Part shown: positions 1 through 64,000 of the stretch, piece by piece
Position numbering within the stretch: position 1 is the first letter of the stretch
Layout: each line of letters starts with the position of its first letter
Assembly (NCBI RefSeq): GCF_022458985.1
Contig: NC_061779.1
Span: 11,234,501 to 11,298,500, forward strand
Direction of reading: 5' to 3'
Source: Mugil cephalus
Taxonomy: Eukaryota; Chordata; Actinopteri; Mugiliformes; Mugilidae
Length of the DNA stretch: 64,000 bases
Program-made: the position numbers and the translations under genes
Notes under the pieces: model-generated
Told to the model about the DNA's origin: nothing
What the model saw: only the letters and a program-made list of their open reading frames with translations
Database searches by the model: none

Positions 1-108
1 CCTCGTAATCATTTCATAAACCGATACATGTAGTTTTTCTGTTCTTAACCAGCATGTGTCGACTCGACAGGTGTCAGTATTCATCTGCTCCCTGACTCTG
101 CTCCTCAG

Positions 109-3100
109 GTACCATTACTACGGCATCGCAGTGAAGGAGACCTCCCAGTATTATGACGTGATGTACTCCAAGAAGGGAGCGGCGTGGGTGAACGAGACGG
201 GGAAGAAAGAGGTCACGAAGCAGACAGTGGCGTATTCACCGCGCTCCAAACTGGGGACGCTCCTGCCAGAGTTTCCAAATGTCAAAGACCTAAATTTGCC
301 TGCCAGCCTGCCAGAAGAGAGGGTAAACAGGAGTTTTAAAAGTCCATCCTTACAGCGCCTCCAACGCCCCCCCGCCCTTTCCCTCCCTCCCTCCTTCGCC
401 TCTCCCTCTACAGTCTCACCATCTCTGCGCCCCCTCTGGCTCTTTTATCTGCCCCGGGACCTTCCCTGCGTTTAGAGAGGGACCTTGAGGATTTATATGC
501 TGGCTCCTCACTAACTCTTAATCTTTTGGGGGAGATAATAAGATCTAGCGGTGGACAAAGGACAGGCACTAGCTGTCCGGCTTTTAAAAGGGGGGCCATG
601 ATTTTAAATGGTTTGTGTTTTGCTGATCTCTAAAGCTCGTTTTATATTACACCGCTCAAGCCTGGTCCTGTAACATGTATTTATAGGTTCACATGCTTTG
701 TTCAAGATTTATTTTCTTGTTTTTGCACCACTTTTTTTTTTTTCCCCCAAAAGAGAAAAAAAAAAAACGCTATTAGGTTTGTGATAAAATTAGATGCTAA
801 TGCTCCGTTGTTGCCCGTAGGTGTCAACCTTCATCATGATGTACAGAACGCACTGTCAGAGGATACTGGACACCGTGATTCGAGCCAACTTTGACGAGGC
901 AAGGTTTCCGTGAGTCCGTTTAGATTCTGCTGCCACAGAATCCGTTTCTGTAATAAACTTATTCCTGTGATATTAATGTGCAGGTCCAAAGCTTCCTGCT
1001 GCACTTCTGGCAGGGCATGCCGCCCCACATGCTCCCTGTCCTCGGCTCGCCCACAGTGGTGAACATCGTCGGAGTTTGTGACTCCATCCTCTATAAGGCC
1101 ATTTCTGGGGTGCTGATGCCCACCGTCCTGCAAGCACTGCCTGATAGGTGAGCACCTGTCTTCTATCGAATTTCAAAATCTGCTCTAACCAGAACTCAGT
1201 CTAGTTTGATTTGTTTACACCTGTCTCTATCGATATAAAGTTGTGTGAATTAAAGCATTTGCACTAACAGTACTATTATTTTAATTATCAAACTTGTCCT
1301 TATCAACATATTAGTAACTGCTTTTATTTAAGATTTGGACAAAACGTACACATCTATATTATACCGTGTCATACTGTTAAATAAAGAGGAGTGTGTGAAT
1401 TAATTAATTATTATCAAGTAATTGTCTGTTTCTCAAGAGTTGTTATCAGTCACCTAAATGCTTATTTAGCTGTCATACGTCCTCTGGCCCCATCTTCTTA
1501 AATAATAGAGATTTTCCTGCTCTGTCTGTCACAAAGGACAACTGTTGAGCAGAAAAGTTAATTTTAACATAGATTCATTTTTTATTTAACCAGGAAGATC
1601 CCATTGAGATTAAGAACCTCATTTTTAAAGATGCCCTGGCCAAGATAAGCTTCAGCAAAAAAACAAAGCAAATAAATACTAAGGAAAGATAACAAATTAT
1701 AAGCAGGTTATAAAAATACAAGTGCATATTGTGGAGTTGATCTCACATGATCTCAGTTTGGACTGAAAAAAGCTCATTGAAATGAACTCTGTTAGTTTCC
1801 AGTCATTTTGTAAACACACATTATTGTGTGGCTATATGTTAAAGCAGAAGAAGGTATAAGACGGGAGAATCTTCATTAGGAGGCGTGTTTAGACCAACAC
1901 AGAAAAAAATAAGATAATTAGATAGTCCTACAACCAATCACAGCTAGTTTATGGTGTTCAACTCTAAGGCGCTCAGATGATATGTAAGACTACGTTGTTG
2001 CTATTCTTCTGTCCATCAAAGCCAAAACCAAAACTCAGCAAATCTCTGCTGGAGCTTAATCAGCTCCCAAAGGAGTTACTTTTCCCAACCAACTACATAA
2101 GATCTTTGATAAATTACGGTACAAAGTGCAGAAGAATAATTTTTATAAAGATATTACACTTGAAAGACATGACAGGCATTTATTTGTTGAACTGTTCATT
2201 TGATACTTGATGAAACTTTAATAGGGAAAAAACAAACATTATTAATCTATTATCTGTCCTCCCTCCTCCGCACAGTTTGACTCAGGTTATCCGAAAATTT
2301 GCCAAACAGCTCGATGAGTGGCTTAAAATAGCACTTCACGACCTTCCTGAAAACCTGAGGAATATCAAATTTGAACGTGAGTATAAAATACATCAACAAA
2401 TAGCTCTCGAAAACGAATGGCTCCTGTTTGTTTTTTTTGTTTGTGTGTTTTTGTTTACCTACATGTTTTTTCTCCTTGTTTTATTTCCAGTGTCGAGGAG
2501 ATTTTCTCAGATTCTCAAGCGGCAAACGTCATTAAACCATCTATGTCAGGTATCTATCGCGGCCTGAATGTTTTTTTTTTTTTTTTAATAAAATCCATAT
2601 GAAAGAACAAAGCCGATAAGGGATATGGGTGTTCTTGGGTACGTCATATTGTTGATTTATCTGTCCCCCCACCCCTCCAGGCATCTCGGACGGTGATAAA
2701 CAGCGCCGACATAACCTTTCAAATGTTGGAGGACTGGAGGAACGTGGACTTGAACAGCATCACCAAGCAGACACTTTACACCATGGAAGACTCACAGGAG
2801 GAGCACAGGCAGCTTATTATCCACTGTACGTACACACACTTCAGCTGATTCCACTCTTAACGCGCGTGAATGACACTTCACGTCCACATGAGAAACGCGG
2901 TGAGGGGACTATCATTCCCACGGCCGGCAGAGTCAAAGCATTATCGACGGAGACCAAAAGGTTAAACAAGTTCACTCTCCCCTCAAACACCCTGGGGAGC
3001 GTCTTGGATTCGCTGCGGCCTCGCTCCTCTGAATCAGTCCTGACGGGACCAAAGGCCACAGACACGTAGAAGCTGATGCATGATGATCGTGTTTGCACCC

Positions 3101-6100
3101 AAAACTTAGGAATTAAAAAAAAACAAATCTGTTGTCCGTCCTGTCGTAGTGTATCAGGAGTTTGACCGTCTGCTGGAGGAGCAGTCTCCCATCGAGGCTT
3201 ACATCGAGTGGCTGGACTCGATGGTGGATCGCTGCGTCGTCAAGGTCAGACACCTCATGCTTCTTTCCCTCAATCAGAAACAAAATGAGCTTTCTTATCC
3301 GACTCAGCACATTTTAAGATCACAGCTTTTACCAGAAGTGGTTTGAACTTCCCCCTTTTTTTTTTTTGCAAAGACACCTGTGGCTGAAAGCCGCTACCCT
3401 CTGCATGTCTTTCTTACACGGGGGGGGGGCACTTACGTAGCAATCCTCCCAGTTAATGATGTCTTCAAGCTTCCCATTTGCGTCCATTATGTGCCAGATA
3501 TGGGCTTGTAAAATCTGGTCGCCCCGGCAACGTCCTGGACCGCCCAGACAATAGTTCAATGGGAAGGCGTGTCCCTGGGGACAAATTAAATAGTTGACTT
3601 GTTGACATGTTTTTCGTTCCTGAGGGTTAAGCCCCAATACGCACCCAGGGGTTAATTCTACCCCGGCATCCCCCCACCCTCCCCCCCCCCCTCTTTTCTC
3701 ATGGAAATGTTCTCTCTAGGTGGCAGGGAAGAGGCCCGGGTGCCTGAAGAAGGTGGCCCAACAGTTCCTGCTGATGTGGTCATGTTTTGGTACCAGAGTC
3801 ATCCGGGATATGACCCTCCACAGCGCGCCCAGCTTTGGTGAGTTGCAAATGCTTTGTCATCATTTCAGAATCTGATTTATTGGCACTTGTCCTGGTGCTC
3901 GGTGCACAAGTCGTAGAAAGAAATTAGAAATAATTTTTTTTAGATAAAAGGAAGAAATTGTTCCAATGCAACGAGAGGGAAAACGTCTGGTTTGTGTCAT
4001 GCACACATACTTGCCGATGTTTGTGGACTCTTATGACTTTTATAAAGTGGTCAAAGAGTTTTGTCCCTAATCTCGATCTCTACATATATAATTATTTTAC
4101 ATTTTTTTAACTTAACAGCTCATCATATTACTCATCAGCGTAACAAGATGACCCGCCGCCAGTTTAAAAATGTCTCTCTTGATTTTCAAGTCATCTCATA
4201 TAAGTCTGATGTTTCCAGTCCCTTATCTTCTCTTCTCGAAACACTACGGGAGCTGGAACAAGTAAAATGGCTGCTGCTTTATTAGCTTGCACTAAGGGAA
4301 GAGCAGTAAAAAAAAAAAAAAAGAAAAGAAAAGAAAATGACTTCTCTTTCCTCTCCTTGTGTCCTTTGGCCCTGTCTGTGAATATCAAAGACACAGCTGG
4401 TTGCAGTGTTTTGATAAAGCAGGTCTCTGTGCACAAACAGCTAATTAACAAAAGCCGCCCCTCCCCTCTCTCCCGACGTGTTTGCCCGTCTTTTCCATTT
4501 TATGACCGGTCAGTGTTACACCCCGCTCCCCTGAATAGCCGCAAGTGTTTATTATGCGCACGGCGGTGGTGGCGGCGGCGGCGGCAGCAGCAGAAGAAGA
4601 AGTGACCGGCACAATGACACAATTGTGACGCTCCCTCACATGCCACGGACTCATCTTCCGTGCGACCCCCAGGGGTCAGCCGAGATATTTCTGGCACTGA
4701 GTCGGGGCGAGGAAATATTTAATATGTTTGGGATGTGATTTCTTGGGGTTGCGCCGTTTGTTCCACCGCTTTTGGACTCACACTTAAATCCATCTAAAAT
4801 AATCTATGACACTTGTTGTTGGTCTGCAGGATCCTTCCACCTGATCCATCTCATGTTTGACGATTATGTGCTTTACCTGCTGGAGTCCCTGCACTGCCAG
4901 GAGAGGGCCAACGACCTCATGAGGGCCATGAAAAGCGAGGGCAGCACAGGTGAGGCCGATACCTGGACGTCCACTGGACGACTGACTTAAAACCAACGCG
5001 TCAAAACAGAACGAGTTACCGTAAAATTAAATTCCCTGGTGTCACAGGAAGTTCAGCCGTTTCAAACTTTGTTGTTCAGTCTAATTTGACTTAGATGTTT
5101 GCAAGTAATTTTTCAAGTCACAAACCCAAAGATTTCTCTACTTGTAGCTCATTTCTTTTGTTTTGTGTGATGATAAATGACGATGTTTTTTGGCTTAGGT
5201 TCTTTCTGAAGTGATCACCTTTATTCTCTGACATTTCTGCACCAAACAGGAAGTGTCCAATTAATCAGTAGTGAAAATAATTATCAAAATACACCATGAA
5301 GAATAAAATCCATTCATTTTGGGGTTTGTTGAACTAAAAAAAGCCGTAGAGACCCAGCTGGGTTTGTTTTGTGTGTGTTTAGAGCTCATATGTGATACTT
5401 TACTTTAGTCTGTTCAACATTTTACGTAGTCAAAATGCCAGTAGAGGTGTCCCTTAGATATAAAGGGTTTATATACTTTAAAACCACCAAAAAAAGTGAC
5501 TGGAAACTTCGGTCGCTTTGAATATTTCTGAATCATCCACACATTTTCCTACATCAGCTCTCTCTCATCATAACGAGCAGAAGAGTTACTTGATACGACT
5601 GGTATCCCTCATGCGTCAAATAATCCAACAACCTGTCGTCTCTTGACACCTTCAGCGGAGCGAGAGGAGGAGTTCCCGCTGGCAGAAACCACTCCCACCT
5701 CCCCGTCTCCGGGGTCCTACTCTCCGGCTCGGTCCGTCCACTCGGTGGGCGTCTCCTCGGCCAGCTCCCCCACAGCGGCCGTGTCCCCGGAGTACTCGGG
5801 AGTCGCCGCCGCCGCTGCCGCCGCCGCCGCCACCACAGGTGAGACAGGACTCACCCGCAGTGAGTCAGTGAAACGCCTGAATGAGCAGAGTTTACCAGGC
5901 TTCACTGCGCATAGAAAACACTTGTCTCTGTGTCTATATATGTGTCTACCAGGCGCTGTTCAGTCATATACCTGGTCCCTTACATACACAGTGACAACAG
6001 CAGGCGGCTCCACCCCAGAGGCCGAACAGCAGCTGTCCTGCATGAGGAGCAGCGCCCCTGTCCCGCCTCCATCTTCTGCCCACAGGCTGCCAGTCTACAC

Positions 6101-9100
6101 CCACAGAGAGGAGCATGGGTAATTATGACTCCCTTATTTAAAGCTATTTTTGAAATCTTCTAAATGTCATTCAGTTTATTTTATATTTCTTGATTTATTA
6201 TTTCCATTCCAGGTACACTGGTAGCTACAACTATGGCAGCTACGCCAGCCAGCATCCCCACTCCATCCAGAGCCAGTACCCGAGTCTGGCCCATGAGCCG
6301 GCGATCCCAGCCCCCCTTCACTACTCCGCCTACCACCGCTCATCTGCACAGGTCAGTCACTCAGAAATTTGTTCAATGCTTAGTAAAAATCGGTTTAAAA
6401 AAATTTAACAAATTTTAAATATTGAATTAAATCTATTAAATGCATATTATATAATTGCTACTACCCTGTTGCCCACAACACTGGAATCATTTTAATTTTT
6501 TGGACACGTTCCTGTTTTTATTCACATTCATTTATATCATGTTGTCACAATTAAAAAATATATTTTAGTCTTCGTGCACAACAGTTCGTGTGTTGTTTGA
6601 TCATAAAAGAAAAGAAACATGGAGGAACATCCAGAAATGTTGCTGAACTCAGAGTTCAAACTGTGTCAGATGAGATGAATCGATTCTTAACGTAATGAAA
6701 AGTAGAAAAAACACAGTGTGACGACAACCCAGACATTTATTTACCAATCACAATCCTCCAAAAGTCATTATCAGTTCATCATACAATACATAACCGTGTT
6801 TTTATGATTGTGTCATTTCTTTTATTGGAAAAATAACTAGTAAATATGTGTCAGACACATAAAAAAAGATAAAGGCGCATAACTGTAAAAGCTGAAGAAT
6901 GAGGAAAAACTTGAGTCAATGTAAAATTAGAGCAGCTTCCAGTGAAAGGTTCAGCTTATTTTATCTGTGTAGTCACATAGTGTTATGGCAGAGATGTTTG
7001 CAATAGTGTGCGGTCGTGTACATCAGCACTATTTCATCTATTTACTAGGAGTGGGAAAAAATATCGATATGGCAATATATCGCGATACTTTTTCTCCCGA
7101 TACAATATCGATTTTAAAAGAAAAAGTCATGTTTTGGCCTGATCTTGAACAACTTCCACCGCCTTTTATGTACAAGTGCAATAAACTGGAAATGGATAAT
7201 TTGGATTAATATTGTTTTCTTGACTCAGCATGTCCAATGAATTATCATCGTCATCTAGTGTACATATTTGTATTTTACGCTTAATTCAAAAGTTCTCAGT
7301 GAACTATGTAGAATATTGCAATATATCACTATCATAATATCGCAATAATGTATCGTATCGTGACTCAAGTATCGTGATATGTATCGTATCGTGAAGACGT
7401 ATCCCACGTGAGTGAATGTGTTCAGATATACGTGACCAGGTCAGACACAGTGCGTAACGTGCTCCATGTTAGAGGCTGTGTCAGACCTGTGAACTGAAAC
7501 ATCAAAGGATTCAAATGTGAGAAAGAAACAAGTTTTCTTATGATGACATGAAATCCCTGATGTTGCAGCTCATGTAGCGGGTGGTGTGAGTTTACTCTTT
7601 TGGTAGTAATTTCCTGTCAAGGGTCCTCCAGCCTCCGCTGCCTTTATAGTGGGAGGAGATCAGCTGGGCCTCAACGCTCGCAGTGTTTCTAAAAGTCCCT
7701 GAATCACCCTCTCCACACAGCGGAAGCAGACAGTGAAAGGTGGCTCGGCCGGGGCCAAGAGGGGCCCTGCTCTGTTACTCCTCTTTCCAGCTCTCAATAG
7801 TCTCTTCATCTGCTCGAGCCAGTAGCCACGGAGCGGGGCAAGGGGGCGTTTATTAAAATATTGTTATTCAATGGTCTCTTTTCTGCTTGTGAACAAGAGG
7901 CAGCTGAGCCGTCTGTTCTGCCCTGACTGTCTTTTTCCATGCCGTGATCTCTCATAATGGGATCGACTGTCGTGTTTATATTTAGTGAGAAAAGGGAAAA
8001 AGCTCCTACTTCCACTTTTTTTTTTAAGACCCGTCTCAGCTTATATCGGGCACAATGCCTGCACTTTGTCAGTGTGAGAGGTTGGACACGGAGCCGAAAA
8101 ACTTTGTCGGATCCCCATCTGTTCAAAATATTTTTGTCGGCGATGTTTGCGGTCAGTCACCACAGGCAACAAAAATAACACAGGAAAGCCACTTTCTTCA
8201 TGAAAACCCTAATTTTCTTAAGTGGCTTAATTTTCTATTTTGACCACAACTTGTGAAGCAATTTCCTTTGACAGGAAATTACAGTTGGCAGGGTTAGTTC
8301 TCACCCAATGCTCCATGTTTAATACGCCGCCAAATATGATATCAGCAGAGCCGTAGGCACCTTTGAGGACGCTGAGGTTATGTCAGCTATTAAAGAGAGT
8401 GAGGATTCGTACCAACATTACTGTTTATTCCTGGCGATGCAGAGAGAGCAGGAATTCAAGTTTCTTGAAGGAATAGTTTGCAGGTTTCATTTGATGCGTC
8501 TCACTCCGACAGCAGCTGGTTAGCTTAGCATAAAGACTTGACATACAGGGAAACTTTTAGCCTGGCTACATCTGCAAATAACAAAATCTGTGTTTTATAT
8601 CCCACACATACTAAAACATTTATTTTGCAGCCGAATAAATAAAGACTGAGTTGTTGTTTCCTCCTCTTTCAAGTCTTTATGATAAGGGAAGTTATCTGAT
8701 GTGAGTGTGGTACCGTTCTTCTCATGTAAGGGAGAACATGAAGAGTCCTGTTACCCTTATATTCCAATTAATGATAAAAAATTCGGATTTGGGAAATTGT
8801 TAAATGATGTGTTTTGGACCTTTAACACGTGACCTAGAAGTAATATTACTGAAAAATCTATATTTATCTTTATTGAACAGAAGTGTGAATCTGATATGGA
8901 TATATTTTATTATTCCGTTAGACTTTCTTGACATGCATGGAGAAAATGTTCTATTTCCATGTCACGACTAAGGTGTTTTTGATTTGCACACCTGCAAACT
9001 GGAGACATATAAGGTGGATAAGTTCTTTTTAAAGACAGGAAACAGACAAATTTCAATTAATTCTGAAAATCTTTTGTATTCAATAAGACTGGAAGTGCAA

Positions 9101-9553
9101 CTTGTAAAACACTGTGGTTTGATGCCACATAATTCACATGTACATGTACTTTTTGACATGCACACTTTTATTCTTTTCTGTTTTGTTTGGTCTCCTCAGT
9201 GGGCGTGCACGCATGCTTCTCTCAGCAGATGAACTCTCCGCATTGCGATAACGTCTCTCCTCCTTTCCTCTGCTCCACAGTACCAACTCAACGGCCAGAT
9301 GTCTCGAATGGAGCCTTGCTTGATGGGCAGCACTCCTCGGTTGCACCCCACACCTGTCGCCCCCCGGTGGCCAGATGTGTCCCCTGCCAACAGCTGTTAC
9401 ACCAGCCCACCTATGCATTCATCCCGCTATGCCACCTCCGGGGACATGTACTCTCCCCTGGGCCCACGCAGAAACTCTGAGTACGAACACTCGCAGCATT
9501 TTCCCGGCTTCGCCTACATCAACGGAGAGGCCACCACGGGCTGGGCCAAATAG
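109..9553 (+). CDS. rfx4: RFX4 winged-helix transcription factor, 3' 13 exons (5' end outside window)
   Basis: RFX4 binds X-box DNA in the nucleus and drives ciliary and dorsal neural-tube programmes. Exons read: 109-322, 821-898, 984-1147, 2276-2376, 2491-2549, 2681-2825, 3150-3244, 3720-3837, 4830-4949, 5656-5838, 5953-6118, 6213-6351 and 9281-9553. Together they give 617 residues and a TAG stop at 9551-9553. The first exon starts with [10 protein letters not shown], the end of the RFX DNA-binding domain, so the start codon and most of that domain lie upstream. Next comes the conserved RFX extension and dimerisation region ([55 protein letters not shown]). The variable Ser/Pro-rich tail follows and ends in [18 protein letters not shown], as in mammalian RFX4. 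Two oddities are a GC-AG intron after exon 821-898 and a nine-alanine run in exon 5656-5838. Identification is by close agreement with remembered RFX4; exon borders follow splice signals and frame. Confidence 0.96.
1570..1665 (-). repeat. Interspersed repeat fragment in rfx4 intron
   Basis: The stretch around TTTATTTAACCAGGAAGATC resembles, in reverse orientation, the '...CTGGTTAAATAAAGG' 3' tail often seen on fish non-LTR elements. A comparable tail in the opposite orientation lies near 57565-57595. Family assignment is by recollection only. Confidence 0.4.
4560..4603 (+). repeat. GGC/CAG/AAG triplet tract in rfx4 intron
   Basis: Consecutive GGT/GGC, CAG and AAG triplets form a compound trinucleotide microsatellite inside the intron between exons 3720-3837 and 4830-4949. 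The surrounding 4330-4760 is otherwise complex sequence with homeodomain-type TAATTA, so it is not purely simple repeat. Confidence 0.6.
5805..5831 (+). repeat. rfx4: Coding GCC run (nine alanines) in rfx4
   Basis: Nine consecutive Ala codons (eight GCC, one GCT) lie next to the end of exon 5656-5838, just after SPEYSG. The matching part of mammalian RFX4 as I remember it (SPEYTG then STTG) has no such run. This is an expanded, potentially length-variable triplet tract in the C-terminal activation/variable region. Confidence 0.85.
7047..7415. mobile_element. hAT-like MITE rich in TATCG/CGATA motifs (rfx4 intron 12)
   Basis: The stretch starts with AGGAGTGGGAAAAAATATCG and ends with ...ATCGTGAAGACGTATCCCAC. 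The two ends are imperfect inverted repeats (GTGGGA...CGATA), and ATCGATAT/TATCGTG words are repeated near both ends. No intact transposase frame is present. The terminal GTGGGA resembles hAT-type ends, which is the basis for the class call. The exact borders and target-site duplication were not resolved. Confidence 0.55.
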
Positions 9554-10601
9554 CCTTCAAGCAATGCTTTGGACATCCGTGCACAATCTCCAGGCCCGCG
9601 AAAAGCCAGGAGGATGCAAAGTCTCTGAACACTTCCAATCAAGTGCATCACAAAAGGAGGGGCAGGGGGTAAAAAAAAGTACCAATGTAAGGTAATAGGA
9701 ATCATGGTATGGACGTTTTGACAATTTGACTCATCGCACCAATCGCTCTGATGATTGTGGTGCAATTTGTGCGGAGGTTTATTAAAATTTCTTCAACAGC
9801 TGATGGAAGAAGAAATATTTAATCATATAGATTGTCAAGAAAAAAAAAAAAATGCAGCAAAATCATTTGAAGAGTGCAATGCTGCTGCCAAGCTGTGCCT
9901 TTGTTTTAAGGAATGTATACACCTCTGCCAGAGTTTCTGTCAGTCTCACAAGTCAGCGCACAGGTCAGGCCACCGGCGGTCGCTCGGTAACGCCGGTGAG
10001 CGATGGCCCCGCGTGCCGCGAGCTGTTCCTGACTCCAGTACAATCTCAGCGACACCACTGTCTCCTCTTGTTGCTCGGCACCGTGCAGCGTCCTGTCTTG
10101 AGCTCTTTGCAGCAGATTCGTCTGGGACGATGATGAACTGTTCTGCCTTAACCTGCACCTGGGACACCGGTTACATTCAGTGGCACAAAGCCAAAACATC
10201 ACAGGCGACAGACTCGTGACCTCGACCGTCGCGCCGAAGTGTCTCTATCTGTTTTTTAAATGATTGAACTGCTGTCACAAGCTTTTCCCCTGTTTTTTCT
10301 GTGACTATATATACATATATATATGTATACGTATATATATATATATATGTATATGTATATATATATATATTATGTATTTTCTGTAACTTTGTAACATGGT
10401 GTATTCTTTATTTTCTATGTTACAACTGGTACTCTGTTCTATGTTTTGTATGGTTAGTAAAGGACGCATTAACCTAGGGTTGTGTGTTTTATAATGCACT
10501 CAAAGCTACTGAGGACCTATTACCCTATGGGTATTTATAAAACAAGGGAAAATATCAAAGTGTACAGTAACATGAAGTCTAGTCACTTTTGTGTAAATAA
10601 A
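9554..10601 (+). other. rfx4: rfx4 3' UTR with AT microsatellite and poly(A) signal
   Basis: Non-coding sequence after the rfx4 stop. It holds an (AT)n-rich tract at about 10306-10370 and a canonical AATAAA at 10596-10601, the first strong poly(A) signal after the stop codon. The UTR end is inferred from that signal only. Confidence 0.6.
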
Positions 10602-12840
10602 AGCACTGCAAACCATCTGTGGAGAGTGTTAAACTGTCACAGTTGATGTGTATGTGGGAGATATGTTGCCACATAAACAATTTCACAATTTAAACAGTGA
10701 ATCACTTTTTGTCAAATGTCTTATTTTTTTTTCAACTCTTTGTTTGTTCGTTCTCCAGACGAATACATAAAAATATTCTCTAAGTATATCCAAATATTAA
10801 CAAAAATCTTAATATTTAGTGAAACGTGTTCTGTCTGGGCAGAATTGTTGCCTTCTTTAGGAGTCACGACACAGTGGGGGCAGGGTCAGCAGCAGAGCGG
10901 CCACACCGCAGAAAGAATTACATTTCTATGGGGAGAATGTCCTGCTGTGCTGGGGTCATTGCACCTCAGTCCCGTAACCTTTGACCTCTGACCCCTTTCG
11001 AGGTTTGTATTTATTAGGGTGTCGATCCTCTGAGATACATCCCAGAAACCCTGAACGAGTCACAGCTGAGACTCCGAATGCAGAAAAGTTGTTTAAAGCA
11101 AAAAGGGGGAAAAAAAAATAAAATAGCTCCTCCCTTCTCGGCGATTTAATCACGAGACCTCCGTGTCAATATCAATATCCGCTGAAGATTTCAGAGGAAG
11201 ATGTGTGATCTGGTCAGCTGAGAGATAAGCACTGTCAGAACTTTCATCTTTGATATGATGAAAATACAGGGGTTATAGCGCGCCTCTTTATTTTTTAGTC
11301 ATATAGTTATCAAAGGGTTATGAAATATGCATATATGTCTCCTGAAGCCAGTCGTGTCTTTGAATGACTGCCAATGATCTAAAGATGCATCGGAAAATGT
11401 AAGATTAAAATAACATTTTACAAATATTATAACAATTAAACTTGTGGTATTTATGCATTTATAAAAACACATCACAGCGCACGTATAACTTCACCAGCAA
11501 GGGTTCAGTTTCCACAACAAAAGGGTAACAATAAAGACTGTTACATAAACAGACTGAAAGAGACAAGAGACAACTTGTAAAAACAGCGGCACTGGTTCAC
11601 CCGGCATAACCAACCAGGCAGCAGTTAGTCACAGAGCTTTACTTTCTCTGTAGAGTCACTTCACCAGAGTTACTGCTGCTGCAAAACGTGTCAACAATGT
11701 TTTTGTTTGTTTGTTTTTCTGTACAAAGACTTTTTAGATTAAATTTAAAAAAATAAACATTTGCTCGTCGTAATAACCGTAAAAACCTTCTACGTATTCT
11801 CGTTTCTCCTTCAGATCATTTGATGTGCACAACGTAAGGTGAGTATTTAATTAAAGTCAGTTTTTAAGCATTAATGGATCACCTAAAGCAGTCCTAAAAG
11901 TTATAAGTGGAGATCACTGACTTTTTTATACGTTTGCCTCCTCTTCAGATACTTAAATCAATATTATTTTTATTATTATTAATATATAATTAATAATAAT
12001 AATACAATGTGCTGCTTTGGATGTTTGCAGTATATTTATTTTAGTTGTCATGATCTAAATGTCTAATAAAGCTGAGGTGTATGCATGTTAGTAGCACAGT
12101 GAATGAATGTATGAATGAATGAATGCTTTATTTCAAACATGTAATACAAAAAACAGAAAAAAATAAATAAATAAAAAGAACATTTGAACAATACTGTGGA
12201 GTAGGAAGAAGCCTTACACTTCTCCATTTAACATTTACTTCCTGTGTGTGTTTTTTTTGAAAAACACAATTTGTTTATTCTAGTTTGTTTTTGTTTTTTG
12301 TTTTTTTGTTTTTTAAACGGAGCTTTTTCACTGAGTCTTATGTCGTTGTTACCTGCTCTGTGTGCCCTTAATTGCCCCCTGGGGACAAATAGTTTTATGT
12401 ATCTGAATCTGAATGAAAAATAAATAAATAAATAAACAGTGCTCAGACGGGATGAGGCTCTTCGTTGCCTTACACATAATTTGTGTAAATTTGTTAAAGT
12501 GAACCAGATGAGTGAGTTTCAATATTTTTGATTTTCCGAATGACCGGTTCGTTGCCATGCAACAGTCGAAACAACCGAATCACCTTGGACACCGTTTTGC
12601 CCATTATTTTTGTAAATTTTATGATAATTTTGTACATATTTTGCTTACACCGTTCCTATTTTATTTTACTAGATAACACTTTTATTTATTTATTTATTTT
12701 TTAATTTTAATCGTATTTTATTTTTTATTTTTATTTGTGTTTTTAAGAGCGTTTTTTTTTTTTTTATGTGCAGCTAAGGTCCAGTGACCAAGAAGTTTCC
12801 CTTGTGGATGATTAAAGTCTGTCTAAGTCTAAATCTAGTC
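10602..12840. other. rfx4-ric8b intergenic region, no gene seen
   Basis: No convincing coding exon is seen on either strand. It holds AT-rich sequence, (GAAT)n runs near 12103-12124, and two short stretches that look like 3' tails of non-LTR elements: 12355-12420 (CCCCCTGGGGACAAATAG...) and 12780-12840 (TTTCCCTTGTGG...AAGTCTAAGTCT-like). Open frames here are short and low-complexity. Confidence 0.6.
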
Positions 12841-12956
12841 TAAGTGTAGTCTGGTCGAGTCTATCCGTGGAGCCCAGCTGGGATGGGGACAGTCAGGGGA
12901 GTGGCAGCACTACACCACGGTAGCTTCACTTAGCCTCGGTTAGCCTCAGTTAGCCT

Positions 12957-12964
12957 TGACGTCA
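12957..12964. promoter_or_regulatory. Consensus palindromic CRE upstream of ric8b
   Basis: The sequence TGACGTCA, inside the longer palindrome TTGACGTCAA (12956-12965), lies 31 bp before the ric8b ATG. This is the full CREB/ATF site. It follows three tandem TTAGCCT-type units at about 12929-12955. Whether it is in the 5' UTR or the promoter cannot be told without a mapped transcription start. Confidence 0.7.
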
Positions 12965-12995
12965 AACCTAAGCGAGCTAACGCCCGGTAGCTGCC

Positions 12996-15900
12996 ATGGA
13001 CTTGAATACCGTCCTGCCGCAGCTTGAAACTGACGGAGTGGATGAAATTGAGAAGCTCCTGGAGCTATATAACCGAGAGGTGAGTTCGTTTTACATCAAC
13101 CAAAACAAACGGAGGCGCTAACGTTAGCTGGCTAGCTAGTTAGCTAGAGGGCTAGCCACCGGTGCGCTAAAGATCTAATTAGTCAACAAAGATGAGATGC
13201 TGACACTGTCTGCTGGTATTTAACAGGGGCGGATGTACACAACGAATCTATGAATGATCAATGAATGAATAAATAAACGAATGAATGAATGAATGAAGGA
13301 AACTGGACCATGATACGATGAAGCTGATGGTGCTAACGCTCCTTCCCCCACCAACATGATCTTAAAACAGTATCAGAAGCTTGATTACTTTCTTCCAGGT
13401 CTCCCTGAATCATTTACATCCGCTTCTAGGGTCTTTGTGGTTTACGTGCACCCGTAAATGCTTAATACGTGATACAGACTGAGTTGTGTTAGATGTCAAC
13501 AATGAGTGTCTCCTGTGTTGCAGAACATTCACACCTTCACCTTTGACCAGAATGAAGAAACCCTGAGACGAGTGAGTACCTGTTTTGTTTTGTTTTTAAA
13601 AAAGTATGTTTATTGATTTTTAACATTTCACAAATGATAAAAACAAAACACTACTACTAGTAATACTACACCTCGAACAACTCGGCTCACAAACAAAAAC
13701 AGAAGTCATGAATGACATTAAAGTCTAAGTTTAAGGAAGCTGCAAACCCCACATTTCCATTCTTCTATAAATCCGCTGCTCAATACGGATGCAATGTTCA
13801 GACCAAAATATGTCATAAAGAGCTTCATATTGTATGAAAAATGTCATCCTTATCATGCAGCATATCTGTCAAATAATCAAGAGATACGTATTGTATTACA
13901 ACATTATGCCACTGGGTTCTAGAAAACAACTTCTCCATTGTCCAGTTCAGTAGAGCTGGTGTAAAATGTTAACATACTGTTCAGTTTCCCTTTGTATTTC
14001 TTAGTACTGAGGCCGTGTAAGTACCTGTTACCTCTGCAGGTTTGTTATTAGAGGATAAAAACCGGAGCCTCGCTCTATAATTACACAATGTCTCTTGTTG
14101 AATCATTTCAGAAGCTGTGTCAGAGCGTCTTGACGGTGCTCGGGAGGCAGGTTCAGCCCAGCTGTCAGAAGACATGTCTGGAGACCCTGCGCATCCTCTC
14201 CAGAGACAAGCGCGTCCTTGCGCCTGTAGCCACCAGGGAGGGCATGCTGATCTTGGGAGGGATGGCGAAGCTGAACGCCGGAGAGGAAGGAGGAGATCAC
14301 CAGGAGCACACGCAGTCAGAGGAGGAGGAGAGGGTGGTGGTGGAGGCCTTGAAGTGCCTGTGCAACGTGGTGTACAACAGCCCCGCGGCTCAGCAGGTCA
14401 GTGTGGATGTGCAGCTGGTTCAGGGCCTGTGCGCCAACCTGCGCACCGCCCGCACCTGGCACCACGAGGTGGGCCTGTTCACGCTGCGCCTTCTCTTCCT
14501 GCTGTCCGCCCTCCGGCCTGATGTCAGAGGGGTTTTGAGGAGGGAGAAGAACGCAGTGAAACTACTGACGGAGGTGCTGGAGCACACCCTGGACGTGAGC
14601 TGGGTCGGTCCCTACGAAACCGCCCGTCCGGATCCTCAGGGCCTGCCCCTGCCCGCGGAGGAGAATGAACGAGCAATGGAAGCACTGAAAGCCTTGTTCA
14701 ACCTCACGCTGTCTCCAGCGGGCGGTGAAGTGAGTATGCTGTGGTTATGTGATGTAGTGTTACAGCAGAGGTTGCGAGTCATTGTTATGAGGAGATGTGG
14801 AGGGGTTAAGAGCAGGTCAGGAGGTTTGAATTACTGCAAATGTGGATTAGGCCGTCCTGCATTACAATAAGACATGTGACTGCAAGGCAGCCAAATAAGA
14901 TCTGCCACAAGGCCGGGGTTTCTGAGCAAGACACTCTACCTAATGTACTGTCATGGCACATTAGCACACTAACTCAGTCTAAGCATAAATTAATTTAAAG
15001 AAATGCATGTTGCCTATAATTTGATTTCATTATAAAATAGACAACTAATTAGAAACCGATTAAACGCCATAATGTCACGTTTAAGTTGAGTTACAGCTGC
15101 TGTGTTTCTAGACTTAAAATGAAGCAGCTTGATTTTATTATATGGACGTGTATACACTCGCCACTTTATTAGGTACACCTGCTCAATTGCTTGTCAACAC
15201 AAATAGCTAATAAGTCAGTCACATGGCTACAATTCAATGCATTTAGGCATGTACAGGTGATCACAAAGCTCATATCATCTGAAACTGGTATCTTGAACAT
15301 GATAATCAGTTCACTGTACTCCAGTGGCCTCCACAGTCACCAGATCTCAACCTTTGTGATGTGGTGGAGCAGGAGATTTGCATCAGAGATGTGCAGCCAA
15401 CAAATCTGAAACGACTGCGTGATGCTGTCGTGTCAATATGGACCAAAATCTCTGAGGAATGTTTCCAACACCTTGTTGAAAGTATGTCACGAAGAATTAA
15501 GGCAAAAGGGGGCCAACCTTTCACTAGCAAGGTGTACCTAATAAAGTGGCCAGTAAGTGTATTTGCTCTTGTGATGAGTATGAATATAATGTATAAATCA
15601 GTATTCAAATATTCAGAAGATATACACACACATGCCGAACACTATATAATGTCTAGAAAGAGAATGATATTCGGTACACAGGCTTATTTTGCTAAATGTT
15701 GTTCATTATTTTGCAACTAAGGCTTGATTTTGGAAATTCACTGTCAACCCTGCTTATAATATTTTGAGCAATTACAACTGGGAAGGACGCACGTCTCCAA
15801 AGGCAGCACCTAACACAGTGTAAGTCCTAATGACGTTTAGGTCTTAGGCTCGTGTTCATCCCCGCTCTCCTCTTAGATGTCCACTTTTTTTCTCCTCCCT

Positions 15901-18900
15901 GCTTCTGTAGCTTTTTAGTCGAGGTTTAATGCCTCATTAAAAATTAAGGATCCCGTTTCTGGAGATAGGACTTCGCCTCCACTCTAGTGCCCTTGTTTAT
16001 TGGTCTTTTCAACAAAAATGTCTGTTTGGAGTCAGTGTTTTCTGCTTGTTTCGAAAGGACGACGACCACCAGTACAGAGTCATTGCAGCCATCCTGCGTC
16101 ACCTGTTGATGCTGAAGACTGAGACGGAGGAGAAAACGGAGGAAGCACACAGGTAGGAATCAACAACTCTTTTTTTTTTTTTTTAATACACGACACCTTG
16201 CGCTTTAGGATCCATGAAACAAATTGCGCGAAACCCCTAAAATAGCTTAGTCCCACGATGCTTTAGCTGCTCACAGTGTGTACGTGTAATTTGAAACCAA
16301 TTTGCATGGATAAACACACACGCAAAGTGCACCCGCCGCTCTGGAGATTAACTAGATCCGCAGGAAAATAATCTGCCGTGGTTTTCCTGAAAACACCCTC
16401 CTAGACAAGAAGTGAGAGTTTCTGGTAACAGGCTGATGTGTTGCGGGAAACGCTTCAGGTTTCGGGTGTGGGCTTCGCTGTGAGCTCTTGTAATGGAGCG
16501 GCAGGATCTTGTTCATATGGTAATTGGATGCAGGAATTCCAAGAATGCGAAGCGGCAGCCTGAAATTTAAACAGCGTCATATAAAAGTGACTGATGATCC
16601 TCTTGACCTGTCAGACTGGTGGCTGAACGGTCATGGGAGTTTGACCCAATGACCAACGTAATTGGATGTTTGAACGCGAGTGTGAGACAGAGAATAGAGG
16701 AGAGGCGCATCGAGGAGGGAGGTTGTTTCTAGAAAACAAACGTCTAATTCATAAGATGTTTGACAGTATTGATTTGTTGTAATGTACAAGCACACCCCTC
16801 ACTCTAATTTACGATATTACTAAGACTTTTGTTGTCTTAAAGCCATAACATTATGACCGACGGGTCAAGTGAATAACACTGATTATCTTGTTACAATGGC
16901 ACCTGCCTGTCACTGCATGGGAAACGTTAGTGGAGTGGACAGATAATGAGCCACATGGACACGATCCAGTGTGTTACACAGTACCTTTAAAAAGCCATGC
17001 ACCTATAGGAGTGAAGGCCTATAGGTGCACGAGAGCTTCCCTGGTTCAGTTTGCTGAAAAAGATAATGCTGGTTCTCATCGAAAGGTGTCAGAACACACA
17101 GTGCATCACAGTTTGTTTTGTATGGAGCTGTGTTAACACAGTCAGGGTTTCAATGTCGCCTGCTGTATCAGAACTGAACTGGTGGCCTGGCTGGGTACCA
17201 GTGTGTCACTTGGATGTGGAGCACATGGCACGGGGATGCCAGGAATACCCTCTTGCCATAGAGATGAACCTAATCTGCAGCAATGTTCAGGTGGTGGTAC
17301 GTGTCAAAGTGTCATCCACATAAATGCCAGGATCCAGGTTACCCAGAAGATCATGTCCTCTTAATGAGATCAGCGTTATTCACTTCACAGGTTGTTGGTT
17401 TTAATGTTGTGGCTGATCGGTGTATCTTTATGAACTGAGAGAGTCTTGATGACTCCCAGGAGTAGATTTCTTACTATCAGTGATTGCTCTCCTAGAAGCT
17501 TAGGCTCTTTTTGTGTATCTGTCATTAAATTAAGTTCATGTTTATGGCTCTAGATTAAAATCCCATCTTGTGCAAACTGTCACCCCTTCAGAAGCTGTTA
17601 ATCAACTTATTTAACCCTTCGCTCCCTTTGGTAGTTCCATCTCACCTCCTGAATATTTTATCCTTATCATAAAAGATTTACCTAAATAAAATAAATACAT
17701 GTTTTCACCTCCAGCCATGCTGTCAACTTGCTTAACAACCTGCCTGTGTCCTGCCTGGACGTGTTAATTGACCTGCCCGTCCAGGGAGGACAGGAAAAAT
17801 ATGGCGGAAAGAACATGGACGTGGTCCAGGTGTTACTAGACTTCATGGAGAAGAGAATTGACAAGGTAAAGTTCGTCCTTTGTGGCAAATACAGGGGGCT
17901 CCTTATCTCAGGAAACTTTTATGTTACATCTTAGTGTATACATGAAGTGACTCCACAGAACTTAACAGAAACAATTTGAACCTAGCAGGTTTATTGCAGG
18001 TCAGAGTTGAGATGCCTGACTTGTTAGTTTTATTTACTGCATATGATTCAGTCTCTTGTCTCCCATCCTGTCTTTAACTCGTCATCCTTTATATTATCTG
18101 TGAGTGTGTTACTGCTCGACGTCTGTCTGTTCAGACCGTGAAGTGTTTGTGGGCTTTTTCACTCCAAGCAGGGCTCCAACTACAAAGAGGGTCTGACTCC
18201 GGTGCTCAGCCTTTTGACTGGAGGGTCCAGACAACACAGGGAGATCCGCAGATACATCAAAGCTCAGGTAAAATGTCTGCTGACGTTAGATTAGAAGGGG
18301 GTTTTGATAAAACGTGTGACACGCTTTTTTATGTGGTAGCATGGCCATTAATATTCACCTTGAATTCACTAAGTTGCAGGAATTTTTGACCCTTCCTCTT
18401 GACAGAACTGGTGTTACTCAGTCGACATGCTTTTTAGTTCTGCCTCCAAATCATTTATTGGAGTTACAAGCAAATTAGACTCGACTACAAGCCTCAAGTA
18501 TTTACCATTTAATGTGCTTTTTAGCTGAAACTTCAATATATCTGTATAATCCCCGCCACAACGTGATGCTGCCACCCCCGTGCCTTAGAGCTGGGATGGT
18601 GTTCTCCATCTTGCGATCGTTCCCCTTGTTCCTCCTACAGTTTAATTTTGGTTTCATCTGTAGAGTCGAGTGGTTTTACTAGATACTTATGACCTTTTAG
18701 ATGTCAGATGCTCTCGTTGTTTGTGTTTAAGCAGCTTGGTATTATAAGCATTTATAAGGGAAAATTTTGAAAACGTTTTTTTGTTTTTTTACCAGGTGCT
18801 TCCTCCTCTGAAAGATGTGAAAATCAGGCCAGAGGTTGGTACCACCATCAGAAACAAGCTGGTTCGTCTGATGACACACGTGGACATGGGAGTGAAGCAG

Positions 18901-21414
18901 ACGGCTGCAGAGTTTCTCTTTGTTCTCTGCAAAGAAAGCGGTGAGTGGAGAGGCACCTTTCTGGGTGCCGTTTATGAAATAATAATAATAATATTAATGG
19001 TTCGTCTTCACACATCAACATGCGTATTTGTCTCCTTGTAGTGGACAATCTGTTGAAGTACACAGGATATGGAAACGCGGCAGGACTCCTGGTGGCTCGA
19101 GGACTTCTTGCCGGAGGCAGAGGAGAGACTGAGTACTCAGAAGACGAAGACTCGGACACAGAGGAATACAAAAATGCCAAACCTTTGTGAGTACCCAGCA
19201 CGGGAGCTGGACTAAACTGGCGACAGACACTCTGTACATTAATAATGTTTTTTTTTTTGGATGTGCTTTTTTCCCCCAGCATCAACCCCATCACCGGTCA
19301 CGTGGAGGAGCCGATGCCGAACCCCATTGAAGAGATGACGGAGGAGCAGAAGGAGTATGAAGCCGAGAAACTGGTCAATATGTTCGACAAGTTGTCAAGG
19401 TAATAACACGAGTAGAAAATGCTCAGAAATGTGTAATCTGATCATGAATTTAAAAGAAATCAGCCGACGTGTCTAAATGTACGAGAGGATCCTGAAATAC
19501 AGGAAGTCTGAAGGTTTATCAGGTGAGGAGCCCTCCACAGTGTTTTGATACATGACGTAATCACACCGATCCCCAAACATTTACCATGAAGGAACAGTCC
19601 CGACTTTGGTTCCCACCACCAAATTCACCAGGTGTATAGAGAGCTCTGAGCGTCGGGTGATTCCAGATGAAGCTTCGACAGCATTAACAGGATTTTTCTT
19701 TTGGAGTAGAGGACAGTGACGCCAAGAAGAGCCGTGTCTAATCCAGACAGCATCAATACTGTAATATTCTGTTGAGGTGGGAGATATACAAAGGTGTTAC
19801 CCAGGCAACCAGAGGCGGTAACGGGCACTAGCGACCAGATGTATCGGACAATCTTGGTGGACGTCGCATCAGTGACTTCGATAGTTAAACTTCTCTAACC
19901 GTCATTGCAACTACTCACTTGCTTCCTGTGTTCACTGTAGGTCTATTTAAGGTCCGGGTCCTGAACATGTTTGGACTTATCTTGTAAAATGGGAAAACAA
20001 AACATGCACATAAAATTCCACAGAACTTTTTATTGACTAATGAACTTTCTGTCAGATGATTACCGGCCTTTTTTGAACAACCGTTGCTCCACCTGCTCGT
20101 ATTCTTCATATTATTTACAGTTTCCCCCAGAAAAGGGTCCTGCTCTATTTATGTTGACCTTTACTTAGCGAGCAGAGGCCACCGGTCGCCGTGCAAACAG
20201 TGAGCTCGCTCGCTCCCTGCCAACCGATTCATCATAGGAAGAATCTCTAGCCGTTAGATGCGGCTTCAATTAGGGCCCGGGCTTCCAGCGCGCCACCGCA
20301 TTCAGCCCGGAGTAAATGGGAGCTGCCGGCGCGGCGTGGCAGCATCATTACCGCCGCTCCGTTAATTATCACCTAATTGGCACACACAGTCGACTTGTCG
20401 GTTCTGGTTTCCTTTATGTGTCGCATTCAGGGTTTTTAATAACACATGTCCTGACTTTATTCTCCCTTGTATTTGAGGAGCCAATCACGGCTCAGACAAG
20501 GAGTGGACTGAGACAGAGGCCGAAACTAGACAAAGCAATTTGGGTGGAACGTAGATGAAGAGGAAGAGACACACACGGGGGGTGAATAAATGCGCGCGCG
20601 TTAAGAAAGCCGACCTCGTCATTGTCGAGCCGAAGAGGGCGTTGGGCCGTAATGAGGCACGTGCGCCCAGGAGAGGAAGATTCCTTTCCAGGGCTGCCTC
20701 CTCTTTCTTCTCCTCCTCGGTAAAGGGTGATGACAGAGAGGTGCTTCCTTCTTAACGGCTCTAAGGGGATCGGTCAGAGCTCTGCAAGAATGTGCTCCTC
20801 TAACTACTTAACTGGTCCTCCAATTAGCACATAGTCTGAAACCCCCACCCCGTACACCTGCCAGACCCCCGGTCATCATCTGTAGCTGCTGAGGAAAAAA
20901 GATTTCCTCTCTTCTGCTCTAATTGGTGGAGATGATGTTACATGTTTTTTGTTTGTATGTTTTCCTGGTTCTTATAGTCCCTGTTGACTTTAACCAGTGA
21001 TATGTGCCACAAGTTTATTTATTTGTTTATTTATTTGGCCCCGCCTTTCCCCACTATTGGAGCCCCCCCCCCCCCCCACCACAATAAATTACGTTTAATT
21101 CCAGGAATTAGTCGGCGTTAAACGGCCGCTTGTGTTCGAGTCTGTCGAAATGAATGCAAACCGGTCGGTTTTATATCTCCGGCGGATGATTCTCTGATGA
21201 CTCATCTTGGGGGCAGTGGTGACACACGGTGCAGGTATAATTGGATTAGGGTGAAGGGGGAGTCGTGGCTTTGAGGAGATTAGCCGGAGCGCTGATCCTG
21301 TAATTAAACTGCCACAGGGAAGGAGGTGAGGAGAGGCAGAGAGGATGGCCAGAGAGGGGCGAGTGTCCATGAATCGGGGGAAGGGGAGGGGGGGTTGTTG
21401 AGTGAGGGTCCTCG

Positions 21415-21466
<52 letters not shown>

Positions 21467-21695
21467 GCCCTCTTTAACACCGTCCACAGATACAAAAGGG
21501 TCCTGAGAAGAGTTTTGTCTCGACATTTCGTGGAACGCGACCATTCAGAAGTTTGCGGCTTGATGTCCTCGTCTTTGTGTCCGCAGGCAGAACGTGATCC
21601 GGCCCATGGGCGTCAGGCCCGACGGGACGCTAGCGCCTCTCGAGGAAACACTCCGCGACCCACGTGAGGACGACTCGGCCTCAGACTCGGACTAG
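12996..21695 (+). CDS. ric8b: RIC8B, G-alpha chaperone / guanine-nucleotide exchange factor
   Basis: RIC8B folds and stabilises nascent Gs-class alpha subunits (Gs, Golf) in the cytosol and acts as a GEF. Exons: 12996-13079, 13524-13571, 14112-14729, 16058-16152, 17715-17865, 18172-18267, 18796-18940, 19042-19186, 19280-19399 and 21587-21695, coding 536 residues. The armadillo-like fold is visible through [133 protein letters not shown] and [19 protein letters not shown]. The start [14 protein letters not shown] is preceded by the CRE and matches the family's N-terminal helix. Wording such as [18 protein letters not shown] and [20 protein letters not shown] is closer to RIC8B than to RIC8A, and rfx4 next door agrees with the human RIC8B locus. 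Introns carry two MITEs. Confidence 0.96.
15151..15561 (+). mobile_element. Tc1/mariner-derived non-autonomous element (ric8b intron 3)
   Basis: Inverted ends are ...CACTTTATTAGGTACACCT on the left and AGGTGTACCTAATAAAGTGG on the right. The interior still encodes the Tc1-type segment [10 protein letters not shown] (about 15330-15360), the region before the last catalytic acid of Tc1/mariner transposases. The frame is too short and broken to make an enzyme. Related end sequences (TTATTAGGTACAC) occur at about 30743 and 32945. Confidence 0.75.
16840..17424. mobile_element. MITE, 'GATCGGTGTA' terminal-repeat family, copy 1 (ric8b intron 4)
   Basis: The right end reads TTTTAATGTTGTGGCTGATCGGTGTA, and the left end AGCCATAACATTATGACCGA is its decayed inverse. 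Internal inverted words (GTGAATAACACTGAT at about 16870; ATCAGCGTTATTCAC at about 17370) support one element. A second copy lies at 42044-42455. The interior shows no intact transposase. Tc1/mariner-like origin is recalled for this common fish repeat, not proven here. Confidence 0.7.
21416..21464. repeat. (GT)n microsatellite in last ric8b intron
   Basis: About 24 uninterrupted GT units, 120 bp before the final ric8b exon. Any open frame across it is repeat-encoded Thr-His. Confidence 0.95.
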
Positions 21696-23763
21696 GGCGC
21701 CCCGGCGGCTAGGCCACGTTTTCCAGACTGAGCCCACGTCGAGAGCTGTGTCCTATTTCAAGGCCTGGATCCTTTGGTGGGTCCTTGAAGGTGGGTTGTG
21801 GAGCTGGGCTGAACCTGCGCCTCCATCCTGATAGAGATTAGTCTGCTGCAGAGTGTAGAGCTGTCTCCAAAAAAAACTTCAGGCGCTGGATCAGAAACTG
21901 AACACACAAGTCAAACAACATAGTGAAATGCTGCATTCACTGCTCCCTATAAATTATGACTTTTTTTTTTTTTTTTTAATTTTTCTTTTTTATTTAAACC
22001 AATGTTGGACTTAAGAGTATAACCAGGAAGTTAACATATGACTTCTATTAATGTTTATGTCATAAATATATCCATTACACCTTTCAGGGTAAACGATCAC
22101 GCTCTTTGGTGTCGTTCAAGCGATTCCGACGAATGAATCAGCGTAAAGTCTGACAAATGTGACGTGATAAATTCGCAAACTGTCGCGTGAGTCGACGGGG
22201 ACTTAAAAGTGCCATTAAAAATTCATCCGGTGTGCAGTGGATTGCGGGATGTGGGGTGCTGCTACTGCGGTTTAAGAAAAGAAATCTTACTTTCTTTGCC
22301 TCGTTCAGACTGTTCTCTGAAATTGTTGCACTATTTACGGTCAAAATCAAAGCTCTGACGATCCAGTCCTGAAGTGGGACACAGCTGAACATTTCACAGG
22401 CCTGGTCGCGGCTGCAAAGCCGCTCTCCCACAGCGGATGTGGACTGACGCGTAGCGGGAAGACTCTGCAGAGGCATTGCAATGCGCTGGAGGCCTTCATG
22501 ATTACTCTTGCACCCTTTATTTCGCCGTCGGTTATAAGTTGAGAAAATAGGATAATATAATGTTTTGCTGGATCACGTGTTCCTCACCCGGGAACACGCG
22601 TCGTCCTGGTTTGTTTAAAGTATATCCGAGTCTGAATAATCATTCCTTCACTTGTGATTTTTTTTCCTTCACATCGTTCACGGTTTCTCTCTCTGTGTTT
22701 CCAGATCAAGTGCACATTACACACACAAATTTAAAACATGAAAATCATAGTGAATAATAGAGCTTCTCCTCGGTTAAAAAAAAAAAATCACGGGGCCTGT
22801 CCGGACTAGAACACAGGAGGAGTGATGTTTAATTAGAAAGTCGGACTGAGTCTGAGCACTGTGTAGGTTTGGTTGTGTAATTATCATGAACACTGCACAC
22901 CAGTTGGTCGCCAAGGAAATTTTCTGACTTCAGGGCTTCTTGGCTTTACTCACTTTATGGTGTTTTTCATTAAAAAGAAAAAAAAAAAGTAAGACTCTAA
23001 ATGGAGAGACGCAGCGTTTTCCTGTGGTGGATGAATTTCTGTTCTGGACTCTTAAAATGTGTAAAGCCTTCGATGATGGTTTTGTAATCTACTTTACTTT
23101 TGCCAAATCTGCATGATGTTGAATCAAGAAATGTGATTTTTCTTTTTCTAGATTGAAAATGTTGCTGATTTTATATAAATCCACACGTATGTGGCGTATG
23201 TATAAACTCTCTTTGTGTTTGGTGCAGTTTAATTTAATGTAAAGGGCAGTTCAGAGACTTTTTAACAGACTCAAATCCTGCTTTGGATGTAATTTAAAAC
23301 GCTGATTATAATGCTGTAACCAGAAAACGTGTCATTCTTATGAGAGCTGGTGAGAGATAACTCGTTTAATACTTAAAAATGAAGAGCACATTTATACTCC
23401 TAAAAGACCTGAGTGGATATTTTGAATTGCTTGCCTGAATTTGGTGTCAAAGATGTTTTTTTTTTTTTGTTGTTTGTTTGTCTTTAGAGTTATAAAAAGG
23501 TCAGATATACAAAGAAAAAGCACAAAATTCTTCACACCTCAAACAATTCGTTGGCAGTTCCATGCGTTTCTCATCGGTTTATGTTTTGTCATCAGCCAAT
23601 TCGCGTACGCGCCTTTTGTGCTGCTCTGTAAATGCATTCATGACCCTTCACAATCACAGTGAGATACAGTCAGATGTTGATCACTTACGTTAAATCATTC
23701 TGTCGGTTGTTTTTTCTCCCACCTTCTTATACTGTAAATGGCACCATACTTTATACCAATAAA
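21696..23763 (+). other. ric8b: ric8b 3' UTR
   Basis: The region after the ric8b stop has no further coding exon. It is AT-rich, with T and A homopolymers. The AATAAA at 23758-23763 is the most likely poly(A) signal. It is about 90-140 bp from the candidate poly(A) signals of the convergent sirtuin gene (AATAAA on the minus strand at 23851-23856 and 23900-23905), so the two 3' ends nearly meet. Confidence 0.5.
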
Positions 23764-24193
23764 CAGTTAAGAATAATCTAATCGTCTTCTTTTGGACCCC
23801 TCATAAATAATCATCATAAATTACAGGAGCGTTGCAAATTATGTAATAATTTTATTAAATATAAGTGCATAATACAGTTATTTACTGATATAAAACAAGT
23901 TTATTAATTAGCCTCAAGTATAAAACATAGCGAGGAAACATTTACATTGAGTGTTTTCTAGTGTTTGGACTACGTTTCATGAACTTGATTAACTTTTTGA
24001 TTTGTACATATAAACACAGCATGAACATCTCACTCTGCTAACTCTCTCGGAGGAAGAGGCAAGGCCCGAAACAAAAACACGATAAGAGATATAGATGTGT
24101 GCGCGCAACAGTCTTAGTGTGGAGACAGAAAACCGTCTCTAACTTTTCCAGTGTGTTTCCACATTTTTAAAAAAAAAAAAAAAATGTGCAGCG

Positions 24194-27100
24194 TCAGTTG
24201 CTCGGGCTGGACGATGCGGAGCTTTTGCTGTCTGTCTCGGAGTCGGTCTCTTCGCTGCCGCTGCTGGATCCTCTTTGAACTCCCGGTTTGGACCTGGATG
24301 TCTCCGTCCTGCCTCGGGGCTCTGATGTTTCTCTGCTCTGTGAGGGAGGACTGCTCACCACTGCAGGGACGCTCTGCAGACAGGAAGTTTGTGCATGTTT
24401 TGTTTATCACCAGAGCTACTGTGCTAAAGCTATTTTTAATTACACATCTGATGAATTTCCTTATTAAGAGCCTTTTAACGGGCTCTGATTTGGAACCTAC
24501 CGGTGCTTCCTGACTCCTCATCAGCTCTTCGATCTCGTGGCTCCAGCCGAGCATTTCAGCGAACCTCCGGACAGTGTCCTCCAGGTCCCCCAGCTCCACG
24601 TGGTCCCCTCTCCGCAGCGGGACCTTCTCGAAGGGACCCACGGCGTGTCGGTTCAGGAGGAGGCGAGGCACCGTGGAGCGCACCGTGTTCACCAGGCTGG
24701 CGAACGGCTCGATCTGAAAACATAACACACTCGTTAGCTCAGGTTCAGGCTGCAGAAACGTCTGTTCGGCGTTCAAACGCTGGCGTTTACCTGTAAAGAC
24801 GTGCCCATGATGATCAGCAGGTCAGCTTTAGGGAAGTCTTTCGTGTGGAGGAAATATTTCTGAGGGAGGTCTTCTCCGAAGAACACGACGTCGGGTTTGA
24901 CTGTAGCCGAGCAGAATGTGCACACGGGCACGTTGCCGTTCATTATGGCGAACTGAGAAATAAAGAAATGCAGAAAACGTTGGCGTGCTGTAAAATACAG
25001 GGAACTGGTCTAGGATGTCTGATGAGATACCTTAGCCTCCTCAGCGGGATACGGAGTGTAGCACAGGTGACAGGACGCTGTGGCAAAACTACCATGAGCC
25101 TCCACGAGTTTGTCGTCTGGGATGCCGCACACTGTGAAGGAGGTTGTTTAATGTTATGATGGACACTAAGGATACACACTCTATGATATAAAACATTAAC
25201 AGGTTGGAAAATGGCCTTTTGTAGATCCCCACAACAACAACAACAAAGACATCTTATTTCTAGACTCTTCATTTTAAACAGTTGATATACAGTATGGCTA
25301 AATCTTTAAAGTTTCCCTTGGGTGTTTTTTTAATGAAATATCGACATTAATAGAAATCAAACACTCAAGAGTCTCGGTATACGATGGCTGTGCTTTGAAA
25401 CAACACACGTTTCTTATAAGACAGATCCATCAAAGACCTACAGACTAAACTTAAACTCATATGTGATTCCAGATTTACAGAAGAGTATTAGGGCCACCCA
25501 TTAGGAAAAAAAAAGGAGGAAGATTCTTTTTTTCCATCATGCACATTGAGAAAAGTTGAAATTTCGAGAGAAAACAGACAAAATTTTGAGAAAAAAGACA
25601 AAATTTCAAGAAAAGTAGAAAGACGTTTAAACCTGGAGTACCGAGTGCATATGGTACCGCCATTACTCAGTACTGCTGGTTTAAACGTCTACTTTCAACT
25701 ATTTTTTCCTCAAAATTTCCTTTTTTTCTCTCAAAATTTCCACTTTTTTTCTCAAAGTGCATGATAAAAAAAAAAAATACCTCCTCTCATTTTTTCCATA
25801 ATATGAATAAAGAAAAAAAGTGTATATGTATTAATTGTATCCCTTAAAGTTCTCACATTTCTCCAGTCCGTCTATGTTCTGGGTGTACATCCGCAGCAGC
25901 AGGCCTTTGTGATGAAGCATGCGGATGAAGTAGTGTATGTAGTTGGGCCGGTGGCTGCCGGGATACAGAGCCTTGGCCAGGGAGAAGAAAGGCTGCGGGT
26001 CGTTGGAGAAGTAGTCGATGTTGAAGATGGCCTCTGGGTAAGGGATGTTGTATTTCTCCACGTTGGCGTAAAGACCCGTTCCTGGAGTCCTGAAGAAAGC
26101 GAAGAAAGGTGCGCGCGTTTTGGCAACATTTTGAAAAACGTGCAGATTCACACACCAGTAGAGAGATGAAGATGAGACTGCAGAGACAAACCTGAAGTCT
26201 GGGATGCCGCTGGCTGTGCTGATTCCTGCTCCGGCCACCACCACCACGTTCTTGCAGCGGCCGAGCTTCACCAGCCGAACCACGGAGGCTAAACCGCTAC
26301 GGGACGACGGCTTGGCAGCAAAGGTAGATGGACCACCCTGATCAGACCTGGACTCAGACGACTGCATGGGATCACTGATAACGTTTATGAAAAAATCACA
26401 AACATGATAAGAAGTTATTAAAGTATTTCATATTAAACAGTTTATACGACATAATGATCTGCAGACAAATTCCAATCCCCCTTTTAAGTTACTTATGTAA
26501 AGTTATTTATTTTTTCCCCTTTTTATTCTTCATTTCACTACCTTTCTCATCATCTGATAGTAACGTGGACGCTTATCGTTATAATATATTAAGAAACAGT
26601 TTTAAATAGTTTCTTATGTTTCAAGATAGGAGCAGAGAGTCGAGCTTCTATGAACCTTTGATCTCAACATCTGGGGCATCAGTTTTTGGATTACATGAAG
26701 AGCCTAAAGCAGAGGTGTCAAATATAAGGCCCGGGGGCCAAAACCGTTCCGCCAGAGGGTCCAATCTGGTCCGTGGATGAATTTGCAAAAATTACACCAG
26801 AGATATTAGCTGAAATTTTTCAACAAAATAAGAAATTGGACTTGCACTTCTTAAGAAATTTACAGTTGTTCATTTTTTGCACTAAAGCTGTCGTTATTTT
26901 CCAGGAAATGAGCTGTTATGTTACTGGTCCGGCCCCATTGAGCTCAAACTGGGCTGTATGTGGCCCCTAAACTCAGATGAGTTTGACACCCCCGGCCTAA
27001 AGAATAGTGCTGCTTTAAAGGGAAAGGTTGCTCACCCAAGATAAAGATCAGTGTATGACTTTTGAAAGTAACCTCACTTTCATTTAAATGTGCATCAACA

Positions 27101-27368
27101 TGTGTAAAAAAAAATATACCGTCTGCCTATATGAGTGTAAACCTCGTCCTCACCTTGCAGCTGAACCGTCCTGCCCGCTCACACTCATCTGGCTGAGGTC
27201 CTGGGCCAGAGCCGAGTCCGCCTGCTTCCTTCGCTGTTTCCCATACGGGCCCGGGACGGGGTCCTGGGGCTCTGTGGGACTGGGGTGTCTGGCCTGGGAG
27301 CTGGAGCTGCGGGTGACTCTGGTGACCTGGGGGGCTTTTTTATTCCAGCTGGACCTGGACCTGTTCAT
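24194..27368 (-). CDS. sirt3: SIRT3-type NAD+-dependent protein deacylase (sirt3 or sirt3.2 paralogue)
   Basis: Class I sirtuins remove acyl groups from lysines using NAD+; SIRT3 acts in mitochondria. Coding exons, in transcription order: 27368-27154, 26374-26192, 26089-25857, 25131-25031, 24952-24791, 24713-24501 and 24373-24194, giving 428 residues. NAD-binding [16 protein letters not shown], substrate/NAD loop LYTQNIDG-type ([11 protein letters not shown]), catalytic His in LVEAHGSF, zinc CxxC pairs SCHLCY and VCTFCS, then [26 protein letters not shown] and RLLLNR are all present in order. [14 protein letters not shown] and the lack of SIRT2-type inserts point to SIRT3. The first about 75 residues are Arg/Ser-rich with few acids, compatible with a mitochondrial presequence. 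The C-terminal tail of about 60 residues is Ser/acid-rich ([15 protein letters not shown]) and is not in mammalian SIRT3 as I remember it. The start is the first ATG; an in-frame stop precedes it in the 5' exon. Confidence 0.93.
25514..25785. mobile_element. Palindromic (snap-back) MITE in sirtuin intron
   Basis: The left half (AGGAGGAAGATTC...ATCATGCACATTGAG...AAGACGTTTAAACC) is the imperfect reverse complement of the right half (GGTTTAAACGTCTAC...CTCAAAGTGCATGAT...ACCTCCT). It forms one large hairpin centred near 25650, with A/T-rich arms of about 130 bases. No coding capacity. Confidence 0.7.
26710..26994. mobile_element. hAT-type MITE upstream of second sirtuin coding exon
   Basis: Short inverted ends CAGAGGTGTCAAAT and AGTTTGACACCCCCGG bracket 285 bases. 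The ends match the GTGTCAAA...TTTGACAC form typical of non-autonomous hAT elements in fish (recollection). The internal open frame is short and lacks a transposase motif. It sits in the intron between exons 27368-27154 and 26374-26192. Confidence 0.7.
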
Positions 27369-27376
27369 CCCAACAC

Positions 27377-30300
27377 CTGTGAACAGCAGTAGAAGAGAAG
27401 AAAATTTAGTTGAGACATCAGTCGGGATAATCGAAGCTTGTTTTTACTCTGCGTTTCACCCGATTAAAGCGAGATTAGTCTAAATAACAACTGAATATTT
27501 TATTTCCTTAACGGTGCAGTTCGCCGTGCATCCACGACACGGACTTGTCTTCATTTCCCCCTGTTCAGCGTCCCATATTTAAAAAGCTGTTACACTGAAA
27601 TCATTGTGGCGTCCTTTTCTCTTTAGTGCTTTTGCACAGAGGGAAGCTGAAATGTTTTAAAACTGTCAACGCTTGAACAAAAGGTAATGGCTGCAATATA
27701 TTTAGTGCGACCCCCCCCCCCCCCCAGCAGCTATGCTAATACAGTCCACAGCTGTGGCAGCTTTACTGTTCAGGCTGAGCGGAGGGTAGAGCTGAGAAGT
27801 GTGAGGAGGGGGGGTGAGAGTTAAAAAGAGGGGTGGCAGAGGTGAAAGAGAAGCGTAGATTGACTGTGTGTCAACAAACCCAGCTGGGAGAGAAAAGAGG
27901 ATGCCCCCTAACGGCCCCTGCGAACTGAGAGAAAAACGGGGAGGAGGGGGGGGGGGGGGTTGTGTGTGAAGAGATAAATGATACGGAGGCGGGATTCAAT
28001 AAAGCAGGAGCAGAGGAGTGGGGGGGGGAGCTTCTTCTCCTCTAAAGCTATTGTAGGCCTTCAAACAACTACCATGAGGGATGAGTGTGAGTGATCAGGG
28101 AGAGGGGGCGAGCTACGAAACAAAGGAGCTACAACCCATAAAAACAGAGGGTGGGGTGGGGTGTGACGGGGCAGGGGGGGGGGAAGCAGGAAGATAAGAC
28201 ACACTTTCCTCCAGAAGCACCTTATCGCCCTCCGGAGGGGATGGAGACGAGCTGAAGCTTAGAGCTAATGCACAGTTTAGCTTTTAAGAAACTCGATCTG
28301 CAAAAAAAAAAAAAAAAAAGTAAAGCATCTGGAATCTCACATTCTCTCAGTGCTTTTTCATTTCAGTCACACGTCTCCTCTTGCTTTTTTTCTCCCTTAT
28401 TAGAGGCCGAAGCGCTCGCGCTACTGAAGAACTATTAAAAAACAGCGGGAGGCCGAGGGTCCCCGCTTTTGTCCGGACTCCCCTCAGGAAAAACCCACTT
28501 GCCGAGTACAGGCAATAAATCAGCGGCCGGGGTTATTAGGACGGTGAGGTTAACACGTCAACGTGACCGCGACCCCTCGCACATCGTCTTCCTGAAAATA
28601 AATAAATAAATAAATAAATAAAACACTTCAACAACAGTCTGAAACTAATTAGTTATCTTTATGAGATAAAAACCGCCTTTGACTGTTTCGAATATTCACT
28701 TCTCCGTCCGATAAAGGCCCAAATGGGGGGCACAGGTGCCATTATTCTTCTTTAATGACAAATAAATCCCCGTATAAATGACAAAAGGCTTTAAAAGGAT
28801 TTGAGAGCCCCTCCCTCCCTCCCTATAGTCGAAAACCTGAGCCCAGTGTGTCGCAGTACCGGACCACCAGGGGTGTAGCTGCTCACATGAGGGTTACAGT
28901 TTATCTAATTAGAGATGTCCCACAACACTGCAAACACATCAGTGATCACAATTGACCCCCACCCCCCCATCCCCCACTCCAGAAAAAGTCGAGCGGATTA
29001 ATAATCCTTTTAAAAACATCACAGGCTGACACCAAAGGTCAAACACCCACAGCTCAACAGTTAGTGAGAAGTTAGCGACAGTACGATCTTTTCTACTTTG
29101 CGAACAACTATTTCCGTACAGATACAGATTGTGTGCATCCATCCCCAACCAACCTTACGTGTTCTTGACGTTTCTCAGGATGACATGAGTGGGTAAAACC
29201 CAGAGGTGGCGCCCCCGAGCATCGGCTGCGTCTTAAAGGAGATTTGGTTAAGTTTAATGAGGGGCTTTTCCCCTGCAGCCCCACCATTTAACCCTCCACT
29301 TACAGACGAGTTGAGGATGGCCGACTTTGATCTCTGGAGCCCCCCCCTCCCTCCCTCCTCCTCTTCCTCCTCCTCCTCAACACAGGGACGTCAACCGGCA
29401 GCCTAGTCACCATGGAAACCTCTTCATTAGTTATTTGGAGAGGCAGCAGCTCTGTGTCCTCCCTCCCCACCTGCTCGCTAATGACATATCACTCTGTGTA
29501 GCATCTTTGTTGGACCCTCAATTGACACAAAGCAGCGAGTCCTAATTTGTGTTAGTGTATTGTTTGCTCACACAGAAAGGAAGGTGGGTGGTGGTGGAGG
29601 GCCGAATTAGAACGGGCTAAGTAATGACTCCTGTCCGGTTCGTCTCCGAAGATGAACTGGGCCTAAATTAAGAACCAATCAACCGTCAATAAAACTCCCG
29701 TAAGAGTTCAGGGTTGTGAAAACGGTTTTCAAGACATTTCAGACGCGGCTCTTTAAAATGAAATGTAACTCACTGTATAAACTGGATATTCAAAACAAGC
29801 AACCAAAAATAAAAGCCATCCTATTAATTATCCTATTTTTTCAAATTAACATAATGTCTATTCTCTCTATCTCTATTAAAATGCCATAAAATGAAGGAAA
29901 TTACAAAGTAAGAACTATTGCATCAAACTTACAACCATTTACAAATAAATAAAACAGTAATAAATCCTCTTGTGAGTGGTGTCTTACTAAAATTAAGTAA
30001 CTAATTGAATGAATTGATTAATATGCACAATTCATAATCAAAAGGTCAGTCTGTCAAGTCTGTAGAAATATTTATTATGTTAACCTTATTTTAAGATTTA
30101 AAAAGGCATTAATGAGGACTTTTAACTTTTGGATGGCCGTACATTTATGCTCCTAATTGATGATAGAAATTCCCTCAGAAAAACAAGGAGGACCTGTTCC
30201 CTGTATCCGATCACAGTGAGGTCACACTGCTACCTGCTGGAGCCTGTCGCTCATTACACATGAAAGACATCAGCACATTTTAGGAAACTGTCAGTGTCTC

Positions 30301-31067
30301 AAATGGGTTTGTTACTCTTATAAGTTAGTTTGGAGCTTCACAAAGAGCTTTTTTTTTAACAATCAACATAACACAGTTAAGATTAGAAGAAAATAGGGAT
30401 AGTTTCACCTACACAGAGTAAACGTCTTTCCCTTCCTGTTGGATTAACTGTGTGCACAGACTATAAATGTTTTCTTTTGCTTTTTTTCCCTGTTGTATAC
30501 TTCTGCAAACTGACCAGCAGAGTGTTATTTTAAATGAGTGCATACATTTTATTTAGAGAAAGTAATTCAAAAAAGTGTGTAGAAGACCTGGATATGCACC
30601 TTGTTCCATGTGTTTTAACAAAACCTTAAGACTATCTCTTGTTAGATGGCAGCAGTGTGACCTTATCTCACTTTATCTAAAGTTTATTGTCTACTACAAT
30701 CCAGATCAGTGATTATATGTATGCTCACTTGCCAGTTCATTAGGTACACTAAAGCATTGACTCCATGAACAGACACACTTTAGTGTTTAATTCAGTGCTC
30801 CTCAATGATCACACAGTTGAATTACAACCTTTCTGGTGGTGTTTCCACATAAATTGAGCAGTGTCCCTTTGAAAACAGTCCTCTAGTGTGAACTCACTGA
30901 AAATGTAGGGGTTCATTTCCCTGGACAGGCACATGGACTCGTTACATCCCATTCAATGTGTAATAGCAAAAACAACGTTTTTCAGCTACCATTGGCGTTT
31001 AAATATAACTGATAATTCGCAATAATGCCATGAATGGAGGTATTTTTGCAGCACTGTCGTTATCTAC
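27377..31067 (-). other. Large first intron of the sirtuin gene
   Basis: No coding exon is recognised. It contains G/C homopolymers (27712-27726, 27947-27959, 28020-28029), an (AAAT)n run at 28598-28622, and complex non-repetitive stretches at about 28370-28580 and 29200-29500 that could be conserved regulatory DNA. An element end with TTATTAGGTACAC-like sequence lies near 30743. Confidence 0.5.
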
Positions 31068-31340
31068 CTGTTTCTTTCCGCCTCTGGATGATGAACACAC
31101 GGCGACGACAGACTTCAGACTTGGCTGCTGGGCCACTCGGGATGTTTTACATCCGTAAGGAAGAAACCAGCTGAGCTCCTTCCGCGCTAAAAAGAAAAAC
31201 TGAGGGTTGAATCCACCGTCAAGCCTGATTTAATATTTACTTCTGAAAAGCATGAAGCCACATTAACTGAGCATGCAGGCTGTGGCGTTTCAACAAGCGG
31301 GAGCTGCTGTCACTGTTGTTTCTGCTGCTTCCGGGCGGCG
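31068..31340 (-). other. sirt3: Probable 5' non-coding exon and promoter-proximal region of the sirtuin gene
   Basis: The minus strand reads ...CGGAAAGAAACAG then GTAGAT, a donor at 31067. It joins in frame to the acceptor at 27376 eight bases before the ATG. Upstream in that frame is TAA at 31147-31149 with no ATG between, so the exon is non-coding. It contains ATGTAA (31147-31152), a start-stop mini-uORF if transcribed. The 5' border is unknown; 31340 is a rough limit. Confidence 0.5.
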
Positions 31341-31385
31341 ACTAAATAAAAGTTATTACGAAAACAGGCGGGAAACGGAGCCGGG

Positions 31386-31395
31386 GTCACGTGAC
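31386..31395. promoter_or_regulatory. Palindromic E-box GTCACGTGAC (CLEAR/USF type) near sirtuin promoter
   Basis: A ten-base perfect palindrome containing CACGTG, located just upstream of the inferred 5' exon. GTCACGTGAC is the consensus for TFEB/TFE3 (CLEAR) and is also bound by USF/MITF. An ETS-like ACTTCCGC follows at 31403-31410. Function is inferred from motif and position only. Confidence 0.55.
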
Positions 31396-31420
31396 GCTGT
31401 TTACTTCCGCTTTAGCAGAT

Positions 31421-31553
<133 letters not shown>

Positions 31554-31880
31554 CATGAAGAGGGTGGTGGACATTGTTCACAATGACAGTTTGGTAGACC
31601 ATGTCCAGCATAGATTAAACAATCTTAGCATCCTGAAGCCTCCTGAAGAAACAGAAATGGCTCCGACCTTTTTTGTATGCTTGAGTCTATGTTAGATGAC
31701 CAGTCCGGTTTGTGATCCAGCTGTAGACCCAGGTACTTATAGGTCTGAGCCACCTCTACACACTCCCTGTTGATGGGACTACACGTAAACATGTACCGTA
31801 CCAATTTTCAAATCACCAAATGTTGAAAATTATATTAATTTAGGAAAATTTATTTGACATCATATTATTTTTGCATGACA

Positions 31881-32144
31881 GCGGTGTGGTGGTTTGCATG
31901 TTCTCCCAGTTTTGTCCAGGTACTCTGGCATCCGCGCACCATCCCAAGATATACTCGTTAGTTTAAGTGGTAATTCTGAATTGGTCATAAGTGGGTGTGC
32001 GAGTTGTCCGTCTCTCTGTGTTTTAGTCCTGTGATAGACTGGAGACCTGTCAAACGGTGTACCCCGCCTCTCCTGCAATGACAGCTGGGGACACGCGGTT
32101 ACAGAACATGAGATGAATGAATGAATGAATGAATGAATGAATGA
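31881..32144 (+). mobile_element. Non-LTR (L2/Maui-like) 3' tail ending in (GAAT)n
   Basis: The segment reads like the common fish LINE 3' end: GGTTTGCATGTTCTCCC..., GATAGACTGGAGACCTGTC, GGTGTACCCCGCCTCTC..., GCGGTTACAGAACATGAGA, then six or more GAAT/ATGA units. No reverse-transcriptase frame remains. The clade is by recollection of the conserved 3' tail. Confidence 0.65.
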
Positions 32145-33804
32145 ACATAGTTTTTGGCTTCTGCTGAAAGTCTGCTGACTTTCAAAGAAACTATCAAGCA
32201 CACAAGCTTACTGGGTCAAATCAAACTGAGGGCTCTGTTCAAGTCTTTGCTCATTCTCTTAATCAGAGATCACATTTTCCAGTGATTTGCCTGATGAGAA
32301 AAATGTTGTTATGGAAATTAAAGAAATGGAAATGTTTTAATAAACCATGTTTCTTTATTGTGCTTCTTTGTTGAGTGGCTGTGATTATTTATTATGAGGG
32401 GGAAACAGTTTGTGAGTTATTTGCACGTTATATTAATGCAGTGAATAAGTAACCATGGTGACAGCTTTCTCACCTATAAGAATATGTCAGTCCGGCCTTT
32501 GGTGTGTTAAGAGAAACGCCGCTGTTGTGTGTCACATTGTATTGAAAATGTCCCGTGAACCAAATGTAGGTCAGTCTTCCAACATACCAGAGGCCTCTAG
32601 CAGCCACCTCGTTAAGATCCCGCCTTAACTAGCAGCCAGATCACAGTTGTTATTTCTAGAGATGCAGCGTGTGCCCTCTTAGAAATGTCATCAGTGTCTG
32701 GTGCTGAGGATGAATAGCAGTGTGTCTACAGACCTCGCAGGAAAAAATCTGATACACTGCAAAGGGAATGTAATGAGCTCAGGCTGATTCCATCAATGAA
32801 AACATTAACACTAATAAATGTATACTTTTAATCATAACAGCTTTTATCTTTGTGAGGCAGAAATATCTATATTCATATTTTTTTATAGTATGTTTTCATT
32901 ACACAAGCATGTTACATACATGCACCTACACTCACCAGCCAGTTTATTAGGTACACAAGTGGTGATGAATGCAGTCAAATATATCAGCCCTGCAGTGAAT
33001 CTTAGCTTTGTGATAGTTATGATGTACAGCATTTATTTAAAATACCTGTTAGAGATGTTTATTTCAACATTTACGAAGGCTTTGTAATACCATTGAACTA
33101 GATTGTGTTGTACCGACACTTAAGTGTTCAATTCAATACAGTGTAAAAAGTACCACAAACTACACCCTCTAGAAGTAGTTTTTATTAAATCATAGATGTG
33201 TCTAGACAAGTTTTAAAAATAAGAATTGATTTTTTGTTGTTGTTTTTTACAGGTTTGTTCATGATAAGATGACAAAAATAGACTTTAGACCTTCATATCT
33301 TTAAGTTTTTCTTTTTGCACTTATTTTTCCTAAGTCATCTTCTCATTTAAATGCAATTTCTTTTCTTTATTTTTTAAACCAAAACCATAACTTTGTGACA
33401 CAGCAGTTTGACATTAAAGCACCCGTGAACCTCTGACCCCTGGATCAGATTAAACTTTTGTGTTATTGTGTACAGTACACGTACAGTAACAATGAAATCG
33501 AGCAACTATTTGCATATATGCCAGTACTTGTATATTGTTCATTCTAATCTATCTTATCTTATTATTTAACTTTCATACAGCTTTATACAGTTATTTTCTC
33601 TGCCCCTGTGTATGCTGTTGCAAACTTCAATTCCCCCATTGTGATACAAATAAAGTTTTCCTAATTCTAATTAAAGCGTCACAGTTGTCATAGTTTAATT
33701 TCCAAATCTAAATTAAAATATCACTTTTCTTTTTTGTCCTCGTCCTGTGACTGTGTGTTTTATAAACGCTGTAGCAGGAGCTCAGTCTCTGAACTGAATG
33801 TGTC

Positions 33805-33840
<36 letters not shown>

Positions 33841-34020
33841 TATCATGGGAGGAGACAGAGAGGTCCTCCCACCCAAAAAAAAAAAAAAAAAAAAAAAACA
33901 GTCAGAGATAGACGCAAGTCAGCTTCACCATCAGCAGCTACGTCGCCACGGGCTTTTTGAAGCTAAAAATAACCGTGTTGAGTTAGTAGTTTTATATCAA
34001 CTCCACAGTGTTGACATTAC
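32145..34020. other. Sirtuin-tmem263 intergenic region
   Basis: No gene seen. It includes an element end with GCCAGTTTATTAGGTACAC at about 32938-32956 (same family as 15151-15561), a LINE-tail-like stretch at 33605-33665 (CTTCAATTCCCCCATTGTGA...), a (GT)n microsatellite at 33807-33837 and an A homopolymer at about 33874-33898. Confidence 0.55.
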
Positions 34021-34500
34021 AGCAAGGTAAGTGCTAAATTAGCTGGTTGGGGCTCCGTTTATGTAACTACTGTGTCAGCCATGGAAACTTCTGCACAACC
34101 ATGAGCGTCACTCACTCATGGAGACACAAAAAAAAAACAACACAGCCAAAATACCTTAAAAAAGCAAACTTATTCGAGTTTTAGCCTCAGCGGGGGTGGA
34201 TAGTTTGAAGCTAACGCGGACACAAGTCGACCTTTAGCCAGAAAATGAAAAATAAAAATAAAAACGTGGTGTTTGGGGTAAATTTTCAAAATAAGGTTAG
34301 TTCAAAGACGCGCACAGACGGGCGGAAACATCAGAGCCACCACCGTGCGCGGCTTCAAAAGTCACACGCTATCGCTGGATTACGCAGGAATTTGTCAAAT
34401 GAATAACTTTTAATATCAGAGCATCTGCGGCTGCCTGGTCCGTGTGCTAACAGTGGCTAAAATTAAAACTTTACGTCCTCGTATCAAGGCTGCAGGTAAG
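34021..34500 (+). promoter_or_regulatory. tmem263: Candidate promoter / 5' non-coding exon region of tmem263
   Basis: Two good donor sequences occur: AGCAAG|GTAAGT at 34026 and GGCTGCAG|GTAAGC at 34495. Either could end a 5' UTR exon that splices to the acceptor before 35213. The sequence between is richer in CpG than its surroundings. The choice cannot be made without transcript data. Confidence 0.35.
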
Positions 34501-35216
34501 CTACGTAGCATACCGTTAAGCTATGCTACAACAGTAGTTAGTTAGCCACTTTTATGATGTATCTCATGAGTAATGTTGTTTACTCATAAGTCAGCAGCTT
34601 CCTGAGTAACATTTCCTCATCCTAATCTAAAAATAAGCAAATGCTGCTGCTGAATAACTGTTTTATGTCACGCACAGTTGAGCAAACAGGCCCTAACTTT
34701 TAAATATCACACAATGGTTTTGGATCAGATTAAAACGTCAAGCTTCAATGTGGAGTTAATGTGATGAGTCGCCTAAAAAACATATCTATTATTAATGCTA
34801 AAGCCTCAGCATAAGTTGCTCAAGTTTACCCTCCTTGCCTTTTGTATTTTAACACGTCGTTCAGCCGTGTGTCAGACCTGAACAGGTCTGCCTTGTTTTA
34901 GTTTGACCAGCACACCCAAAGCTCCTTTATTTTATTTGCACACTGTTGCGCTGTTAAAGCTTTCCCTGTAGGATGTGGCCCCGTAACTTGTTGCCACTGA
35001 TACTTGCTGCCCTTTGATTATTACAAGATGCAAAGGAAACTATGATAATATCACAGACATGGGGCTTTATCAAAGTTCACAATGCTTTAAGGATGTTTTT
35101 AAGAAAACCAACTTAATAACAGAGATTATAATGTTAGACAGAATCTCTACCTTTTATCATTTGTCTCTGTTACTGAGTATCTTCTTGGTAATTGTGCTAT
35201 TTATAATCCCAGAGAC

Positions 35217-36898
<1,682 letters not shown>

Positions 36899-37964
36899 GG
36901 AGCGCAGCGGACGGACTGAAGCGTATGGATTGTGATGTGTTTGGCCGTTTTAACCCTTGTGAGCGGGAAAGGAGCAACGAAGGACTCGAAATGCAGCGTG
37001 CACGTCTCGGTGTCGGTTCTGTGCTTTTTTTTTTTTTCTCTTTAGTTTCTGCTTTTTATGTGACCGTAAATCAACGTAGCAAAGATTTATAAAGCGTCAG
37101 CATGAGGAGTTGCACGGTCACCCGTGCCTGAAAGTTCGTGAGTATTAATCATATTAACGAGTTTTATTGAAACTCTTGTGTTTGTCACGTGAGTTAGTGT
37201 TAAAGGAAAAAAAAAAAAGCGCACAGGTTAAATTTCACTTGCAGGACAATCAATGATCAGCGTCGACCTGAAACTGACAGTGAGTGGGAATATTTCAACA
37301 CTTGCATGGATCTGGAGGTGTCCTCAGTATGATTTCCATTCACTCCTCTTCAGTCGAAACATGTTTGCTGGATGCAGCTGGTCAAAGACGTGATATTAAA
37401 AGTCCGGTTTAACGTCTAAACTACGTCCTCACCCTCCAGTGGTTACGGTCTCCGATCTGTGGAAGGCGACCCCTGCTTTTGATACACAGTAAACGTCGTG
37501 TCAGGTATTGACAGCAATAAATAGATGAGCAATAAATGTAACACTCCTTTGAAAAAGTTCTGTCAGATGACTCTTTACTACACAGAAGCTTCATTATGGC
37601 GTATGTTTCCGCTACACTGCACAAAACACATTCTTTAAGTTCTCAGCTTTAACGTTTCCAAAATCCCATTTTCTTTGTGTTTACTTTTGTGTGGTGTGAA
37701 TCTGATGTTTGGATTTCTTTACATTATCCTGAATTCCGTTGGTCGGGCACTTGTTTAAGCTGAAAAACCTGTAAATGTTTTATTTTGCAATGTTTTTGTT
37801 TTGTTTTGTTTTTTTTTTTTTACTCTGCCTGTTATTGTTAAGTACCAGTCAAGCCTTGTGTCACGCAGGATTAAGGTTTCAGAGCTTTTGTCATACCAGT
37901 GTTGCAGGATGTTTGAAACTATTGAAAAATGTCAAAGTTATATTCAAAAATTTGTTTAAATAAA
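36899..37964 (+). other. tmem263: tmem263 3' UTR
   Basis: Non-coding sequence with A and T homopolymers. The AATAAA at 37959-37964 is the likely poly(A) signal. Confidence 0.55.
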
Positions 37965-38684
37965 ACAACTGAAGTTGATCCAGTTTTTATGTTTTGTCAT
38001 AATGAGTAATGATCTAAAATTGCTTTGAGTAACCTACACTCAAATTAATCACTTTATTTGACCGTTTGATTTTATGGCCTGTTCTGTAGATTTGTAATTT
38101 AGTAGAATATTTTTTTTTCAAGTAGATTAACGCTCAAGTAGGTTAGTCAGGCTTTTATTGTAGTTAGCGAGTGCTGCTGCAAAAACATGACCTGATTTAT
38201 TTCTCTTATATGAAAAAAAATACCACGACAACTTTGATTGTAGTGTATTAACTTTATTACCCCAATGTAGCTTCAGATGTCAGACTTCTAGTTCATAAAA
38301 ATGCATTTCCAGAAAAACAAGATTTAGTGTTGTGTATTTATTTGAAGTAGAAGTTTCCTTGTTTAAAACACTAATTATAAAAATACCAAGTTGACATAAA
38401 AATAAAACAATTTTACCAAAGATGAATGGAAGTAAACCAAACTTTAAAAATAGTTAGTTCTATGTTTAAATTACTAAATGTGATCAGATATCATACAGAT
38501 TTAACATAAAAAGAATAAGCTGTGAGGTTAGACAATACTTTTAAATATGTCTATACCTTTAACATAAGTCAGAGCATTTAATTCTTACTGCAGCACACTT
38601 TAAGTCCTTTTGTTTTACATTATGTTACAAGCCATTTCCATTTCATACGACTGGACAGAGTCTTGTTTTTGAGCTCAATTGTGT
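37965..38684. other. tmem263-ZP copy A intergenic / ZP copy A 3' UTR
   Basis: AT-rich with no coding frame. It lies between convergent genes, so part is probably the ZP copy A 3' UTR. TTTATT at 38253-38258 is a possible minus-strand poly(A) signal. Confidence 0.4.
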
Positions 38685-40737
38685 TTACTCCTCAGGGGCA
38701 ACCATAATCACCGGTCCAGAAGAAACCACAACCCTTGATTTGTCCTTTTCTTGGAGAACATCTCTCTCTGCAGACACACAGACAAACACAGTCAAGTTTC
38801 AGATTGTTGTTTCTGAATTGTATAGATGCACGATATAAATTCATCTCTTACTTTTCCTGTAGCATCCTGGTTCACAGTTGTGGCCTGCGCACACAGCTGT
38901 GCTGCAGTGAACGCACATCTGAGGAAAGAAGCAAGTGTTGGTAAAGAAATACAACAGCATACGATGCAGCAGTGTAAAGTCAATTAATATACTGTGTATG
39001 TGTGTATATATTACATATTCTCTCAGGGGCTCCAATGAAGCAGGATCCACAAAGGTAAACATTTTGAAAAGGAAGCGTTTGAAGCGACCTGGGAGTTCGA
39101 CACCAGTGACAGGAATCAGAGCAGACAAGTAACGATCATCCCTGTATGGACATCTGGATAGAGAGAAAATAAAACATATTATTTTATATATTATACATTG
39201 TTTGTGTCAGTAGACAAATAAATAAAAAGTGAGAATGATTAACCACAAACGAGATGATGCAAACTGATATTTTTAGTTACCCGTCCACCAGTATGTCCCA
39301 CTGGGGCATGGCGTGAGGATTGGGGGTTGTTGTTGTCCAGCAGCGACCCAAAGTCAGGACAAGACTTGGATCTGTCATCTCAAGAAGCTCAATCTCCACA
39401 TACACAGGATCTCTCAGTGGTTTGGTCACAGGGAACTCTGCATCCGTATAGTAGGAGGTAAATGCCGCTTCCACTGCGAAAGCAGAGACACCAGTTATTT
39501 TGACAGCCAACATCATGAAATCATCCACAAACAGAGCGCTTTGGCCAAGTGGACCTGTACTTACCTTGATCGCAACCCTTCGTACCGCATACACCGTTGG
39601 CCAACCTCATTACTACTGCAATAGGTCCCAGAGCAGCGACTGGTAGAGGAGGATTATCTGATGGGGCGACTTCTATAACCAGACTTTCAACAGTGGTGCC
39701 AATGTATCTACACTGGAAAAGCACACTGAAAAAGAGAACTGGTATTATTGAGCTTGTTCACACCTTCATTCTGATAACATACAACTGATGATCACACAGG
39801 ATCGCCTACTCATAGTGGCTGTCTCTGGTAATGGGTCCATATGGTCCAACCAGCACTTCATATGAGGAAGTCATCCTGTTCTCATAGACTATAACACCAG
39901 GCTCCTCCTACAAAAAGACTGAATTTAGCATCTGGAATAATAATATTCAGAAAAAGTCACCTCATTTGTTGAAAAGAAAAGGAAATTAAGGCCTTACCGT
40001 GACAATGGAACCACAGGAAGAAACAGGAAACTGGTAGATGGCAAAGTCTGAATTGGAGTCAACATGTATACAGCCCTGACCTTGTCCCAAGAGTGTGATT
40101 GACTCCAGGTCAATGCTGGGTAGAGTCACATCTCTAGCTACTACAACAATGAACTGGGCGTCCTTGGTGCACTGGACTGTCACTGAAGGGACAAAACCAG
40201 GCAGTGGGTTAAAACACTGCACATGGTTGACCAACTGAACATACTTTTCCTCCGGTGTGAACATTCTTTTAGTTTTTGTGTTTGCAACTTGAAAGGTACA
40301 TGTGAATCAATTAATCTGAAGCAACCTGGGAAAAGTTCATTTTTTTGGGTGGGGTGGTGGGGGGGATAAAGAGAAAGACAGCAAAACCCCACCTGCTCGT
40401 CCAAGTGGCACTCTCTGCCGTCAAAGCAGCAGTCTATGGCCTCGCATTCGGCTGCAGAGATATCAGGGGCACCACATGGGACTCTCACATGTCTCGCCAC
40501 CTCACATTTCTGAACGGGAGGTTGATTTGGTACATTTGGCCTCTGGGGCTGAGGGATGCTTGGCGTCTTAGCATACTGAGGAGCATTTGGCGGTGAACGA
40601 GGTGGAGGAAGAGGTGGGGGCTGGTAGTGAGAAGCAGGCTTCTGCCACAGTGAACTCTGAGCCTCCACCTCTGTCCAAACTAAGCATCCTAACAGAGCGA
40701 CTGCCACCAAAGAGGTGGCACTCCGGCACTTTGCCAT
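38685..40737 (-). CDS. Choriogenin-H/ZP4-like egg-envelope protein, copy A (frameshifted at exon 1/2)
   Basis: Fish ZPB/ZP4-type proteins are secreted from liver or oocyte and polymerise into the egg coat. Exons in order: 40737-40393, 40182-39998, 39907-39810, 39725-39565, 39473-39281, 39153-39015, 38918-38852 and 38767-38685. Exon 1 carries a signal peptide (SLVAVALLGCLVWTEVEAQ), a short Pro-rich stretch and a trefoil/P-domain (CGAPDISAAECEAIDCCFDGRECH). Exons 2-7 form the ZP module (VTVQCTKDAQFIVVVARDVTLPS, VLFQCRY, GRCWTTTTPNPHAMPQWDILVDGCPY, FKRFLFKMFTFV, CSTAVC). The tail has a basic site (RKKRD) and hydrophobic patch VVVSSGPVIMVAP; there is no transmembrane anchor. Summed exon length is 1271, one base short of a multiple of three. 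Compared with copy B, one T is missing in TGCCACTTGGACGAGCAG, so normal splicing puts TGA at the junction. It could be a pseudogene or a homopolymer sequencing error. Confidence 0.85.
39001..40200. repeat. Near-identical duplicated segment, copy A (partner 45181-46380)
   Basis: Line-by-line comparison at a constant offset of 6180 bases gives six mismatches and no gaps in 1200 bases. The mismatches lie near 39264, 39477, 39866, 39988, 40021 and 40186, so exons and introns are about equally conserved. Similarity ends abruptly after ...GGGACAAAACCAG at 40200. Confidence 0.95.
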
Positions 40738-40796
40738 GGTTTCACAGCTGTGTGACCTGGACAGCCCCCAAGTGCACAGTTTCTGCCTCTGGTTAC

Positions 40797-40803
40797 ATTT
40801 ATA
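40797..40803 (-). promoter_or_regulatory. TATA box of ZP copy A
   Basis: The minus strand reads TATAAAT, 60 bp upstream of the copy A ATG. The same box has the same spacing in copy B. Further upstream both promoters keep a GGGTCAT element (41-kb side about 40984; 48-kb side about 48048), whose complement holds the estrogen-receptor half-site TGACC. Confidence 0.6.
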
Positions 40804-42043
40804 TGTTCCCACACTTGACGTTTCAAAAACCCCACCCTACTATTCACATAAAAGTTCCCCAAAAAAATAAATAATAAGTGTACAATAAGTATTACAAGGG
40901 GTACAAGGAATCACGTGTCTTATCAGATCAGGTCAGTGTGTTTGACGACAGTTTGACATTATTTATTGACAAATCCAGCTCTGGGTCATAAAAACCTTTT
41001 TTTAAAGGTCCCTGTAGCCTCAAGATTTATCTGTCACCAAATGTTTATTTTGCTAGCACACAATGATCTTATGTCTGAACCTGCAAATAGGTTTTCCATA
41101 ATATGCCCACACTAAGGTCTGTGTATATTTTTGTCCGGCTTTGCAACATGCTATGATCACATTCATGCTACTATCCTTTAAACACAATCACACAGGAGTT
41201 TGTTCCACCGACAGGTTCGAATTAAGACAAACATGCTGCAGTCAAAATATATCTGTACGTGTATAAGGACTTTTGTAAATATATACTTTGGTACAACTAA
41301 CCTGAGCTATGGAGGTAAAAGTCTAATATGTTGAAAAAAAAAAAATCTATTTGTTACTCAGGTTTGACATGAATGAAAAAATAATTACCACCTTGTCAGT
41401 TTAAACTTGGAAATGGCCCCAGTTTAGGACAAGGCTGGCAGGTTTGTAATAACAAATAACAAGCTTTAACAAAAAGAGGATTAAGAGTCTAATGGGAACA
41501 AAAAGGAGACACAGGTAAAGACTAACGAGGAGGAGAAGTAAAACAAGTCCATAACCAGAATATAACAACAAGACTGTATAAATCAATTTGTCCTCAAAAA
41601 TATATATAATATTTAAATAATAACACACAGTCACACAGGATAAAACATGTAACACTATGGTTACAAACCATAAAACGACCGTAAACCTGGCTAACTATAA
41701 AGCTAACTTTATAGTTAGCTAGGTGACTAAAGGTTTAACTTCAGCATGATGTCTTTCAGCCTGAAAGACTGGAGCATTTAGGTAAACTTAACTAAATCTA
41801 CATAAATATATTAAAGAGTGGGACTGTTTAGACAAAACAAGGCTCAGATCTGATAATCTAAGATAAATTATAATCCTTTCATTTATCCCACAGTGGCTTG
41901 GGGAAGTACTGAGGAGCCTTTAGTGGTGGAGGGGGCTGGGTCCATTAAACTAAACTTAAATGTCAGCGATGTAGGGCAACAAACTTATTTTTTTTTTTCC
42001 AATCAATTAATCATCCACTAAAAGTGTAACTGTGACAGACATT

Positions 42044-42455
42044 TACACCGATCAGTCACAACATTATGACCACCTTCCTAAGATTGTGTGTGTCTCCCTT
42101 TGCGTCCTATGGGAAGAGCGGAGGGGCCTCTGTGGATCATCCCACCGACACTTGATCAGTTTGAGTTCTAGTGAATTTGGACGTAGGTCAACACCTTGAG
42201 CCGTTTGTCATGTTTTTTTGAGTTGTTCCTAAACCGTTTTTTACGTGTGTGTGTCTGGCTGCACCCTTCTGGGATGAGTGTCATTGCTATGGGGTGGGGG
42301 AGCCAGGTCTAGGTGGGTGGTACGAGTCTTCCTAACATCCACATGAATGAATGCCCGGCTCAAAAGTTTACCAGCAGAACACTGTATTGTCAAAATAGGG
42401 ACAATGTTATTTCCTTCACCTGTCGGTGGTTTTAATGTTGTGGCCGAATGGTGTA
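42044..42455. mobile_element. MITE, 'GATCGGTGTA' family, copy 2
   Basis: Ends are TACACCGATCAGTCACAACA and ...TTTTAATGTTGTGGCCGAATGGTGTA, an inverted pair matching the element at 16840-17424. The interior has no intact transposase frame. Confidence 0.75.
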
Positions 42456-43036
42456 CGTCTTTTAGTTTAGAAGGACTATATGCGCAGAAACAATCTTAAA
42501 TCTTAAAGCAGCGCTGCCGTGCTAGCGATTAGCATCTGCTCTTGAATCTCTGTTGAGTTAATTTCTCAAAAAGAACTGATGAGGACTCAACCACGGCTCG
42601 CAAGATTAAAAAAATATATATATTGTGTCTCCCAAGCGTCTGCGTCTTTGTGTGATGAATTTCCTCCGTTTTGACACTTGCGTTAGGGGCAACGTATTCT
42701 ACGCAAATCCATGTATATTGGGCTTTTGTTCCACTGCACTGCTGCCTTACACAAGAAGCCACACAAACAGTTTGTGAACTTGGACCTAATGAACATTTCT
42801 GCAGGTCTGGTTGTATTTCCTCTTGTGAACACCGTAAACATTGCGCCTGGAGTTGTGTTTCCGACCTAGGGAGCTCCATACTACTCATTTGTGATCCCGG
42901 TCTCATCAACCTGCCCAGTCTTCATGGCCTCCAGTTATCCTCTCCAATCTGAATGCATCATTCTCCAGCCTGCCTATGATGCATCTTATATTCAGGCTGC
43001 ACTCTTATTTTTCTTTCTCTACCCGGCTGACCTCAA

Positions 43037-43310
43037 GCAGATGGGTCCCTCCATATTAGCTGGTTTGTGCTCAAGGTTTCTTCTTGTTAAAACTGAGTTT
43101 TTCACCTTCGTGCTTGGCCGGGTTTTGTTGTTCAACTCAATTTTTATTTAAATAGCGTCAATAACAATACAAATTGTCTCAAGATGCTTTACAAAAACCG
43201 TCCTGAAACCTCCAGGGCAAGCCTGAAGGCGAGGGTGGCAGGATAAACTCCCCTTTTAACAGGAAGAAACCTTGAGCGCAAACCAGCTCATATGGAGGGA
43301 ACCATCTGCC
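43037..43310. repeat. Head-to-head inverted repeat with about 65-bp arms
   Basis: Left arm 43037-43100 (GCAGATGGGTCCCTCCATA...GCTCAAGGTTTCTTC...) is the near-perfect reverse complement of right arm 43245-43310 (...GAAGAAACCTTGAGC...TATGGAGGGAACCATCTGC). About 144 bases separate them. The arm sequence is a common fish interspersed repeat (recollection). Confidence 0.75.
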
Positions 43311-44926
43311 GGAGGCCAGCAGGGTAGAAACAGAGAAGATGGAGAGAAAAGAAGAGCAGGAGAAACAAGATAAACAAACTTCTGTCATAGATACATACAT
43401 TGAGCCGAAGGAAAGGAGTATAAGAGGGATCATGAGCAGGTTGGAGGATTGTTCATCCAGGTAGGAGTGAAGACCAGGGCATATTAATGAGACCTCCACA
43501 GGTCTGATATACAGCGCTCCAGGCCATGACATAAATGTTACGTTAATGCGCCTTGAAACAATTTGTGATTTTATTGATGCTATATAAATAAAACTGAATT
43601 GAATCAAACTATTTTAAGTCATCTTATGACTTGGGAGCTTAAACAAAAACGTGGGCGTTCACGACGTAACGGGTATAAGACATGAAACCCCAGATTGGCT
43701 GGAAGACTCTGAAAGTTTGTAGAGCAAGCTAGAAACTAATCTAATGTATGCAAAGGCAAAATGAAAGCACAAGACAGTGGGAGTCTCAGCATTTCCTTCA
43801 AACATATTATAAAATTCTAAAGAAAACTACTTACAGCTACATCGCAATATAACTTATTATCAACTTCCACCGCTGTAGTTTCTCAAAACGTCACCAAACT
43901 ACTTGAGAACTTAGACCCTTAGAAATTACCCTTAGAACTAGGGTGTGAGTACCACAACATTCATATGGACTTTCCAAACACAACTATGTTTGCAGCATTA
44001 CCCACAGTACCTATTGTGACAAGTTGCCTGTATGGCATTGCCAGTCAGTGCAATGTTAGCTCTGTTTACCATCTCTGATTTTGCATGGGACTGTCTCCAC
44101 AGATGCAAAGTTGGCAATAGTAGTCTATTATCAGTGCACAGCCTTTCATGTCATTTCCTCATCTGGGGACTGATTGTGATTTAACAGACATTTATTGAAG
44201 TTAAAGTCTTTAAAATTGCCACTTTAATATAACGGAAATTGCATCCACAAAGGCATCATTGTTGTGTGTCAATAGCACATAGATGCTAATAATCTCAGCA
44301 ACTGCAATCTGTGTAATGTGCCCTTTCCAGGTTATGCTCCTAGACTGGAGCCTATCTCAGCTATCATTGGGTGAGAGTCGCTTGTCTAAACACAGCCGCC
44401 AGAACCTCCCAGCTGTCAAGCATCAGTGCTAACGACCACATTACTGTCGCGTCCAGAATAACATTGATTTGCAAGAGGTGACATAAATCCATGGTGTATA
44501 TATATAATGCTGTAGCTAGTTGAGGTATTGTGCTAAATTTAGTTACACTGAAACGTGTGTGTAATGTTGTTTGCCTTGTTAATAAAGTTAATAAAGTAAA
44601 TAAATACTGGCAACAGAAATACTTTAAATACAAAGCAGTCCACTGAACTATTACCACCGAACATTACCAGTTAAAATGGCAGTTTGCTCACATATGAATA
44701 ATATCATGAAACAGACACCCGTAAGCTTTCAATGTATTTATTCACAGCAATTTAATAATGACAGCGTTTTGCAAGTTGGGCTTTTACACCACCTAACTTT
44801 TCTTGAATGTATCTTGGGACTATTTGTACATTACCTTTTTTTTCTTTCATACAACTAACAACTTTACTATGTTAATATTCCAGATACTTTTCAAAATGTT
44901 TTCAGCCTTATTCTCGAGCTCAGTGT

Positions 44927-47824
44927 TTACTCCTCAGGGGCAACCATGATCACTGGTCCAGAAGAAACCACAACCTTCGGTTCGTGCTTTTTAAGGACCA
45001 CATCATGGATAGCGCTCTCTGCAGCTCTCTTACTTTTCCTGTAGCATGAGGGTTCACAGCTCTGGCCTAATGCACTAGCGCACACAGCTGTGCTGCAGTG
45101 AAGGTACACCTGAGGAAAGAAGCAAGTGTTTGTAAAGAAATACATGCAGCAATGTAAAGTCAATTAATATAGTGTGTATGTGTGTATATATTACATATTC
45201 TCTCAGGGGCTCCAATGAAGCAGGATCCACAAAGGTAAACATTTTGAAAAGGAAGCGTTTGAAGCGACCTGGGAGTTCGACACCAGTGACAGGAATCAGA
45301 GCAGACAAGTAACGATCATCCCTGTATGGACATCTGGATAGAGAGAAAATAAAACATATTATTTTATATATTATACATTGTTTGTGTCAGTAGACAAATA
45401 AATAAAAAGTGAGAATGATTAACCACAAACGAGATGATGCAAAGTGATATTTTTAGTTACCCGTCCACCAGTATGTCCCACTGGGGCATGGCGTGAGGAT
45501 TGGGGGTTGTTGTTGTCCAGCAGCGACCCAAAGTCAGGACAAGACTTGGATCTGTCATCTCAAGAAGCTCAATCTCCACATACACAGGATCTCTCAGTGG
45601 TTTGGTCACAGGGAACTCTGCATCCGTATAGTAGGAGGTAAATGCCGCTTCCACTGTGAAAGCAGAGACACCAGTTATTTTGACAGCCAACATCATGAAA
45701 TCATCCACAAACAGAGCGCTTTGGCCAAGTGGACCTGTACTTACCTTGATCGCAACCCTTCGTACCGCATACACCGTTGGCCAACCTCATTACTACTGCA
45801 ATAGGTCCCAGAGCAGCGACTGGTAGAGGAGGATTATCTGATGGGGCGACTTCTATAACCAGACTTTCAACAGTGGTGCCAATGTATCTACACTGGAAAA
45901 GCACACTGAAAAAGAGAACTGGTATTATTGAGCTTGTTCACACCTTCATTCTGATAACATACAACTGATGATCACACAGGATCGCCTACTCATAGTGGCT
46001 GTCTCTGGTAATGGGTCCATATGGTCCAACCAGCACTTCATATGACGAAGTCATCCTGTTCTCATAGACTATAACACCAGGCTCCTCCTACAAAAAGACT
46101 GAATTTAGCATCTGGAATAATAATATTCAGAAAAAGTCACCTCATTTGTTGAAAAGAAAAGGAAATTGAGGCCTTACCGTGACAATGGAACCACAGGAAG
46201 TAACAGGAAACTGGTAGATGGCAAAGTCTGAATTGGAGTCAACATGTATACAGCCCTGACCTTGTCCCAAGAGTGTGATTGACTCCAGGTCAATGCTGGG
46301 TAGAGTCACATCTCTAGCTACTACAACAATGAACTGGGCGTCCTTGGTGCACTGGACTGTCACTGCAGGGACAAAACCAGGTATCGATGGATTCAGTGTT
46401 TGTGGCAAAATGGCCACGCCAATCCAGGAATCAGTTAAAATTTTTGTATGTTTTTCCATTAAATTTTTGTTTAGTATCAGCATTATAATAACTGGCCAAT
46501 AGATTTCAGTTATGAAATTGGTGTACCAGTGAGTATTACCATAGGTTAATCGGTGATAAACAAATTTAAAGAATGATTTTAATAATTCCATTTGGTGAAG
46601 ACCACAAATTTAGGTGACTTTTTGGCTTTGTTAGTAAAATCTTTGCAGAATAAAGAGCAGGTCATGAAACTCACCTGTTCTTCCAAAGTAGCACTGCCGA
46701 CCATCAAAGCAACAGCTAATGGCTTCACATTCACCACCTGAAATACCAGGAGCTCCACATGGGACTCTAACGCTTGCGGTTACATCACAGGTGTCAGGAG
46801 AAGGGAGAATCGGGGGACTGGTCCGCTGTGGGGTCTGTTGTGCAGGAACCTGAGGAGTTTGAGCACTTTGAAATGATCGAGGCTTTTGTGGACGTGGAGG
46901 CTGGTACTGTGGCGTTTTAGGGTACGTTGGTGGAGGAGGTAGAGGCTCGTACTGTGGCGTCTTAGGGTACGATGGTGGTGGAGGAGGTGCTGGCTGGTAC
47001 TGTGGCGTCTTAGGGTACGATGGTGGTGGAGGAGGTGCTGGCTGGTACTGTGGCGTCTTAGGGTACGATGGTGGTGGAGGAGGTGCTGGCTGGTACTGTG
47101 GCGTCTTAGGGTACTGAGGACGTGGTGGTTGAGGAGGACGTGGAGGAGTCTGGTACTGTGGTGTCTTTTGTGGTGGAGGAGGGGGAGGCGGCTGGTACTG
47201 TGGTGTCTTTTGTGGTGGAGGCGGCTTGTACTGTGGTGTCTGTTGTGGTGGAGGCTGGTACTGTGGTACCTTTTGTGGTGGAGGAGGTGGAACAGGCTGG
47301 TACTGCGGTACCTTTTGTGGTGGAGGAGGTGGAGGAGGCTGGTACTGCGGTACCTTTTGTGGTGGAGGAGGTGGAAGAGGCTGGTACTGTGGTACCTTTT
47401 GTGGTGGAGGAGGTGGAGGAGGCTGAGGCTGGTACTGTGGTACCTTTTGTGGTGGAGGAGGCTGGTACTGTGGTGTCCTTTGTGGTGGAGGAGGAAGTTG
47501 AGGAGACACCTGGGGAACTCTTTGCGGAGGAGGCTGGTACTGAGGAACCTGAGCTGGAGGTGGACGTGGAGGAGCTTGAGTAGGCGGTCGGAGGAGCTTT
47601 GAGAGGCCGCAGGGCTGTTGCAGACCTGGTTAGAACCTGAGCTTGGTATGAGTGGTACGTAGTTGTAGGAGCTTGAAGAGGCAGGTACTAGGCAGGTTAC
47701 TGTTGACGCCGGCAGCGTGAGAACTTGTTAATGCTTGCTGATACTGAGCGTCTACACGAGTCCCAAATAAGCAGCCTAGCAGAGCTACTGCCACTAAAGA
47801 GGCGGTACTCCAGCACCGCACCAT
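44927..47824 (-). CDS. Choriogenin-H/ZP4-like egg-envelope protein, copy B (long Pro-rich array)
   Basis: Same family and order as copy A: signal peptide (SLVAVALLGCLFGTRVDAQ), Pro/Gln array, trefoil/P-domain (CGAPGISGGECEAISCCFDGRQCYFG), ZP module, hydrophobic tail VVVSSGPVIMVAPEE. Exons in order: 47824-46675, 46362-46178, 46087-45990, 45905-45745, 45653-45461, 45333-45195 and 45109-44927, together 703 codons including the stop. Exon 1 is 1150 bases and in phase with exon 2, so the copy A deletion is absent. Two oddities: copy A's last two exons are one continuous exon here because the intron is reduced to 15 in-frame bases (45019-45033), and the signal-peptide frame meets TAA at 47630-47632. 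Removing a candidate 75-bp intron, 47626-47700 (GTAACC...CCAG), would skip that stop and keep frame. Otherwise copy B is also interrupted. Gln/Pro repeats of this kind harden the fish chorion through transglutaminase cross-links. Confidence 0.85.
45019..45033 (-). other. Fifteen-base intron remnant read as coding in ZP copy B
   Basis: The minus strand reads AGGAAAA then GTAAGAGAGCTGCAG then AGAGC. In copy A the same flanks surround an 84-bp intron (38768-38851) that begins GTAAGAGA and ends CTGCAG. Here donor and acceptor words abut, 15 bases being too short for splicing, and translate in frame as SKRAA. Confidence 0.8.
45181..46380. repeat. Near-identical duplicated segment, copy B (partner 39001-40200)
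   Basis: This is the partner of 39001-40200, with the same six mismatches. One, at about 45657, changes an alanine to a threonine at the start of exon 5. Beyond 46380 the copies diverge at once. Confidence 0.95.
46870..47560 (-). repeat. Coding Pro/Gln tandem-repeat array in ZP copy B
   Basis: About 25 units of the type VPQYQPPPPPPPQK and, nearer the ZP module, TPQYQPAPPPPPSYPK, encoded by a minisatellite of 30-50-bp units. Three consecutive units at about 46960-47110 are almost identical at the DNA level. Unit borders vary, which suggests slippage or unequal exchange. Confidence 0.9.
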
Positions 47825-47883
47825 GGTTTCACTGAAGTTTGACCCGGACAGTCCCTCAGTGTAAAATCTCCGTGTGCTGCTTC

Positions 47884-47890
47884 ATTTATA
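47884..47890 (-). promoter_or_regulatory. TATA box of ZP copy B
   Basis: The minus strand reads TATAAAT, 60 bp upstream of the copy B ATG, at the same distance as in copy A. A T/A homopolymer (about 47898-47924) has grown directly upstream of it. Confidence 0.6.
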
Positions 47891-48625
47891 TGTTGAGAAA
47901 AAAAAAAAAAAAAAAAAAAAAAAACACAGAGCACAAATATCCACCAATCATCTGTCTCTTTGTCATTATTCTGTCTAAAAGATCAGATCACATCTGCTTG
48001 TTGGCTGACAGGGTGACATTATAGCCTTTATTTACAAGTCCAACTTTGGGTCATGAAATCCTTTCCAAAAGGTTTTTGTGCCCTCAGAATTGTCACTGGG
48101 TATTTATTTTGCAAGTACACAATGCATGGAACTTCTCAAATTTGGCCTCGCTGGACATTTGTTTAACCCTGGGCAATCACAGGTTTATATGAAAAGCCAC
48201 GCAACTTGACTAAAACATAAGGAATGTGAGGCAAAGCAAGAACAAAAACATGTTACCTGCTGTGGAACTATTTATCTAGTTTATACATAATAAAATAATA
48301 ATCGGCAGAGCTATTTATCTAATTACTTTGTTCAGTACAGATATGGCAAATTGTGCAAAATAAGACTTCCTTTGAGACAATAGCCAGAATAGGCAAATGG
48401 CATTACAATAATAATGAAAAGTAAAACGAGCAGATCTTATTATATTCCTCCAGTCTGTTGCTTAAGACATATCTGATTTTCTCTAGGTGGAGGGTATCTG
48501 TTAGTATCGTTGGTCAGAAGTGGTTAAAAGTTGGGAGTTCTTCTCCCTTCCTGTGCTGCAAAATCAATTTCTAGGTACAGAGAAGGCCATAAGACAGTAA
48601 GCAATATTGCACAGTTTCTGAGACA

Positions 48626-49108
48626 TTAAATAAAATTATAACAGGATCCAGATTCATTTGCATTTCCAGACTTTTGAAAGTTGAGTAGATGTGTTTTAAC
48701 AAAATGTCGCCCCTGACGATACCTAAAAATCTGTCCTTGGAATTCCTTAATTCTCCCTGTAATTACTGAAATGACACAAAAGTGGCCTGAAAGTAAAGAT
48801 CTCCCATCCTGCACAGCCCCATTTCCCTCCATCAATGGACACCTCCATCTGTAAGGGAATGCTAGATTGGCCGTTAAAGGCAGTGTACATGATAAAGATC
48901 TAAGCTTGAGCTGTTTGGAGATCTGTCGCCAAATTAAGATGGTATTTTGTATGAGTGAGTTGTGATTATAACGTGTTTTGTAAGACATCAATACAGCCCC
49001 AATATCTGGCAAAGCCAATCCTCCTTTTTCCTTTCTTTCTTTGCATAGGTGACCTTTTGTAATCCTATGAGATTTAATATTCCTTATACAAGTGAGAATA
49101 GAATCCAA
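48626..49108 (-). mobile_element. L1/Tx1-type LINE ORF2 C-terminal remnant
   Basis: The frame contains KGGLALPDIGAVLMSYKTRY and WRQISKQL, matching the conserved 'KGGLALPDL...YY' block near the C-terminus of L1/Tx1 ORF2 proteins. It is frame-broken at both ends. Same strand and order as the pieces at 50695-51326 and 53497-53847. Confidence 0.65.
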
Positions 49109-49149
49109 AAAATGTTTTTAGACAGTCTTCAACAAAAAGGAGTGGGTTG

Positions 49150-50440
49150 TTAACAGTGGCATGTGTCTGTTTCTGTTTGTCCATGGCGGTTACTGCAGAG
49201 GTAATGAAAGATTTTTTTAGAGATGTTTTTACGGGTCAATGGAACCTTATATTTGCTTGATAGCAGCACCTGAAAGCAGTGTTGGAGGGGATGAGAAGGT
49301 TCTTTTGTGATCAGTATGGCTTTCCTCGTCAGAGACTGGCTGTAGTGCTCCAATGATTTTGTTGGCCTGTTTAACTGTGTGGGTGAGTTTTGCTTTGTGT
49401 CTACACGAGGGAAGGCTGTACCTGGAAGAGATATTGAAGGTGTGTATGGATTCAATAAGAGACAGATTTTATAACATGGATGCTGACCCTGAAGGTCCTT
49501 AGTTTCCTCGGCATGTGGAGGCACTGTTGAGGTTTTTTTTTTTTTTTTGACCATGGTGTCTGCATGCTGGGAAAAGGAGAGACAGTTGTCCAGGTCAGTT
49601 CCAAGGTACTTGAAGGAGTCAACCTGCTCCACAAGCTGACCCTGGATGCTGAGTATTTTAAAAATGGGGGTTGCTGACTCTATTCCCCTCTGTCCCTACA
49701 ACACAGCTCTTTTTGTAGACATTTAACTCAAGAGAGAGCTGGTTAAATGTCTGGGCCAGGTGTTTGACTGCCTGCTCATTACTTGCAGTGGTGAGCAACC
49801 AGGAACATGTCGTCCGCATACTCACTGTCACAGGTGATGTTTTTGGTGTAAACAGAAAAGAGAACAGGAGATATAACACAACCTTGGGGGTACACCTGTG
49901 TTTAAAATCAGTTTCTTTGTTTTACAATCATTAAAAAGCACCTGTTGTGGCCTGTCGTTTAAAAAGTTACTGCTCCATAAAACCAGTGTGGGATGAACTA
50001 TGTGCACAGTGTTAATAGCAGAGGTGAAGTCAACAAATAGGATCCTGGTCTGAGGGTGTGGAGAGTCCAGGTGCTTAGTGACGGTCTGTAACAAAGACAG
50101 ACTTGAATCTTCCACACCTTGCTTTGCCTTGTAAGCAAACTGATAAGGATCCATTTTGTGTGACATCATTTTGGCCAGGACGTCACACAGGACCTTCTCC
50201 GTGCTTTTGCACAGCACAAAAGTCAGGGCGACTAGTATGTGGATCCTTCAACTCCTTAGCACATATCAAGTATGTTCTGTTTTCTGGGGTTGTGATATAC
50301 TGCTCTACGTTTGGCAGATGTGTGACAATGTCACACTGGTTGAAGTCCCCCAGTAAGAACACTGGCTGTGCCCCAGTTTGGTTGGCTGCTCTGTTGTAGT
50401 AGATGTTCAGCTGCAATGTTAAAATCAGGGCCTGGTACAT
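49150..50440 (-). mobile_element. CR1/L2/Rex-clade LINE fragment inserted in the L1-type element
   Basis: Pieces in order on the minus strand: endonuclease C-terminus (VFLLGDFNQCD, 50183-50440); reverse transcriptase (MDPYQFAYKAKQGVEDS, ILFVDFTSAINT, NTGVPP, 49828-50217); then KYLGTDLDNCLSF (49452-49632). It is interrupted by frameshifts. The FVDFSSAFNT-type palm motif places it among CR1/L2/Rex elements, not L1. Confidence 0.65.
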
Positions 50441-50694
50441 ATTCTAAGATGACAGAATTATCGTGGTAAATAGCCTAAAAGACTAGTCTAAAAGACACAG
50501 TCATCAGTTCATAGTGTTTGCAGCATTCAGTCTCCCTCGCTGTGACATATGTTGTACATCTCTTGCTGCCGGCCATGCAGAGCCTGACCCAAGCAACTTC
50601 TGGGTATTTGCCGTGTTGAACGTAGAAATCCCCTCCATCTTGTTCTGCAATCACCTTATGTTTGACAGGGTGATCGCAGGTAAAGATGGCCTCC

Positions 50695-51326
50695 TCAGCA
50701 TGTTGCGTAACCCCCCTGACATTTTATCTGATGTAAATTCAGTGTCAATGACCATGAATTTGTGACTGTGGGGACTTCCAGGGCCAACGCAAACAGTGGT
50801 TTTAGCAGGCTCAGCTGTCGAGTACCTCTGTATAGTTTAAATGCATCTGAAGTGTTTTGGTTGGTAAAGATTATGGCATTAGGGTTGGAATACAATAGTT
50901 TAATCCAAAAAATAAGTCCAGCTGCAACACCAAATTTCTCCAAAGGCCACAAAGGCCTGTTCTGCATCTAACCTCAGAATGAATAAATCCTCCTCCCTAA
51001 AATGCTTGGGAGAGCAAATGATATTTAAGAGACATCTGAAATTATGAAACAGTTGCCTGTTGGGGATAAACACTGTTTGATCAGTGTACCAGTTTTGCTT
51101 TGTCTGGGCCTAGTCTTCTTGCTAGGGGTTAGGCTAATATCTTGAGGTCAGTATTTAGTAAATAAATCGTTCTATGTGACCTGACCTGTTTGAGATCTTT
51201 TCCTTTCTTAGGAATAAGAGTGATTACTGCTTCATTAAGAGACAAAGGGAATATGTCAGCTTTGAGGGCCATGTTGTACATTTTCAGAAGATATGGAGCT
51301 AAGTTGGTCTGGACTGTTGGTCCCAT
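50695..51326 (-). mobile_element. L1/Tx1-type LINE ORF2 reverse-transcriptase remnant
   Basis: Two broken frames carry LLKMYNMALK...LNEAVITLIPKKGKDL...YLLNTDLKILA (RT fingers) and FWIKLLYSNPNAIIFTNQ...FKLYRGTRQLSLLKPLFALAL (palm). The wording is typical of L1/Tx1. The catalytic F/YADD block is not seen. Confidence 0.7.
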
Positions 51327-51355
51327 TTGGTCCTAGGCATTTACTCTTCTTTAAA

Positions 51356-51450
51356 GCAGGGTTCATCAACATTTTTCAGGCCAAGAACCCCCAAACAGAT
51401 GGAGAGATTAAGTAGGGACCCCCTACCTACTATATGTGTTCTACATTAAA
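51356..51450 (+). mobile_element. Possible hAT-like repeat end
   Basis: CAGGGTTCATCAACATTTTT followed by CAGGCCAAGAACCCCC resembles the start of the 'CAGTGGTTCTCAA...GGACCCCC' class of hAT-derived repeats. The far end was not found, so the length is unknown. Confidence 0.35.
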
Positions 51451-53496
51451 CTCGGCCTAGTGCTATTGATAAATATACATTATTATTAATATTATTAATA
51501 TACATGTGCAACACTAAGGTGGCTGCGCAATATTCTTGACATAAACATACCTCACTGGTGTATATATAAATAACTGGCAGTGGTAGACACTAGGGGGTGG
51601 TAGTTTCACACCAGAACAGGGGATGTGGAAGAAGAAGAGTCTGGGTTGTAAAATAGGAAGTGTTTTGTCTGGTAGTTTTTGTATGTTGGAAGTCCCAAGT
51701 AAAGAAAAGTTTGCACTTATCCGATCCTGTCTCCTCGTGTTCCTTTCCAATTCCAAACTAGTGACCCTTACATTGAAACATGGATATTGGGAATGCCACG
51801 GACAGACCACAGCCGAGGAGCTTGGCTGCTGTGTCAGTTCCGTCTTTTCCCTAGCGGTTTATGCGGCAAGTGTGTTTGCACTGGTTCCTGCGCATTACTG
51901 TCTGCCACAGTCATACATCCTGAAGGATCTGTTTTCTCTCTGCTCTGGCCTCCTTACGACGGGCCCTTTGGCGTACTGGAGGCAGAACCCAAGACCTTCA
52001 TTGTGGACAATGTTATAATATTCAAATACATTTTGAACTGCAGACATAAGTTTCCCATTAAGCAAGAAATAATCATTTTTTTTTATAGTCATTATGCACC
52101 TGAAAATGAAACGAATACTCTGTTCCTGTTGGGTTCAGAATTCTCCATACATCAAACACATTTGTATTTTTTATGTACGAGTTCAAGAAATTAGCTGCAT
52201 TAGATGATCTAAGTGCGATTCTAATGCCAAATTAAAGTTTCTTTCAATTATTGTGACTTCTTTATCTGAAATAGCAGAAGGGAATGTTTTTTCATACGAC
52301 TATAACCACCCCTACAGCTGTGATAAACCTGAATAATCCACTTAGCTGAAATTTTCTGGGGAGCTCTGTCAAGTGAGTTTCCTGTAAAAAGATTAGATCT
52401 GCCTAAGCTAGGAGAGTACCTCGCCTCGTTTTACACGCTCATTAATGCCATTAACAAAAAGTTTAGTTCCTTCTTGAAACTGCATGTTCTGGTATCTTAT
52501 CTTTTGTCATTATCATAACCGATCACATTTCTGAAATTTCCCGTGTGGCAACAGTGTTCGTGCGTTGTGTTATTTATTGTTGATTATTCCTTGCAAGAGA
52601 GTCTACAGTCGGTTATCTCAACCTCTACGACCTGCTCTCTGAAGCTAAAACAAAAAATTGCAAATTAGCTCACCACGTGCAAATTATGCGACCAACAACA
52701 AGTAAAAATATCGTCACTCCCACAATTGAGGTGCTCAACTGACGTTTGAGCTAAAACATTATGAAAACATAGGAACAACAACAACAAACAAATTAATATT
52801 AAGATGAATAATCCAAAATAATTACGGAGCTAACACCGTGTAAACTCACCAGACACAGCGGAACATAACTGTCACTATCTCCCCGGGGGTCACGACCCTA
52901 GTCAGCAGGGGTGTTGCGTTCATTGACAATTAAAAAATAAAATAAAACAGTACTTAATAAAATAAACAGTGTGAGAGGTGCTAAGTGGAATCACAAACGC
53001 TAATAACTTCATTACATCTGTATATCGGTATTTGTCTTATAATAGTGCAGTCTGGGCAGAAACTTCCCGTTTCCCCTATAGAACCTCACAGGAAAGACAT
53101 AAAAGTAAAAACATTCAAAGACACCTCAAGTCCTCTAAACCTATCACTGAACTAATTTTGATCCTAAGCATATTCTCTGCTCTCTGCCCAAATAAATTCG
53201 GCCAAAAACCAACAGTAAGCACAAATAATGTGTCTTAAGAAGTTCTCCAGTGGTTTGAATTTGTTAAAGTATAACATATGAATGTCCCCAGGGTTGTATA
53301 TTATGTAAAAATATCTATAAAGCTCAATATTTCAACAATTATTCAGAGTGAACTTTATGTTTAACAACGACCTTAAATAGATGCACAAAACCGGTTCTAT
53401 TTAAATTGTCATTTTCTGAACTACTTGTCCTCCATCATGTTTATGACAGCGGGACTCTAACACTGCTCTGCTCACTTCGGACTTCATTCTCGAGGT
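51451..53496. other. Unresolved repeat-rich stretch between LINE ORF2 and ORF1 remnants
   Basis: On the minus strand this is where the L1-type endonuclease would lie, but no clear domain is readable. Short frames on both strands (for example 51787-52194) have no recognised motif. Confidence 0.4.
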
Positions 53497-53847
53497 TTAG
53501 AATCCCATGGGTGACGTCACGATGCGTTTGTCCATAGTATATATACAGTTAATGTGTGGCACCCAGGTCTTTCGCGCAGCAGAATTTCTTGATTTCTTGA
53601 TAATGTCATCGAAAGCATGACAGTAGTTTATCTTTGCAACAATGTGACATGGGAGCTCATCGTTACCCGGGCTTATTCGTAGGGCTCTGTGAGCTCTGCC
53701 AATCAGTGGCAGCTCATCCAAGTTTGACACATCCTTCAGCAACTGGGCCACAAAGTCCCTTGTTTTATGACCAGCTTCTTTCCCTTCTGTAACTCTCACT
53801 AACCTTAAGTTCTGCCTCTTGGAGACATTTTTCTGATAAGGTTTCAA
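53497..53847 (-). mobile_element. L1/Tx1-type LINE ORF1 remnant
   Basis: A 116-residue frame with NLRLVRVTEGKEAGHKTRDF, LIGRAHRALRISPG and HIVAKINYCHAFDDIIKKSR. This matches the RRM/C-terminal part of L1-type ORF1 proteins ('LRL.GlpE...., ...ieRAHR...RP..iivrf..y..ke.il..aR'). It lies upstream of the ORF2 pieces, in the correct order for one element. Confidence 0.6.
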
Positions 53848-53899
53848 CTTCCTGGGAGAGTTTACTGACTTTGTCTTCTAGCTGCTGTATAGTATCATG

Positions 53900-55530
53900 T
53901 GCACCTCACCGTAGTATCATACGCCATGTCGACCAGAGTTTCCATGTGTGAGTTTACCTGAACTTTAAACTTTAAACCTTTTGAGCAGCATGGTTGTCTG
54001 AGTTCGGGACATCATTCAGGCCTTCTCCTTTGCCTGCGCTTGGCTTCCATTTAAGTTTTTCTTTTTATTTTTTATATAGATCATAATAGTTTTTTTTTTA
54101 ATCTTTTGTCAGTGAGATAAGAGAAAATTAAAGTTGGTTTTGTAAAAAAATTAAGTTGAAATTGGCAGAGCTACTAAAGGAGTCTGTCCTACATGGTCAT
54201 AGCTCCACAGCGTCCGGTATGCCATTAGATTTGTGGTAATATCACAAAAATTTATCAGAGAGATGACTATAAGCTCAAAGATAATTCTATAAATATATGT
54301 GGTAGTCAATTATATATAGTATATATGCTTTAGACCAAAGACCTTTATCTGCTTATCATCACTTTATTTGCCCATGAAAGAACAATTAAAACAATGTAAG
54401 GAAAAAACATGCAACTATTAAAAGCTGCCTTGTTGATAACAAGAAAAATGAATATTGTGATAGGCAATAATATAACACATATATAACACATTATAGAAAC
54501 TTGCCAAGCACCAATAAAATAAAAATAAAAAACTTAAAGAAAGAAATTTATAACAACTAAGGCCTATACAAATAAAACACAGCATTTACTAGGAGCCAGT
54601 TCACAGATAAAGTCTCAGACTTTACATGACTGGTCAGCTCCATGGTAACTAGATTACATGTTCCTATACAAAATCATTTCATCAGATGTGGAATAGAAAA
54701 ATGCCCACCGCCGTTAATTAGCTCCCAGGTATTTTGACTTGTTTTTCAGAGATTATCAAGAATCGTTTTTGCCTCAGCTCTTTTATTTATACAGGCTATC
54801 AGCAGCCCTCCCCTGTACGTTTTGTGCCTGGAACAAAACCAGTTTAGCCGTTATATCAGCTTTTATCACAGGCAGCTTTTAAATACACGGTCACTGTCTA
54901 TACTCAAACTTAGTCATTTAACTGTAGTAATGTGGTAATTATCCTTTACATGACGACTACTTTATACCACTACAATAATATTCTCTTCCCCATGTGGTCT
55001 ATATTCAGTATATCTTGTACGAAGCACTTTTTTACTTAAAGCAAATCTGTGAGATGATCCTCTAAAAAAAACATTTAGTTGGGAACGTTTAATACTACAT
55101 TTTAATTACATTTATCAGTGGATTCAGAGAAAACCCTACGGATATACTCCTAATTATTTGGTTTGAGAACATTTTTGTCCTAAAAGAAGTTAAGAGAGGC
55201 CAAATGAAGTTCAAAGAAAAATGTCAAACCTAATCATATTTGACTCTTAATGCATTAATGAAACCAGTTGTCCCATCCCAAAGTTGTACCTTTAGTTCTC
55301 CCTGAATCAGGGTAACAGAGTTTCTGTGCGTGTGAATAAAGAAATGTGTGTTTTTGACTATAGGGGAAGATCTTGATCCTGATCTAATGGTCTCTGTGCC
55401 CCGAGGGTCAGATTAACCGGTGAGCTGACCCTGCACATGAGCAATGGTCAGCCCTCAATCCTCAAAATAGTACATGGTTAATATTTATACCATGGTCCGG
55501 GTGAATCCTCGATTCTGATTGGCTGCGGGG
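53900..55530. other. AT-rich intergenic stretch
   Basis: No coding or structured feature is recognised. The sequence is AT-rich with short homopolymers. Confidence 0.5.
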
Positions 55531-55549
55531 TGTACATTAAAAGGGGATA

Positions 55550-55927
55550 GTGGACACCCATAAAGACGTTCCGGTCAAATTGCCTGATGACAGTTCTGTA
55601 TCAATGCGCTGGCTCAAACGCTCTGGTAACCGTGGCAACAGAAACACAGACAGACACAGACTCTGTCCAGTCACCAAGGAAGGAGGAAAATACAGTGTTG
55701 TCACTTTTAGGAGTCTGAGAGTCGGCATGAATCGCCACTTAAGAGGCGTAAACATCATTAGCGACACGGTGTTCAAGACAAGTAATGCTGTTTTCAAGGC
55801 GATGCCGAAGCGCTACGGGAAGAGTGGGACAGACATCAGCTTCCACCACCGCAATAAAAACGATTTAGGAAATTATCTGTGGACTCTGTGGAAATTTCGC
55901 ATGATCCTCTGGACACACACGCGGTAA
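55550..55927 (+). mobile_element. Crypton-like (DUF3504 / KIAA1958-type) recombinase core-binding fragment
   Basis: An open frame of 125 residues contains YSVVTFRSLRVGMNRHLRG, then IISDTVFKTSNAVFKAMPKR and a HH...DL..YLWTLW ending. This follows the pattern of the N-terminal part of Crypton-derived tyrosine recombinases (Y...TL.sIR..inRhL......I..D..Fk.sN.vfka..K.....G.....HH..I...DL.kL). The catalytic Arg-His-Arg-Tyr half is missing. Assignment is by recollection of the pattern. Confidence 0.5.
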
Positions 55928-56074
55928 TAAGCCTTCTGAAATGGTACTTTGTATCACGTAATGTGACGTTAAATAGTCTTCTTGTGAAAAACTTTAATTT
56001 TAACTTCAATACTGTATTAATAATTGACCTAATAATTAAACGGTATTAAAAATTGGCCTAATATTTATTTATTT

Positions 56075-56094
56075 CTAACCCTAACCCTAACCCC
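56075..56094. repeat. Short interstitial telomere-like repeat
   Basis: Three CTAACC units occur in a row in otherwise AT-rich DNA, equal to vertebrate TTAGGG on the minus strand. Confidence 0.8.
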
Positions 56095-58030
56095 AATATG
56101 TGGAGGTGTTTTATGTGTGTTCTTAGAAGGTTACCAGGTATTTAATATTCGTCTGTTTGTTTTTACTTTGCATAACTAGGTTAACTTTTGGATCACTGGT
56201 GACTCTGAAGGATGATTTATGTTAAAAGTAACGCATGCTTCCGCTTTGTCATGTTTACCTTATTGAAGATAAGCCTTACTGTGACCGTTCTGTTTTGCAT
56301 CTGTGTTATTTGTATTTGTTGTAGTGTGATTATTTATTCTGAAATGAATAAACACACATGTTGAAAAAAAAATGCACTTAATCTCTCTTCCTGACCGTTA
56401 TATTATTGAATTTATGTTAAAACCTCAGAAAGACGGTAAGTATTCAACTGTATGGTCATTTTGGAGAAAGCAGCTTGTGGAGCTGTTTTAGTGTAATAAA
56501 CTATACAGCATAAGGTACAGTATAAACACATTTGTGTGGTTTATCCTAACCCACTGACTAAAACAGGGTGGCCAAACATGTGTCAGAACAACACAATATA
56601 ATTCAATAGCACTACAAGCCACAGCCTCCAAAATGAAAACACAGCTGAATCAACAGTTCTTGTTAAATAAATGTGTAATATAATAACTTTAAAAGTGTTA
56701 ATTACACCAACTAACTCTAACTACGTACGAATAGCAACTTTATGAGCACTCTGTATACCCATTAGGAACAGGACGGACAGGATTAAGGAATAATCTCTAT
56801 CCAGTCTTGTTTACACATTATCAAGCTTTCCTTTAACATGCATCAGCTAGGGTATACCCTGTACTCCCAATTGTGTCATGATCACATGCTGTATGCTTTA
56901 GTCCGATTCATCTATCATCTCGTCCCTCCTCTTCTCTTGTTTGTGACCTTTTCTGTCTCTAACCTGCCAGGTAGAGTCCCTTCATATGAGTTGAGCTGCT
57001 CTTCTTGGTGATTACTGTGAGGGCTTCAGACTCTGGGTTTTGCAAAGTGTTTATTGACACTACATAAATAACAAAAATTAAATTGATAAGATTTAGTGCA
57101 CACCTGTTATATTGCAATGCAGGCATTTCATTGGTGCACTTAATGTACTTGCAACACCAGTGTGAGTTAGCCTAGCCTACCCACATTCAACCTTTGGCAC
57201 ACATCTTTGCATCCTTTGGTGCTGCTAACCATTTAAATCTTTACAATCACCATAAGTCGTACTCTGTTAGTCTGCTTATTAGTCGGTTCTGCTCTCTGTG
57301 TTTTCTGTAATGTCTTTTTTCAAACCCTTCTGCCTGTAATATGTTGCAAAATCATCTAAAACTTGAGGAGTGGGTCTCATTTGATGTTTTTAAATCCATG
57401 TTGAAGGTCTTAGAGATTTCCTTTTAGCATAATCATCGACTTGCAAATTGTATTCCTGCTGTAAGTATGTCACCTGGTACGTGTTCATCTTGTTTCTCTG
57501 TCAGTAAGCCTGTCGTGGCCAGGTGTCTCTTGAAAATTAGGTTATTAATCTCACTGGGACTACTTTACTGGTTAAATAAAGGCTAAATACATTTGAAAAA
57601 ATATATATATATTATAAGTGTTTTGTCTCCCAAATGTTTTCCCAAATGTACTGTCTGTATTGTATTGTTTGTCTTTGCACTGTTGACACTGTTTGTCTAA
57701 ACCGTCTGCTCCATTTGCACTATTTTGTATCGTAAACTTACAGATGTGCACCTCATACTCTATGCTATATACGCTATATATGGTTGGAATGACAATACAA
57801 ACCCCTTTGACCTTTAACCTTTGAAAAAAAAAGCAATTGGATTATCGGAGGCTCATTTCAATTGAGTAGCTCAGCTCAAAATCAACAAAATTTATTAATT
57901 AAATTTTATTTTTAATTTTTTTTAATTTATTAATTTCAGCCATTATTAATACACCGCACACAACATTAATATGTCTAAAAGGGTCAATGAATATTTTAAT
58001 TTTAGCAGCAGAAGCGTGTTTACGCCGTGC
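56095..58030. other. Intergenic region before cax1
   Basis: No gene recognised. It holds fish interspersed-repeat pieces near 56965-57080 and a LINE-tail-like TTTACTGGTTAAATAAAGGC at about 57563-57585, plus AT-rich DNA. Confidence 0.5.
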
Positions 58031-58071
58031 TTTATGTGGCGGTCCCCTTTAAGTAGCTCCACTGCGCTTTG

Positions 58072-58092
58072 CCTACATTTCCCACAATTCCG
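58072..58092. promoter_or_regulatory. ZNF143/THAP11-type motif in cax1 promoter
   Basis: CCTACATTTCCCACAATTCC fits the ACTACAnnTCCCAnnATnCC pattern bound by ZNF143/THAP11 with two or three mismatches. It is about 125 bp before the cax1 ATG in a CpG-richer stretch (58030-58290). Confidence 0.4.
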
Positions 58093-58215
58093 AGCGGCCT
58101 AATACTCCGTGAATCAGTGCGTAGCAGCGCGAGAGCGGCGTCCCGGCCGAGAGATGAACGGCTCACACTGGAGCGACTTGTGAAGGTGTTTTGTTTATTT
58201 ATTTCACCGGTGGAG

Positions 58216-61200
58216 ATGTCTCTGTCGTCCGTACACAGCTCGGACACGACGAGCCGGAGGAGGAGGCAGGATGAACACACGCAGGGTGAGCGGCTCCGGC
58301 TCTTTTTTTTTTTTATGTCTATCTGGTGTTATTGACTAAGAAAAAAAAAACTTTATTCGTATCAGCTGACTGTGGTATTAACAGCGACGTAAATACAGGC
58401 TCCATTTTAAACCTGTCTTCGTGCTGCGTTGTTTAATTTGTAGTAGTCTACTATACTACAGGAGGAGACAATGCAGCTCGTTGTGGACACAGTTATTGCG
58501 CGCTTTATTGGACAGTCACGCTGTATTAATTAAGTGATGGCCCCTCAATGTGTGTGTCTTCACTCTAGATGTGTGTGTCCACAAAAAACCTTTATTAAAT
58601 AACATTTGCTTCTGTGAGACACCAGGTGGTCGTCCAAATTGTGCTGTTAATTTTAATTAATAAATCCTAGTATATCTTCAAAATGACCTGACCTGACAGT
58701 TAATCTAGTGACAAGCCTGAATTTCAGAATAAAGTCTCACAAATTATTATAAGTATAAGATCTCCATCACTTATAGCCTGCAAAACATCTGCATATTAAA
58801 CTCCACACCTTCTTAAAGTTTGTGTGTCAATATCAACACTGTGATTTAACGTGCATGTTTTTTTTGTTTCTATTAGAGTGACAGAAACAAAAGAAAACGT
58901 CTGTATCTTATGAGAGACCCGTGCCTCATAATCTCCTCTGAGAGACGAGTTCTCTTCTACACTATCGAAAAAAAAACTATTAGTCAAGGAAGTCAAGTTG
59001 AAAAAGAGGAAACAAAAGAAGACTCTTGTTTAAAAGTGTTTAGGCTGCTTTGAATTGTTGAAAAGGGGAACCCACCCTACCTTGTTTTACGATGCCTTAT
59101 ATTGTGCCGATTTTTTAATGAATGAATGAATGACTGTGGCGCGTTTTTTAACCTTTAACTTAATTGCAGTCATGCCTCTGGTTTCCCTGCAGAACAAATC
59201 CAGCTGTTGTCCGTCTGTAATCAGGTTAAGCACAGAAACATGTTATGCCCCTGAGGCCAGCTTTGTTTCATCTGCGTACTGTAAGACCTCACTCAATGAA
59301 TTAATGCTGTGCTACATTAAGGAATAGGTGCACTAATTCTGTGTGGACATTGTGGCTAATCTAATGGTAATGTGTATTTAGGCCCGCTATTGTTTGAGAG
59401 TCACGCTCTGCATGTGATGGTTTTGTTTCCGAAGTCTCAGAGGATGTGAATCTTAGCACGTGATGTGTTTTGGGTTCTTTTAAAAGGTCTTTATCTCTTG
59501 ACCGTGGAGAAAGTCTGGGTGGTATGTCGGAGCATGACTGTTCCCTGTAAACGAAGGCCTACAGGCACAAAGCAGCTGCTGTTTCAAGACAAAGACAGTT
59601 TGTCACTTCTTCCCTTTAAGTGTGCACATAGTATTAGCATATGAAAAATCAATCAAAGACAAAACAGATGAATAACAGGTCTAGGTACGATTTAATGAAA
59701 GTTTTTGTAAAGTCTTTTCTCTACCAAAACAAATTTTATTATTACACATTAGTTTCCCCTAGCGGACAGTGTTGATTATGTACTGTCCAGTAATTTGTTT
59801 CCTGTTTTGTTGCAGATTCTGCATGCGAGCTTGATCCCCAGTCAGGTTGCAATCGTGAACAGTTCGTTGACCGACTGTGCGGCACCCAGCAACTTAACGC
59901 AGCGCACGTCCCCGCTCCGTCTTCATATCACTGCTTATGTCCTGCAACGAAATGCCTGTCTGCACACACGTGTGAGTACAACATGAGCGCATTTATTAAC
60001 AACGTTTGTCGACACTCAGTGCTCACCTTGTTTGCTCGTCGTTTCAGGCCCGAGCCATCATGCCTGTGAGGACAGCTGGGAGGAGATCCAAACCAAGAGG
60101 ACGATCAGAGCAGAGAACGAAGTGGAAGCAAACAAGCTGGTCAACAACTATCGGGTGAGAAATCTGAGGTTTCCGCCGCCACTGAAAGTGGATTCAAGAC
60201 GTTGTCACACCCGTAAAATTGTGTGTGTTTCAGTTTGGTTTTAGAAAATGGAAGAGTCACGTGACCGAGCGGCCGCTGGAAGACAGATCAGACGTTGTGA
60301 AAGAGCTCTACTCTGAACTGAACGTCATTAAACCACACTCGGGTCCAGGTACAGATTACTGCGCCTGTAATGACGGATGATTTCAGTTTATTACATCTCG
60401 AGCCTTATTCGTAGACGTTGTATTTTGTCATGGGTTGCTGTGCAAACAGAAATTATTGCTGAGGAACATAAAACATACACCAGCTACAGTGACATGGAGA
60501 TTGTGACAATGGTCCAAGGACACGAAGGGCCCAAATGCAGGACACATGAGGAGCGAAAGCAGTTTAATAGAACAGACAAGAACAAAAGGCTCTGTAGAGT
60601 GAAGCAGGCCTAACAAAAAAAAGTAATCCCGCTAGAAGACAGTGTAAATCCAACAGAGAAAACGTAATCCAAAAGGAATCTGAGTGACGAAGGACAGTGG
60701 GAGAGCCAGCACTGAACAGTATATGTGTACACAGAAAACTAGTGGGAAAACAAGACACAGGTGAGACCGCTAAGGCAGAAGTAAACAGTCACTAACAGAA
60801 AGACTCAGGATCTTGGAAAGAATGTTTTAGATTAAGACTGTAACTAAGGAAAACACAAAATAAGCAGAAACTTTCAAAATAAAACCGGGAGGATATAGAT
60901 GAAAATCCAAATAGAACAAGAGTCAGTCTGTCACAGTTTGGGTGTTAATTCTTATTTCTTTTCACTCCTAAATAAGAATTAGTTCAAAATCCTTCTGATT
61001 GTCTAAACACATAAGTTTGATAACCCACTTCATCATCTCAGGCTATTAACCCAGTGAGCACACTGTTATTATTACACAGTACAACAATGAAATATGGATA
61101 GAAATGAGTCAGCCTTTGACTAATGTCTTTTTCTGTTTTGTCCTTCTGGTGTCAGGTCAACTCATCACTTGTGGAAATATAGCGTATGTGTTCCTCTTTG

Positions 61201-64000
61201 GTTGGTGGGTCTCTCTGGCGTATTTCCTGGTGGGCGTACTGATGTTCATCACGGTCACTGGGATACCGTACGGTATGTTCGCTAAGCAGTAGAATATTAA
61301 TTACTGATCATGAGCTTGGCCCCCTTATCGACTTTGTTTGTCCGTCTTAAAGGTAACCTTTGCTGGAAGCTGAGCCTCTACTTCCTGTGGCCATTTGGAA
61401 ACTCCATCCATGAGGTATGTTGTGTCTTTTCCTTTTTCTGCTCTCTGAAATAAGACTGATTCTCAGCTAATTGTGCCGTTTCCTCATAGTCGTTCTCTGA
61501 GTCTTGTGGTCATGAAAGCAGAAGTCTGCAACGCCAAGAGCTGTTTGCAGCAACTTGTTATTGCAAACCGTTTAAGATGCATCTCAACCTTTGAGCACAG
61601 TTACATCAGTATTTTTTATGCTGAAGACGTGTTTGCCAGTTAAATGCACTTTGACTGATTCACTGTTATACACATGTGGCTCTATTGTTACTGCACTAAA
61701 ACATCTACTTGCATTTTCAGTTGCTCATGATGGAGTACAGAGCTTTAAGCAGGTGTTTGGTGTTAGGAATTACTTCTCTTTTAGGAACGAATGCTCTCGT
61801 TTCAGGTCCCAAACTCAAATCTACAGCACCAGAAATGAACGTTTATAAATCTTAAAAACAACGACCGTCCCCTCATTATACACAGATTTTAAATCTTTTT
61901 GACAGCTTTCCTTTAATTTTATAAACAACATTTACTAATAAGTATTTCCGGAAGTGCATTGTTGACTGTATATTACATAACATACTGTGAGCAGGATGGT
62001 GACATACGTCTTCAGTTTTCTCAATGAGCCACAGGTTAGACTGTCCTTCCGATCTGTTTCTCCAGATAGGAAATACGTTGAGGAGATGTTGTGAGCTCGC
62101 ACCAGACTGTGAGTGTAACATAACCCCAGCAGACGACAACTCCCCGGTTCTGCTGCCTTCACCCACTGAGGTTCTCCTCCCAGAGATGCCACAACGACCT
62201 CAGCGCGTTCCCTACTGGGTAAATAACCCCACTTACAGAAGTAGAAAATACTTTTCGATCCATCCAGTGTCTTCGCTCAGATTGTAATGCCCTGAAATAC
62301 GAATATGTGATAATAAAATAAAATTGACAGAGGCTTATGATAAGCTTCTGCTGCATGGAAATCATTCGTAGGATGTCATCATCCTGAGTGTTCCTGTGTT
62401 ATGCAGCGTCGAGTCTCCACCTACGTGTGGCTGCTGCTGGGATATCCTCCCCTGGTGGTCATTCACACTCTGGTCTGCTTCATCTCCTGGATCCTGGTCT
62501 TCACCATCCCAGTATCCAAGATGAACGCACAAACTCTGGCCGTCATTCTCCTCTTGGCTCCGGAGGATGTCTCCGTCACCACTAGCTCTCAGAGGAAGGT
62601 AAAGGGGACATTTAACGTTTCAGAAGCTGCAGCACATATTCCTGGCAGAGATCCTTGATGTGACGCTTCGTTTCTTTTAGCACCAAGGCTACGAGACCAG
62701 AGCGCTGCTGTGTTGCTACCACGCCGCAAACTGGTACTACTACAAGTACACTGTGGATGGGATCAATGTGTTTGCTGTCAGTATCCTTTACCATTATTAT
62801 CAGAATCAGAATCACAATCAGAATTACTTGGTTTAAACAAGGGGGAAATTACTTTTCGTTACAGCAGCTCCAACCCAAAGTGTAACAGTGGTACAAAGAG
62901 CAATCAGAATAAGTAGGAGACAATAAGGATAAGTAAGCAAATGTAAAAATATATATATAACAATATGTACAAGTATAAGTGAAGTGAAACCAGATAAGAG
63001 ATGAGGTGAACATGAATTATTGCACATTAATGAATTATTGCACATAAAATAAATAATATGGGTTCTACACCCTCAGAGTGAGGAGTTGTACAGACTAATG
63101 GCCATCGACAGGAATGATTTTTATATTGTCTATGTGTGTGTGTGTGCGTCAGTGTATCGTACGAGGACTTGTTATCACCCTTGACTTCCATCTCAGACCT
63201 CCTCCCTCTAGTAATAGTGGCCTTGGTAATCGGATACATTGACAGAGAAAACCAGTACGCCAGCTCTAACGTCAAGTTCGCCATCGCCCTTTGTTCCATC
63301 ATCCCTCTGTCATATTATATTGGCATGGGCATCGCCAGGTGAGGAGTTCTATTACCTTTAAAAAAAATTAATTACAGAATTTAATGTCACCATATTCTCG
63401 TCTGATATCGCTTGTGGATCATTCTTGTATTCGCAGCATTTCAGCCCAGAGTAACTTCGCTGTGGGCGCAGTGGTCAACGCCACCTTCGGCTCCATCACA
63501 GAGCTGACCTTTTACATCACAGCCTTGCTCAGAGGTCACCAGGCAGCCAACCCGTGTCTGCAGGAGGTGGTCAAGGCAGCGCTGACTGGCACGCTGCTGG
63601 GATGCATCCTCTTCATCCCTGTGAGTCAACTTGCGTTTACATCACATTTTTAAGTTAAAAAAAAGAAAAGAAACTTGGAAATTTAAAGTAATCAACCTAC
63701 ATTAAAGGTTTCATGTTAACACACAAACATCCTTTGTTCTTTGTTGTTTAGTCACCATTGGCTTTACTGGGAAACTGCTCCGTCATCTCTATTGTCTACC
63801 AATGAGAACAGTTCAAACACTGTTATTTGTAAAAGTGCTGAAGACAATAGAACAGCAGAAATAAATAAAGATGTAACATGTGATGTTCCTTATCAAACGT
63901 AAGCTTCATTATATGCTGCAGTCGGAGTGAGACGCATATGAATCCAGAGCGTGTGAATGAGGCCTCTTATTTCTGTTTTTTTTCCAGGGCATTTGCATGA
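58216..64000 (+). CDS. cax1: Vacuolar/endomembrane Ca2+/H+ exchanger with YccF-like N-terminal domain (3' end outside window)
   Basis: CAX antiporters move Ca2+ into acidic organelles in exchange for protons. Exons: 58216-58285, 59816-59971, 60048-60154, 60234-60348, 61156-61272, 61353-61414, 62066-62218, 62407-62598, 62681-62780, 63197-63338, 63437-63620 and 63988 onward, giving 466 residues before the cut last exon. Order: a hydrophilic, Cys-rich N-terminus; YccF/DUF307-type membrane segments (GNIAYVFLFGWWVSLAYFLVG, TGIPYGNLCWKLSLYFLWPFG); a second hydrophobic block (RVSTYVWLLLGYPPLVVIHT, CFISWILVFTIPVSKMNAQ); then the first exchanger half with the catalytic-type motif GAVVNATFGSITELTFYITAL. 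The start ATG has G at -3. A YccF domain fused to a CAX core also occurs in yeast Vnx1. Zebrafish has cax1; mammals lack the family (from memory). Confidence 0.9.
62795..62900. repeat. LINE-tail-like repeat in cax1 intron 9
   Basis: CAGAATCAGAATCACAATCA followed by GGGGGAAATTACTT resembles, in reverse, the '...AATTTCCCC...TGATTCTGATTCTG' 3' end of fish non-LTR elements. Confidence 0.45.

What the first reader, a model, noticed from the sequence alone, without database searches (positions are those of the whole stretch)
24194..31340. A SIRT3-type sirtuin sits beside ric8b: probable ohnologue of the RIC8A-SIRT3 pair (sirt3.2)
Seen: a complete SIRT3-type sirtuin is tail to tail with ric8b and followed by tmem263. 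Known (memory): the human RFX4-RIC8B-TMEM263 block has no sirtuin, while RIC8A is next to SIRT3 on chromosome 11. Inference: the ancestral RIC8-SIRT3 neighbour pair was duplicated with the genome, and fish kept the copy next to RIC8B that amniotes lost. A SIRT3-like vertebrate gene lost in amniotes has, as I recall, been named sirt3.2; this may be that gene and not the true sirt3.
Basis: partly seen in the sequence, partly recalled or inferred. Interest (0 to 1): 0.75.

Follow-up and report, generated by a model that had tools for sequence, protein, structure and literature searches.

The report
Fish SIRT3.2 sirtuin gene beside ric8b
This is the fish copy of SIRT3.2, an already described second SIRT3-type enzyme gene that mammals, birds and reptiles have lost; its coding frame is intact, and the true SIRT3 gene sits elsewhere in the same genome.

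Summary
A complete SIRT3-type sirtuin lies on the minus strand (coding exons 27376-24194, 428 aa), tail to tail with ric8b (ends 21695) and before tmem263. In a 50-protein tree it falls inside the SIRT3.2 clade of fish and frogs (support 100). Forcing it into teleost SIRT3 costs 226.5 log-likelihood units (AU p = 0.0003). The same genome carries a separate true sirt3 on another contig (C3:29.073-29.076 Mb, 69.8% identical to human SIRT3; the window copy is 53.6%) with DRD4 nearby. SIRT3.2, its RIC8B/TMEM263 setting, its early-vertebrate origin and its loss in amniotes are in print (2023, 2024). One prediction failed: sirt3 is not beside ric8a here; the two RIC8A-type genes found are at C10:27.46 Mb and C16:19.62 Mb. 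Human RIC8A and SIRT3 do share an 11p15.5 BAC clone, which fits an ancestral pair. One open point emerged: fish SIRT3.2 N-termini lack the hydrophobic make-up of SIRT3 leaders and conserve a nuclear-export-like motif, so the mitochondrial location should be tested in fish. Known gene; low overall interest.

The parts
27154..27376 (-). sirt3.2 first coding exon (ATG at 27368); N-terminal tail with basic start, GKQRRKQ patch and [10 protein letters not shown] (residues 54-63)
   Evidence: spliced frame; motif and conservation
26192..26374 (-). sirt3.2 exon with [14 protein letters not shown] (NAD site)
   Evidence: alignment to human SIRT3
25857..26089 (-). sirt3.2 exon with YTQNIDGLE
25031..25131 (-). 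sirt3.2 exon with catalytic His (VEAHG) and first zinc CxxC
24791..24952 (-). sirt3.2 exon with second zinc Cxx[15 protein letters not shown]
24501..24713 (-). sirt3.2 exon with EPFASL, LLLNR and the end of the enzyme domain
24194..24373 (-). sirt3.2 last exon: Ser/acidic C-terminal tail ([21 protein letters not shown]) and stop
   Evidence: tail pattern in 106 of 120 listed SIRT3.2 relatives and 0 of 105 SIRT3 relatives (15 of that list dropped as too short)
12996..21695 (+). ric8b, tail to tail with sirt3.2
   Evidence: Pfam Ric8 E = 3.3e-34; Synembryn-B best; exon pieces
36575..36898 (+). tmem263
   Evidence: Pfam UPF0444/C12orf23 E = 9.2e-34
2603..2845 (+). probable rfx4 exon
   Evidence: weak: a 35-aa piece hits the RFX BCD domain at E = 0.0035, below Pfam's cut-off

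Best explanation
The gene is the fish ortholog of SIRT3.2, the paralogue of SIRT3 that arose in early vertebrates, probably when a RIC8-SIRT3 neighbour pair was duplicated in a whole-genome duplication. Fishes and frogs kept it beside RIC8B, and amniotes lost it. It most likely encodes an active NAD+-dependent lysine deacetylase: the sirtuin core and its catalytic motifs are intact. Its N- and C-terminal tails are long, probably disordered, and unlike those of SIRT3. Shown here: intact frame, orthology, synteny, a separate sirt3 in the same genome. Taken from print: deacetylase activity (elephant shark only), amniote loss. Inferred: activity of this protein, and the genome-duplication step.
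For: Tree of 50 proteins, 284 columns: window inside fish and frog SIRT3.2, UFboot 100, together with the Xenopus laevis protein that its source names 'sirtuin 3, gene 2' (P0289) and Sparus aurata P0024. AU p = 0.0003 against teleost SIRT3. Window vs own C3 sirt3 55.0%, vs human SIRT3 53.6%, vs Sparus 89.7%; C3 vs human SIRT3 69.8%. A second sirt3 gene at C3:29072663-29076276 with DRD4 about 18 kb away; print gives psmd13/sirt3.1/drd4 for sirt3.1 (PMC11172991; I did not check psmd13). The published SIRT3.2 setting POLR3B-RFX4-RIC8B / TMEM263 (PMC9897032) matches the window for RIC8B and TMEM263.
Against: In this genome sirt3 is not beside ric8a, so the pair duplication is not visible here. The six published diagnostic residues are in a figure that is not held. 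No expression or enzyme data for this protein were available. MTERF2 and CRY1 of the published setting were not found in the ORFs I looked through (by eye).
Confidence: 0.97

Rival explanations
1. The gene is the true fish sirt3 (or a 3R duplicate of it) that moved next to ric8b.
For: Databases mostly call these proteins sirtuin-3, and human SIRT3 is the closest solved relative.
Against: A separate sirt3 exists on C3 and is much closer to human SIRT3 (69.8 vs 53.6%). Placement in teleost SIRT3 is rejected. Frogs and Erpetoichthys are inside the window's clade.
Confidence: 0.01
2. SIRT3.2 arose by a local or segmental duplication in early vertebrates, not by whole-genome duplication together with RIC8.
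For: In this fish no sirt3-ric8a adjacency survives, and I did not compare the flanks chromosome-wide.
Against: The duplication is dated in print to the vertebrate ancestor (PMC9897032) and attributed to 2R (PMC11172991). Human RIC8A and SIRT3 lie on one 11p15.5 BAC clone (PMC1459182) and the paralogue RIC8B lies beside SIRT3.2.
Confidence: 0.12
3. The fish SIRT3.2 protein is mitochondrial like SIRT3 (the published view; a rival to the novel case, not to the gene's identity).
For: Elephant shark SIRT3.2 co-localises with mitochondria (PMC9897032); a targeting sequence is predicted for sea bream Sirt3.2 (PMC11172991). The window's first acidic residue is only at position 33 and its first 40 residues hold 7 Arg/Lys. 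The helical hydrophobic moment of SIRT3.2 N-termini is not lower than that of SIRT3 (means 0.42 and 0.35, window 0.47).
Against: Over 112 teleost SIRT3.2 N-termini the first 30 residues hold a mean of 6.0 hydrophobic residues, against 13.9 in 96 teleost SIRT3 N-termini, and the first acidic residue is at median 9 against 38.5. An export-like motif is conserved.
Confidence: 0.5

Closest known systems
SIRT3.2 (vertebrate sirtuin; sea bream sirt3.2; database name Si:dkey-103i16.6 in many fish)
   Same: Tree position, RIC8B/TMEM263 neighbours, intact class I sirtuin core, presence in a genome with a separate sirt3.
   Different: Nothing found that sets this copy apart from other teleost copies (79-84% identity for the best 20 listed).
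SIRT3 (sirt3.1; here the gene on C3)
   Same: Closest paralogue; three core exons of identical length (233, 101, 162 bases); same catalytic motifs.
   Different: 55.0% identity; DRD4 as a neighbour; in relatives, leader-like N-termini and no Ser/acidic C-terminal tail.
SIRT2
   Same: Class I sirtuin; an N-terminal nuclear export signal in human SIRT2 is recalled (from no call).
   Different: 45.1% identity to the window protein; used as outgroup in the tree.

Membership tests
SIRT3.2 | falls in a clade sister to SIRT3, with fish and amphibian members | tested here: met
   UFboot 100; AU p = 0.0003 against teleost SIRT3
SIRT3.2 | flanked by RIC8B and TMEM263 | tested here: met
SIRT3.2 | a distinct SIRT3 gene exists in the same genome | tested here: met
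   C3:29.073-29.076 Mb
SIRT3.2 | intact sirtuin catalytic core (GAGIS, NID, catalytic His, two CxxC, GTSL) | tested here: met
SIRT3.2 | six diagnostic residues of Opazo et al. fig. 6 | not testable with these tools
   figure not held (legend only)
SIRT3.2 | NAD+-dependent deacetylase activity and mitochondrial location (shown for elephant shark) | not testable with these tools
   needs bench work
true SIRT3 | groups with teleost SIRT3 | tested here: not met
RIC8A-SIRT3 / RIC8B-SIRT3.2 ohnologue pair | sirt3 next to ric8a in the same genome | tested here: not met
   RIC8A-type genes at C10:27.46 and C16:19.62 Mb, sirt3 on C3; no RIC8 hit in C3:29035001-29115000; genome searches are lower bounds
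RIC8A-SIRT3 / RIC8B-SIRT3.2 ohnologue pair | RIC8A and SIRT3 neighbours in human | tested here: inconclusive
   one 11p15.5 BAC clone lists RIC8A, SIRT3, PSMD13 (PMC1459182, passages seen); order and orientation recalled only

The most novel reading that the evidence does not exclude
Fish and frog SIRT3.2 is not primarily a mitochondrial enzyme but a nucleocytoplasmic shuttling deacetylase. Its N-terminal tail carries a conserved export-like motif ([10 protein letters not shown] in teleosts, LAKNINRLSV-type in half of the frogs examined), behind a basic patch in teleosts, in place of the hydrophobic leader of SIRT3. A Ser/acidic C-terminal tail was added in the fish line. Amniotes would then have lost a SIRT2-like cellular role, not a second mitochondrial SIRT3.
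Probability: 0.35. Interest if true: 0.5.

Novelty: already known. Interest (0 to 1): 0.22.

Why it matters
As a gene it is ordinary: another teleost copy of a sirtuin described in 2023. It has practical use because databases mostly call both fish paralogues sirtuin-3, so fish studies of 'SIRT3' may measure either one; position beside ric8b/tmem263 tells them apart. The tail comparison makes one open point testable: whether fish SIRT3.2 works in mitochondria at all.

Tried and rejected
Candidate upstream exons at 31253-31241 and 31186-31068 (MLFRTRKELSWFLPYGCKTSRVAQQPSLKSVVAVCSSSRGGKKQ) look leader-like but do not join exon 27376 in frame as modelled. At least 12 of the 120 listed SIRT3.2 proteins carry predicted N-terminal extensions (by eye). 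Nine of these (15 residues or longer) were compared: a few pairs match weakly (12-29 residues, 38-67% identity) and none matches the window upstream of the conserved start, so I read them as UTR. The two window hits in that call (P0050, P0059) are the conserved start itself.

The lamprey protein P0342 came out as sister to SIRT3.2 (UFboot 96), but the AU test rejects neither SIRT3 (0.255) nor an outside position (0.054), so I draw nothing from it.

The first N-terminus tally wrongly took P0046, P0050 and P0059 as extended and failed to place 39 proteins. I redid it and quote the redo for leader features; it trimmed 10 extensions, and one search showed that two short ones (P0049, P0116) had been left untrimmed among the 112. 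The motif and tail patterns were written after I had looked at the sequences, so their shuffle controls are not blind.

The AlphaFold2 model (of Siniperca P0001, not of the window protein) was of low confidence (mean pLDDT 60.0). It shows only that the tails are not confidently folded; I did no fold search.

Searches for 'dkey-103i16.6' and for sirtuin + SIRT3 + whole genome duplication + ohnolog found no paper. Loci L029-L031 (other sirtuin loci) were fetched and not analysed.

Full report
What is there. The window is G000:C10:11234501-11298500 of a 634.8-Mb genome in 24 contigs. On the minus strand seven exons with AG/GT borders join into one frame of 428 residues ending at 24194. The ATG at 27368 gives MNRSRSSW...; by a loose pattern 97 of the 120 best relatives begin at a like start. 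Pfam finds SIR2 (E = 2.6e-56), and the best solved relatives are human SIRT3, ahead of SIRT2 and SIRT1. The alignment keeps the NAD site, the catalytic histidine, both zinc CxxC pairs and GTSL, so I expect an active enzyme.

Neighbours. The plus-strand gene ending at 21695 is RIC8B: Synembryn-B 350.8 bits against 305.7 for the best RIC8A chain, Pfam Ric8 E = 3.3e-34. The genes stand tail to tail with about 2.5 kb between them. 36575-36898 (+) is TMEM263. An RFX exon is likely near 2603-2845, but its Pfam match is below the cut-off.

Which SIRT3. The first protein search listed 120 of 4836 matches; the names given are mainly 'sirtuin-3' or Si:dkey-103i16.6, and the organisms named are, as I read them, all teleosts. 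A human SIRT3 piece searched against the own genome found a second gene on C3 with higher per-exon identity (77, 69, 64, 63, 57% against 62, 47, 57, 54, 49%). I joined its five core exons. Its 120 best relatives (of 7055 matches) are mainly fish 'sirtuin-3, mitochondrial'. A third search with a short SIRT3.2 consensus reached frogs, Erpetoichthys, birds, mammals, sturgeon, lamprey and elephant shark (120 of 5796 matches listed).

Tree. I used 46 of the 350 database proteins plus the window, C3, human SIRT3 and human SIRT2 (50 rows, 284 columns, LG+G4+I). The window protein sits with teleost, Erpetoichthys and frog SIRT3.2 (UFboot 100). C3 sits in teleost SIRT3. The elephant shark protein in hand (P0339) groups with SIRT3 (93). 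Forcing the window into teleost SIRT3 costs 226.5 log units, AU p = 0.000271. The window's exact neighbour among percomorphs is unresolved (55).

RIC8A test. The RIC8 search of the own genome shows three loci (10 matches): the window's ric8b and two RIC8A-type genes at C10:27.46 Mb and C16:19.62 Mb. No RIC8 match lies in C3:29035001-29115000 around sirt3. Of the 15 SIR2 matches, none is on C16 and the two on C10 are the window's. These searches score only the best candidates, so the counts are lower bounds. The predicted sirt3-ric8a neighbourhood is thus not seen in this fish. DRD4 is near sirt3 instead, as published for fish sirt3.1. In human, one 11p15.5 BAC clone carries RIC8A, SIRT3 and PSMD13 (PMC1459182; passages seen); that the two genes are adjacent and tail to tail is recalled.

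Print. PMC9897032 (outline with abstract, passages and section 6 seen) named SIRT3.2, gave its setting as POLR3B-RFX4-RIC8B and TMEM263-MTERF2-CRY1, placed the duplication in the vertebrate ancestor and the loss in the amniote ancestor, and showed mitochondrial location and deacetylase activity for elephant shark. PMC11172991 (passages seen) gave tmem263/sirt3.2/ric8b/rfx4/polr3b in sea bream and assigned the split to 2R. The counted 'ric8' words, 3 and 2, are RIC8B where I saw them; RIC8A was not among the passages shown, and figures and supplements were not seen. I take P0024 to be the sea bream sirt3.2 of that paper from its name and tree position, without an accession check.

Tails and location. 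In 112 of 120 usable teleost SIRT3.2 N-termini (10 trimmed of predicted extensions, two short ones left untrimmed, 8 proteins left out) the first 30 residues hold a mean of 6.0 hydrophobic residues and the first acidic residue is at median 9. In 96 of 120 teleost SIRT3 N-termini the values are 13.9 and 38.5. A general export-signal pattern occurs in 103 of 117 SIRT3.2 N-termini (shuffles 0.05), 36 of 102 SIRT3 (shuffles 0.36), 10 of 10 ostariophysan or Arapaima and 10 of 16 frog SIRT3.2 (shuffles 0.14 and 0.16). A narrower pattern with a fixed S[VMIL] end occurs in 96 of 117 (shuffles 0.009), 2 of 102 (0.037), 9 of 10 (0.025) and 8 of 16 (0.022). I picked the 10 and the 16 for long N-termini, and some of the 10 are close relatives. 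The ten motif residues have a mean top-residue frequency of 0.88 against 0.61 for the rest of residues 1-95. A Ser/acidic tail pattern is in 106 of 120 SIRT3.2 proteins and 0 of 105 SIRT3 proteins (15 dropped as short); the frog proteins aligned lack that tail. Against the shuttling reading: the window's own N-terminus has no acidic residue before position 33 and is basic; the helical moment of SIRT3.2 N-termini is not below that of SIRT3 (0.42 and 0.35); half of the 16 frog proteins lack the narrow motif; sea bream is predicted to have a leader; and elephant shark SIRT3.2 is mitochondrial by experiment. A related fish result, SIRT3 mainly in mitochondria of yellow catfish hepatocytes (PMC9025889, passages seen), does not say in those passages which paralogue was probed. 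I therefore give the shuttling idea 0.35.

Verdict.

Noticed in passing
window 39280-40836 (-) and 45460-47881 (-): Two tandem egg-envelope-type genes: trefoil, ZP-N and ZP-C matches in the first, ZP-C and ZP-N in the second, with nearly identical pieces. They lie beyond tmem263, where print has MTERF2 and CRY1.
   Followed up: partly
window 61050-61289 (+) and 63372-63650 (+): A YccF-domain peptide (PF03733, E = 4.6e-11), and a peptide with only a weak Na/Ca exchanger match below the cut-off (E = 0.02), perhaps an animal CAX-type exchanger.
   Followed up: no
P0342 (Petromyzon marinus): A lamprey sirtuin groups as sister to SIRT3.2 (UFboot 96), although print says cyclostomes lack SIRT3.2. 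The AU test cannot reject SIRT3 (0.255) or an outside position (0.054).
   Followed up: partly
G000:C10:27.465-27.467 Mb and G000:C16:19.619-19.622 Mb: Two RIC8A-type genes in this genome; the C16 copy looks the more diverged.
   Followed up: partly
G000:C3:29086-29099 kb: Long gag/pol-like retroelement ORFs near the true sirt3 (by eye, no search).
   Followed up: no
lists: Databases mostly name fish SIRT3.2 'sirtuin-3' (some 'mitochondrial') and fish SIRT3 'sirtuin-3, mitochondrial', which invites mixing the paralogues.
   Followed up: no
P0024 (Sparus aurata) residues 1-10: The sea bream SIRT3.2 start (MTGPGPAAIKK) looks like the neighbouring reading frame of the conserved start [11 protein letters not shown]; the published leader prediction may rest on it.
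   Followed up: no
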